NCBI RefSeq assembly: GCF_037975245.1
Contig: NC_092561.1
Coordinates: 16,993,001 to 17,057,000, forward strand
Length of the DNA: 64,000 bases
Source: Apostichopus japonicus
Lineage: Eukaryota > Echinodermata > Holothuroidea > Aspidochirotida > Stichopodidae
Reading direction: 5' to 3'
This document shows positions 1-64,000 of this stretch, piece after piece (position 1 is the first letter of the stretch; every line of letters starts with the position of its first letter). The translations under genes and the position numbers were made by a program. Under the pieces are notes generated by a model that had not been told where the DNA came from, did not search any database, and saw nothing but the letters and a program-made list of their open reading frames with translations.

Positions 1-9
1 AGTAAGATA

Positions 10-162
10 TCATTGATAAGCTTCATTACTGAGGGGATAAAATAATCTGTGTCTGTTGGTTTTGAGGCATGATAGTCCCAGCTCGCCAATGCCTCCGTTT
101 ATTAGCCTATCATGTACGTAGTAGATCATGAAGAGGATGGCTAGAATCATCCCATATGACAT
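10..162 (-). CDS. Candidate short reading frame with one membrane segment (possible terminal exon)
   Basis: On the minus strand an ATG at 162-160 opens 50 codons ending in TGA at 12-10. The product begins with a hydrophobic stretch (GMILAILFMIYYV) followed by a polar tail rich in basic and aromatic residues, as in a small single-pass membrane protein or the last exon of a larger one. The frame stays open a little upstream of the ATG, but I see no clear splice acceptor there. The window edge is only nine bases beyond the stop, so context is missing. I do not recognise the family. It could be a chance reading frame. Confidence 0.22.
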   Translation of the reverse strand: MSYGMILAILFMIYYVHDRLINGGIGELGLSCLKTNRHRLFYPLSNEAYQ

Positions 163-1209
163 TGCCACCCCAACAGATCAGTAGTGCATTATTATAGAAA
201 TATATCTAAAATATCAGGACGAACATTAAACATTAAAATTTGGCATTATGGAGACAGTATTATCTACTTTAACCAAAACATCAACGTGATCCCCCATGTC
301 CATTTGTGGATTTATTATACCGATAAATAATAATTAAATAATAAATAATTAATTTAAAAAAAATTAAAATATTAAATAAAATCGATAATTAATAAATATA
401 TAGATATTTATATGAATATGTACCCCTGATAGTGACAGGTGGTGGAGAAATAGAGTTACGATGGAAGTCAATTAGCATGGATGTGTCATCGGCAGTTTGA
501 TGATTGCATGAGCAAGCCTTCTGAAGATCTGGTATCATACGTATATAATGTAAATGGAATCGGTGCTGAAATCGTGCCGAAGGGGTCCCATAATTGAAAT
601 GTTGGTATCAGAACAGCAAAGCTGGGCTAAGTTAAAATTGAGTTCTGTTTCTGTTTAGGCAGTTCATGATCCAATGAAATAGGCTTGTTTGAACTTATTG
701 ACAAGTTTGTTGACCAAAATATGAGTTTGGTATCAAAAGCAGATAAAAAATGGGAAAAAAACATGACACTAGCAATTCATCATGATGACAACACAAAAGG
801 ATATCGGTATTTTATCATATTCTAAACATGCCTTAGTTTTCAAAATTATTTTCTGTAACCTTGTGTGTCTTTTAACTGTTCAGACATCCATGTGTATTGA
901 GACTGTTCAGAATGGCAGTATCACATGCTGACCATTCTTGGACTTTCTAGCATATTTTGGGGCTATGGTGATGGTCTTTAGGGAGCATTGTTGATGAAAT
1001 CTTTGCTGTGTCATGACAACCATTACAGTACTTTTCACAATGTGATAATCAAGAGTCGAGCCACTGGTAAAATGAATCCTTGAACAGTTTTGCTACAATC
1101 TAAATGAGTATTTGGATGTTCAATGATTTCTAATATTTGTTAAGACCCGGATCTCTCAATCCCACTGGCAGTAGGGACCCAAGCACCAGCCCACCAAGTC
1201 ACATGTAAA
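163..1209. other. AT-rich intergenic DNA, no feature seen
   Basis: AT-rich sequence with an especially A/T-dense stretch around 320-420. I see no coding frame, repeat family or RNA gene that I can support. Confidence 0.5.
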
Positions 1210-1210
1210 A

Positions 1211-2047
1211 CTGTGAGACGGAGACAGGAAAAAATGTGTAGTTTATAGTTGTTATAACGTTAAGGCACATGTTATTCAATCACTAATATCATAAAACAAT
1301 AACTATGCAGTCTCACATTTAAGCCTAACTGCATATTTGGACAAGGCATCTGAATGGATTTTCATCCTGGTATAAACAAAGGCTACTTCTAGTTCTTAAA
1401 ATAATAAACTGAAACCTGCTCAATCTTTCTAATAATTCAATACTATCAATCTGGCGGGCCGTAAATACTTATTTCTATCTGGATCATCTCGGGGAATCCC
1501 CTACTTTTGTTACTAAGCAATGACGTACGTCACCCCTCATGACAGTTCTAACGACCTAATGCACACGCTGTAGCCTATTCATACCTCTAGGTCACTGAGC
1601 AGCATTACGTTCAAAGAAATTACCCTAAAATGTCACATCTACGGCATCCTGATACATATAGTATACTATCATTAATAACATCAAGAAATAAAGCACTTTT
1701 GTACTGATGTGGCTCGTTTAAATTATGATTTTGTACCACTAATCCAACTTTAACGACAAACAATTGTTATGCGAATATACGTAGGCCCATGATAACACAG
1801 ACATACCAAACATGCAAACCTGACGGTCTCGTTTATAACGAATATTAACTCTCATGTATCGATGGCAAATCTAGACCATCCGTCATAATGAAACACTTTT
1901 AAGAACGGCAAATATTTAATCAACAACCTAGTAATACTTTCATGTTCACGTGAAAGGGATTTAAGCATCATCTTACCTGTGAGACGGAGAGAGGAAAAAC
2001 GTTTAGTTTATAGTTGTTATAACGTTAAGGCACATGTTATTCAATCG
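1211..2047. repeat. Pair of direct repeats of about 70-75 bp
   Basis: The segment 1211-1285 (starting ctgtgagacggaga and running into ttataacgttaaggcacatgttattcaatc) recurs at 1978-2047 with only a few changes. The 690 bp between them show no coding frame. The pair could be a segmental duplication or short terminal repeats of an unrecognised retroelement. The second copy sits next to a minus-strand splice-donor-like sequence (CACAG/GTAAGAT), but I cannot build an exon from it. Confidence 0.6.
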
Positions 2048-2737
2048 CTGGGGCTCTGCCCACCATACGCGCTATTGAACGCCAAACAAACACCAACAAA
2101 ATTTTGGGTAGGGCACCGCTAATCATACCCAAAACATATCTAAAATTTGGGAAAAAACGATTAGAAAAAAATATAAAATAAATATAGCATGAACACACTG
2201 TAGAGAGCTTGATCAAGTCTAAATGCAGTAATTGACAAAACTATGAAAATTGAAACAATATCTGTCAGTCCTTTGGTTTATATAAGTCCCAACGAATCAA
2301 ATTGATGTTGCCAATCAGCAAATTACTCCATTATTAATTATGAAATTGAACCATAATGACTTTCAATGTGTAGATAGGATTGGAAGAGGGAATGGCAAAT
2401 TAGAAAAGTGAAGAATTGAAAGAGTGGGGACAAATGATGGATGGTTCATTTGGACATTAAGACAAAAAATCATAATAAAATGCTCATTTTTTGGCAGTTT
2501 GTAACAAATATCTTTATTTTTTACTACATTTATGTGAGGTTAAGAAATCACAAATGTGTGGTAATTCCAAAAACAATTAAACCAAGTTAAAGCTTTCATG
2601 TGATAAATATAAGCTTCATCAAATAACAGATAAGACCTGTAAATATCTCTGATGAAACAAACTGTGCAGATACATCCACAACAAGGTAATGTGTACACAT
2701 CAATCAATTTGGCATGTCTGAATCATTAGAGATATGT
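2048..2737. other. Intergenic DNA, no feature seen
   Basis: AT-rich sequence without a supported gene. It ends at the target-site duplication of the next element. Confidence 0.45.
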
Positions 2738-2745
2738 ATGAGATA

Positions 2746-3810
2746 CAGGGGCGCAGCGAGCGGGGGGGTGTGGGGGGGTGTCACACCCCCCCAATAATTT
2801 GGTCGCTGTCGGCAAATTTTGGGTCTGTCGGCAAAAGGAGAAAAGGTGAAGAGAGCGGAAGGGGAAGAAAGAAGGAAAGCTAAATAGAGAAAAGGAGAAC
2901 GGGAGCTTCTTCCGTGCCAAATTTGACTTAAAATATGCACCAGATTGCATCTAAGGACGTTTCAAAACTAAAAATTTTTCCAAAGGGGAGGGGTAGACCC
3001 CCTACCCTTAGACCCCTCCCCCTTTTCAGTCACCACTTCCAGATCCGTCGGCAAATCAAATTTGACTTAAAATATGCACCAGATTGCATCTAACGACGTT
3101 TCAAAACTAAAAATATTCCAAAGGGGAGGGGTAGACCCCCTACCCTTAGACCCCTCTCCCATTTCAGTCACCACTTCCAGATTCGTCGGCAAATCAAATT
3201 TGACTTAAAATATGCACCAGATTGCATCTAAGGACGTTTCAAAACTAAAAATTTTCCAAAGGGGAGGGGTAGACCCCCTACCCTTAGACCCCTCCCCCTT
3301 TTCAGTCACCACTTCCAGATCCGTCGGCAAATCAAATTTGACTTAAAATATGCACCAGATTGCATCTAACGACGTTTCAAAACTAAAAATATTCCAAAGG
3401 GGACGGGTAGACCCCCTACCCTTAGACCCCTCCCCCATTTCAGTCACCACTTCCAGATTTGTCGGCAAATCAAATTTGACTTAAAATATGCACCAGATTG
3501 CATCTAAGGACGTTTCAAAACTAAAAATTTTCCAAAGGGGAGGGGGACACCCCCTCCCCTTAGACTCCTCCCCCATTTCAGTCACCACTTCCAGATTTGT
3601 CGGCAAATCAAATTTGACTTAAAATATACACCAGATTGCATCTGAGGACGTTTCAAAACTAAAAATTTTCCAAAGGGGAGGGGGACACCCCCTCCCCTTA
3701 GACCCCTCCCCTTAGACCCCTCCCCCATTTCAGTCACCACTTCCAGATCCGTCGGCAAAACAAAATTCTCCACACCCCCCCCCAACAAAAACCTCTTCGC
3801 TACGCCCCTG
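2746..3810. mobile_element. hAT-type MITE with internal 138-bp tandem repeats
   Basis: The element starts CAGGGGCGCAGCGA and ends TCGCTACGCCCCTG, an inverted repeat of 14 bases with one mismatch. It is flanked by an exact 8-bp duplication ATGAGATA at 2738-2745 and 3811-3818. CAGGGGC-type ends and 8-bp duplications are typical of the hAT superfamily. No transposase is encoded. The interior is about six copies of a ~138-bp unit (copies begin near 2919, 3058, 3196, 3335, 3472 and 3610), each with a palindromic core of the type GGGGAGGGG..CCCCTACCC. A shorter sister with two units lies at 42525-43014, so copy number within the element varies. Confidence 0.9.
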
Positions 3811-4049
3811 ATGAGATACACTGAGAATTAAACAAAATACAACTTAACATATTCTGATATACAGCACATTGTTTCATCTCCCAACTTGCAATTGATAACC
3901 TGTTCCATTGTTGAGATGTAAAAAATGAATGCAATAGTTAATGTGGATGTGTACATTGTGCGATATTTAATGTCATTCATGGACCACACCAACAACTGGT
4001 TGGTTTTTCTTTAAAACGGAAATGATTGCATAACCTTGGAATATTATTC

Positions 4050-4342
4050 AATTGTGTGATGGAACATTTATTCCATGTTGCTTATGTGTGATAGAACATT
4101 TGATGTTGCTAATGTGTGATGGAACATTTATTTTGTGTTACTTATGTGTGATAGAACACTTCATGTTGCTAATGTGTGTGAGAACATTTTCTCATGTTGC
4201 CAATGTGTGATGGAACATTTATTTCGTGTTACTTATGGGTGATAGAACATTTCATGCTGCTAATGTGTGAGAGAACATTTCTTTCATGTTGCTAATGTGT
4301 GATGGGACATTTATTGCATGTTGCTAATGTGTGATGAGTGAT
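4050..4342. repeat. Minisatellite, unit about 35-45 bp
   Basis: About seven imperfect copies of a unit built on 'aatgtgtgatggaacatttatt..catgttgct'. No coding potential. Confidence 0.75.
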
Positions 4343-5744
4343 TTCAGTTATCTAGGGGTCCTCTTTGCATCATTTCTTTGGAATGAACCTTCAGGACAGC
4401 CCAGGGGAGACAAGTTAAGAGAAAGTTGAGGATACATATATATACAAAATTTGACTTGGTCAGAGGCCATAATGTATCCATGAAGGCACAGTAGGTAAAG
4501 CACCTAGCTAAACATGGACAGAACTGTTCATCATAGTCAATCAACCCACATCACATGATTAAAGGCACATGATTTACCAGACCTTAAAAACAGGTTCAAT
4601 AAGATGATGATGTTACAACATTTACATATATCTCAAAATGTCAATTCTATTAATACCAATAGTAGCATTATATTTAAATTTTACTTGAACAATGGATTGA
4701 TATGAAACTCATTATGGTTAATAAAGCATTCATGAGCGTGTGAATATATCTGCCAAATATCTATTTATTTTACAATATCTGAATATATATTTACAGAGAA
4801 ATGTACAAATGGTCTGCTCTTAAAATATGACAACAAACATTTGGTTTGATCATGCAATTAGATCTCTTGTCTCTTCTTTGTATCGAAACATGAAACTAAA
4901 GCTAATCCACCTAGAGGTGACCAATAGTCAGGTCAATCCCCGGGACAATGACGTCACTGTCCCCCCCCCCCTCCCCACTTCCCTTCTCTTTGCACTCTTC
5001 ATTGTTCGGCATACTAACAGTAATACATTATACTGTACTTCATCCCATACTTTAATATTTCACTCAACTACCTAATCAGCCAGACCAAGAGACTGTATTC
5101 CCCTCCTGACAACCCCTCCTGACACCCGCCTCCTGACACCCCCTCTTGTCACGCCTAGATCTACTGACAGAATACAACACTGAAAAAAAAAACTGGCATA
5201 AGAGAGGCAGTTCCCATTAAGAACCATAGCACCCAATTATTTAATACGTCCCACAGGCTAAATTATTCTTTCCATTTCAAAACTTAAACGTATTTGATGG
5301 CAAATGAAAGTTACTACAAATGCTGCCAGCTATATATAAACTTGTTTGAAATGACTGCAGCAAACAATAATGAGATAACAAAAACCTGAAAGCAATGAAA
5401 AATAAATGACAAGTAAAATATAAAGTACTGAATTTGACTTGAATTTGGTTTTACCAGTTCAAGGATTTGTCTTAATCTAAAATGTACAGAAAATTACTAT
5501 TTTGCAGGAGTGAACAATCCATCCATTTTTAAGGAAGTCGTATGTGACCTCAGAGGTCATCCTTCTTTCTGGTGTTGTAAATTTCTTAAAAATATCTCTT
5601 GTTGAACAGTGAAGTCGCTATCTATAACTTTGGTTAAGTGCTGAAGTGGTTATGTAGTACTACTGTGTAATGAAGAATGCATTCATCCTAACACCTTATA
5701 TTGAGTACAAACCCTTTATGTAGTGTAATTGTGCACTACAGCAT
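4343..5744. other. Intergenic DNA with a short C-rich minisatellite
   Basis: I see no supported gene. A poly-C/pyrimidine run lies at about 4961-4990. Three to four copies of a 14-17 base 'ccctcctgacacc' motif lie at about 5095-5150. Confidence 0.5.
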
Positions 5745-6103
5745 AAAAAGGGAGTGAAGACTTGCAGTCCGATGCCAGAAATCTGACCTATTTTCGAATG
5801 AGGTGTAACAGAAGTGTTAGACACCACCATCGATCCCAGAAAATGAACACAGCTTGCTACCGTTGGTAATAAGACACTAGTGTACAGTCGATACAAGCAG
5901 CTACGGTCAATACCCACAACACAGTGTACATACAGTAGCAGCGATGGACATCTCAGGTCTAGATAAAAGATAACAAGGTAATACATCTCATTACTGTCTG
6001 CATTTTGAAGCGACAAGAAAAAAAAACTTCACTTGCAAGCAACGGAAAGTTAACTTTCTCAGAGGGCGGCCAGCGGTTTGGGGCGAGTCTTCAATGCCTT
6101 TAA
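5745..6103. mobile_element. TTAA-type MITE, copy 1 (degenerate left end)
   Basis: The interior matches the elements at 28512-28864 and 45223-45523 over most of its length, for example 'aggtgtaacagaagtgttagaca' and 'cacttgcaagcaac.gaaagttaac'. The right end GCGAGTCTTCAATGCC followed by TTTAA (6099-6103) is intact. The left end, AGGGAGTGAAGACTTGC at 5749, has lost the TTAA (it reads TAAAA). TTAA targets suggest the Kolobok or piggyBac superfamilies. No transposase is present. Confidence 0.75.
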
Positions 6104-6827
6104 GCATCGAGTTTTATACAGAATGTTTGAGGAAACAGTCTGAAATCACAACCAGAACTGTATTGTTACACTGATTCTACATCATGTAAAGCTACGAATG
6201 AATAATATAGACTAACAAAATCTCAAACTATTTTACTTTCATTTCATGTGCATCAAGTCAGAATTTGTGTTTTCCAGACCTGTTTATTTACTACCTAATA
6301 ATGCACTGAAGCGACTGAAACTTGTAATTATCTGAGAGGGCTTTACATCTAATGGGAAGGATTAAAGGGATTAACATAAACCTTGCCAGGATCAAATGAA
6401 TACACACCTACATGGCAAGCCTTATTACAGAGGGCCATCTTCTACTCTCTGCTACTTCGTAGAATGTCTAAATAGACTGATCTATTTAGTTCAGATTTAC
6501 TGCAGACAAACCTACAGTCACCTAAGCCTCATACAACTACTGTACATGCATAATTATTTCTTTTGTGAAATAACTGCACAGTTTGATAGGGTTGGCATGT
6601 ACCATCATACCACATACAACACTGTTTATTAGAAATCTCTCCGTATGTAATTCCTATGACCAAATTTCAAAATATGTTTCACTTTTATATGAGACTGTTC
6701 ATATGTTAACTTCTTGACAAACAGAAATTCTACACAACAAACATTTCAAAAGTGCGACACACATCTATGTTTAACAGCATCTAAGTGCGCAAGGACTATG
6801 TCTAGTGCAATTTGAAATATACTAAGT
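6104..6827. other. Intergenic DNA, no feature seen
   Basis: No supported gene or repeat. The frame at 6396-6632 has no coding character. Confidence 0.4.
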
Positions 6828-6835
6828 GTCTGGAA

Positions 6836-7102
6836 CAGGGGTGCATCCACCTTCTTTGCACTGAATGGGGGGGGGGGGGGTGGGGGCCTAATATGTTAAG
6901 TCATCAAGGGGAGGGGTCAAAGGAAAAGGGTGTCTGTCACCCTTTGAGAAATTTGGTAAAATGAAGGGTACTTTGATGCAAAATGGTGCTACACTTTTGA
7001 AACTGTTAAATAATTTTAGGAATGTTCAGCTTATACCACACAAATATTGTGGACAACCTGGGTGGGGGCTCCCCAGACATATATGCAGTTGCACACCCCC
7101 TG
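6836..7102. mobile_element. Probable small hAT-type MITE, 267 bp
   Basis: The left end reads CAGGGGTGCATCC and the right end reads TTGCACACCCCCTG, a short imperfect inverted repeat beginning CAGGGG. The flanking 8-mers GTCTGGAA (6828-6835) and GTGTGGGA (7103-7110) agree at six of eight positions, which fits an old, diverged target duplication. A poly-G run lies just inside the left end. There is no coding frame. Confidence 0.45.
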
Positions 7103-7526
7103 GTGTGGGAATCAACTAACCCCTCACCCTACAGGTGACACTATTCTTCAAATGATAAATATTTGGATCAGGTTAGTTGGCAGTCCGGCGGTCAGTCAAG
7201 CTAGTTGATGGTCCTTTGGTCAACCTAAATGTTCTTGTTAGCTAAAACTAGTCCAAACAGCAAAATGAATTGCCAACAAAGACTGTCTGACAAGAAATTC
7301 CCTTATACCTTCAGATAATCTGTGAAAACCAGTCGTATGTTTTAATTGAATTGTTTGCCTGTTGAATAAAAGACAGGATAAATTCTTAGACAGACTCTGT
7401 ATGAAATATTTATAAATTCTTTGAAAATTTAAACTATAGTTTACTATGAAAGGCCTGGTACTTGTAGTAGTAGTTGCATCAAACATTGCTGTGAAAATGA
7501 TAAACATGAAAACTTGTTTTTGGACA

Positions 7527-10500
7527 TCAATTGTCCTGTACTATCCTCCATCTCTGGACATGGAAACCGTAAAAGTCTGGCTCCTGCAGAGCAATGAGAA
7601 ATAAATCGAAGACGTCCGTGGCCTCTTCACTTGAGCCAGACTTCGCCCCGAGATGGTCACCGATATCGGTAAAGATCATAAAGACCGTGATCTCCACGTT
7701 TGGTCTTCTGAGCGGGAAAACGAGAGAATGAGAGAAATATGGTAGGTTGATGTATAAGGACTCAATGTTTGAGGGGATCTACAAACACCAAGAAAATCAG
7801 CTGAGGTACATATTTCAGTATTTTCCATTAGGATAGCATAATTCTCAAGGGTTACCTACAGGGGTGCCAGAATTCCGGCAATAGCCGGAATTCCGGCTAT
7901 TTCCCGACTTAGAATTTTGATTTCGGCTCCACACGATCTCTCCGTCCCAATTGAAAAGGGCATGAGTTTTTTTCCGCGAATTTCTAACTATTATCCTAAC
8001 ACACTGTAGCATACACAAATTGGAGCCTATACCGAATTTTTCTCTCTGGATTTTCATAAAGTCCCAACATTAGCTTAGTCTTTGGGACATCCAAGTCCCC
8101 ACAACTTTCAGGCCCTAGGGGCAAACCCTGCTGGCATCCCTGTACCTAACCATAGAACTAGGAACTGATAGCACAACATCGTCAGCCTTTTCATTGGAAA
8201 CTTGTCTTCGCTTGTCACCTGTACACATCTTAATAGCAAAACCAAATTGTCTGGATTTATTTCTATTGCCCATCAGTTGCACTTCAAATGTTTCAACTGT
8301 TCATGAAACACACTGTAGTTTATAGAATATACTAGATGTCTACACTGTAGCTAAACACTGTATATTGTGTAATACTGTTGGATAAGCACTGCCTGCTACC
8401 CACCATGCCTTGTTGTTACAAATTCTAATATTGGTAAATTAAAGGGGCTGTATGGGAACCTTTTCAGATCTTCACTGCTCCATGGACCTCACCTCTTTGA
8501 CTTCCTCTTCAGGAGCAAATTTCAAGCTATATCAAGAAACCCTTTGTCCTATTGTGATTTGACTCTTTCAGAAGGTAAAACATTGAACAAATCAAAGAAT
8601 ATCACTTATAATTAGGAGGAGATGATGATAATAATAATAAGGATGAGATGATAAATACCTTTCCAGATCCAGAACGATAGTTTCCACATAGACCTCACTG
8701 AAAACACTCTGATTATAAAGATTATCAATCTGAAAAAAAATTAAATGAAAAACAGTTGACAATAAAATAATCCGTCTTTAAGTTTGATAAAAGACACGTC
8801 ATTACATGAAACGAGACTGTGGAGATAATCAATGTATGATGACTGACTATCCTGAATGCAAACACTATCATATCAGTACTTAGTAAATGTGAAGGTAAGG
8901 ATGGTGGGGAAGACATATTGTTGAAGCAGCTGGGGGGAGGGAGGGGGGGGTTGGTTGGCAACTTTGCTTTGAGAATTATTAATTTTTGAAAAGATACATC
9001 CATTTTAAAACATAAATACCAGTGCATTCCACCCATTGTTTAAGGCATCATGTCAAAAGCTGAGAGGGGCTGCAGCCATGCTGTGCACAGGGCAATAATC
9101 TTTACATGCTTCACAGTTTCACACCATAGGTACTGCTGGTCTATTGTGGGATAATAGTGGGGGTTTTGCATATGAAGTAAGAAATTCATTTTGCTTTTTT
9201 GATTTCCTCCGAACTGAACCAATATGGAGTAAGATGAGACATACCGCTCTCTGAAAGTCACTTTCTATGGTTGAGTTATCTGGGAATGTAGTCAAGACCA
9301 GGTGTGCGGTAATGTTGGTAGGAATCACTTCATATGTGTAGGTTGTACCAGGTTGCCTCGGACCTAGAGGGAACAAGAAGAAGTGATATCAATCTCTCAA
9401 AATGTTACAATGAGAGGATTGTTAACGACAACCATTTTTTCATAGTTTTCATATTGACACATTAATAATGCATTCCGACTATTTTTTAATGTAACTGGGG
9501 ATGAGAGAGGTGAATTTAAACCCATACTACCTTTTATACTACGATTGACAAATGTATCGGCCAAAAAGAGCAACTAAGGTAAATCACGCAAAGAAATACA
9601 GGCATGTTGTCCTCTCATAGTAAAATACTGTTAAATCGAGAACTTTCGGCACTTTATGAAGGCGGTGGCATTTGTAGCAATGAATCTTAGCAATTGGGAG
9701 GTCCGGTGTTCGATTCCCAGCCGGGTCATAGTAAGGTGGGTTTTTCATCCAAGAGCAATCTACGGTTTTCGCATCTGAAATGACTTTCTAAACTTGAAAA
9801 GATTCCAAAGATTTTGAGCTAAAATGTTGAATTGGAAGCCACCCGACGTTTAAGTTGTAATCCATAAGCCCTTGCGGGTTTCTCCCACATTTGGGGTCGC
9901 TTCAGCGTCGTAAAAATAACTGCTGATTATTATTATTATTAAATTATGAGCAAGAGACTTCATAATCAGCTAATGTACATAATACTCATTATTTCTGGCA
10001 GTAATCATCAATTGTTTTAGATAATTAAATCGATTACTTACTGAGCAAGACAATGATAACTGAGATGATGGATGCAATGACCAGACAAGTGATTATACAG
10101 ACAACGATATTGACCGTCTTTCGGTGGTCTCGCCAGTAAGAGTTCTCACTTTCTCTGGCTAATTCAAACTGTGTTTGAGGATCCAAAGCCACAGGTTTGT
10201 ATACAACGTTTGGACTGGTTGCCATGGTTTCCTGGGATAGAAATTTTGTAAAATAGTTTTACTTGAGATCCTCTGATACATGAGGTAAATGAAAAATAGT
10301 AGGACTAAGATATGCTTTGTTCTTGATAGCTGCATAATAATAATAATAGTCTAACAAAATACGTATATAGGTATAACATGATTTTTATTAAAACGGGTAA
10401 TAATATGTTTAGCATTGTCTTGATGAGGTAATGTTCCACTCATGTGCAATTCTCTATCATCCTAATTATAGGATATGATGCAATAGCAATCGCTGATGTT

Positions 10501-10734
10501 TCTTGCTTTATAGTTTTTCCTGGTTCCTAATTCCAATAAAGATTGAAACTGCCATCATTTCAGATCAATTCTTATTGAGACTGAGCATGAGCAGGGATCT
10601 ATTTCTTGCTTTTAGGATGATACTAACTTAATAAACACAATTTAATAAACATTGATGTTCAGTTGTTCATAGAGGGACCTACTGTTTACCTATAGAGAAT
10701 TCCACGATATTAAACGACTATCTTTAGTCATTAT

Positions 10735-10791
<57 letters not shown>

Positions 10792-13700
10792 TGTACTGTA
10801 TAATACTTTAGGATTATAATGTAAACACTCTCTATCTCAGCTTGACAAGTCAAAGTGAATACAAATGATATGTGCATGAAAACCCAATACTGTTTGATGT
10901 GATGGTGTAATGGAAATTCAAACTATTTGTACAGCAGGCCATTTCATAAAATACATTTCTCAACACACAGAATGTTAAGCATGCAGTGTTTTGTGTAAAT
11001 GCCGACATTACATCTATTTAAACAGATGTGGAGACTAATACATGGTCATGGTAGGCCATTTATGCAATACCAATATTGTGCTAGCATGCAAATATGCTAT
11101 ACAAAGGTGCTTTTACAGTATCTACGTGGTGAACTTGTTGTGACACCCACCTAAACATAATAGGGACTTGTCAAAAATGGTAGTCTTATTATTTACTCTG
11201 TAAATTTATATAAATTGTACCAGGTTGTATCATGAGGGGAAAAATAATGGAAATATTGAATTCAAAGAAAAGGAGGCAAACTTAAACTTGCATTACCATG
11301 AGTTTGCAAATCAGTATTTAATATTGATTAATCAATTTGATTTGACTGTGTGCTATAGTTTGTTAGATATTGTATGGTTGACAATAATAACAAATATAAA
11401 ATATAGACTTACTCAATATAAGGAGGTGTGTGGGATAAGGTACTGTAGATGCAACAGGAATTAAGTGGGTTAAAGCAGAGCACTCTGGAAAGGAACCAGC
11501 GAAGACAGAATACAAGAGCAGGTAGAATGAAGGTAGCAGGTCAGCAAGGGAGGAAGTTTACTGAAGTGAAGAAATCAACAAGTTTAAAAGAAAAACAATG
11601 AGCACAACGACAGAGCTTCATTCATGAATGTTAAAAGAAACCATGTGCCACGTGGTTGAATAGTATCCTAGTGTTAAGTGTGTACACAAATGAGCAGTTA
11701 CCATACATAGGATAGTATCCAAGCATTAAATGGACACTCAACACATATGAGCAAATTACCATACATGTGGTACAGCAGTACCCCTGTGTTAAGTGAATAT
11801 TTGGCACATTATGAGTAGTTACCATGTGGTAGGCAAGGATCCCAGAGTTATGTGGGTACTTACTACTTAGCACATATCAGCGTTACCATGTGGTAGGACA
11901 GTATCCCAGTGTTAAGTGGGTACTTAGCACATATCAGCAGTTACCATGTGGTACGACAGTATCCCAGTGTTAAGTGGGTACTTAGCACATATCAGCAGTT
12001 ACCATGTGGTAGGATAGTAGGACTGTATCCCAGTGTTAAGTGGGTACTTAGCACATATCAGCGTTACCGTGTGGTAGGATAGTAGGACAGTATCCTAGTG
12101 TTAAGTGGGTACTTAGCACATATCAGCGTTACCGTGTGGTAGGATAGTAGGACAGTATCCTAGTGTTAAGTGGGTACTTAGCAGTCTTAGCACATATCAA
12201 CAGTTATCATGTGGTAGGATAGTAGGACAGGATCCCAACTGTTAAGTGGGTACTTAGCACATGTCAGCAGTTACCATGTGGTAGGAGTCTGACAGTCTCC
12301 CATTACAATGGGGTACCCTGCCCATGTTGTGAATAGTTACTAATTATTTGAATTATTCTAGTATTACACCAGTGTTTAGTAGGACACGTCTACAGTTATT
12401 AAAGCTACAGTATACAAGCATTCGTCAATTACAATTTTGTTCACACTGTAAGATCACACTATGATATCTATTGATGCAATTTTTCTCCAACTAAAATTTA
12501 ATGAGCCACTCATTAATGAACTTGATTTAATCCTCAACATTTCATCAATCTGATCATTTTCATAATTGGAGTATTAAACATATATTTGAAACCAAATTTC
12601 ACAAAGTTTTTATTTTAATTCAATCTTTGAATGAAAACTTGGCTTCACATTTTAGAATCACCTATTGCACTATACATTGATCAGTCTTTAACAAACCCAA
12701 ACATCTGCTAGGACTATAGGAACATGTAGGGAGTGGTACCCACACTCAGACTTTGCCTAGGGGATAATTACGTCACTAGGCTCGCCTTTGAAGGCTAGGA
12801 CTGTAGGAACATGTACGGAGTGGTACCCACACTCAGACTTTGCCTAGGGGATAATTACGTCACTAGGCTCGCCTTTGAAGGCTAGGACTGTAGGAACATG
12901 TACGGAGTGGTACCCACACTCAGACTTGGCCTAGGGAATAACTACATCACTAGGCCTTCTTTTGACGGCTTCCGTTTTCCTTAAGTACATTATGCAATAG
13001 AAATTTACCTGACACGCACCTGCCCTCCTAAGGATATAGCCCTCTGCACACCCCTCCCCCCTCTACCCAGGACCCCTCATCAAGGTGAATGATTCACTCA
13101 ATGGAATATGTTTCATGTGTCAATGATTTGGTGGGACACCATCAATTACACATGGAAGTTGGAACCTCTTTTTGATGACACGCTCTTGTCAGAATAAATA
13201 TGAATTTGTTATGATATATTTAGCTTAATAGTGAAAATTAGTCTGTTATCAATCATTTCGATTTACAAATAACCAAGCTAGCCAATTATAAAGGAGGATA
13301 ATATATTATAAAATAAGTGATTAAAATGTCACAGATTTTTCCCTAAAAAGTAACTTTTTTTGCCAAATTTTATTCAAATTGAAGATAATACATTTGTCAT
13401 GGTAAATTTCTTGAGGGGGGGACAGATTGATAGTGGCAACATTATAATTTAACATAGAACTTAACATGTTGATCATGGTAGCCTGAAAATTGCCCCATGA
13501 AAGTATATTACAAAAAAATACCATTTGGCCCCCTATTTTGTGGAATAATCCATTTACATACTCAGGTGCAACACAGGTTATGAAGGATAGAAGGTGCATA
13601 CACTGAATAGCAGCCATTCCCACAGCATTGGTGAGTTTCCCAGTGTTAAGTACAGAGTGTTACATCTGAGCATGTGCTATTAACAGTTAGATGACCGTGC

Positions 13701-14451
13701 AATGCAGTGATTCATAGGACAATTAATTATATTACCCCATTGGGAGCATCAAATACTTTTCACAATTGACTGAAATTGATCTCCCAGTTACAACCATGAG
13801 GACTTACTTTGAGAACTAAAAAAATTAAAATGAATATACAACAACTTAAATGATACACAGCTTTAAGCTCCCTTCAAATTTCTGTAAAACCAATTATGTT
13901 TGAATTCTGGAAAAGTTATGCAGGCCTACTGTACATACAGCTCAGCTTGTACATGTAGTTTCAATGTCAGCTGGCATTGATATTCAGCATGAGTAGCGTG
14001 AGTGTTCTTGCATTGGTACTGCTTGCTGCTATTATTAAAGGAAGCAGGGACACAATTTTCTACAAAATGAGCCCTCGGTTCTCTTTGGATGTACAGAGGT
14101 AAACTAGGCTATGAAGCTCTATTACGAAAACATGATAGGTCTAGCCTCTGTACTGACAATTAGTTTAAAAAAGAGGTAGCAAACTGTAGCATTGATTCAA
14201 GTTTAGAGTGAAATGAACATTTTAAATTACTAAATAATCCTGACAATCCTACCAAGGGAGACAGCAAAGATTGTGCCTCCCATATACAGCATTTGCAGCT
14301 TGTCAGTGGGTGAAACTATCATGAATATTAATTATAATGTGCAAGTAAAGTTACAAACTGTATCTGTGACATTAATACCAGATGTACTTACCTCAGTTGA
14401 ATTCAAATCACCATTTTGCACCACATCTGATACTGTTGGAACTATAGACAT
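7527..14451 (-). CDS. Five-exon gene: type II membrane protein with a SEA-like ectodomain
   Basis: Coding exons on the minus strand are 14451-14392, 10231-10042, 9363-9245, 8729-8659 and 7707-7527. All junctions are GT-AG and all phases agree, giving 621 bases (206 residues plus TGA). Exon 1 begins ATGTCTATAG and ends at a strong donor (GAG/gtaagtac). Residues about 1-58 are polar and cytosolic. A hydrophobic segment follows at about 60-83 (NIVVCIITCLVIAS then IISVIIVLL). The rest is an ectodomain of about 120 residues with two N-glycosylation sequons (NIT, NST). Its order of beta and helical segments resembles a SEA domain (FQRA..LYNQS..F..VYVETIVLDLE, then NVEITVFMIF). The GS autocleavage site of mucin-type SEA domains is absent (RRPNVEI instead). 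The tail-membrane-SEA order is that of type II transmembrane serine proteases, but here the frame stops after the SEA-like part with no protease. The ATG at 10225 is an alternative start if exon 1 is not used. Introns carry a MITE, a SINE, a poly-T run and two minisatellites. Confidence 0.72.
7859..8142. mobile_element. Small hAT-type MITE inside the last intron of the SEA-like gene
   Basis: Ends are CAGGGGTGCCAG and CTGGCATCCCTG, a 12-base inverted repeat with one mismatch. TACCTA directly flanks both ends (7853-7858 and 8143-8148), with weaker agreement beyond, as in a partly diverged 8-bp duplication. The interior holds the palindrome-rich 'attccggcaatagccggaattccgg'. There is no transposase. 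Confidence 0.6.
8620..8645. repeat. Short GATGAT/AATAAT microsatellite
   Basis: A short purine-rich run (gatgatgataataataataa) next to the fourth coding exon of the SEA-like gene. It is simple sequence only. Confidence 0.5.
9650..9943 (+). mobile_element. tRNA-derived SINE, copy 1
   Basis: About 290 bp closely matching the minus-strand copy at 47947-48258. It has a B-box-like GTTCGATTCCC at about 9709, then 'ccgggtcatagtaaggtggg', a conserved body ('catccaagagcaatctacggttttc', 'gaagccacccgac') and a 3' tail of (ATT)n at about 9926-9942. The 5' tRNA half is truncated and diverged compared with the other copy, so this one is older. It lies in an intron of the SEA-like gene, opposite to the gene's strand. 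Confidence 0.8.
10738..10790. repeat. Poly-T run of about 50 bases
   Basis: An uninterrupted T tract. On the minus strand it is a poly-A, which could be the tail of a retroposed copy. The sequence on either side shows no recognisable retroelement. Confidence 0.85.
11640..12310. repeat. Intronic minisatellite, unit about 55-65 bp, roughly ten copies
   Basis: Variable-length units carry the conserved block 'ccatgtggtaggatagtaggacagtatcccagtgttaagtgggtacttagcacatatcagc'. Copies differ by a small TAGGATAG duplication. The array lies in intron 1 of the SEA-like gene. Confidence 0.85.
12707..12971. repeat. Three tandem copies of a unit of about 92 bp
   Basis: Units begin 'gctaggactgtaggaacatgta.ggagtggtacc' and contain 'cctaggggataattacgtcactaggc'. 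Copies one and two are almost identical and copy three is diverged. The array lies in intron 1 of the SEA-like gene. Confidence 0.85.
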
Positions 14452-14640
14452 TCTCTCATATGATCAAAACACGATTCGTGGAAAAGAATCAACTGGGTCG
14501 GAGAAAACAAAAATGAATTATTTCTAAACATACATGATGTTCGCAGGAACTACAACTTAGTCCCTAGGCAAGGCCTACCTAGGTCAGTACTCTAACAGCA
14601 AATTAACAAACACCATATGTAACGGTCCAACTGTTTATAT

Positions 14641-14641
14641 T

Positions 14642-14724
<83 letters not shown>
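14641..14724. repeat. Perfect (TCG)n microsatellite, about 28 units
   Basis: An uninterrupted TCG tract that abuts the left end of the transposon at 14725. Poly-Ser and poly-Asp frames across it are artefacts of the repeat. Confidence 0.95.
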
Positions 14725-14726
<2 letters not shown>

Positions 14727-15975
14727 GGGGCGGCGATCTGTTTCAAATATTGGGGGGGACATTTGCTTGGATGCAGGCGAATTACTATCAAAGCGGAGCG
14801 CCACCATTGGTTGGCGCGCAGCGTACAAGAAAATTTTTGGTTTTGATAGCCCCCCAGATCACTGGAAATGGCACTTCTCGGGCTTGAAAATGACCAACCA
14901 GATGTACACTTTTGCCTGAGAACCAAGTTTTACCTAATAGATTTTTTTCTTCATTCATCATACCTTTTTTACAAGATTGTCACCAGTCACACATCATGTT
15001 CGACCTCATTGCATCTCCTGTGGATCATTGCTTTTGTAGGTAATTCTACGTAACGCCCCTTAATACCCGTCAGCCCCACTTTTCAAGGTTTTAAGCCCAT
15101 TATTTGTTCAGAATTTGAATAATAAATTCACTTCAAAACATACCCATAATGTTGCACAAAATTTAATCTATGGACAACCAATATAGAAAACCCCCCTCAA
15201 CCCCTAACAGACCGGTCAAAATTGCACGAGTAGTGGTAAGTATGATGAAGAATGTTGTTCAAAGAATTTTCGAAAATTCAGACACAGTTAAATTATTGGT
15301 GTAAAAATATTGAAACCTCTTATAACGGCTATTATAAAACTTCGATATCATAGAAAATACCAAAAAAATATGCTCGAGGGGGAGGGCGGTCTCCACCCTT
15401 CACCCCCCCCCCTCCCTTGGCTAAGCACCTGCGGTTAGAAATCTTGTAGGAAACAGGCCAAATGGAAACCCAGTGAACCCATATCGATGTGGATCATATG
15501 TGTGATTGTACGTACTTACACCCATACACAAGATTCCAACCAAATTTAATTACGGATGCGGTCCGTCTAGCTATTCATTTCGAAAAAAAGTAAAAACTAC
15601 TTTCGGTCATATATAGTAACAAATTGTGACACGGTTAAACAGGCGCCTTGTGAGGAATTTGCCAAGGGAGGGGCAAAGCTTGTACCCAGACTATCTAAGC
15701 GTAGCGCCACCATAAGTTGGCGCGAAGCGCAAAATAAAATTTTGGCCGAAAATGCCTCCCAGATTGCTGGAAATGGCACTTCCCAGGCCTTTTAAGTTGC
15801 ATCTAAGCATTTTCTATTTTGAAATTACTAGCGATATCATAAAAAAATACAAAACATATGCTTAAAAAAAAACTATGCCACCAAATATTGGGGGGGATAT
15901 TAGATACTATATCCCCCCAACAAAAATATTGGGGGGGACATGTCCCCCCCGTCCCCCCCATGATCGCCGCCCATG
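14725..15975. mobile_element. hAT-type non-autonomous element, copy 1 (1251 bp)
   Basis: It starts CAGGGGCGGCGATC and ends GATCGCCGCCCATG, the same ends as the sister element at 25873-27105, and it matches that element along its whole length. It sits between (TCG)n on the left and (ATC)n on the right. The expected 8-bp duplication would read gtcgtcgt against atcatcat, which differ only by G/A changes. Segments 14785-14886 and 15690-15790 are diverged direct copies of one ~100-bp module containing the small palindrome GCGCCA..TTGGCGC. No transposase frame is seen. Confidence 0.85.

Positions 15976-16009
<34 letters not shown>
15976..16009. repeat. (ATC)n microsatellite, read as the LINE 3' tail
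   Basis: On the minus strand this is (GAT)n directly after the 3' region of the LINE fragment. Short 3' microsatellite tails are usual for CR1/L2-type LINEs. Confidence 0.8.
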
Positions 16010-17205
16010 ACTTCGATGCTGTTGGCCAAAGGCCATTTCATCGCTCCACAGAAAAAAAACTCCATAAATTAGACTCCAGAAGTTACTGTTGAAAATCAAA
16101 CACTCCAGGTTTATCCTTCCAGAATGAATCAAGCCTCGATTTAAAACAGTTCAAAGAGGGAGAATTAACAACATGTTCTGGCAAAGAATTCCAATAACTA
16201 ATAGATCTCTGCGTAAAATTCTTTTGACGAAGCGAAGTGTTCACTCTAGGTTTAACTAACTTGTAGGAGTGACCCCTCGTAACTGATCCATGTGATCTTA
16301 TAAACAGGTCATGGGTAGAAATTATCAATCCATTCAGATACTTATATACAAACACCATATCACCTCTCAGACGTCTATGTGACAAGCAAAAAAGGTTCAG
16401 TTCTCGGAGTCTCTGTTCATAGGGTAGACTACATAATCCTGGCACTAATTTAGTTGCTCTGCGTTGCACAGATTCTATAGCCTCTGTTTCGCGACGATAA
16501 ATAGGTGACCAAGCTGGCTGACCATACTCCAAAACTGGTCTCACTAAGGCCTTATAAAGAAGCAACACGGTGTCTCTATCTAAATACCTAAAGGTCCTTC
16601 TGATTATTCCTAGAATGCTGTTGGCTTTGGAAACAATTGATGCAACATGCTCCCTAAAATTAAGGCCATTGTCAACAACCACACCAAGGTCCCGCTCTGA
16701 ATTCACAACTTCTAAACTTTGGCTTCCTCCATCATACTTTGGCATAGTGTAATGATAATCCAGATAAGAACAACCGACTCGAAGAACATGACATTTATCC
16801 GGGTGAAAGTGAAGTTGCCAAGTCACCGACCAGTTGTACATATTATCAATGTTATTTTGCAGAACATCACAGTCCCTTAACGAGTGCACAGCTTTATATA
16901 GTTTGGTATCATCCGCAAAAATTTTCACACTACACCCAGCTACGCTAGATGGCAGATCATTAATATACAGAAGGAACAGGATAGGGCCAAGTACACTACC
17001 CTGAGGGATTCCTCTTGTAATGTCAGCCCAGTCGGAAAGACTCCCTTCAACGCACACTCTTTGTTTACGCCTATATAAAAAATTGTCTAATCCACTGTAG
17101 CAAATCACCTGTAATTCCATATGACCTCACCTTCGCCAGCAATCGTTCATGTGGGACCTTGTCGAATGCTTTCATAAAGTCTGTGTAAACAACATCAATA
17201 CCGCA
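16010..17205 (-). pseudogene. 5'-truncated LINE (CR1/jockey-like) reverse transcriptase fragment
   Basis: The minus-strand frame 17120-16083 encodes the C-terminal two thirds of a non-LTR reverse transcriptase. Visible parts are the B motif (GIPQGSVLGPILFLLYIND), the catalytic box FADDTKLY, and the downstream thumb/connection with LLYKALVRPVLEYG and the terminal SYWNSLPEHVV..FKSRLD. The A motif (YTDFMKAFDKVPHERLL) lies in a different frame at about 17120-17197, so a one-base indel in a T run near 17081-17086 breaks the gene. Everything upstream (endonuclease, ORF1) is missing, which is the usual 5' truncation. A short 3' UTR leads into a (GAT)n tail at 16009-15976. The ATG at 17120 is out of the true frame and should not be read as a start. 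Confidence 0.93.
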
Positions 17206-17700
17206 AGGTATTCATGGTTCATATGCCAAATACGGACTAGCTGAAGATGTGCAATTTGATGCCTAGTTTCAAGAAAGTCGCAAAACACAATAGAGCATGA
17301 GCGATAGCCTACCTAACCTCAGGCCTAAACTTTAGTACTGTACTGTACTTTAGGCCTAGGCCTAGTTATAGTATGACTGACTGAGTATGACGTTACAGAA
17401 GGTTACAAACGAAACGTCGTTCCTCGATCCTGTACTTTGTTCATCTAATTTCGTACCCACAGTTTCCTGTTGAATTACCTTGTACGAAATAACTTACCAG
17501 TGTATTCACGATTGCAAAAGTTTTGTATACTAACTGAAGCAAAATATGCGGAGGCCCGTCTACGCCATACCTAGGATATTCCGTATCACAATTTCTATGG
17601 TCACTGCACTCTACGCCCTGTAGCACAGACTATAGTACTTCACTTCCAGTGGCCATTCCGAATCTAGCAGACAACAGCCACTAGTACGGAACCGTAGAAA
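17206..17700. other. Intergenic DNA, no feature seen
   Basis: No supported gene. Short self-similar runs such as 'taggcctaggcctag' occur. Confidence 0.4.
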
Positions 17701-17702
17701 GG

Positions 17703-17840
17703 ACATGTAAATTTATTTATTTATTTGTTTTATCGCCAAGTGGGAAAGGAAGTCTCCTATAAAGTCTTAAAAAGACTTAACAAAGCAGGAGACTCCCTGG
17801 AAGAAAAGGAAAAAATGTACAAATATAAATAATACAGTAT
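17703..17840 (-). mobile_element. Probable 3' end of an unidentified retroelement with an (AAAT)n tail
   Basis: On the minus strand the sequence ends in 'cccacttggcgataaaac' followed by four AAAT units. It contains a hairpin-forming pair (GGAGTCTCCTG..and..AGGAGACTTCC around an AAGTCTTTTTAAGACTT core). This layout is common at LINE or SINE 3' ends, but no coding part is left to identify it. Confidence 0.35.
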
Positions 17841-18281
17841 ATACATAAAATTAAATATGCAGTAATAATAACCTAATAATGATGCTGAGATGGATACGTG
17901 AATAGATTATATAATATTAGTACGACTTAATAAATTCCCTTTTCAATGTCTGTCAAAATGAAAAGAAGTTGAAAATTAACGATTTGTCCTGACGCGTGAA
18001 CTTGCCATGATGACAAAAATGTGAAAAAAATGAACGTTTTGACGACATCATAAATACCAAAAACCTGAAAATGACCGAATTGCACCATTCCAAATATGGT
18101 TTAATGTCATACAGTCAATTTCTAGATATTCTCTATTTTGACAAAACGCCAATTTTCAAAATTGTCGACATTTTGACGAGTTAATGTATCTCGAAAAACA
18201 TCAATTATCAGATTATTGCCACTTTGATGAGTTGGTACTATGCAGACAAAACGTCAGTTTTCATTTTTTTGCCATTTTGAC

Positions 18282-19716
18282 TAGGGATGCACCGGATATC
18301 CGGTCCGGCCGGACTATCCGGCCGGATAGTGAGAAATTATCCGGTTCCGGTTCCGGCCGGATATTTTTCAAAATCCGGCCGGATCTTTTTGAAAATCTGC
18401 CCGGATCTTTTTCAAAATCTGGCCAGAATTTTTCCTTAAATAGTGTTGGTATTAACTTAAATCAATGTAACCTATTTCCAAAAATTAATAAAAACATTCA
18501 AAGTAAGGAAAATTAGGTTTAACATGTTTAATTTAATTTTCTCAATGGTCTGACCCACTGTTTCTAAAGATCAACCAAAATAATACAACTACTGTAATAA
18601 TATGAAGCTACAACAAATACAGTTTGCAGTGAAATCATTTCTTGCAGCCTTCATCAGTGTAATATTGTTCAGTTAAAATAGACCATTCATATACTTATCA
18701 GTCAAAATACTGTTCCATTGAATCTTTGCTTTCCCATTATTGTTGGCATTCATGTTTTCTCTGAATTTTTATGTGTGAAACAATCTCTTAATGGTCAGAG
18801 AGAAACACTTGCATGAAATGAAATGTTCAAAATCCAAACATGTGCATTAGGACCTTAAGAAGTCAAAACAATGGATCTTTTTGTGGACCACTTCAGTCCA
18901 TTTCCTGTCTAGAAGCTGTCAATTGTTACTCATTGTTTGTGGTCATGGCAATATGCAAATTGTAATCTTGGCACTTTTATAAATAGATGAAGCAATGGAC
19001 TAGAAGAGTTTCCACCAAATGGGGTGCCAGTCACAGAAAAAACAGTATCTAATTTTCTCACAGAAACAGATATCTCTTGTCACCATGAAAGTTCCTAAAA
19101 GTTCATGAAAAACATAAATCATTAAGTGTTCGAATGAACATTTAATTCCATTTTAAAGGATAGATAAAAGATAGATAAGAATTTTCTTCCACTTCTGGAA
19201 AGATGCAATGCTTTTTTTTTTTTTTTACAGATAATATTGCAGTGTAAAAATTTGTTACCAAATAATGAATAATAAAAGACAATTCTGCAGTAAATCCTGA
19301 TAGTAGTGTTACTACAACAATTAAATAATCTTTTTATTCAGTATAAAGTATGAGATTTGTGAAATGTAGCTTCCCGTTTATAACCAAACTTCATAGGTAG
19401 TATGCAGTATTTTTCCAGCAAACAAATTTACATACTGTATCAAGCTTGTCAACAATTATATTGTAGTTATTTTATTAAAGAATGTAGATTACACCACTTC
19501 AAGTCATATTTAATCTGATAAATGGGGTCTTAATTTCACCTTCTTTATAATATGCGTATACCTCACCTAAGATTTGCTCCTTGTTTCATACTTCTACTTC
19601 TTATTAATGATTTTCTTTTGTGTAATGAAAAAATCCGGTTCCGGCCGGATTTCATGTACTATCCGGCAAAATCCGGTTCCGGCCGGATCCAAAAATTTGG
19701 ATCCGGTGCATCCCTA
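18282..19716. mobile_element. hAT-type non-autonomous element (1435 bp) with CCGGCCGGAT subterminal repeats
   Basis: It starts TAGGGATGCACCGGAT and ends ATCCGGTGCATCCCTA, a perfect 16-base inverted repeat. The exact 8-bp duplication ATTTTGAC lies at 18274-18281 and 19717-19724. TAGGG..-type ends with 8-bp duplications are known for hAT. Both ends carry clusters of CCGGCCGGAT and CCGGTTCCGG (18295-18420, 19630-19700), likely transposase-binding sites. The AT-rich interior encodes no transposase that I can see. Confidence 0.93.
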
Positions 19717-19724
19717 ATTTTGAC

Positions 19725-21620
19725 AGAGTTTTGTAATTTTGACGAATTGTTGCATTTCATCAAAACGCGAATGCGATATGTCTCTTCTACGCTTCCGTAC
19801 ACAAGTCGTTTTACGAGGACACTGGCAGCAGACTAACAAATACTAAATAGGACATAACATCAACGTAAACTGGTGTGGCCGTATGGAACGCAATGTTCCA
19901 TACGGCTGGACGTTTGTTGGAGGATAAAATAAATTAATCTAAACCTCTGAGGAAACTGAATTTCATTCCAAAATATATTTTTTTCCCTTGAAAATTAATT
20001 TACGTAGCTGAAATTACACCACATCATAAATGGCACCATGTCCTACAGTACATCTTATATATAGTGAAATGATGTTAATTGCTTCCAAAAGGGTACATGA
20101 TATGGACGTAAACTAAGTTGTATCAAACGTTTGAGATAAAACGGGGGAATTTGCGAAAAACAAAAGTTTGAATTAGACCATACTGAACTTTTATCTTCGA
20201 GATGATACTTAATGTTTTAAGATAATATTGGTCTGATACGGGACTCGAAATGGGATATGAAATATTCACAATATTTAGATTAGGAGTAGGGGGGGGGGGG
20301 GGGTAGAGGGTTGGGATTCGGGTAGAATTTGACAAAAACAAGTTTTGAAGAGGAAAGTGGAATGAAAGGCATCTACCAGTAGGCCAAATACTAACGGTAA
20401 GCTGAGTAGCCTGGTAAAGTTGTCAAAACATATTTCTTACTTGTAACTCAAAATGCTATCAGTTATACAGGGAGTTAAAATGCTTGACTGACCGTGATTT
20501 TATGATTAAGTGTTAAACATAGCAAGATGATTAATTCCATAAAAGTAGGCTTTGCAGCAACATGTTGAACTTCTCACTTATTTGATCTATAAGGAATTGT
20601 CATTTTGTTGCAAATTATAAAACCGAGCAATTAATAACTTGTTGAAAATTGTTACCATGTATTGAAAAGTGTTTAACACTTTGACGGCACCTTATCGCTT
20701 CCATACTGATGAATTACGCTAACAATCAACTACCTGCAGCCTAACTATTTGTAAAGGGAAAGATTGAAAATATTAAACTAGATAAGATTTGGTTATCATT
20801 TGATACTCTACAGATGGTATAGGTCCTAGCACAAAGGTCGTGTATAGTGTGTCTGTATTTCGGTCACGTCGCCTGGACTCACAAATAATCGAAACTATAT
20901 GCGAAAGATACTAGAACGCGATAAGCCGCATTTATTATATTACACTCTCATATGCATGGCCCAAAACTTTTGTCTAATATTGACGCACAAAGGTTGGACT
21001 AAATTGGCTAATATTTGCATCAGGTATAACGGATGTTTCACTTTGTAACACCCACCTATAGCTAACGTAGCCTATACCAAACTTGGACATCAGCAAAGGC
21101 AGATATTAAGATAATACAAAGAATATACACGGTAAGTCTTTAACACCGTCACACAATATAGGGGGGAAAACGATATTTGTTCATTTGCACTTTTCTATAT
21201 AGTTTTTACAACAGACTGGACGCCGTTTGCGTTAAGCAAAATAGGGGGGAAATAGTGTTTATATATAATTGCGTTGTCGTTTTGTCTTCATTGCATAAGT
21301 ATCATAGACATATTACAGTCATAGCAGCTGATTGTGTATAAAGAATAATCTGAACAATTTTCACTCCAACCAAGTAAAGCAATGCCCTGTGTAAAATATG
21401 TGGAGTTATATTGCACCATTTCACTTATAATAATCCATATGCACTTAACCTAGTCACCGTCCAGCCACCCCCCCCCCCGGCCCCACTCTCTTTGAATAGA
21501 TTCTTTACACAACATTGTGTTTAAAGTTCTTCATTTAGCTATACAAGACAGACAGAATTAAAAAATACTCGTAGCCGCTTTTGATACATTAACTGATTTT
21601 TTCCCTTTTGTTATTCAGAG
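19725..21620. other. Upstream region of the TRIM gene
   Basis: No coding exon can be supported. A poly-G run lies at about 20287-20302 and a poly-C run at about 21467-21478. A splice-acceptor-like 'ccttttgttattcag' ends at 21618, two bases before the TRIM start codon, so a 5' UTR intron probably lies here. I could not find its donor. Confidence 0.4.
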
Positions 21621-22823
21621 ATGGCGGACAGTAAGCAAGTGAAGGACCTAAATGATAACTTCCTCCAATGCTCGATATGTATGGACGGCTACAAAAATCC
21701 CCGGATGTTACCATGCATACATAGTTTCTGTTTGAAATGCTTGGAAAAGCGCAACAGTGGTCTGCAAAATCAACCGTTTTCGTGTCCAACATGTCGGAAA
21801 CCGACAACTCTACCAGAAAATGGCGTTAAAGATCTACCGAGGAATTTTCTGTTGGTGAGCCTCATGGAGAGGTTAAACATGGCGGACTCGCCAAGTGCGT
21901 CATCTTCTTTAAGAATTTGTCATTTCTGCCAAGGTAGCGAAGGTATTCAACTATGCCTAGATTGCAAGTTTCATATCTGTTCAACGTGCAAAAAGGTTCA
22001 TGACCAAATACCGGATACCGGAGATCACACCGTAATCCCGATTGACAAACTTGCCGATGCCAAATTCATGACGGAAATACTCGCTACACAAATACCGCGG
22101 TGTCCTGATCACGTGAAGGAGAAACTGCGGTTTTTCTGTACATCGTGTAGTAAGCTTGTTTGTCGAGATTGTACGATCATCGATCACCGTGGTCACGAGT
22201 GCATTGAAGCTGAGAAGAGGTTTGACATTGTCAAGGGGACGTTGGAGGCAGCCCTGAGAGGCAGCGAGGATGAAGCCAAGTCGGTCCGCCAGATTAATGT
22301 CAAAGTCACCGCAGCTACAGAAAATGTTGACAAACACGTCAAAGATGCTAAAAGGGAAGTTGAGGAGCAGTACAACAAATTAAGCCAAAAACTGAAATCC
22401 GACCGAGATGCATTGAAGCACCAGTTGGATGAGATCGGAAGGAAAGAGTGTGTTAGCTTCGTGAAGAGCAAGGATGAAGTTGCAAACTGGATGGATGCGA
22501 CGAAGAACACTCAAACGGTGACGCAAATGATGCTGGAAGCAAATAACCGATGGGGTATGATTGAGATGGAGAAATACATACTTGATGCCTTCAAGAAGTC
22601 TTCCGAAGAGGAGAAGAGTTTGGAGCGGCCGCCGGTTGAACGTAAAAATGTGACCAGATTCAATATCATTACCACACGCAACAATAACGGTGACGGGGCT
22701 GGTAAGGAAGGGTCCGCAATCACGAAACGTAACATGATAGGTACAATGGACTGCGGAATCCGAGCCTCGTCAGGCAAAGCAATCAAAAACTGGAAGTTGA
22801 AGCTTGACGATCGTTACTAACAT
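21621..22823 (+). CDS. TRIM-family RING/B-box/coiled-coil protein (399 aa), likely E3 ubiquitin ligase
   Basis: A single open coding exon. The C3HC4 RING is complete at residues 17-58 (C17, C20, C32, H34, C37, C40, C55, C58). A B-box-1-like zinc site spans about 100-136 (CHFC, CLDC, CSTC, H127, H136). A B-box 2 spans 161-192 (C161, H164, C173, C176, C181, C184, H189, H192). A long charged helix at about 195-310 is the coiled coil that pairs TRIM subunits. The C-terminal ~90 residues are basic and polar with no NHL, filamin, PRY-SPRY or other reading domain, so it is a class V-like or C-terminally short TRIM. RING TRIMs pass ubiquitin from an E2 to substrates in the cytosol or nucleus. The substrate is unknown. 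The start follows an acceptor-like site and reads agATGGCG. Intronless coding is common in expanded invertebrate TRIM sets. I do not assign a symbol because TRIM2/3/32/56-like proteins share this front half. Confidence 0.93.
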
Positions 22824-23263
22824 GCTAAAGTATATGATTATTTAGGGCCTACACATTGAGAGACAGTTTGGTTAAGGCGATTGAATATGTTAGTTATGCG
22901 TAATATAAGAGCAACCACTTTGAAATGTTAAAAAATTACAACTTACCGTAGTAATTAAAGGATTAACTCCCAACTTATTTGAATGGTTTCTCGCATGGAT
23001 ATGGTCTCATGCATTCTTATCAAATTTTTTATTTTCGTTTATGATATTTCAGTTCTGTCACTTTGCTGTTGTTGTTTTTGAAACATAATGTTGACCCTTA
23101 GAGTAATTTACCATGCGTGTTATTATCATGTTCATGGCGGTGACCACTGTGACCGGAAGGCATTGTCACGTGATAGTTTAGATACTGGTTATCTTATATT
23201 AAACCTGAGCCTCGATGGGTATACTATTGCTTGTTTACAGTTTATGATGCATGTTCAAGTAAA

Positions 23264-23269
23264 AATAAA
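23264..23269 (+). terminator. Possible poly(A) signal of the TRIM gene
   Basis: AATAAA about 440 bases after the TRIM stop codon, the first canonical signal I see downstream on this strand. It is a positional inference only. Confidence 0.35.
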
Positions 23270-23273
23270 ATAG

Positions 23274-24156
23274 TCCAATTAAAGAAAAAGCAAATTGTCA
23301 GTTCCAGATATCGAGGGTAGGTGAGAGTAAGGGTGGGGTTGGAAAGGGGAATTCGCCCGACCCTGACCACCATAATCGAAAATACCCGCCGCTGAACGTA
23401 GAATACTTTATATACTGATGATGGGGTCAGTCTGTTAGAGCAGACAAAATCTTCCTTAGCAACGCACCACCGTACTATTAATATCTTTATCTCATGTGGT
23501 GAAGGAGGGACGGGAATAGGGAGGGCGCTAGACCTCTCACAATAACTTATATCACGTTGCGTCGGATCAAATGTCGAATGTCACCATGTAGGAATTAAAC
23601 CAGAAGCCTCTAGCTTCCACATTTTGGATGATTAACAGTAACAAAACCAGACACCAAAACTGCAGTGTGGTTTCGTTGAGGCTACATGAATATTCTTATA
23701 TGAATGTGATATATTAGGCTGTAGGGTATAGCCACGATGAACAACATACCTCATTCTAAGTAATACAGCAAAACACATTGAAATATGACAATCATTATTC
23801 ACATTGGCAGCTGATGATCGACCGAGATGGAAACTTTTCTTATATCAGCATACCAATTGATCTGTACCAAAGACAACAGGCTTCTTCTACTCAACGTGGT
23901 ACACCTACAAGTCGTACATAAAGCCATTCTTAACAATCTAACTAGGCGACAGTTAATTTTCGTAAAAGGCCCCTGGTTATTTCCCCAACGTTACTACATC
24001 CAAACCTGAAGTTTGCACTGAATCTCGAAAAGTGCTAAATATGACTGAAAACTTCAACAACGGAAGCAAAGATATAATACCGAAGATTCACAATGATATC
24101 GCTCTTTCCATGCAGTAGCAACGTTTTGTACTATACAACGTTCATTACACACCTGT
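23274..24156. other. Intergenic DNA, no feature seen
   Basis: No supported gene or repeat. Confidence 0.4.
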
Positions 24157-24333
24157 GTGCATAGGCATGTATGCAGCTACGTACATGGCTACTCTAAAAG
24201 TTACCGACACAATTGTGGACAGTCTATAGACGAAATATCCATCACTTCAGAGGAGGAAGTACATACAGATGGTGAAGATGATGATGATATTGATGAATCT
24301 GATGATAAAGATGATGAAAAAGATGATGAAAAA

Positions 24334-24431
<98 letters not shown>

Positions 24432-24498
24432 TGATGATGATGATGATGATACCGATGATGATGATTACGATGATGACGACGACGATGAATTACAGTGA
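24157..24498 (+). pseudogene. Acidic, Asp-rich reading frame over a GAT/GAC repeat; possible exon relic
   Basis: The frame opens with ordinary-looking sequence (SIDEISITSEEEVHTDGEDD) and then runs into about 70 Asp/Glu residues encoded by (GAT)n and (GAC)n, ending TGA at 24496-24498. A MITE has inserted immediately after (24507-24907). If the MITE and one target copy are left out, the same frame continues past the single TGA for about 50 codons (24908-25066) with low-complexity-free, polar sequence. This may be the relic of an acidic protein interrupted by a transposon. Equally, the frame may be a product of the microsatellite. I see no domain. Confidence 0.25.
24293..24490. repeat. Compound (GAT)n/(GAC)n microsatellite
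   Basis: Blocks of GAT units flank a central block of alternating GATGAC (about 24375-24430), then more GAT. It supports Asp-rich and Met/Thr-rich frames in different phases. Confidence 0.92.
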
Positions 24499-24506
24499 GA
24501 TGTGGC

Positions 24507-24907
24507 CATAGGCGTAGGAGCCCAATTTGATTTGGGGGGGGGGGGCTGTAACGACTTGCCCGAAAAATATAACCACAGTTTTTCGCGCGCTCTGCGCGCG
24601 TTCGGCAACATCTTAATTGTGTATGAAATATACAGTAGGCATGTATCAGTTACATCGCATGTCAATTAAATACAATCATTTGCCTTTTTACTGCCATTCC
24701 ATATTGGTTATCATTTCTCGGGAAGTCGTTGCAATAATATTGATAATAATAAAATAAGTTTAACCATTGCAAAACACATTGCAATTTATTTTTCTTTCAG
24801 TAGGTGCCCGAAAAATTCTCAGCATATTGCCAGAATTTTCACAAAAATCTTTGATTGGGAGGGGGGGGGGGCTGCAGCACCCCAGCCTCCCGTCTCCTAC
24901 GTCTATG
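24507..24907. mobile_element. hAT-type MITE (401 bp)
   Basis: It starts CATAGGCGTAGGA and ends TCCTACGTCTATG, a 13-base inverted repeat with one mismatch. The exact 8-bp duplication GATGTGGC lies at 24499-24506 and 24908-24915. G-rich runs lie just inside both ends. There is no coding capacity. Confidence 0.9.
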
Positions 24908-25063
24908 GATGTGGCCGCAATAGGTTTTCCAGAATCTGATATAGAAAGTGAACTTGAGACACGTACCAGATCAACCAAGAAGGGATATAAGACAAAAACA
25001 TCAAAGATCATACAACAATGGAACAAACAAGATTTCTTATTCACACTGCAGCCTGAGATTAAT

Positions 25064-25864
25064 TAGCAATTCATACAGACCAAAACCATCCCTGGTAAAA
25101 TGGTCGGAGAGCTTCCGAAGAAACGAAGTAGAGGTTTACTATACAACAAATCCTGGGGAAAGACATAAAAAACAAAGTACACAATATATGAATCGGCCAG
25201 AGAAGTCCAAAATGATGTAACAAGGTTTCAACGCCACTTTGAGAAGATGGTGACATTAAACTTCTACCAATGACTGCGGGGACGAGGGAGGGGAGGGCGC
25301 TAGGGGATTTAGCCATTTGTCATTAATACGTCACTTTTTTTCCTCAAAAAATGATAGAAGTATATTTTGAACCAATTGGGCCGATCCATGATGCCCCCCC
25401 CCCCCATACCCCCACTTCAAAATTTCCCATATTTGCCTTACGTACATCTTTTCAATTAAAACTGTACTGCCATACCGTACGTGTACCCTCACAGTTTAAC
25501 CACAGTTATACAAGGGAGCAGAGTAGCAGCTCCCTGGTTATACTACTACCCTTGGTTAACCTTATAAGGTTATACTACTACCCTTGGTTAACCTTATAAG
25601 GTTAAGAAACACCGCCTTTCTGCAGAATATGTTGAAAGCCTCAGTTTCGCAGTAATGTGACATTGACCGTGCACAAGCGCTGAGCAACTATAGATTGCAA
25701 AGTCGGCAAAAACTAGTGTGTTGAGCAAAGTTCGTACTGATCTGATGCTACGAAGAAGTTACGCAGAGGTGGTTTCGTCGAAAAAAAAAAGAGGTTAGCT
25801 GACTAATTATAGACGTACCAACTTATCCTCTGGCACGATGGTTTCATCATAAATTGATATGGAT
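25064..25864. other. Intergenic DNA with a 32-bp tandem duplication
   Basis: No supported gene. The segment 'gttatactactacccttggttaaccttataag' occurs twice in a row at about 25538-25601. Confidence 0.5.
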
Positions 25865-25872
25865 CATGGATG

Positions 25873-27105
25873 CAGGGGCGGCGATCTGTTTCAAATATTG
25901 GGGGGACATTTGCTTGGATGCAGGGGAATTACTATCTAAGCGGAGCGCCACCATTGGTTGGCGCGCAGCGTACAAGAAAATTTCTGGTTTTGATAGCCCC
26001 CCAGATCACCGGAAATGGCACTTCTCGGGCTTGAAAATGACCAACCAGATGTACACTTTTGCATGAGAACCAAGTTTTTCCTAATAGTTTTTTTTTTTCA
26101 TTCATAACCTTTTTTCAAGATTGTCACCAGTCACACATCATGTTCGACCTCATTGCATCTCCTGTGGATCATTGCTTTTGTAGGTAACTACTCCCCACAA
26201 TACCCGTCAGCCCCACTTTTCAAGGTTTGAAGCCCATTATTTGTTCAGAATTTGAATAATAAATTCATTTCAAAACATACCCATAATGTTGCACAAAATT
26301 TCATCTATGGACAACCAATATAGAAAAACCCCCTCAACCCCTAACAGACCGGTCAAAATTGCACGAGTAGAGTATGATGAAGAATGTTGGTCAAGGAATT
26401 TTCGAAAATTCAGACATAGTTAAATTATTGGTGTTAAAACCTCTTATAACGGCAACTATAAAACTTCGATATCATAGAAAATACCCCAAAAAATATGCTC
26501 GAGGGGGAGGGCGGTCTCCACCCATCATCCCCCTCCCTTGGCTACGCACCTGCGGTTAGAAATCTTGTAGGAAACCGGCCAAATGGAAACCCAGTGGACC
26601 CAAATCGATGTGGATCATATATATGATTGTACGTACTTACACTCATACACAAGAGGCAAACCAAATTTCATTACGGATGCGGTGCGTCTAGAGCTATTCA
26701 TTTCGAAAAAAAAGTAAAAACTACTTTCGGTCATATATAGTTACAAATTGTGACACGGTTTGACAGGCCCCCTGTGAGGAATTTGCCAAGGGAGGGGCAA
26801 AGCTTGCAATGTACCCCGACTTTCTAAGCGTAGCGCCACCATGCATAAGTTGGCGCGAAGCGCAAAAGAAAATTTTCGCCGAAAATGCCTCCCAGATCGC
26901 TGGAAATGGCACTTCCCAGGCCTTGTAAGTTACATCTAAGCATTTTCTATTTTGAAATTACTAGCAATATAAAAAAAATTACAAAACATATGCTAAAAAA
27001 AAACGATGCCACCAAATATTGGGGGGATATTAGATACTATATCCCCCACCTAAAATATTGGGGGGGACATGTCCCCCCGTCCCCCCCCCATGATCGCCGC
27101 CCATG
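25873..27105. mobile_element. hAT-type non-autonomous element, copy 2 (1233 bp)
   Basis: Its ends CAGGGGCGGCGATC and GATCGCCGCCCATG form a 14-base inverted repeat with one mismatch. The exact 8-bp duplication CATGGATG lies at 25865-25872 and 27106-27113. It matches the copy at 14725-15975 throughout with small indels, so this copy fixes the true ends of the family. The same duplicated ~100-bp module occurs at about 25931-26030 and 26820-26922. No transposase is encoded. Confidence 0.93.
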
Positions 27106-27113
27106 CATGGATG

Positions 27114-28511
27114 TAATAAGACTTGTAGGAAATATAGGCATAGCTACCAACAAAAAAAAAGAAGAAAAAGCAAGACACTGTAGTACGGTACTACTACTAG
27201 AGCCTAGAGGTACCTATAATACTGTGACTACTTGTATAAGTGTATTATTGTAATGATGCTTGCCTGAGTGCATTCCCTAATTTCCAGGTGCTCACTACTA
27301 TTATGTAATAATAGGGACATACTGTAGCATGCAGCCTCAAGAGAGTGACTGTAAATATATTCAGTTGCACACAGACCTCCTTCCTGTCAAGTTGTATATT
27401 TTTCTCTTATATTCAAGTTAAGAGTTTCAGTTACAGCTAACCTGCCACGCCCTACCTACAACTCCACTCCATGATGGCGTAGTTGGCAGGACATTTTTGG
27501 ACCCAGTTTCATGTGAGTTAAACTTTAAGTCTTTGGTCAGTGTGAGATGGACACTAAATTTCTTTTTACTGTTGTTTTCCTGGAAGACCATTGCCCTCTA
27601 GTATGAGCTACAATAGGCGTAGTTAGTGTATGTAAACTATATAGTGTACCCCTTCAGCAAAATACAACAGTAGGGTTATGTCCCTTCCCCTATATAGAAG
27701 CCTGTAGGCCTAGTGGTCACAACTTTATGTTATACTATTGTACTGCCTACAACAAAACGCAACCTATACAAATAGTTAGGCCTTAATCAACAATTTAATA
27801 ATACCTATTAAGGGAAAATACAACACTACAACAAAACGATATAAATTACTAGGCCTAAAGCCTACGAGACTAGCATTTGTGCTATAGTGGCTATGCAGTT
27901 CTATCCTGGAAGTGGAACTGTTTGGCCTAACCTAGGTGCTAAATGTGAACAAACAGTGTAGTGTTTGTCAATAAACATACTTGTGAATTCATCAAATTGA
28001 TTAAAAATGTATTAAATATTAACAAAATGTATTAAAAATAAAATGTATCGAATGCAGTTCTGTTCAAGGACCTGGACATACAATTGAGGATATGATTTTT
28101 GTAGAATTAGAGGTAGTCTGCTAGATCTCTTCAAAAAAGACTTCTCTGTAGTAATTCTTTACTTTACCACATGTGTGAAATTTATGCAAAATCCAGTCAA
28201 ATTAAGCCCTAATTCTTTGTGTGGACATGTAACACTCTCTCAAAGACTTGCAAACATTGCCGCATTATAAGTTAACCTTTTGACGTTGAGTTGCAGTTAG
28301 TTTTCGGGTCAAACTTCAACGATTTCATCATATTTATTAAACAATCCCAGACAAGTAAGCCTGATGCCAGAGAACTCTCATGTGAAGTTTTTTGAGAAAT
28401 ATGTCTATTTGGTAATGTAAAAGATGATCGCTTTCCGCGCAGGCCGGCCAATGAGGGGCAAATTAACATGAGCATGGCAAGCCAATACACGTAGCTCACT
28501 GTACAGAACCT
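27114..28511. other. Intergenic DNA, no feature seen
   Basis: No supported gene or repeat family. Confidence 0.4.
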
Positions 28512-28864
28512 TTAAAGGGTGTGAAGACTCGCGCAAAAAGAAACGTCCGGTAATCTGACCTAGTTTCGATTGAGGTTTAACAGAAGTGTTAGACACCACC
28601 ATCGATCCCAGAAAGTACACACACAGCTTGCTACCCTCGGTAATTAGACACTAGTGTACACTGAGTCAGTATACATATACAGCTGCGGTCAATACGCACA
28701 GCACAGTGTATAAACAATACAGCAATGGACATCTCAGGTCCAGCTAAAGATTACAAGGTATCACGTTTCATAGCGACACGAACAAAACGTCACTTGCAAG
28801 CAACAGAAAGTTAACTTTTTCAGATGGCCGCACACGGTTTGGGCCGAGTCTTCAATGCCTTTAA
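28512..28864. mobile_element. TTAA-type MITE, copy 2
   Basis: TTAA at 28512-28515 is followed by AGGGTGTGAAGACTCGC. The right end reads CGAGTCTTCAATGCC(T) followed by TTAA at 28861-28864. The inverted ends and TTAA target point to a Kolobok- or piggyBac-type non-autonomous element. The interior is shared with 5745-6103 and 45223-45523. Confidence 0.83.
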
Positions 28865-29940
28865 GCGCCAGATTCAGCTAAACTTTTTACTTAACCATTA
28901 AGACTGGGCCGGGTTGAGACTGCGGGAGCAGATGAAGACAAAGTAAAATGAAAGAGTATATAACAGTTTTCTTCAGTTGCATTGCTAACCTGTTGAATGT
29001 AAGCATAATCAAAATCTCATACTTTGTTTTAATTTGATGTACAAATTGGTCAATTGAACTTTATGCCAGATTCTGAAGCAAAAGAGACAGATCCCTTGAC
29101 ATCAATAAAAACTGGAAGTCAACAGTGAGTTCCTTTACTGGTGTGACGTTTGAACATGATTAACAACATGATTAAATAAAAGAAGAATATTTTACCAAAT
29201 ACACATTGGAACATTTTAGCACTGCGCCCTGGCTCCGCCCCCCCCCCATCCCACCACTTTTTGAATGTACCACCTAGAAATTTTAGCAACTGACATGTGA
29301 TCTGAACAGAGATTATGGGTATTGAGTAACTCATCATTAGTCATGGCTGAGAATGGTACTACGTGCAATTGAACTTTAAATGTAAACTTTAAACCTTTAA
29401 AATGTAAGCTTTAAATTATGAGAAACCACTTATAATGTGCTTATTTTACAGAAGGGAATATTACTCAACCCATATTGTTAACATGTAGTGTGATATTGAA
29501 ATCCTTCAATATGGTAGATTTCAACCCTACTTGCCCACCACAAATCATTCATTTACCCCCCCCCCCCCCAGTATAGAGCAAGTTGTAGAGGGTAACCCTT
29601 TTAAATCCAAAGACAATCCAAGTGACATTCATTCGGTCATGTTTTTGTTATGACTTTAATATTTTAATCTTAATACTGTAATTTATGTATTGTACTGTCA
29701 TACGTGATCACTAAGTTAGCTGAAAACATGTGATAATCATTATTCTTATCATATTGATTGGCCGTGGTTGTGTGCATCTTTAGAGGTAAAGTTGAGAATT
29801 TTGGTCAGCTTTCCCAAGTCTAACACCCTCTGCTTTGTTTTCAGATGGTTCAGTGTGAATTTGATGTTATTTTCACTATTTGTATAGTTATAAACTAAAT
29901 CAATGTATCCTCTTTATCCATGGTGTTTTATTTTTCTTAG
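28865..29940. other. Region upstream of the recombinase-like gene
   Basis: I see no confident exon. An acceptor-like 'ctttgttttcag' followed by ATGGTTCAG at about 29844 could mark an upstream exon, but no donor in a fitting phase is evident. Poly-C runs lie at about 29239 and 29560. Confidence 0.35.
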
Positions 29941-30252
29941 TATCATTCATTAAGGAACAATGGACCTCTGGTGCATTGGAGAAGACTGTACTGGAGGAGG
30001 TGGAGAGGGTCCAGTCGGCTGGCTTCCCCCGTGGAGCAGGGGGCTTCTCCGCCTTCCACATGGAGATGGTGGACTCGGCCTTGGCCAGATATGGGAGCAG
30101 GCGGTCCACTGCCCTTATCGACGAGGGAGTGCGGCTGTGGCTGTCGCTGACGACGGCAGAGGGCCGTCTGTGGTCGTCGCAGCTCCTGCACTACCGGGCC
30201 AAGGCCGACATCATCACCTTCGTGGGAGCACGGCTGATGGGTCAGTTTATCG
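29941..30252 (+). other. Exon 1 of the recombinase-like gene: uncharacterised helical domain
   Basis: The acceptor is tttttcttag/ and the donor is atcg/gtatgtg. The exon encodes about 104 residues (FIKEQWTSGALEKTVLEEVE onwards) that are mainly helical in character, with no motif I recognise. The G+C content is far higher than in the flanking introns, as in real coding sequence. Two other frames are also open across this G+C-rich exon; they are shadows. Confidence 0.7.
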
Positions 30253-30654
30253 GTATGTGAGATATCACTTTACATTGACTTACCTTCTGTAGCTGAAAGA
30301 TGCTAGTTATTGATTGATTGATTTTTTTTTGGGAGGGGGGAGGGGGCAAGAAGGGAGGGTCAATTGTAGGTTGGGGAGGGAGGGTGAAGAAGATGTAAAA
30401 TGTTCAGTTAAAACGGGCAAAGTGTCTTTGTGTTGGCCATGTTCCTATGATGGGGTCAGGGGTAGAGCACATCTAACCGGCCAATTCAGGGCATACATCC
30501 CTCCCTTTAACCATCCAGATATTCAAAGTTTTGTCGGATATCAATAACCTCAGGGGATTATCTTTCGATGAAGGTGAAACTTACATTGTTTTGACTCAGC
30601 ATATGATAGACCAGAAAATGTTAACCTTATTTTTCTTTCTCTTCTTTTCCACAG

Positions 30655-32271
30655 AAAGACGCAGGGTAAGTTACAAGATTTGGTGGTAACGGGCCAGCCA
30701 GTGTGGGAAGAAAACTAAGGAATTCACAAAATAAAAGCAGATTTGGAAAAAAACATTATACAGATTATAACTGTCTAGAAATTCTGATATTCATCCTGCC
30801 GCAGGATTTATTCTGTTGGATAAATTCGGTTTTGTTGTTCCTTTGTCTTAACATTATACAACATCTCGATGAATATTTTATCACACATTACGTACCTTTA
30901 TTCTTCCCTTTCTTGTTTTAGAAAAAAATGCTATTTTTCTTTCAGTTAATGGAATGAAATTTTATTCTGTTACAGGAAAGAGGGAGCGACAGCTCTCAAA
31001 CGTCCTACGAAGACGAAGACGATGACGAAGACGAAGACGATGATGATGACAATGACGAAGACGAAGTTGAGGACTCGGAGGAGGAACCAAAGACAGAGGT
31101 CTCAGACGGTCTCACCATCATAGAAGATGACACGGACTTACCAGTGAGTGCCCTTTTTTAACTTTAGCCGAGTCAGGCATCATTTGTATTTAAATCTGAA
31201 AACAAAAGTTAATGTAAAATGATATGTTATACATAGTTCAGGTGCATAGTCAGTTTCTTGATTGGGGGAGGGGGCCATTCGGACTGACAAGCTTCCTAAT
31301 CTCATCCATGAATGGTATCATTCACAGACAGGCTGTGTCGTCGGTGAGAGACCGTTTGAGGACCGGACGATAGAAGATATAGAAAATGACAGAGTAAGTA
31401 AAATGAAAGAGTGATATTTTTCTTCAATTGTATTGCTTTATATATATTTAGGTATATATATATATTTATATATTTTTTTAATTTTTTTAAATATTTATTT
31501 ATATATTTTATAAGTTTATTTAAATATATATATATATTTATATATATCTATATATATAAACCTACATATATATATATATATATTTATATATACATATATA
31601 AATGTGTGTGTGTGTCATAAGACGTAAGACGTAGCTATTAAAAACTGTCGTTATCACTCAAATTTGTCTTCATAATCTAAATAGATTTCAAAATTGTTAG
31701 CTATTCCACATTGTTCCCCTTCCAGGCGATGGACATACTGAAGAGTCTGGGGACGGAGGCCGCAGAGTCCGACACTTCCAGGCCTCTTTTCAGCGACCAC
31801 GAATCGGTACTTAGCACACATTTGCCTTACTCATAAGGGTATGGGCCATTTCAGTTGGTAGGGTGGAGGGGTCAAAAACAGCTATGTCAGAATCTTGGCT
31901 GATTCTCACATTCCATGCCAATACGTTCAGAATAACCAAATATCTGGCTAATAAAAATATCATTTATATATATATATTCTTTGCACATTTATATTCCTCA
32001 GGTTGATGAGCTGGAAGTGAAGGAAGAGAGAAATGACCGGGACGATGCGGCGATGGAACAAGACAGGGATGGCGATGACGAATGGACAGGAGGAGAGGAC
32101 AGGGATGGGGATGACGAGGGGACAGGAGGAGAGGACAGGGATGGGGATGACGAGGGGACAGGAGGAGAGGACAGGGATGGGGATGACAAAGGACCGGACG
32201 TAGACAGGGATGGGGATGACGAGGGGACAGGACTAGCTAGCCGGGCGAAACGTCCTCGCCTTGGGGAACCG
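30655..32271 (+). other. Exons 2-6 of the recombinase-like gene: acidic region with a coding minisatellite
   Basis: Exon 2 is an 11-base microexon (30655-30665) that completes the split codon of exon 1 and adds Arg-Arg-Arg. Exon 3 (30976-31143) is a Glu/Asp-rich run. Exons 4 and 5 (31328-31393, 31726-31806) are short and in phase. Exon 6 (32002-32271) contains about four copies of a 36-base, 12-residue unit (GEDRDGDDEGTG) and ends with a basic RAKRPRLGEP patch that could be a nuclear localisation signal. Confidence 0.68.
31430..31615. repeat. TA-rich low-complexity run in intron 4 of the recombinase-like gene
   Basis: Nearly pure (TA)n/(T)n sequence ending in a short (TG)n. The Ile/Tyr-rich open frame over it is an artefact. 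Confidence 0.85.
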
Positions 32272-32364
32272 GTAAATATAATTCATTCATTTACCTTTAT
32301 GCTACTTTGATTTCCTGTGACCTGAATAAACATTTCTCTTCTACCTCTTTCATTTTAAACACAG

Positions 32365-32835
32365 AAACGGAAACCAAGGCAATGTCCTCTTTGTGAGGGC
32401 ATGTTCGTCCGGCTGGCGACGCACCTGAAGGACAGCCACAACGTGGCCATGAACAGGGACAACCGACTCCTGAACCAAGCCCGCACCCAGTAAGTCTTTT
32501 TATCGACACAAGTTGGTTCAAATTTTATCCTTGCTTATGTCGAGGTGTAGTATTTGAACAAATATCAGCTGATGTAGGAGACGTGAAAAGTAATTGTAAC
32601 ACTGCAAATGAATAACTGGATATGTATGTGCATCGGTCTGGCTTCTTCACAAATCATAAATCGATAGACACACTATTTAAGTGAGTGCATTTTTACTTTC
32701 AACAGAAAAGTCCAAAGGAGTGGGAAGGGAAAGGGGGCAGAAGGGAGGACCCTCCGTGATTGTCAGGTCCCTGGCTGCCCGTCAACGGCACTCCTGAGGA
32801 TCGACCAGCACCTCAGGAGGTGCCATGGTTTCGAA
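32365..32835 (+). other. Exons 7-8 of the recombinase-like gene: two C2H2-like zinc fingers
   Basis: Exon 7 encodes CPLCEGMFVRLATHLKDSH (C-x2-C-x9-H-x4-H) and exon 8 encodes CQVPGC..HLRRCH (C-x4-C-x10-H-x4-H). Both are short, non-Kruppel C2H2 fingers, likely to bind DNA or another protein. They lie one per exon, joined by a basic linker (QKVQRSGKGKGAEG). Confidence 0.75.
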
Positions 32836-33079
32836 GTAAGTGTCCACTATTCCAATCCATCTGCTTTTTGCAAACGTTATTTCGTATTAGTGACTTCACT
32901 AATTGTCTTTAAAATTCTGTAATATGCAAATGAGATACCAAAACAAACAGAAAGGTTGGTACCACTTCATCTTTGAATTAGTAGGCTCCACGGTCTAAAA
33001 CAGCATCGGACTCACCATACTTTCTCGGGAGGGGTCTTGAATACATTACAACTGAAATGGGGAAGACTAACCTACTCCC

Positions 33080-33290
33080 CTTCAACAGGCTTCCAGTCCA
33101 TGATAGGGGGAATGAAACCATGTGTAAATTCAAGAGGGAAAGGATCCTGCCCATCATCTCATCGTTTCCCGCCAAACATTTTTGTCTGTTTTTTGCCATT
33201 CATGAAGGTCGCAAGTTCCACAATTGTCGGCCACATGCCAGAAGTTCCACAATTGCTGGCCACAGGGTCAAAGGTTCCAAGCATTAGCAA
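33080..33290. repeat. Dispersed repeat 'gttccacaattg', copy in intron 8
   Basis: Shares 'ttccagtc..tgata..gg..aatgaaacca.gtgtaaattcaa' and the doublet 'agttccacaattg.tggccaca' with copies at 36003-36150 (intron 14), 41516-41894 and 42373-43276. It is a middle-repetitive family of unknown class with no coding frame. Confidence 0.7.
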
Positions 33291-33363
33291 GTCGGGTGAG
33301 CATTATTAAGTGTTGTTATACATGACTTTGTAATACATGCTTTCCTGTTTTTCTTTTTCTCAG

Positions 33364-34912
33364 AAATCCAGCCAAGAATATATGCTTTGGCTGGCGGCAG
33401 CCAGGGCTACCGTGCCGGAAACTGACCCCCCTTCCCCCGAGAAAGCAAAGCCTTCGGCCCACTCAAAAATTCCAAAGAAGTTGGATGACAAGGCGGTTTT
33501 AGGTATAAACTACATGCTACGATATTCTTTGTTATCCATCCTACCATGCAGGTATTCACACAATGCGAAAGTATCACATATTAATGTTATTGTGAGATAC
33601 TGATGAGCTGCGCTCTTAAAGGTGGATATGTCCATACAGCAAGCATTATTTCTTTTTACAAAAGATTTTGACAGCAATAAATATATCTTCATACGAATGT
33701 CTTGTTTACAGGCCCTCCTATTCTAATTATGAGTTAACTTTTCTTGTTACACAGACAGGTTCCTGAGCTAGCACCGCCGGCAAGTGGAGATACTGCTCCA
33801 GAGACTGGAGGTTAATTCCATTGCCGGTCTGGTCGACCCGCTGTCAGTACAGAGGTAGGTGACTTATCCGGTTTAATTATGGCCACAGTTTGAGTCGAAA
33901 ATTCGAATACGACACTAGATTTTCTCAAATTGTCAGTAATATGTTATATAGTGGCTCACCTATGCCGTCCAAACATCAATATAAAAACTCAAGAAGGGAT
34001 GAAAGTTGGAAACATTCACAGCAAATCCAGATATATATCACCTCACTGTCGTTGTAAAGGCCAGTTCACTGTCACGAAGAAGTGTGAAAACATAATTTGT
34101 TAATTTCAGTATAATTAATAGAAATGTATTCGACCAATTGCTCTAACACCATTCCAAAGTATCGATTCGTTCTTCTCTTACGCATACGTATCTTTTCATA
34201 TTTTTTTCTAACTCAGGACTGCAAATCTTCTCCGGGAAGACAAGAAGGCACCTAAGACAATTTCTAGCTACCTTCTGTCGATGAAACTGTTCTGTCACTT
34301 CCTCAGACTAAACGAGGAAGTGTCCAGGTCCGCCGGCGTAAAGCCCAAGGCCGCAAAGTGGACGGACCTGGCGGCAGAGCAGTTTCAGGTAGCCTTGCGC
34401 CCGGAGATAGATCGCCATGGCAGGAAAATTGCAAGCCAGATCAAAGGTAAGTTCCCTTCATATCTCTTACTTTGGGAACGAGGCTCGATATGTCATGTTG
34501 GGCAGACCGTTCAGTCAATCTCAAATTTTCTGCACCCCCCACCTTCTCTTCTGTTGGTGGCAGGTGAAATCTTAGGGGGGTTAAGAATTTTTGCAAAACA
34601 TTACATATTTTTAACAAATAAGTGGATGTATACCTTGAATAATCTTGATGAATTAAATTTTGGAAAACCCCTTTTGCATGCTCCTTAGGAAAAGCTGTTC
34701 CCCCTCCAGCCTCTCTGAGTGGGGCAAATCCTGATTCAACCCCCTGACCCACCACTTTTGTGTATGGGACTGGGATTTTCATGCAAAGGTTCACAAGTCT
34801 GTATGGATCTGATATAGAACTTTTCTTGTTTGTTTTGCAGATTCCATTCTGTCATCAGAAGAAATTGGGAAATTGAAAAGGCTTGCAACGAAAGAAGGAA
34901 TTGCCATGGCGG
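33364..34912 (+). other. Exons 9-12 of the recombinase-like gene: SAM-like core-binding domain
   Basis: Exons 33364-33502, 33755-33854, 34217-34446 and 34841-34912. The helix-rich sequence with 'KTISSYLLSMKLFCHFL' is typical of the N-terminal core-binding domain of phage-integrase-type recombinases. The TAG at 33769-33771 falls in the second of these exons, where the frame on both sides is otherwise coding-like. An alternative donor (gcg/gttttag) joined to an acceptor at 33771 would bypass it in phase, but that acceptor is poor. Confidence 0.62.
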
Positions 34913-35112
34913 GTGAGCTTAGTTTAAACCATATTTTAAGATCCTTTAAGATAAGAGAGTAGATACACATAGTTTAAAAGGAGTATGAGTACTGGTGGGT
35001 GGGGGAGCGGTCTTGGGGGTTGGGAGGGGAGGAAGAGCAACAAATGTGGGTTGGTCGCTACTGGGTATGTCATGCAAATGATCACATTTTCCATTCATAT
35101 TTTTCTTTACAG

Positions 35113-36356
35113 AGAATACAGACTCCATTCTGCGGTCCTCCGTGGCCATGAACAGGTTTCGAGACCTGCTCATGGCACTGATACTCATCAGTACTGGACA
35201 CCGCAGCGGTGTGGTACTGAACCTCACCGCTGGGGAATTCACGCGGGTCGAGCGGTTCTGTCTGCAGGATGGGTCGGTGAGGTGGACGATAAAAGTAAGA
35301 ACAAACATGCTTTGTGTTTTCATGGAACTGAATTATCTCGTCTTCCACTGTAGGACACCATAATATGGACAATATTTAGCTCACATCTTAGATATATTCT
35401 GTCGTTGCAGTTCGACATAAATAAATCCGCTCACTCCGACATCCCGTAGGTTAAAGGATGGTATGGTGGCGGGATGGAATTTATCGGCCAAGATTACACG
35501 TTTTGACTTTTACCTGTTGTTACTGACCTACTGTGATCGCACTGTACAATGCATTTGATTACCGATATTTTAATTGCTCATTTTATAGCACTTTTAGTGT
35601 AGCCTTTGATAGTACCATTGCTCCATTTTCACATTTGAATATTTTATTTGCCTTCAAAGATTTCAGACCATAAGACCCTGAAGTCGCATGGACCGACCCA
35701 CATTACGATAGACCAGACAACATATAACTTAATGTTGGTCTATTTTAATGTGGTTCGGCCCCATCTTTTGAGGGGTTGAGTGGCAACCGAGGCGGAGGAA
35801 AGGGACACCCCTTTCTTCCTCTCAAACAATGGGAACCGGGTGCGGAGGCTGAAGGCGCTGATGGTGGCAGTTGGGTTGTCGCTGGGTGTTGAGAACTTTT
35901 CTCCCCTGAACCTCAGGAAGACAGCCGCGACCTTGGTAAGATTTCAAAGTCCATAACATAATTGAATTATACCGACCCAAGAATAAATAGAACAACAAGT
36001 AAATTCAATGGGGGAAGGATTGTGCCCTCCAATACTGTATGTTACCTGCCTAAAGTCTTTGTTCATTTTTGCCTTTCCAGAGGGTCAACATTAGTTCCGC
36101 AATTGCTGGTCACAGAGCCAAAAGTTCCACAATTTTAGTTTGTGTTACCCTATTAACTGGAAACTGATATTGGATTCAAACTTTTTAATTACAGGCCGTT
36201 CAATCGGAGACAGCCGCTGGACGGTCCAGGGTCGCACAGGCTATGTCGCATACTGAGTACACTCAGGGGAGGTACTACAACGAGAGGCTGGCCGGCGAAC
36301 AGGCCTGCATAGCAGGTTCCATCGTCGCCGGTCTCCTCGATGGGACAAGAATGACA
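35113..36356 (+). other. Exons 13-15 of the recombinase-like gene: tyrosine-recombinase catalytic domain
   Basis: Exon 13 carries the first Arg in LMALILISTGHRSGVVLNLT. Exon 14 carries the Lys hairpin (SDHKTLKSHGPTHI) and the box SPLNLRKTAAT, which matches the HxLRHTFAT box with His replaced by Leu but Arg kept. Exon 15 carries MSHTEYTQGRYY, matching the GHxSxxTTxxYY box with the second His and the nucleophile Tyr kept. So R, K, R, H and Y of the catalytic set are present and one His is changed. The TGA at 35777-35779 lies between the Lys and the Arg boxes. Such enzymes cut and rejoin DNA through a 3'-phosphotyrosine; activity is not shown here. Confidence 0.72.
36003..36150. repeat. Dispersed repeat 'gttccacaattg', copy in intron 14
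   Basis: A shorter, diverged copy with 'gttccgcaattgctggtcacagagccaaaagttccacaatt'. It lies inside the recombinase-like gene's intron. Confidence 0.6.
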
Positions 36357-36522
36357 GTTTCCTGATGAGCGCAAGCTCTGTTTTGGCCATGTTGTCACAG
36401 TCTTAAGAAATTCATTTATCAAAAGAGTTCTTTTTATTTGAAATGGAGTCTTAGCATGATAGCAAATGGAATGAAAAAAATGATGGGCGTCTCAATATTG
36501 AACTTCCTTTTCTCTTACACAG

Positions 36523-37985
36523 ACACGCACTCAGTAACAACGAGCCACCCCAGCTGCCGAATTTTCAGATGTTGCCGGCCCCTCTGGACTTCCGCGGGTA
36601 GGTTTGTCATATTTCTGATCCTATTTTACACAATGCCGTGTATTACGTTGATCGAGATTGTTTTTGTTAAGCCAGACGAGATCAAAAGTTCAACCCTATT
36701 GCTTTTATGTGGAATAATCTTGCCCTTGAAATTCATGCAGGCACGCCACTACGATAAAACTTGCCGAGCATTTTACACTTGCTGAAAGGGGTCTTGCGCC
36801 ACTGAATCTTCGATACTTGTAGTTCGACTCAACAGATTGACATGTAAATATTGGCGTTATAATCTCTGACTCGTTGTTGGTTTTCCTTGATTACAGCCGA
36901 CTCCTTCAGCCTCTCACCCAGGAACTCCTCCCAAGCGGCAGATGTCTTCAGATGAAGACGAACTGCCAGAGGTAATTTTTTATCTTCATAACCCCCTGAG
37001 ATTGACAGGACTGACACAACCAAAGCCTTAAGAGGTCAATTATGTTACATTAATCCATTAATGGTCCTGTCACGTGTCATTGCCACGACCGAAATATAAA
37101 AAAAAGTGCACACTGACAAAGTATGTTTAACATACACTTAAATGATATATGTACATACTGAATGTATCCTTTCTTAGAAAGCCACATTCTTAACGACTCT
37201 TTTTACGTTTCTATTTATTTTCTAGTTTGTTCCGCCAACGCCCCTGAGGAGACTGGTAAGTAAAAAGTTTCAAGTATATGTACATCAGTATAAAAAGATA
37301 TGACATATCAAAATAGGAGTCAAAAGCAAATTCACTGTAATAAATTGAGATATAAGTTAGAGCTAGGATTGACAATGACTGAAATTTGTTTAACCGCACC
37401 GTGAATACAAAAACCCTATAGACAAACCAATTCGAGTGTCGAGTAGTTCTCGATCTGGATGCATTGGCCCTATTTCTCACATTGCACGTAGTCTTTGGAG
37501 ACGTTATTTCACCTCGGGCTCGTTGCTGAATGGGTGTACTTTGTTAGCTCTGTCAAGTTCCTTAGCTTCCCTTTCAAATTCATCTTTAGTCTCATTGCTA
37601 ACCCTTGCTTAATAATGATATTTAAATCCCAATATCATAATGCTACCTCTGATTTGAAGCTACAAGGATTAATATACTAATTTAATCTGTATTTTTTTCT
37701 TTTCAGCCCACTTACACCCCTGATGTCGAGGATGCACCTCCAGTTGCTGCACCGCCCACTCGAGTCAGGGCGTTATTTCAGGACTCCGATGTGTCTATGC
37801 TGCTACATCTCTATCGAGAAACTGTAAAAAGATCGAATCAAAAGATCACGAAAAAAGATGTAGTTAGAAAGATGCATCGGGAGAATGCACACCTGGCCGG
37901 ATGGACGGTGCAGCAGCTTTATGACAAGCTGAGGAAGCTCCTCGAAAAGGAAGAGGACAAGAACTTCCATGGCGATCCTAAATAG
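36523..37985 (+). other. Exons 16-19 of the recombinase-like gene: linker and C-terminal helical domain
   Basis: Exons 36523-36597 (TAA at 36535-36537), 36897-36971 and 37226-37255 (30 bases) encode a Pro/Ser-rich linker (AAEFSDVAGPSGLPRPTPSA, then SSDEDELPEFVPPTP). Exon 37707-37985 encodes a basic helical region (LLHLYRETVKRSNQKITKKD onwards) of homeodomain-like or Myb-like character, then TAG. The last exon is plainly coding in style. Confidence 0.62.
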
Positions 37986-38104
37986 GTAGGTTAGCGAATG
38001 TTCCTTTGCACAACAATAACAATTTATTATTACCGTTTCAAGCTATCACTCAACTACAAGGATGAGTGTCGGTGTGGCAATCTAATGTTTGTTTTGCTTA
38101 CAGA

Positions 38105-38262
38105 TGCCCCCATGTATTCTTAATGAACTGTTGTACTCCCCATCCCCTCCCTTTGAAATGTATGGTGCTGCTTAAGGTTTGCATTGCATTCTTAATGAAC
38201 TGTTGTACTCCCCACCCCCGCCCTTTGAAATGTATGGTGCTGCTTAAGGTTTGCATTGCCTA
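38105..38262. repeat. Two tandem copies of about 76 bp after the recombinase-like gene
   Basis: The unit 'ttcttaatgaactgttgtactccccaccccc..ccctttgaaatgtatggtgctgcttaaggtttgcattgc' occurs twice. It may lie in the 3' flank or 3' UTR. Confidence 0.85.
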
Positions 38263-38429
38263 CTCTGTCTTCCAATACATCCACAATGAAGTAGTATCAT
38301 GGCCCTCTAACTCCATAACATTTTCTTGCATTTTGTTTTTGCAGGACTCAACATCAACTGAGGCACCAAGGATCGGATTGGAAGTCCTCTTCCTTTTGGA
38401 GGAGAGGGGTTAGTGGGGGCTTGCATATT

Positions 38430-38800
38430 TCAATCTCCACCGCGAGGGCGGGGGATTGTTATCTGATTCTACATGGTTTATATATGGGTGTGATGATTAT
38501 GCTATAAGTATATTGTTAAATATTAATATTAAGAAATTCACTCTCTCCACCACAGGGGGTGGGCAGGGGCAGAGGGTTGTGAATTTTAAAACTGTTCAAT
38601 TAGAACCTGTCTGGTTCTATGTGGTTTATTCATTGGTGTGATGATTATGCTGTTCACACTATTAGTACATTGTTAAATATTATAATTGAGAAATTCACTC
38701 TCTCCACCACAGGGGGTGGGCAGGGCAGAGGGTTGTGAATCTGATTCTACATGGTTTATTTGTTGGTGTAATGTTCATGCTGTTCACACTGTTATTACAT
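38430..38800. repeat. Tandem repeat, unit about 160-170 bp, two to three copies
   Basis: Each unit has 'ctctccaccacagggggtgggcagg..cagagggttgtgaat' followed by 'tggtttatt.attggtgtgatgattatgctgttcacac'. The last copies are the most alike. Confidence 0.8.
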
Positions 38801-39180
38801 AATAATAATTTTTTATCATGCTGTGGTGAAGATAATTAAATAACTTATGATATATTAATAACTATTTATGATGTATATTTAAATTAAGCAACTTTCATAC
38901 TGGAGTTGTTTCATTAACATTAACCTTATAAACATTTCTAGCTTTTTATTTTTATTAGCTTTTTTTATGTAATATAATATTTACCATCCAAAAGATTGAG
39001 TTTGTCTTGTTATTGGTATTTCATAGTCTATTCATTCACTACTTTGTGAGCACTAATAGGTCTCTCTGAGCAAGATGGCGCCATATTTTGTCAGCAGCTA
39101 GATTAGTCGACTTGGGCCCCAATATGTTCTCTTTGCCTTACCCACCCTCACCCTATTACCCATATCCCCTTGGTTGGTTG

Positions 39181-41289
39181 CCCAGCAAAAAATGTACCCT
39201 AATTTTACCGCGGTAAACTATGGTAAATGTGTGGTAAATAGGGTAAATGTGTGGTAAAATTGTGGTAAAATCAACCGTGGTACATTTACCGCAGTTTTAC
39301 CATGGTAATACCGCGGTAAAAGTATGGTAAAAGTGCGGTACATTTACTGCGGTAAATTTACCGCAGTTTTACCATGGTTTTACCGCGGTAAAAGTGTGGT
39401 ACAGTTACTACGGTAAATTTACCACAGTTTTACCATGGTATTACCGCGGTAAAAGTCGGGTAAAAGTGGGGTACATTTACCGCGGTAATTTTACCGCAGT
39501 TTTACCATGGTTTTACCGCGGTAAAAGTGTGGTACATTTACTACGGTAAATTTACCACAGTTTTACCATGGTATTACCGCGGTAAAAGTAGGGTAAAAGT
39601 GTGGTACATTTACCGCGGTAAATTTACCGCAGTTTTACCATGATATTACCACGGTATAAGTAGGGTAAAAGTGCGGTACATTTACTACGGTAAATTAACC
39701 ACAGTTTTACCATGGTATTACCGCGGTAAAAGTAGGGTAACAGCGTGGTACATTTACTACGGTAAATTTACCATAGTTTTACCATGATATTACTGTAGTA
39801 AAAGTAGGGTAAGTTTATATGGTACATAAACTACATATGTGAAATTCCTACAATTGTGCCATGATTAACCACAGTAAAAATAGGGTAAAACTATATGGTG
39901 CAATTATACTATGGTAAATTTACCATATTTGTACCATGATTTTACCACAGTAGAACATATATGGGTCACACTATGAAACATGATGGTACATTTACAGCAA
40001 TTTTCCATGATTTTGTCCCATTTTTTTGCAATACTGATATGACAAACCTTTTGTTCTATTCATATCTTAATGTTGGCAATATTAATTACCTGTGGATATT
40101 AGTTGAATAAAGAAGAGAGACAAACTGCTATTCCTATATGTTATAGTATGCATCTCTTTTCCTAAAAAATAACAAGCAGAGGATAGATACATAGAGAATT
40201 CCTTCATGGAATCCCTGATATATTTGAGAAGAGACAACAATTAATTCTTTTTTCATTATTAGGGAGAACATAAAAGCCTTTAAAATGAAAAAAGAACTAT
40301 ATAAACTAGCACACATAAGGCATAGCTTCTGTGCCTCAACACTGTGGCACACAAAAATTGACCAATCAGTGTCCTCAGATTTGGGTATTCTCTGTCAGGT
40401 CCATTAAATGACTTGACAAGTCTATGTATCTATGATCAGAGTACTCTTTCTATTTAAAACAATTCTTTGAGGACAATAAGAGATGAAAAGTCCAATCTGG
40501 ACTACCAATTAAGTCAAAAGAAGAGAGTCAGGAATCATACCATCTAGGGTAATTGAAATTCAACAAAGCTTTCTCATGTGTGAAACCTCCATGGATTTGA
40601 TGAATTAAAAACTGTTGCATTCTACAACTGAGGACTTACATGTCAGGCTTACAACCATTACAATAAGGGTAAAGGCATATAGCCAAATTATGAAACAGTA
40701 CACTGATGGGTGAAATTCAAAGAAATATATGGTATACATGCTGATTGAAGTTAGGACAAAATCATGCTCAATGTTAGGTAAAACTGTCCTACAATTAGTG
40801 TAAAATCATGGTAAATTGAGGTAAAACTAAGGTAAAAGCGTAGTAAATCTACGGTAAAATTGGGGTAAAAGCGTGGTAAAAGTATGGTAAATTGAGGTAA
40901 AACTACGGTAAAAGTGTGGTAAATCTACGGTAAAATTGGGGTAAAAGAACGGTAAACTGTGGTAAAAGCGTGGTAAATATATGGTAAAATTGGGGTAAAA
41001 GAACGGTAAAACTGTGGTAAATTTGGGGTAAAAGCGTAGTAAAAGTGTAGTAAAAGCGCGGTAAAAGTATGGTAACACCGTGGTAAATTGCGGTAAAATT
41101 GGGGTAAAAGTGAGGTAAAACCATGGTAAATTTGTGGTAATTTACTGCGGTAAACCGCGGTTTACCGCGTCCATAGGGCCAAAACACCGCGGTAATGTAC
41201 AACAAATTTACCGCGTTTTTACCCCGGTTTTACCGGGGTAAAAGTGTGGTATGTTACCGCGGTAAATTTGAGGTACATTTTTTCCTGGG
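39181..41289. mobile_element. Foldback-type DNA transposon with arms made of GGTAAA motifs
   Basis: It starts CCCAGCAAAAAATGTACC and ends GGTACATTTTTTCCTGGG, an 18-base inverted repeat with one mismatch. The exact 10-bp duplication TGGTTGGTTG lies at 39171-39180 and 41290-41299. The left arm (about 39205-39990) and right arm (about 40770-41280) consist of dozens of GGTAAA/TTTACC motifs, often as the palindrome TTTACCGCGGTAAA, in opposite overall orientation. The unique middle (about 40000-40760) encodes nothing recognisable. Duplications of 9-11 bp with long arms suggest a Mutator-like or Foldback element. Repetitive Phe/Tyr/Thr-rich minus-strand frames in the right arm are artefacts. Confidence 0.85.
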
Positions 41290-41515
41290 TGGTTGGTTGG
41301 ATCACTGGTTTAAATCTAGCATCAGTGGGTTGGGAGGGGCACCCTTATCTAGCTGCCTGGGCCCTACAATCCCTCTCCACCCCCACCTTCCCCACCACCA
41401 ACCCACTCCCTCATTATTTGCTGCGTTCTCAGGAGAAGGTTAAGTTAATTATGTTATTCATATTTGGGAGAACTAATATAACAACGCCATCAATAACCGC
41501 TACTCTTGTAATGGT

Positions 41516-41894
41516 CTTCTAGTCAATGATAAGGGTGAATGAAACCCACGTGTAAATTCAATACGAAAAGAATTCTGCCGCACCCTCTCGACATTTCCCG
41601 CCTAAAAGAGTGTCCAAAGTTCCACAATTGTCGACCACAGGACCAAAAGTTCCACAATTGTTGGCTGGTCAATTTGTATCACAGAATATGCATTGTATGT
41701 GCATGGCAACCCCCAGCCACCGCTTATATTCGTATTGATACTAAGCTTCCAAAATATGTGCCCGTCTTCCACACCTATCAGTTTGTCCAATTAAAATAAA
41801 ATGTACATTTATATTAATTTAGCTAGTCCAAAAGCGCCTTGCCAAGCAAGCTTTTTCATCCTACCATCATCAGCCCCCGCTTGTATGATGTGTT
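41516..41894. repeat. Dispersed repeat 'gttccacaattg', long copy 1
   Basis: It matches 42373-43276 from 'ccagtca.tgataa.ggtg.atgaaa' through 'caagcaagctttttcatcct' to 'atcatcagcccccgcttgtatgatgtgtt', except that the second copy carries a MITE. The two copies lie about 860 bp apart in the same orientation, as from a local duplication. Confidence 0.85.
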
Positions 41895-42372
41895 CTTCGT
41901 ATGAGTGTGTGTATACTGATCCTGCAAAATTGGGACATGTTTTATACCTTTTGGTGTATCATCAAACGATAAGGGGGATCTATACTCAACTACACGTAAG
42001 CTTGGAGTATAGGCCTATGATGTAAATAAGACGAGCACTTTCCTTCTTCATAAGTGTAATGAGAAGGGGCAGGTGGAAATCCACCCCTACAGGATTTGCT
42101 TTAGGGATAGAGAAGCGCATACACCCCCTCCCGGTGATTGTGCTGTTTAGCTCACAAGCACTCCAGCCACCGGGTTCCTAATGAGCCCCCGCTCCCCCAC
42201 ATTACTTTGATTGCAGGGTTTGGTGCTTCTTTTTTCTTTTCTTTTTTTGCAAAGGGAGGGGTCGGGAATGGCTTTCAATCATGTTGGGATTAAAAAGAAC
42301 AAAATAAAAACACGTAAGAGATCAGGCAACGACTAATCTACCGCCCCTCGGTAGGCTATACCCTTCAAGTGG
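41895..42372. other. Spacer between the two long copies of the dispersed repeat
   Basis: No supported gene. A short pyrimidine run lies at about 42228-42250. Confidence 0.45.
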
Positions 42373-43276
42373 TCCTTCCAGTCAGTGATAATGGTGTATG
42401 AAATCGACGTGTCAATTCAATACGAAAAGGATTCTGCCGCACCCGCTATACATTTCCCACCTAAAAGCGAAGTTCCACAATTGTTGGCCACAGAGCCAAA
42501 AGTTCCACAATTGTTGGCCACAGACAGGGGCGTAGCGAGCGGGGGGGGGGTGTGGGGGGTGTCACACCCCCCCAATAATTTGGTCGCTGTCGGCAAATTT
42601 TGGGTCTGTCGGCAAAAGGAGAAAAGGTGAAGAGAGCGGAAGGGGAAGAAAGAAGGAAAGCTGAATGGAGAACGGGAGCTTCTTCCGTGCCAAATTTGAC
42701 TTAAAATATGCACCAGATTGCATCTAAGGACGTTTCAAAACTAAAATTTTCCAAAGGGGAGGGGTAGACCCCCTACCCTTAGACCCCTCCCCCATTTCAG
42801 TCACCACTTCCAGATCCCTCGGCAAATCAAATTTGACTTAAAATATGCACCAGGTTGCATCTAAGGACGTTTCAAAACTAAAAATTTTCCAAAGGGGAGG
42901 GGGACACCCCCTACCCTTAGACCCCTCCCCCATTTCAGTCACCACTTCCAGATCCGTCGGCAAGTCAAATTCTCCACACCCCCCCCCAACAAAAAACCCT
43001 TCCCTACGCCCCAGGCCACAGAGCCAAAAGTTCCACAATTGTTGGCTGGTCAATTTGTGTCACAGAATATGCATTGTATGTTCACGGCAACCTCCAGCCC
43101 CCGCTTACATCTGTATTGATGCTAAGCTTCCAACATATGTGCCCGTCTTCCACACCTATCAGTTTGTTCAATTAAAAGAAATTGTATTTTTATATGCATT
43201 GAGCTTGCCCACAGGAACCTTGTCAAGCAAGCTTTTTCATCCTATAATCATCAGCCCCCGCTTGTATGATGTGTTA
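42373..43276. repeat. Dispersed repeat 'gttccacaattg', long copy 2, split by a MITE
   Basis: The repeat is interrupted at 42525-43014 by the hAT-type MITE, whose 8-bp duplication GCCACAGA is copied from the repeat's own 'ggccacagagccaaaag'. The MITE therefore arrived after this repeat was in place. Confidence 0.85.
42525..43014. mobile_element. hAT-type MITE (490 bp), short sister of 2746-3810
   Basis: It starts CAGGGGCGTAGCGAGC and ends CCCTACGCCCCAG. The exact 8-bp duplication GCCACAGA lies at 42517-42524 and 43015-43022. It matches the element at 2746-3810 at both ends but holds only two of the ~137-bp internal units (starting near 42691 and 42828). Confidence 0.92.
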
Positions 43277-43284
43277 ATTCCCTT

Positions 43285-43410
43285 ACCGAAATCCCGTATC
43301 TGGGCCAGATACAACTTTATCTGGTTGATATAAAGAAAATCCAGTTATATCTGGCACTATATATGGCCAGATAAATCTATATCTGCATATCTGGAATAAC
43401 TGTATGTAAG
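43285..43410. repeat. Cluster of ATCTGG/CCAGAT inverted motifs
   Basis: At least eight copies of ATCTGG or its complement (for example 'ctgggccagat', 'tatctggttgatat', 'atggccagataaat') in about 125 bp. This could be the subterminal part of a DNA transposon. No ends could be fixed. Confidence 0.5.
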
Positions 43411-43869
43411 CGGGCTATGTCGATCATATAGGAAATAAGTGGCCAAAACTGGACTAGCATTGATCAGTTATCTCTGTTCTGGTACGGAGACCTATATAGA
43501 GAGTAAGACACACGCAAAATATAAACACAGAACTCAACTGGATTTTTACTATACCTTACCAAAACATTTGCGAACTGATATTTAATACATGTACTTTCAA
43601 ATTTTGGGCCCAACATCGCACGGCGTACCACTAGTACACTTAAAAATAATACTTTAAGGTTGAGTTCTTTATTCTTTTTTGGTCCTGTAGATGTTGATAC
43701 TAAATTGCGTTGTGATATTCTTTTATTTAATATATTTGCTTTTATAAATAAGTTTCAGGAGGGCGATATATGTTCCATTCAGAAGTTCTGTTATTGTATA
43801 CAGTTTGTCAATATTGGTACGACTGTTGTACATTACTAAATTATATGATATATCAGATTTAAGTTTTAA

Positions 43870-43974
43870 AAAAAATACTCTAATTTTGACTTTCAGAGAC
43901 GTCTCACGAATCCCCTGGGATGGACTCACGCACCCCCTGGAGTTCATGCACCCCAGTTAGGGAACCCCTGCTTT
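43870..43974 (-). mobile_element. Probable solitary end of a hAT-type element
   Basis: Read on the minus strand from 43974 the sequence begins CAGGGGTTCCCTAACTGGGG and goes on with further CAGGGG/GGGGTGC motifs. CAGGGGTTCCC-type ends are typical of one widespread hAT group. I could not find the partner end or a target duplication. Confidence 0.4.
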
Positions 43975-44692
43975 ATGGGAACTATAAAGGAACGCTGATG
44001 TACTATTTCGTAAGCACGCCACCATTTGTAGGAACTAGAAAAAACACTATGGTACTATCAGAGTCGTATACCGCTCAGAGTACTATTTCGTAAGCACGCC
44101 ATCACTTATTCATCAGCTGTAACTACGATCGAACTCTGGTCGAACGTAAATAGAATTGGCAGTGTCGGTAAGTGTCAGATTCGAGGAACCTCGGAACAAC
44201 TGTAACTACATATATTATTGGTACGCAGGCCAGCTGTTTGCCGTCCGTTTGCTTGTGTTAATCTTGAAAATTGTAAGTGTTGTTTCATTTCTTCATTCCA
44301 TGAGATTTTTAATGGTTTTGGTTTTCTCTTTCGAGCTTTCTGCTGTCCTGGTACCAGTCGGTACGCTAGGTACCCATTTCAGCATCTAACAGACAGCTGT
44401 ACAACACCAGACGTAGGTCTTAGGGGAGTTGCTCTGGACTTGATCAAATCGTTTCACTTGAAGTAGAATTAAACTTCATTAAATTGGTTCAATATTGTGA
44501 AGTAAATTGAAGAATGAATAGAAAAATGTTAACAAAAACATTGAAAACTGAGCCACAATTGTAATGCAGTCTGATTTGCAAACTGCAGCCCAATACTGCA
44601 TACCTCTCAGACTCAGAAGCCTAGGTAGCTAGCCTACACTAGGCTACAATAGTACAATGGATCAAGTCCAAAGTTTGTAACTTGCTTTATAG

Positions 44693-44782
44693 GGAAGTTA
44701 GGCCTGTGTAAAAGTTAGTTGGCCTGACGTTTCGATCCAAGCAGGATCTTCTTCAAAGGCTAAATGACAAGGAAGTTAGGCC
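44693..44782 (-). ncRNA. Possible hammerhead ribozyme fragment of a Penelope-like element
   Basis: On the minus strand, 44758-44723 reads TTTGAAGA, then a stem GATCC-TGCTT-GGATC, then GAAAC-GTC. That is the order of a hammerhead core (CUGANGA, stem II, GAAA, short stem III, cleavage after UH/GUC) with the first core C replaced by U. Penelope-like elements are known to carry such minimal hammerheads in their terminal repeats. The ~66-bp piece is flanked by a 12-bp direct repeat GGAAGTTAGGCC at 44693-44704 and 44771-44782, as expected of an insertion. Homology was not tested. Confidence 0.4.
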
Positions 44783-45222
44783 CTAGCTACATAAAAGCTA
44801 TTCCCATTAATTAGTAATATTGCCTGTTTGGGACTAGGCCTATATGCTTCATATCATTATTTAATACTTGTGTTTCTTATAATTGCTGTCACCTAAGTTT
44901 TGTTGTTCTTGTTCAATTATTTCTGTATGGTCCTGTCAAGGTTCTGTATGTTACAGTAGCACAGCCAGTATGCCACCTTAACATATTCAATCGTGTGACC
45001 ATAGGCACCTCCAACTTTATCCTACTTAATACTGTATACCAGAACATTTTGACAATCTCAGGGCGTAATCCAAAGTTTCTAACTTGAAATTTCCATGAAG
45101 TGAAGGTTAAGTGATGTTTATTTTGCAGAGAAGGGATTTCAAAAGCGTTCACTATTTCACAGATGTTCACAAATCTTTCAAATATTGTATTGTGTAAATA
45201 ATATATAGCAAGTTATCGGCAT

Positions 45223-45523
45223 TTAAAGGGTGTGAAGACTCGCACAAAAAGAAACGTCTAATGCCGGTTATCTGACCTAGTTTCAAATGAGGTGTAACAG
45301 AAGTGTTAGACAGTATTCATACAGCTGCGGTCAATACCCACAGCACAGTGTATAAACGATACAGCGATGGACCTCTCAGGTCCAGCTAAAGATAACAAGG
45401 TGTCACGTTTCATCACTGTCTGCATTTTGTAGCGACACAAACAAAACGTCACTTGCAAGCAACAGAAAGTTAACCTTTTCAGATGGCCGCACACGGTTTG
45501 GGGCGAGTCTTCAATGCCTTTAA
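45223..45523. mobile_element. TTAA-type MITE, copy 3
   Basis: TTAA (45223-45226) is followed by AGGGTGTGAAGACTCGC, and the right end GCGAGTCTTCAATGCC is followed by TTTAA (45519-45523). It shares its interior with the copies at 5745-6103 and 28512-28864 but lacks about 55 bp around the 'caccaccatcgatcccagaaa' part. Confidence 0.85.
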
Positions 45524-46159
45524 CATTTAACAATATTTTGGTGACTATAGGTCTACCACGCATTAGCAATTCATCAAACTGAATGCTGATAATTTCTGGA
45601 ATGAAATAAAATGTAATTTATCAACAAAGATTGACGGATGAAGTTGATGAGTATGTTCTGATTTTCACACCAAATTGATGTGCTACCTGTAGTTTCGAAC
45701 AAAAGATAAAATACTGAATGTTGTGAAGGAACAGGGATGTAAGGAATCTATATACAATAACACAAAGGGATAGTGTTTGCTACAAGCTTGCACAATTGAG
45801 TAGACCTTTTCCTTCATGAATCTGCCTTCACAAAATGCACTTATCTCATGTACAAAGCTTAGACAAAGTTTTAATATAGTCAATATTTGAATGTTATGTT
45901 TCCCATGCACTCCATATTTGCACAGTGTCAGTTTGGCCGCGTCTAGCCATTAGTTCTGATCAATAATGTGGTGAAAGATACAGATCTATACACAGTAAGA
46001 GTGCTATGCACAGTTAGTGGCACTGTGGTAGTCCATTGAATGTCATGCATTTGTTCTTAGTTCCCCAATTACCTTCCATTTGAGACAATAAATTATCAGT
46101 TTGTGGGACATAATTACTAGTACAGTTTTTTTCTAGACAATTCTGAAACAATCAGTACT

Positions 46160-46620
46160 CTAGTATCTAGCCTATGTGAGCAGAGAAACACGAATGCATA
46201 GGTGAGAGTTTACTGTACTACAAAGGTTTTTGGGCTATTTGAGAATAAATACATGAACGCATAGGTATGAGTGTTTACTGTACAACAAAGGTATTGAGGC
46301 TATGTGAGCAGATAAACATAAACGCATAGGTACATGTGTTTACTGTACAACAAAAGCTTTTCAGCTATGTGAGCAGAGAAACATGAACGCATAGGTGAGA
46401 GTCTACTGTACGACATAAGATTTGTAGGCTATGTGAGCAGAGAAACATGAATGCATAGGTACAAGTGTTTACTGTACAACAAAGGTTTTTTGGCTATGTG
46501 AGAATAAATACATGAACGCATAGGTACGAGTGTTTACTCTACAACAAAGGTATTGAAGCTATGTGAGCAGAGAAACATGAACACATAGGTGAGAGCCTAC
46601 TGCACAACAAAGGTTTGTAA
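46160..46620. repeat. Minisatellite, unit about 62 bp, about seven copies
   Basis: Unit: 'ggctatgtgagcagagaaacatgaacgcataggta.gagtgtttactgtacaacaaaggttt'. Two variants alternate ('gagcagagaaac' and 'gagaataaatac'). Confidence 0.85.
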
Positions 46621-47678
46621 TGTTACTAAAAATATCTCGTACAGAACTGAAAACTGACTATAACTGTATACTGTACATACATATACTGTGTGTGTGCAAT
46701 TGTATAGCAGAAAGTTGACCATCTTGCTATATAACTACAGTATATACAGTATATGTTATTATATTGTTTATATATATATGCTATGCATATCAGATCTATT
46801 GTTTCCTGTTGCATTAAATATGAATGACATTGACAGGTCGACAGACTGCCAATGTGGTGAAACCTCAAGCCTTTACTGTACGCGTTACCCCTTTGACTTA
46901 GTTGTCTTGTCAATTCAGTCTTATAAAGCAAACAGATCATTGTTTGGTTTGTTGACAATTCAACCTTCAAACCTGTATTGTGTGAATATTATGAGTAATG
47001 GTACAGACATTCATTATCATGAGTATTATGGTGTTTGTCTAGATTTGAGTATACATGCTACTGTACAGTAGTTCGATACTGAACTTGTTTGTTTGCTCGT
47101 TGCAAGTCATGCAAGTAAAACCAATCAAGGTTCACTTTTAGGGGATTCTTGATCGGTTCGCGAACAATGGATTAAATAGAACCCTGGTAATGACCACATT
47201 TAACATGACCTAACACTCTGCGCATTATTCTACCTTTACTGTGTAGACTAGTAATATCAAAAGCACCAATTGAACAGTATATTTTAGGTTGCCTAGTTTT
47301 CATGGGAAAAATTAATGATTGAAACCATTTTGTGAATGTCTGCCAGTGTCGAAATATTAATACAAGTATTTAATGTAACATATGGTACATTCATACTGTA
47401 TGTACATAGCACAGCACTGTACAACAATTTTTTGCTTTTTTTTTTTGCCGTTTTTTTTCTTCACTGTAACAAATTTCCTCTGTTGCAATAATGCAGACTT
47501 TACATATTTCTAGCCATCTATGTTTATTGTTTTTACTAGATGTCACTTCAATTATGATTTTTGGAATTTAATCCGACTCTGGTTCGCAGAGTGTAGTTAT
47601 AGGCCCATCATTTTCAAGATCGTAGAGTTATCTCTTACAACGAGAGGGAATCCTACAACTCCATCTAGAATCACTCAC
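46621..47678. other. Intergenic DNA, no feature seen
   Basis: No supported gene. TA- and GTA-rich low-complexity stretches lie at about 46660-46780. Confidence 0.4.
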
Positions 47679-47850
47679 TCACTCAGTCCCATGACTGTGA
47701 AGTCGTCGGGGGGACATAACGGTTGCAGCTGACATCGTCCTCCATGCAGATCTGTTAGCAGCAGTGGCGAGCAGGTCTGGCATGTCCAAGCCGGTCCAGT
47801 CCTTCACGTTGTCGGACCAGTTTCTCCTCTGACGTCCACGTCCATCTAGA
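47679..47850 (-). pseudogene. LINE reverse-transcriptase C-terminal relic
   Basis: The minus-strand frame from about 47850 to the TGA at 47681-47679 reads RRNWSDNVKDWTGLDMPDLL followed by ATAANRSAWRTM. It resembles the conserved tail of many non-LTR reverse transcriptases (KRW.D.VKEWTG.....L...A.DR..WR). Only about 55 codons remain. It lies just 3' of the minus-strand SINE. Confidence 0.75.
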
Positions 47851-47946
47851 ATACATCGCCTTTACTCTGTTTATATGAACCATGTTTAAGAATTTTGCAA
47901 ATTTATGAGATTTTGAGATCCCACCGGTGGACGCCTCATTGTCAAA

Positions 47947-48258
47947 CAACAACAATAATAATAATAACAATCAGCAGTTATTTGTACGACACCTAAGCAA
48001 CCACAAATGTGGGAGAATCCTGCAAGGGCTTATGAATTACAACTTACTGTACATGTCGGGTGGCTTCCAACTTAACCTTTTAACTCAAATTAGGAATCTT
48101 TTCAAGTTAGAAAGTCATTTCACATGGGAAAACCGTAGATTGCTCTTGGATGAAAACCCAACTCACTATGACCCGGCCGGGGATCGAACCCGGAACCTCC
48201 CGATTGCTAAGCGTCATTGCTTCAAATGCCACTGCCTTTATCCACTCGGCCACAGCAC
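47947..48258 (-). mobile_element. tRNA-derived SINE, copy 2 (near full length)
   Basis: On the minus strand the 5' end reads tgctgTGGCCGAGTGGataaagg, an A box of the class II (Ser/Leu) tRNA type, followed 50 bases on by GGTTCGATCCC, a perfect B box. These are internal RNA polymerase III promoter elements. The body matches the copy at about 9650-9943 and the 3' end is a run of TTA/TTG units (47947-47970). CpGs in the head are intact, so this copy is younger. It could be mistaken for a tRNA gene, but no acceptor stem closes. Confidence 0.9.
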
Positions 48259-49920
48259 AGAATCTTCTTGATAATTTATTGGAAAACATTCTTCTAATTG
48301 TCCCTGTCTGACATTAACTATTGTATTTTTAATAACAACCTTGTGACATGATAAAATGTCAGCATGCACTTGTTGACTTTTGACAAGTAATACACATTAC
48401 ACAGTAAATATTTGCTATTAATACTACTGTATGTATGTACATGAACATTAATATGTATGTACATTACTATAGGTAAACATTCATGAAATGCAAGGCACAA
48501 AAATTCCCTTTTATTGTTTGATGAGATAAAATAGGTTCAATTGAGTGAAGGTAATTGACAGAAATGGACAAAAATCGCGGACTTTCATTGGTTGTCGCAT
48601 TGTGGCTATTATTGTACAGTACTTGCTATAGTTGATTATTTTATCAGTTTTACTAAATTTTTATGAGAAAAAAAATAAACAGATTTTTTCATCAATTTTA
48701 GAGGTCTAGAATTGGGGTAAACATTGCCATTTACTGTCTTTTAATTCATCTCAGTCCTTAAATTTGATCATAATCCCCAAATTAAAGGGTTTGATGGTTT
48801 ATAATATTTAGCTAATGGAAAGCACACTTCAATCCTGCTATGTATAGTATTAATGCATCAGTTTTAGTTTCAACAGCATTCATGTATTTCACGGAAAAGA
48901 ACCATGGGAAAAGATCGGGAAATCCTGTTGGAAAAGGTTTTCCTGTACGTTTGTAGAAGAATTTGACAATTGTTTGGAAAGTGAAACTACTTCCCTTTCA
49001 AATAGATATGGTTCATATAACACTCAAGGATGATAATAAGTTATGTGATAGGCAATCATTTTAATATAACTGAAGTGCTAGAAACAGTTGATAAGTGACT
49101 TCATAACAAGGCTGTAAACTTGTGAAATAGGTCTAGGACACTCCATCAATTACTACTTAAGGTAAATTAATCGTTTTTGAAACGACTACAAGGTTTGTTT
49201 CCTGTATTGATAGTATATACATATACTGTATAAAGTTCGTGGTTGTGTGTGTGTAGTCTCTGTGCAGTCTAAGTGTACCTCCACAGTATTACTACATAGT
49301 GCTCACAGTATCTGTATGTAGTCTCTATATTAGTGGTACATTTACTGTGTGTGAACAACATGTCTAAGTATAGGCTGTCTTCAAGGTTTTAGGAATAAAG
49401 ATGGACCATCTTAATAATAGTGTCTGTGGGCACAATATAAAACTTAAGCCCAAAAATTGCTTGATCTATGCCAACATGGTTTCAAAGTTCTCTCAATGTC
49501 TCAATAACTAATATCATTTGATGGAACACACTTGATGGAACTATTGAACATGACTTCATGCAATAACATAGCATGTTATGCAATGTTATGCATGACTTCA
49601 TGCAATAACATTTTATGAATGATGGTAACATTTTCTTTTTGTTTACCATCTTTCAAATGGATTGCAAATTGTAAAAAAACTCTAAAATGAGCTATATAAT
49701 GACTGTGTATTGCATAGCCACCTGACATGAAATCAGTGTATGGTCGATTAAGAGCCGTTTTCCTTCCCAGCATGCATCTTGCTGCCTAGGGTCTGCTTTA
49801 AGGTACTTCTTTACTGAATGTTCACAAATACTGGAGTGATGCTTCTTTCTGCTTCATTTCTCTCTCTGGGTTTAAAATAAGATGGGGTTAGATGGTGGAG
49901 GAAGGGGGGGGGGGTTGGGA
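48259..49920. other. Intergenic DNA, no feature seen
   Basis: AT-rich. A short direct repeat ('catgacttcatgcaataacat') occurs at about 49550-49612. No gene is supported. Confidence 0.4.
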
Positions 49921-50265
49921 GAAGATGTTAGTATGGAAGGGTGTAAGGTAGGAGGGATGTGAGGATGGAGGGATGTGAGGATGGAGGGATGTGAGGATGG
50001 AGGGATGTGAGGATGGAGGGGAATGAGGATGGAGGGTTGTGAGGATGGAGGGATGAGAGGATGGAGGGGTGTGAGGATGGAGGGGTGTTAGGATAGAGGG
50101 ATGTGAGGATGGAGGGATGAGAGGATGGAGGGATGTGAGGATGGAGGGATGTGAGGATGGAGGGATGTGAGGATGGAGGGGTGTTAGGATGGAGGGGTGT
50201 TAGGATGGAGGGGTGTTAGGATAGAGGGGTGTGAGGTTGGAGGGGTGTGAGGATGTAGAGTGTTA
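49921..50265. repeat. G-rich minisatellite, unit about 16 bp, about 20 copies
   Basis: Unit 'gaggatggagggatgt' with variants 'ggatggaggggtgtta'. The G runs at regular spacing could form G-quadruplexes on this strand. Confidence 0.92.
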
Positions 50266-51058
50266 TGTAAAGTAATATTTATAAGCATGTCTCAGTTAGG
50301 TTGATACTAAAACCAGTCAAGAACATCAACAGTAGTGTATGGAGCAATGCTACAAATCACATACAGTAATGTAGCCTAGCATGTTGCACGGCCAGTTAAA
50401 ATATACAGTTCACTAATGTCAGCTCCGATTGCTACAACAAAAGGGACAAAAAGCCTGAAGCTAAGCTTTTGGCTGCCAACTATGCTAAAAAGGGAACCTG
50501 CACTAAGTATATATTTCACAACCAATCAAGTGTTTAATCACTCTCAAGCCTGTTGTAACCAAACTCAGGTTGGGATATTTTATAGCCTATTAAAATGATC
50601 CATTGGGCACTTCCTACATTCAAGGAACTGTTTGATTCTTGAGGTCAGGAAAAGTACAGTAGTTGTTTCAGCATGTAGTACTTTTAGTACAATTACAGTT
50701 GAATGTAATTTCTTATGGCTAATGATGCCATGCTACAGACTGTGCAATTTCAGCACTCCTACATCCCCCCACCCACCCACCCCCACCCTCTCCCCCCAAA
50801 TGTCCAACCTTGCATCGAAGACAGAACAGTATGGTTGAACAAGCCTTGTAAATATAGACATTTTCATGATGTTTTTACTACATTCAACAGTAAAAAGCCT
50901 GCTAAATACTGCCACTACTGTAATACATTATTAAAAGTTCAAAGTTACTGGTAGGCATACATGTACACTCTAGTTATACTAAGAGTGCAATCAAACAGTA
51001 TGAGCTCTTGAGGGTACTTATGTGTGCAGCACTTACTGTGTACTGCACAACCTTGTAG

Positions 51059-52240
51059 GAGGGAGCTGCTGGTAACCAGAAGTAACCACTGGATATTGTA
51101 CACGTATTATTATGTATGCCTAGTTAGTAGTAGGAAGGAGCTGCTGGTAACCAGAAGTAACCACTGGATATTATACAGGTATTATTATGTATGCCTAGTT
51201 AGTAGTAGGAGGGAGCTGCTGGTAACCAGAAGTAACCACTGGATATTATACAGGTATTATTATGTATGCCTAGTTAGTAGTAGGAGGGAGCTGCTGGTAA
51301 CCAGAAGTAACCACTGGATATTATACAGGTATAATTATGTACATGCCTAATTAGTAGTAGCAGGGAGTTGCTGGTAACCAGAAGTAACCACTGGATATTA
51401 TACAGGTATTATTATGTTTGCCTAGTTAGTAGTAGTAGGGAGCTGCTGGTAACCAGAAGTAACCACTGGATGTTATACAGGTATTATTATGTATGCCTAT
51501 TCAGTGGTAGGAGGTAGCTGCTGATAACCAGAAGTAACCACTGGATATTATACAGTTATTATTATGTATGCCTAGTTAGTAGTAGGAGGGAGCTGCTGGT
51601 AACCAGAAGTAACCACTGGATATTATACAGGTATTATTATGTATGCCTAGTTAGTAGTAGGAGGGAGCTGCTGGTAACCAGAAGTAACCACTGGATATTA
51701 TACAGGTATAATTATGTACATGCCTAATTAGTAGTAGCAGGGAGTTGCTGGTAACCAGAAGTAACCACTGGATATTATACAGGTATTATTATGTTTGCCT
51801 AGTTAGTAGTAGTAGGGAGCTGCTGGTAACCAGAAGTAACCACTGGATGTTATACAGGTATTATTATGTATGCCTATTTAGTGGTAGGAGGTAGCTGCTG
51901 ATAACCACAAGTAACCACTGGATATTATACAGTTATTATTATGTATGCCTAGTTAGTAGTAGGAGGGAGCTGCTGGTAACCAGAAGTAACCACTGGATAT
52001 TATACAGTTATTATTATGTATGCCTAGTTAGTAGTAGGAGGGAGCTGCTGGTAACCAGAAGTAACCACTGGATATTATACAGGTATTATTATGTATGCGT
52101 AGTTAGTAGTAGGAAGGAGCTGCTGGTAACCAGAAGTAACCACTGGATATTCTTATGTAAGCCTAGTTAGTAGTAGGACTAGGAGGGAGCTGCTGGTAAC
52201 CAGAAGTACTGTAGCCACTGGATATTATACAGGTATTATT
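51059..52240. repeat. 75-bp satellite array, about 16 copies, with a five-unit higher-order period
   Basis: Unit 'gggagctgctggtaaccagaagtaaccactggatattatacaggtattattatgtatgcctagttagtagtagga'. Marked variants (cagggagttgctgg, atgtttgcc, tagctgctgataacc) recur in the same order 377-378 bp apart (for example 51364 and 51741), so five units were duplicated as a block. The unit is a multiple of three, so a repetitive frame stays open; I do not regard it as coding. Confidence 0.92.
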
Positions 52241-53099
52241 ATGATGCAGATTAAGGCATCCACACTATATTTTAGTTTTATCACCATGTTTGCATATTCT
52301 ACATTTCTGTACTGTATGTTTTGATGATATTCAAGACAAATACAAGAGGTGGATCTGGATGATAAGATTTTGTCATCCTGTCGTTTGCTTACATTAATGT
52401 AATTTGTACATAGCAGATCTCTTTTTCTGGCCAAAAATGTTATCAAATATCCCCAAACACAGTAAGATTGCAGTCAATGAAGCTAGAATACCATATTAAC
52501 GTGAATATTCATAGTACAGTAAACCAGTTGTGCTGTGTCAAAAGTTAAAAAAAATTCAGTACTTACACAGATTTGATTATTAAAACATGCATATTATTCA
52601 CAAGGGAACTAAATGACAATTGTTGCTTTATTTAATACAGACAGGTCTCTGATAAATTTGTATTAATAACAATCTAGTTCCTTTTTATGAATGTAAAGTA
52701 TTGTCGATCTTGCCATACAAAAAATGCAAGGTAATACTGGTGAAAGCAGTCAATTTATGAAAATATTGAAAACGTCATATTACTCATCGACCTGCATAGC
52801 CGAATGATTTGATTCAAAGAAATGAGGAAGTATTTCAAAAAGCAGATGTTTCCTGTCTGCTGAGCATAGATAGAGGAACTGTAGTATTGTGTTATGTAAT
52901 GCATCAGGACGTACCTAGCACCACCAGCAATCATACATTAACACAGTCTTGATTATTAATACAGAGCCTGCATTCAACATGATTACTTTAAAGCAATATT
53001 TCTTGTCGCCATCAAATTCTCTTTCAAAGAAAGCAACCTATTGTTGTACAGGTAAGTTTGTTTCATTTGCATATAAGAATCTGGGCGGATTGACAAGGT
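52241..53099. other. Spacer between two satellite arrays
   Basis: AT-rich. No supported gene. Confidence 0.4.
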
Positions 53100-55180
53100 A
53101 ATGTGTAATTTACAGTGTAGTGTATAGTTACTGTAGTACCTACCTATACTAAGTACTATGTAATGTACAATGTTTAGTTTGTGTAATATACAGTGCAGTA
53201 TATATGGTTAGTTACTGTAGTACCTATCTACCTATACTAAGGTACTGTGCAATGTACAGTGTTTAGTTTGTGTAATGTACAGTGCAGTATATCTGGTTAG
53301 TTACTGTAGTACCTACCTATACCAAGGTACTGTGCAATGTACAATGTTTAGTTTGTGTATTGTATAGTGCAGTATATATGGTTAGTTACTGTAGTACCTA
53401 CCTATACCAAGGTACTGTGCAATGTACAATGTTTAGTTTGTGTAATGTACAGTGCAGTATATATGGTTAGTTACTGTAGTACCTACCTATACTAAGGTAC
53501 TGTGCAATGTACAATGTTTAGTTTGTGTAATGTACAGTGCAGTATATAGGTTAGTTACTGTAGTACCTACCTATACTAAGGTACTGTGCAATGTACAATG
53601 TTTAGTTTGTGTATTGTACAGTGCAGTATATATGGTTAGTTACTGTAGTACCTATCTATACCAAGGTACTGTGCAATGTACAATGTTTAGTTTGTGTAAT
53701 GTACAGTGCAGTATATAGGTTAGTTACTGTAGTACCTACCTATACCAAGGTACTGTGCAATGTACAATGTTTAGTTTGTGTATTGTACAGTGCAGTATAT
53801 ATGGTTAGTTACTGTAGTACCTACCTATACCAAGGTACTGTGCAATGTACAATGTTTAGTTTGTGTATTGTACAGTGCAGTATGTATGGTTAGTTACTGT
53901 AGTACCTACCTATACTAAGGTACTGTGCAATGTACAATGTTTAGTTTGTGTATTGTATAGTGCAGTATATATGGTTAGTTACTGTAGTACCTACCTATAC
54001 CAAGGTACTGTGCAATGTACAATGTTTAGTTTGTGTATTGTATAGTGCAGTATATATGGTTAGTTACTGTAGTACCTACCTATACTAAGGTACTGTGCAA
54101 TGTACAATGTTTAGTTTGTGTATTGTACAGTGCAGTATATATGGTTAGTTACTGTAGTACCTACCTATACTAAGGTACTGTGCAATGTACAATGTTTAGT
54201 TTGTGTAATGTACAGTGCAGTATATAGGTTAGTTACTGTAGTACCTACCTATACCAAGGTACTGTGCAATGTACAATGTTTAGTTTGTGTATTGTACAGT
54301 GCAGTATATATGGTTAGTTACTGTAGTACCTACCTATACTAAGGTACTGTGCAATGTACAATGTTTAGTTTGTGTAATGTACAGTGCAGTATATAGGTTA
54401 GTTACTGTAGTACCTACCTATACCAAGGTACTGTGCAATGTACAATGTTTAGTTTGTGTATTGTATAGTGCAGTATATATGGTTAGTTACTGTAGTACCT
54501 ACCTATACCAAGGTACTGTGCAATGTACAATGTTTAGTTTGTGTATTGTATAGTGCAGTATATATGGTTAGTTACTGTAGTACCTACCTATACTAAGGTA
54601 CTGTGCAATGTACAATGTTTAGTTTGTGTATTGTACAGTGCAGTATATATGGTTAGTTACTGTAGTACCTATCTATACCAAGGTACTGTGCAATGTACAA
54701 TGTTTAGTTTGTGTAATGTACAGTGCAGTATATAGGTTAGTTACTGTAGTACCTACCTATACCAAGGTACTGTGCAATGTACAATGTTTAGTTTGTGTAT
54801 TGTATAGTGCAGTATATATGGTTAGTTACTGTAGTACCTACCTATACTAAGGTACTGTGCAATGTACAATGTTTAGTTTGTGTATTGTACAGTGCAGTAT
54901 ATATATGGTTAGTTACTGTAGTACCTATCTATACCAAGGTACTGTGCAATGTACAATGTTTAGTTTGTGTAATGTACAGTGCAGTATATAGGTTAGTTAC
55001 TGTAGTACCTACCTATACCAAGGTACTGTGCAATGTACAATGTTTAGTTTGTGTATTGTACAGTGCAGTATATATGGTTAGTTACTGTAGTACCTACCTA
55101 TACTAAGGTACTGTGCAATGTACAATGTTTAGTTTGTGTAATGTACAGTGCAGTATATAGGTTAGTTACTGTAACTCCTA
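53100..55180. repeat. 85-bp satellite array, about 24 copies
   Basis: Unit 'gtactgtgcaatgtacaatgtttagtttgtgtattgtacagtgcagtatatatggttagttactgtagtacctacctataccaag'. Units fall into variant classes (tatatgg/tataggt, attgtac/aatgtac/attgtat), and some class orders repeat every two or three units (about 169 and 254 bp). Because 3 x 85 is divisible by three, open frames recur across the array. They are artefacts. Confidence 0.93.
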
Positions 55181-56580
55181 CGGATACCAAGGAACTGGGT
55201 TTCTGTAAAAGAATTCTAAAAATATTCCCATTCTTAAGACGTAGTATACACAAATTTGTCCTTAGATATATCCATATGTCTGGTTGCCTGTCTGTTAGGC
55301 CATCCAAGGCAACGTTATGTTAAAAGTTGATAATTTTAATAGACAACAGATTGATACGTGATGGACCTGTCTAAGTTGAGAGTTATTGATCCGTACAGTG
55401 ATATGTACACAGTATGGTAACACATCTTAAATTTTCCTGCATGATCATTTTTTTTAAAAGTGGAATTTTGTTGAAAAGTAAAAAACCTGTAACAGTATCA
55501 TTTCATTTCAGATTTTCCACATCTTTTATATTTAACTTGATCTAGTATGTGCTGGAAAAAGGGTAATTACAGTACAACACATTCTCTTTTCATGTTTAAC
55601 ATTCACCAAAACATGACTTGCATTGATCTATAGAAAAATCCTGCAAAGTAAAATGAGTTGGGATATTTCCCAGGAGTGACACAGCCCCTCTAAACTTTGA
55701 CCAATATTTTCAAGTGGGAATATTTCCATGGCTTGTAGGCTTTTTATGCTGAATCATTTGTGTATTCAATATTTCATGCTTTAAACAAAGAACTTCATAA
55801 ACTCTGATACCTTTAAATTTGCCCCATGAAGCTGTACATAATTCCATGCAGGTAAGTCTATAAAGTTGAAGTATATTAGCCGGGCAACTTCAGTCACTTA
55901 AGACACACCATGGAGGTAAAAAACACTCTGTTTTAACCACCATGGACACACTAATTATGTATTCTTACTCCACTGATAGCAGTGCAGGTTTTTGTTTTTT
56001 TAATTCTGTAAACAGAGAAATTTACATATAACCACTTTCTTACCAGGCTCCTGTAAATAGTATTTGAAGAGCAAAAACAGTGTTTTTGAAAGACTTTTAC
56101 AGTTTATCGTGCATACATACGGCTGCATTATATTATAATGGACTGCTGCTAATCTATATGCCTACAGTGTATAGAGTAGTAATAGTGCACTACTGACATA
56201 CATTCACAGCCCATCATGATCATGCTCAAAGTCACAATGAAACACGACTATGGCTACCTAAGCGTGGGTACAAATAGCTATATTGACTTTGTGTGCCCAG
56301 GGTCACTTTATTTAAAGTTAAATGTACCATGTCAATATTTTACTATCTTTGCTACAGTGCTCTATGTACAGAACAGTGTTCAGTGTCATGTTCATGTATG
56401 TAGCAATAGTACAAGTAAGTAATAAAGAAGTTTAGTTAGTTCCCTGATCGACCTCGCGAGAGGTTCTGGGGGATATAATAGATTTTTATCGAAGAAAAGA
56501 TGGGTTTTTTGGGTTTTTTTTTTTGAGGATCAGATAGCAATAGTACAGTTATGACCTGACCCTCTTTTATCTTTTACCAG
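55181..56580. other. Intergenic or intronic DNA upstream of the acidic exon
   Basis: No confident exon. 'acaccATGGAG/gtaaaa' at about 55907 looks like a possible start and donor, but its phase does not match the next exon. Confidence 0.35.
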
Positions 56581-56788
56581 ATCCATCGCTGACAGGACTC
56601 TCATTAACCATGACAGAAATAGGAACAGACCAGTCTGATATCTTAGAAAAGAAGAAGCTCCATCCCACCATGAGAGTCAAATCTTACAGCGAGTCTCACC
56701 TGGAGAATGGAGAGGAGAGTAACAGGGAGGATGAGAACGACAACATCCCAGAGGATGGAGACGATGTGGAAGGAGAGAAAACTGAGAG
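56581..56788 (+). CDS. Coding exon of an unrecognised acidic protein
   Basis: A typical acceptor (atcttttaccag/) precedes it and a donor (gagag/gtagaa) ends it. The frame is open from the acceptor and contains an ATG at 56610. From there it encodes 59 residues, strongly charged: MTEIGTDQSDILEKKK, then MRVKSYSESHLENG, then an Asp/Glu-rich run. The exon ends in phase 2. SYSESH is a plausible phosphorylation patch. The neighbouring exons are not in sight; the next one must lie past the LINE fragment and possibly beyond the window. I do not know the family. Confidence 0.5.
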
Positions 56789-56794
56789 GTAGAA

Positions 56795-57142
56795 ATAATA
56801 ATTAAGAATAATTTACTTTGTAAAGCGTAAAATCCACAAAAGTGCTCTAAAAACGCTATGTAACAGCAAATAAAAAAATATATGACACAAAATATGTAGT
56901 AAAAATGCAGAATATAATACAATATAAATGAGTATGAAAAATAAAAAAGCATGCACGTTTGAGTTTGTTTGAGTATTGCACATGAAAAGAATTGAATACA
57001 CAGTTTATATATTGCAGTAATGCTGTCTAAAAAGGAAGGTTTTCAGCTTTGACTTGAATGTCGTAAGACTAGAAACAGTTCTGAGTTCAGCTGGCAGCTC
57101 ATTCCAGAGGCATGGCCCAGCCACGCAAAACGCTCTGAAATA
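56795..57142 (-). pseudogene. LINE 3' fragment (CR1/L2-like reverse-transcriptase tail plus 3' UTR)
   Basis: On the minus strand, 57138-57016 encodes FCVAGPCLWNELPAELRTVS followed by SLTTFKSKLKTFLF, the signature C-terminus of CR1/L2/jockey-type reverse transcriptases. It is followed by a 3' UTR containing 'gtggattttacgctttacaaagtaaatt' and an ATT-rich tail. It lies just after the acidic exon, in the antisense direction. Confidence 0.8.
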
Positions 57143-57692
57143 AAAGTGAAAGAGGATTTGAGGTTATTTGTTTAGATAAATATAGATAGCAATGTGTGTA
57201 TGGAAGCAGTCATAGCAGAGCAGTGTATCTCATAGTTATGATAATGCTTAGTAACGTTAGTATGCCAGGACACCTTCACCTAAACTCCCAATACAGCACT
57301 ATGTTATTAGTGTGCATACAGAACTGTTAAATGTACTGAAGTAGATTGTACACCTTACTGGTCCATCCATGCTTACAGCTTAAAAGTGGGAAACATTACA
57401 GCTGGTGCTACAGTATATATATATATCAAACTTACAGTATAAGCCCAATTTATAATACTGCTGTAAAAGCATAACTACAGTACAGTATATAGGAGAAATT
57501 CAACTCTCTCTGAGTTGTGAATACAGTTCTAAGTATCTAACAAATTATGCCATGTGGTACCTTGGGCAATTTCTGTTTATAGATACACACCTACACTCTA
57601 GTTCAATAATAAAATATTTGAGCAGTACTATAGGAGATAACATGCTCAAAATAAAATATTTGCGCAGTACCATAGGAGATAGCATGCTTTAA

Positions 57693-59503
57693 AGACCAAC
57701 TATGGAGACTTTTCGATGAACATAAAATCCCACCACTTTGCATGTATGTAATCCTTAACTCACTCCAATTACATTGCTGTAATTAACTTTACCAATTTCG
57801 GAGGTTAACTACGTGAAAAATGGGAGGAAAAGTCAGCTTTTTAGGAAACGTATTTCAGACATTCCTAAGACATCAGGCGACCATGTGACGTCAACGTTGG
57901 TATAACGCACTCACAACGATACTTTTAGTGTGTAAAGTTGTATACTTGAGCTGCCAAAAACATCAACGATATTACTCCTTTTCCCCCGAAATGCCACAAT
58001 TCTGTGTTGTTATACCTCAGCCAACAAAAGCATCAGCTTTTTTAGCTTTCCGAGTAGAAGAACCGACGTAAAACACCGTAGACTTTGGATCAATTTTGTG
58101 AGATCCACGCGGAAAGATTTTTCAGCACCCTGAGTATCTCATGCCCATGAGTCCACATGCATGACCCTGCCTCTGTGTATGCTGCAAATGTCTCATTCTG
58201 AGAAACTTATATACTTTCGAGAGCTGTGGCGGACATAGCTAATGTTAAATTGACCCTTTCAAGTCGCCTCGTAAACACGCCCTGGCCGTTCTTACATGTA
58301 ACATTATATCACGCATATATGCAGACCTTGTATATAGACCGTGCCTATAGGGTAGCATTGTTAGTACATGTAGTGAGTTACAACTCTCACCGGGTATGTA
58401 AATAGTCATGTTAGGATTTGATCGCATTTATCCATGTCATTTGTCGTATTCCAGTATCATGAGTTTGTGATACATGTGTTATATTGTCCGTTATGTTTGT
58501 TCCGGCATCTGCATGGTCCAAGGAGTGGAATAAAATGGTATTTTATAGCGATTGGACGTTTTATTTCGTTAGTGACTGTCTTGTGATTGTGGGATGTTAC
58601 TGGTCAAGGCCTGTTTCAACTAGACCTAACTCTATGGAATTACACAAAGTCACGGTACTGTAGTATTTCGCCCAGGATTGAACGAGAAGCGTGGATTTGG
58701 ATATTCACTGCTAAATTTGGTTTATTGACAGGATACTTTTTCTGTGTTTGTACTTTTGGACATTAAAACGAGTAAGTACTATGTTCAGCTGAAGCTAAAG
58801 TCATGTATATACTACACTGGTTGATTCGGGCCAGCGTCTTTTCGTAGTTGTTCGATTATGTTTAGTGCTTTTTAGGGTAATTCGGTGGCAGTAACGTGAA
58901 CCATTTTCCCGTCACATATCATGCATGAGACATCTTTTAGGTCTATTCTTCTGTTCAGTTTGCGGTATCTTGCGATCAAATTGTATTACGGAATCGGCAA
59001 GCTGCTTGCATGTTCTACAGTATATTGTACCGTACGTACCTATTGACGCTCCGCTATGTAAACGATGCCTCCATTTGAGTGGAAATTTTGCTGATAAAAT
59101 AACCCATACTACTAAATTTTCTGCTTACAATTGTCTTAAAACTAGTTGTTTACCTTCATTCGTTCTTGTTTTAAGCTAACAGCTTTTCAAACGCTCGAAA
59201 TTGGAAGTCAAATAAATTGTTCGCTATCTGTGTATAAACAGTGCCTAGTTTAGCGTTTGATTTTCGCGGTATACCAATTATGACATCACACGGTGACCAG
59301 AGGCTCCTTTGGGTCAATCTCTGTTTTTAGACATTCCAGAGGTTCATGTTACGTGACTACAGTACCCAAAATGTCCATTTTCGTGGTCGTTTTTTGATGG
59401 GTCATAGTAGGAAGATTATTTTTTACACATGTTGATTATGGGTATGTAAACTCCCAAATTAATGGAAAATCCCCCCCAAAACGTTTGTCTCCATAGTTGG
59501 TCT
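57693..59503. mobile_element. TTAA-type DNA transposon relic, 1.8 kb (Kolobok-like)
   Basis: Its ends AGACCAACTATGGAGAC and GTCTCCATAGTTGGTCT form a perfect 17-base inverted repeat, flanked on both sides by TTTAA (57688-57692 and 59504-59508). TTAA targets with such ends fit the Kolobok superfamily. At 57991 a frame starts MPQFCVV and shows a faint likeness to the start of a THAP zinc finger, a domain found in some Kolobok transposases, but a second Cys is missing and stops follow. No full transposase is present. The flanks at 57610-57690 and 59509-59600 share a short 'agcagtactataggagataacatgctc' repeat, so it inserted into a small tandem repeat. Confidence 0.82.
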
Positions 59504-60016
59504 TTTAAGTCACATATTTGAGCAGTACTATAGGAGATATCATGCTCTTAGTCACATAATAAGCAGTACTACGTATAGGAGGTAACATGCTCTAGTAACA
59601 CAGCTCAACACAAAAACACTGGTAATGCAGCAGCTTATTTGCGCAGGGCTGAATACATCCCTTACTATGTACTGTACAGTGCATAGTCACATTATGGAGA
59701 TTTGGTTTTACTCTTTAATAGCGTCTAAAAAGCAAGTGCAGTATTTCTAACCTAGACATTGTCATACTGCAGACAACTGTTGTATTTCCTATGGTTTCTG
59801 TGATGAAATATACCACAGCTAATATAATGACACCATTCTGTTATATTGATAGGAAGTGGTGTTTCCTATTGGTGTATGGTTATCTAGTGGAGTTGGTTAC
59901 AGTGTAGTTTGTAGACTCCAGCCTATTAATTATGGTTCATTTCATTTTTCTGCCCCACAAAGTTAATTCTGTGGGTGTTTTACATGCTGATATATACCAG
60001 TTGATGAACAAGTTGA

Positions 60017-62934
60017 TAACATGTACAGGTACCAGATAGATGCAGTGTTGGGCATGGCATACAGTAGTTATATACTGCCATACTGTATGCATGTTATGTA
60101 CCCATCATAGCAGCATAGAGCATTCTAACATGTACAGGTACTAGATAAATGCAGTGTTTGGGTATGGCGTACAGTAGTTATATACTGCCATACTGTTTAC
60201 ATGTTATGTACCCATCATAGCAGCATAGAGCATTCTAACATGTACCGGTGCTAGATAGATGCAGTGTTTGGGTATGGCGTACAGTAGTTATAATATACTG
60301 CCATACTGTTTACATGTTATGTACCCATCATAGCAGCATAGAGCATTCTAACATGTACAGGTACTAGATAGATGCAGTGTTTGGGTATGGCGTACAGTAG
60401 TTATAATATACTGCCATACTGTTTACATGTTATGTACCCATCATAGCAGCATAGAGCATTCTAACATGTACCGGTGCTACTGTAGATAGATGCAGTGTTG
60501 GGCATGGCATACAGTAGTTATATACTGCCATACTGTTTACATGTTATGTACCCATCATAGCAGCATAGAGCATTCTAACATGTACCGGTACTAGATAGAT
60601 GCAGTGTTTGGGAATGGTGTACAGTAGTTAGTACTGCCATACTGTGTACATGTTATGTACCCATCATAGCAGCATAGAGCATTCTAACATGTACCGGTGC
60701 TAGATAGATGCAGTGTTTGGGAATGGTGTACAGTAGTTAGTACTGCCATACTGTGTACATGTTATGTACCCATCATAGCAGCATAGAGCATTCTAACATG
60801 TACAGGTGCTAGATAGATGTAGTGTTTGGGTATGGCGTGCAGTAGTTATAATATACTGCCATACTGTTTACATGTACATGTACCCATCATAGCAGCATAG
60901 AGCATTCTAACATGTACCGGTGCTAGATAGATGCAGTGTTTGGGAATGGTGTACAGTAGTTACTGTAGTACTGCCATACTGTTTACATGTTATGTACCCA
61001 TCATAGCAGCATAGAGCATTCTAACATGTACCGGTGCTAGATAGATGCAGTGTTTGGGAATGGCGTGCAGTAGTTATAATATACTGCCATACTGTGTACA
61101 TGTTATGTACCCATCATAGCAGCATAGAGCATTCTAACATGTACCGGTGCTAGATAGATGCAGTGTTTGGGAATGGCGTGCAGTAGTTATAATATACTGC
61201 CATACTGTGTACATGTTATGTACCCATCATAGCAGCATAGAGCATTCTAACATGTACCGGTGCTAGATAGATGCAGTGTTTGGGAATGGTGTACAGTAGT
61301 TACTGTAGTACTGCCATACTGTTTACATGTTATGTACCCATCATAGCAGCATAGAGCATTCTAACATGTACAGGTGCTAGATAGATGCAGTGTTTGGGAA
61401 TGGCGTGCAGTAGTTATAATATACTGCCATACTGTGTACATGTTATGTACCCATCATAGCAGCATAGAGCATTCTAACATGTACCGGTGCTAGATAGATG
61501 CAGTGTTTGGGAATGGCGTGCAGTAGTTATAATATACTGCCATACTGTGTACATGTTATGTACCCATCATAGCAGCATAGAGCATTCTAACATGTACCGG
61601 TGCTAGATAGATGCAGTGTTTGGGAATGGTGTACAGTAGTTACTGTAGTACTGCCATACTGTTTACATGTTATGTACCCATCATAGCAGCATAGAGCATT
61701 CTAACATGTACCGGTGCTAGATAGATGCAGTGTTTGGGTATGGCGTACAGTAGTTATAATATACTGCCATACTGTTTACATGTTATGTACCCATCATAGC
61801 AGCATAGAGCATTCTAACATGTACCGGTGCTAGATAGATGCAGTGTTTGGGAATGGCGTGCAGTAGTTATAATATACTGCCATACTGTGTACATGTTATG
61901 TACCCATCATAGCAGCATAGAGCATTCTAACATGTACCGGTGCTAGATAGATGCAGTGTTTGGGAATGGCGTGCAGTAGTTATAATATACTGCCATACTG
62001 TGTACATGTTATGTACCCATCATAGCAGCATAGAGCATTCTAACATGTACCGGTGCTAGATAGATGCAGTGTTTGGGAATGGCGTGCAGTAGTTATAATA
62101 TACTGCCATACTGTGTACATGTTATGTACCCATCATAGCAGCATAGAGCATTCTAACATGTACCGGTGCTAGATAGATGCAGTGTTTGGGAATGGTGTAC
62201 AGTAGTTACTGTAGTACTGCCATACTGTTTACATGTTATGTACCCATCATAGCAGCATAGAGCATTCTAACATGTACAGGTGCTAGATAGATGCAGTGTT
62301 TGGGAATGGCGTGCAGTAGTTATAATATACTGCCATACTGTGTACATGTTATGTACCCATCATAGCAGCATAGAGCATTCTAACATGTACCGGTGCTAGA
62401 TAGATGCAGTGTTTGGGAATGGCGTGCAGTAGTTATAATATACTGCCATACTGTGTACATGTTATGTACCCATCATAGCAGCATAGAGCATTCTAACATG
62501 TACCGGTGCTAGATAGATGCAGTGTTTGGGAATGGTGTACAGTAGTTACTGTAGTACTGCCATACTGTTTACATGTTATGTACCCATCATAGCAGCATAG
62601 AGCATTCTAACATGTACCGGTGCTAGATAGATGCAGTGTTTGGGTATGGCGTACAGTAGTTATAATATACTGCCATACTGTTTACATGTTATGTACCCAT
62701 CATAGCAGCATAGAGCATTCTAACATGTACCGGTGCTAGATAGATGCAGTGTTTGGGAATGGCGTGCAGTAGTTATAATATACTGCCATACTGTGTACAT
62801 GTTATGTACCCATCATAGCAGCATAGAGCATTCTAACATGTACCGGTGCTAGATAGATGCAGTGTTTGGGAATGGCGTGCAGTAGTTATAATATACTGCC
62901 ATACTGTGTACATGTTATGTACTAGGGCTGTGTC
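60017..62934. repeat. 113-bp satellite array, about 26 copies, with an eight-unit higher-order repeat
   Basis: Unit: 'ctaacatgtaccggtgctagatagatgcagtgtttgggaatggcgtgcagtagttataatatactgccatactgtgtacatgttatgtacccatcatagcagcatagagcatt'. Three main variants differ at ggcgtgcag/ggtgtacag/gggtatggcgtacag, plus a caggtgct variant. Their order from about 61257 is repeated from about 62163, a block of eight units (906 bp). The array ends abruptly in mid-unit at 62934 where another element begins. Confidence 0.93.
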
Positions 62935-64000
62935 ATTCCGGTTAATTCACTAACCGGTTAACCGTTTCTATTAACCGAACGGTTAACGTTTAAACGTAAC
63001 CCGTGTTGTTGCCTCAAAATAAGAGCCGAATATCAGAGTTATATAGCTCAGATTATAATTCCGAAAGAGCGCCACCACTTTTGATGCGGAAGTACATTCT
63101 CAAAATAGCGCTGCAAGTATCGTTTTTTCGTAACGCGTATGTCAAGAATTTGGTTGTATTTGCTTAGTTTTGACGATCGTTGCATTGAAAAAGACGAATC
63201 GCGCGTTTTCATGAAGTTTTAAACAGATTTTTGTTTCTCTTTCAGTTCATCGGTAACTGTTACAGAGATATTTGAAGCAAATATGTCCTCGTTAATTGCG
63301 TAGCCCCTACTGTAACAGCGCAGGCATTGTATGGCAGTTATAAGCCTAATATTACTAGGCCTACTTAATATTGGCATTGTGTATTGAACTTAGCGATCAT
63401 ATGGAGTGTTGGACTACAAGGCTTTCACCAGCTAGGCCAAGGTTAGGAAAGTTGGTTGTTAGGAAGCGATTACTACAGAAGTGTACGGTAGTAGGGCTAG
63501 GCCTACGCAATTACAAGTACAACAATGGGTCACAGATATATTGAATTTGTGCATTGTGGCGGGGTAGGCAGAGGGTTGGGGGAAGTGTGGAAAACATTGT
63601 AAAATTTCCCGCGAACACCCTGTCGATTTCCCGCCGGAGTTCGCGCAGCAAACACAATTAGCACGCGTAGCATAATGGCGTGGGGTAGTCCCCCGGTGGG
63701 GTCATGTGGTGGAACCCCTTGTGGGGGTCCAGGGTAACGTTAACGCCCCGGAAAATTTGGCGCGTCTGTCGATAAAATATTCGCAGCTGTGGATGCAAAA
63801 TACTGACAACTTTTTTAATTTAAATTGTCACGAAACTGATGAAAATTTTGAAATGACAAGTTAGAATAGCCATATTTTGTTATAAAATGAAAAGAGATCT
63901 ATCTGTCTTACAATCATTAAAAAGTTTAACTTAAAAAAAACATGCGATTTTATGAAACAACGTTCGGCAAAGCCCCATTCCTAGACTGCCTAACAATAGC
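62935..64000. mobile_element. Left part of a hAT-like element cut by the window edge
   Basis: Directly at the broken satellite unit the sequence begins TAGGGCTGTGTCATTCCGG and carries clustered GGTTAACCG-type subterminal motifs (about 62957-62990), like the TAGGG-ended hAT element at 18282. The adjoining 8-mer TTATGTAC is not found again in the window, so the right end must lie further on. I see no transposase frame in the 1 kb available. Confidence 0.5.

Follow-up and report, generated by a model that had tools for sequence, protein, structure and literature searches.

A decayed 19-exon member of a tyrosine-recombinase-like gene family in Apostichopus japonicus

The window copy and its exons

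The window, a stretch of 64,000 nucleotides from the sea cucumber Apostichopus japonicus, carries on its + strand a chain of 19 exons at 29941–37985 (copy A), with AG acceptors throughout and GT donors except after exon 15. This chain, including an 11-base exon at 30655–30665, had been put forward in a preliminary description and is borne out by its splice sites and by the recurrence of its borders, the last of them corrected, in copy C at C1:15.99 Mb. Copy C lies on the same chromosome and is open for 951 codons; mapping of copy A onto it recovered all 19 exons with identical borders. A second paralogue, F, lies at C1:16.69 Mb; its 16 exons read through openly, and it was traced to a point short of its stop codon. 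Outside copies A and C the exon choices come from our own aligner, guided by the family members.

Exon 1 (29941–30252), bounded by splice sites, encodes an N-terminal helical domain to which no kind is assigned (SFIKEQWTSGALE...) and which shares 41 % identity with its counterpart in paralogue F. It begins mid-codon and therefore at least one 5' exon must be missing; no start codon was found in the window copy. The microexon 2 (30655–30665) recurs in copy C with unchanged length and borders, and a 26-base exon takes its place in paralogue F. Exons 3–6 (30976–31143, 31328–31393, 31726–31806 and 32002–32271) form the acidic region; exon 6 of copy A contains a tandem repeat of 36 bases. Two short C2H2-like fingers (CxxC and CxxxxC with HLxxxH) follow in exons 7 and 8 (32365–32489, 32706–32835); their cysteines and histidines are also present in F and in the members C19, C22 and C5, as judged by eye from the translations, and exons 7–8 of copy A gave no Pfam zinc-finger match.

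After a linker (exon 9, 33364–33502) and exon 10 (33755–33854) comes the recombinase part. Exon 11 (34217–34446) is named by its position as the core-binding (SAM-like) region, and exon 12 (34841–34912) measures 72 bases here as in C, F, C16, C17a and C19. The catalytic motifs are found in exon 13 (35113–35294; Arg-I in GHRSG, codon 35202–35204), exon 14 (35660–35935; Lys in SDHK, 35672–35674, and Arg-II in NLRKT, 35915–35917) and exon 15 (36195–36344; His in SHTEY, 36249–36251, and Tyr in RYY, 36273–36278). Exons 16 (36523–36597), 17 and 18 (36897–36971 and 37226–37255, a linker) lead to exon 19 (37707–37985), which encodes a C-terminal helical domain and the stop codon. With these corrected borders exons 15–19 are all in phase 0, and the same borders applied to copy C give an open translation. 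Thus the motifs, the core-binding exon, the two fingers and the acidic and C-terminal helical regions of the preliminary description are all present. The AF2 models of the terminal exons are of low confidence (pLDDT 66.6 for exon 1; 68 for exon 19, with four helices) and neither matched a PDB fold at E ≤ 0.001.

The C-terminal helical region is 98 % alike between A and C and 51 % between F and A, with weak likeness in C16 (28 %) and C22 (20 %). Since a second paralogue comes after exon 15 in copies B, D and E, exons 16–19 were considered as part of another gene; this was dropped because exon 15 of copy C runs in-frame into exons 16–19.

The window copy is a pseudogene. An in-frame TAG in exon 10 (33769–33771) lies beside a deletion of 51 bases which are present in C, B and D; an in-frame TGA in exon 14 (35777–35779) replaces a sense codon of C, B, D and E; exon 15 is followed by AC (36345–36346) instead of the donor GT that these four copies have; and an in-frame TAA stands in exon 16 (36535–36537) at a sense codon of C. 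The single reading frame claimed earlier for all exons is therefore refuted, both the TAG of exon 10 and the TGA of exon 14 lying in the very frame then proposed. The four lesions mark copy A as lost recently, which makes it a clear example of how members of the family arise and die. The stops and the lost donor are also what a chance chain of exons without a gene would show; this is excluded for practical purposes, because the 19 exons and their borders recur in the open copy C, which has a profile match of its own, and silent changes dominate among the copies.

Relation to tyrosine recombinases

Over residues 71–277 the core of copy C matches the integrase family PHROG_216 at E = 1.4e-6; of the seven divergent members compared, 19–40 % identical to C, three match it. 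The exact reverse of this core had no PHROG match at E ≤ 1. A hand-made scrambled protein hit four PHROGs to which no function is assigned (0.047–0.43), and matches at such levels are therefore meaningless. PF00589 matches two of the seven members (best 0.0012). A profile of the seven found an archaeal XerC-like recombinase in the PDB (4a8e) at 9.8e-4, a value summed over two weak stretches of which the better reached 0.081; the same search also brought up two proteins (0.31 and 0.61) that are unrelated. The tyrosine-recombinase domain proposed earlier thus finds its profile matches in copy C and its relatives, and the absence of any HMM match, named beforehand as grounds for refutation, did not occur for copy C. 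The window protein itself, scanned over exons 1–2, 7–15 and 16–19, had no recombinase match in Pfam. Its sole Pfam match (AXH, 0.17) was dismissed as chance. Viral contigs searched with the seven-member alignment yielded three pattern matches and no relative.

The catalytic residues are conserved to a high degree: Arg-I, Lys, His-III and Tyr in seven of seven members and Arg-II in six. His-II, the usual His (or a Lys) at the third position ahead of Arg-II, is found in none of the seven, which have L, I, T, T, V, T and T there. This position varies across the tyrosine recombinase superfamily. With His-II missing from all seven members, full catalysis is not assured. By profiles and motifs the core of the family belongs to the tyrosine recombinases. 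It resembles the phage- and Xer-type enzymes in its core-binding and catalytic region and in the order Arg, Lys, Arg, His, Tyr, and differs from them in the Leu, Ile, Val or Thr at His-II, in its large N- and C-terminal regions and in the 19 exons of copies A and C.

Among animal tyrosine-recombinase sequences, CryptonA/I and the DUF3504 genes (WOC/ZMYM, KCTD1, KIAA1958, QRICH1) are among the closest known, and the preliminary description had derived such animal domains mainly from Cryptons and related elements, which have few introns. DUF3504 (PF12012, Crypton) matched none of the seven members at E ≤ 1, and its nine matches in the genome all lie away from the loci of the window family; a Crypton link is not supported by these comparisons. 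Some of these animal recombinase sequences are intron-bearing genes of the host, a C-terminal domain is absent from animal Cryptons, and the DUF3504 host genes of animals lack most of the catalytic tetrad (PMC3212892). The window family differs on the last two points, having a C-terminal domain and the catalytic set. Cryptons of the fungal type have short direct repeats at their ends; no ends were found for the C1 copies, and one clan-3 locus, which lies in satellite DNA, has a 15-base repeat.

DIRS/Ngaro elements and their derivatives (ALOG, LAP2alpha) likewise represent tyrosine recombinases in animals, LAP2alpha reportedly being derived from a DIRS/Ngaro-type retrotransposon. These elements combine the recombinase with a reverse transcriptase, whereas exons 1–2 and 7–19 of copy A gave no Pfam match to reverse transcriptase or RNase H. 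An RT-like ORF, judged by eye, lies at 16083–17126 on the opposite strand, 12.8 kb from the window gene. The ALOG paper reports broken copies from marine animals (PMC3537659). A literature search, partly very broad and judged by titles and the openings of abstracts, found no paper on the window family among those listed. Unnamed multi-copy proteins of fish and corals have a similar order of parts, with zinc fingers, a recombinase core and a SANT-like tail.

Copies, introns and selection

Relatives of the window gene were found on nine contigs. Among the copies retrieved, five of six are broken for the first paralogue and three of four for the second. Introns are common property of divergent members: the cores of C and F are 40 % identical, and eight of the 18 introns of C coincide in column and phase with introns of F, which has 15; C's four core introns recur in C16 (four), F (three) and C19 (three), which are 30–40 % identical to C. 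Paralogues with the same intron positions, which the preliminary description had proposed to look for, thus exist, and its reading of many small exons as a sign of an old host gene or a long-resident recombinase lineage is supported as far as an old gene family goes.

Across all ten pairs of copies A–E, dN/dS lies between 0.14 and 0.33, and the C branch has four amino-acid against 13 silent changes (p = 1e-4 against a neutral 70 %). Between A and C exons differ more than introns (77/2767, 2.8 %, vs 106/5572, 1.9 %). This was set aside as a sign against constraint. CpG is denser in exons (57.7 per kb vs 16.8 in introns); in a recount, 31 of 75 exonic and 13 of 108 intronic differences touched a CpG.

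Copies B and D duplicate one another almost collinearly for some 17 kb, with E following for some 11 kb, and the window block together with a TRIM-like ORF occurs a second time at C1:21.33 Mb with 99 % identity and nearly equal spacing. Transposon ends were not seen around the C1 copies; the homology of B, D and the window block extends into the flanks and the neighbouring ORF.

Resident genes or a transposon lineage

The segmental duplications and the purifying selection both speak for resident genes, and we consider it probable, if far from certain, that copy A is a member, inactivated not long ago, of an old, resident and intron-rich family of genes for nuclear tyrosine recombinases with a selected active site. 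In the open members C and F, the protein runs from an N-terminal helical domain over an acidic stretch, two short zinc fingers and the core-binding and catalytic domains to a C-terminal helical domain. It would be guided to DNA targets in the nucleus by its fingers and core-binding domain, probably with help from the terminal domains, and would cut and rejoin strands via a phosphotyrosine bond with its Arg, Lys, Arg, His, Tyr set, by analogy with Xer and phage integrases. The family grows as blocks of the chromosome are duplicated segmentally, and it loses copies by decay, the window copy being one such loss; its activity may benefit the host rather than an element.

The many broken copies also fit a decaying element family. 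The strongest competitor, which we rate as a possibility of clearly lower standing, is an intron-bearing tyrosine-recombinase transposon lineage with a Crypton-like life style, whose protein excises and inserts its own gene; the copies on C1 would go back to old insertions that were duplicated afterwards along with their flanks. Such a lineage would account for a multi-copy family with many dead and few open members, for relatives on nine contigs and for the catalytic set kept in distant members, and purifying selection among copies occurs in active transposon families too. Furthermore, at the clan-3 locus C17:18.34 Mb a 15-base direct repeat, mismatched at one position, stands on both sides of a 3.4 kb stretch that splits a sequence continuous at C22. 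However, the C1 copies lack sharp ends and are homologous into their flanks and the neighbouring ORF, and introns are shared across 30–40 % identity. A distant clan of the family is located in subtelomeric satellite. The clan-3 junction lies in rearranged satellite DNA; it was dropped as proof of insertion because satellite pieces recur on either side, and rearrangement of the array is as likely.

A domesticated DNA-binding regulator that keeps the recombinase fold for binding alone, as proposed for DUF3504 genes, appears unlikely. The zinc fingers, the acidic region and the extra helical domain do look like those of a transcription factor, and His-II is missing throughout; yet Lys, His-III and Tyr persist in all seven members and Arg-II in six of them at 19–40 % identity to C, whereas most of the tetrad is absent from DUF3504 genes (PMC3212892).

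Returning to the resident gene family, open reading frames in C and F together with the marks of selection mean that the animal may keep such a recombinase as an ordinary gene. It is a more speculative and rather improbable extension that catalytically competent tyrosine recombinases serve as ordinary multi-exon animal genes with a selected active site, and that the clan in the satellite arrays may act on satellite DNA or on chromosome ends, cutting and rejoining them in programmed or maintenance recombination. If the favoured reading is true, a family that has retained its catalytic residues, has many introns and extra DNA-binding regions and is under purifying selection would count among the rare instances of a site-specific recombinase resident in animals, in contrast to the known host genes of the DUF3504 type, and C and F would be two open copies suited to testing it.

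The window copy and its relatives on contig C1

A 19-exon gene had been proposed at 29941-37985 (+) in the window (copy A), and the acceptors and donors of these exons are convincing in the window sequence. The same 19 exons are all kept in copy C, a sister copy on C1 (15.99 Mb) which is 95.3% identical to the window over 29764-38185. In copy C 951 whole codons are open and end at a stop, a count made without the first coding exon, which was not found for this copy. With its help the last exons of copy A were corrected to 36195-36344, 36523-36597, 36897-36971, 37226-37255 and 37707-37985.

The single open frame of about 926 codons given in the preliminary description is absent from the window. 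Exon 10 of copy A is 51 bases shorter than in copies C, B and D and contains a TAG, exon 14 carries a TGA at a place where C, B, D and E possess a sense codon, exon 15 is followed by AC instead of the donor GT of C, B, D and E, and exon 16 has a TAA where copy C has a sense codon. Translation of the exons as originally described already meets the stops in exons 10 and 14. The window copy is thus broken; the proposal holds for a gene family, and what failed is the claim that the gene is open in the window.

With the core of the window protein (the recombinase region with the catalytic residues) as query, 39 matches at E≤0.001 were obtained in the genome searched (671,581,487 bases, 35 contigs), a lower bound as matches come exon by exon. 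The published assembly of Apostichopus japonicus has a size of 671.60 Mb, with 23 chromosomes and 34 scaffolds (PMC10344927). Six C1 members of the first paralogue were fetched: A (window), B (16.98 Mb), C (15.99 Mb), D (21.24 Mb), E (21.27 Mb) and G (21.34 Mb). In B and D exon 3 holds a stop and exon 1 frameshifts; in E the 5' part is missing and exon 11 carries a stop, and G is without the region corresponding to window 34730-36449. A member of the second paralogue, F (C1:16.69 Mb), has 16 exons and is open with neither stop nor frameshift over 912 aligned codons, its end not being traced as far as the stop. At the B, D and E loci this second paralogue is broken by 4, 2 and 3 stops and 2, 5 and 6 frameshifts, respectively, in the aligner's reading. 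Open copies were therefore seen once among the six fetched of the first paralogue (C) and once among the four of the second (F).

The flanks also recur. For about 17 kb, flanks and all, copies B and D are nearly collinear: the large pieces are 95-96% identical and there is one rearrangement. The match of E to B extends for about 11 kb. A single-exon ORF at 21597-22820 (+), judged TRIM-like by eye, has a 99% duplicate at C1:21.332 Mb, and the DNA directly 5' of the window gene has a 99% match at C1:21.340 Mb; the spacing between the two is 7.80 and 7.87 kb at the two loci. Given the collinear flanks and the recurrence of these blocks at similar spacing, these duplicates are chromosome blocks rather than single element insertions.

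Further features were recorded alongside. Relatives of the TRIM-like ORF with about 70% identity lie at C9:31.74-31.81 Mb, and a 347-codon ORF at 16083-17126 (-) resembles a LINE-type reverse transcriptase by eye. Arrays of a GGTAAA/TTTACC unit (39279-39812 and 40800-41140) lie directly 3' of the gene. Long tandem arrays with units of 75, 85 and 113 bases occupy 51055-52247, 53125-55197 and 60017-62922 (the last 2.9 kb), and a nearly identical 138-base tandem unit is found at 2918-3711 and 42691-42971, 39 kb apart.

Identity of the recombinase core

Seven members were aligned: C, F, C16:35.28 Mb, C17:21.08 Mb (C17a), C19:16.20 Mb, C22:14 kb and C17:18.34 Mb (C17b), with 19-40% identity to copy C. 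The proposed tyrosine-recombinase domain was borne out by profile searches with these members. PHROG_216 (integrase) matches three of the seven (best 1.4e-6, copy C), PF00589 two (best 0.0012) and PHROG_1 (integrase) one (0.004), and the exact reverse of the copy C core gave no PHROG match at E≤1. The alignment profile reaches 9.8e-4 against the XerC-like 4a8e (best single stretch 0.081) and 0.053 against XerA 5hxy. Arg-I, Lys, His-III and Tyr are present in 7/7 members and Arg-II in 6/7; His-II, usually found before Arg-II, occurs in none of the seven. By appearance not all members are open: the core reads cleanly through in C, F and C16, the aligner needed a one-base exon in C19, and C17a, like a further locus at C20:8.05 Mb, has frameshifts and a stop.

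Genome-wide, PF00589 gave 16 matches and DUF3504, the Crypton-type domain, nine, none at the loci of the window gene's family in an exon-by-exon scan from which weak matches may escape. The DUF3504-type sequences thus form a separate group in the same genome. Three consecutive DUF3504 matches (best 3.1e-20) at C21:18739339-18740956 perhaps represent a WOC/ZMYM-type gene of A. japonicus, a name which is guessed.

Members of a probably subtelomeric clan

The C22 core as query found 11 loci genome-wide. Six of them are on C17 and one is on C16, and the others, on C22, C5, C18 and C2, each lie within about 60 kb of a contig start. Next to the C22 gene, an 851-base stretch (C22:10900-11750) gave 484 first-look candidates. 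The 40 that were scored are 91-100% identical to it; those at coordinates below 65 kb are on the plus strand, those at high coordinates on the minus strand. Known lengths of C2, C5, C18 and C22 place scored copies near contig ends, and C2 starts with a CCCTAA array. Placement, orientation and this array indicate that the stretch is probably a subtelomeric satellite, lying close to many contig ends and oriented towards them. Recombinase genes of this distant clan are embedded in it, and it is absent from the window and the fetched C1 loci (blastn, E≤1e-8). Near the start of C22, a tandem array of about 3.7 kb (C22:5001-8680) has a 54-base unit with >99% identity.

At C17:18.34 Mb a gene-bearing stretch of 3.4 kb, bounded by a 15-base direct repeat with one mismatch, interrupts sequence that is continuous at C22. 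Satellite pieces recur inside it, so that array rearrangement explains the interruption as well as insertion does.

Shared introns and selection

Paralogues with the same intron positions do exist. C (18 introns) and F (15) have eight in common by column and phase. Within the core, C, F, C16 and C19 have introns at columns 82 and 106 (phase 1) in common; the intron at column 168 is found in C, C16 and C19, and that at column 267 in C, F and C16. In C17a these columns recur, displaced by frameshift. C22 and C17b differ in pattern and have one intron near column 267.

Among copies A-E, dN/dS is 0.14-0.33 in all ten pairs (exons 8-15, for E exons 11-15; stop- or gap-bearing codons excluded). A and C differ by 11 amino-acid and 21 silent changes, against an expected share of about 70% amino-acid changes in the absence of selection (p=4e-5). 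With B=D as outgroup, 23 of the 32 differing codons could be assigned to a branch and nine were not resolved: the C branch has four amino-acid and 13 silent changes, the A branch two and three plus one stop. Gene conversion among copies could disturb these counts. The family is best read as resident, intron-rich tyrosine recombinases whose active site is under selection.
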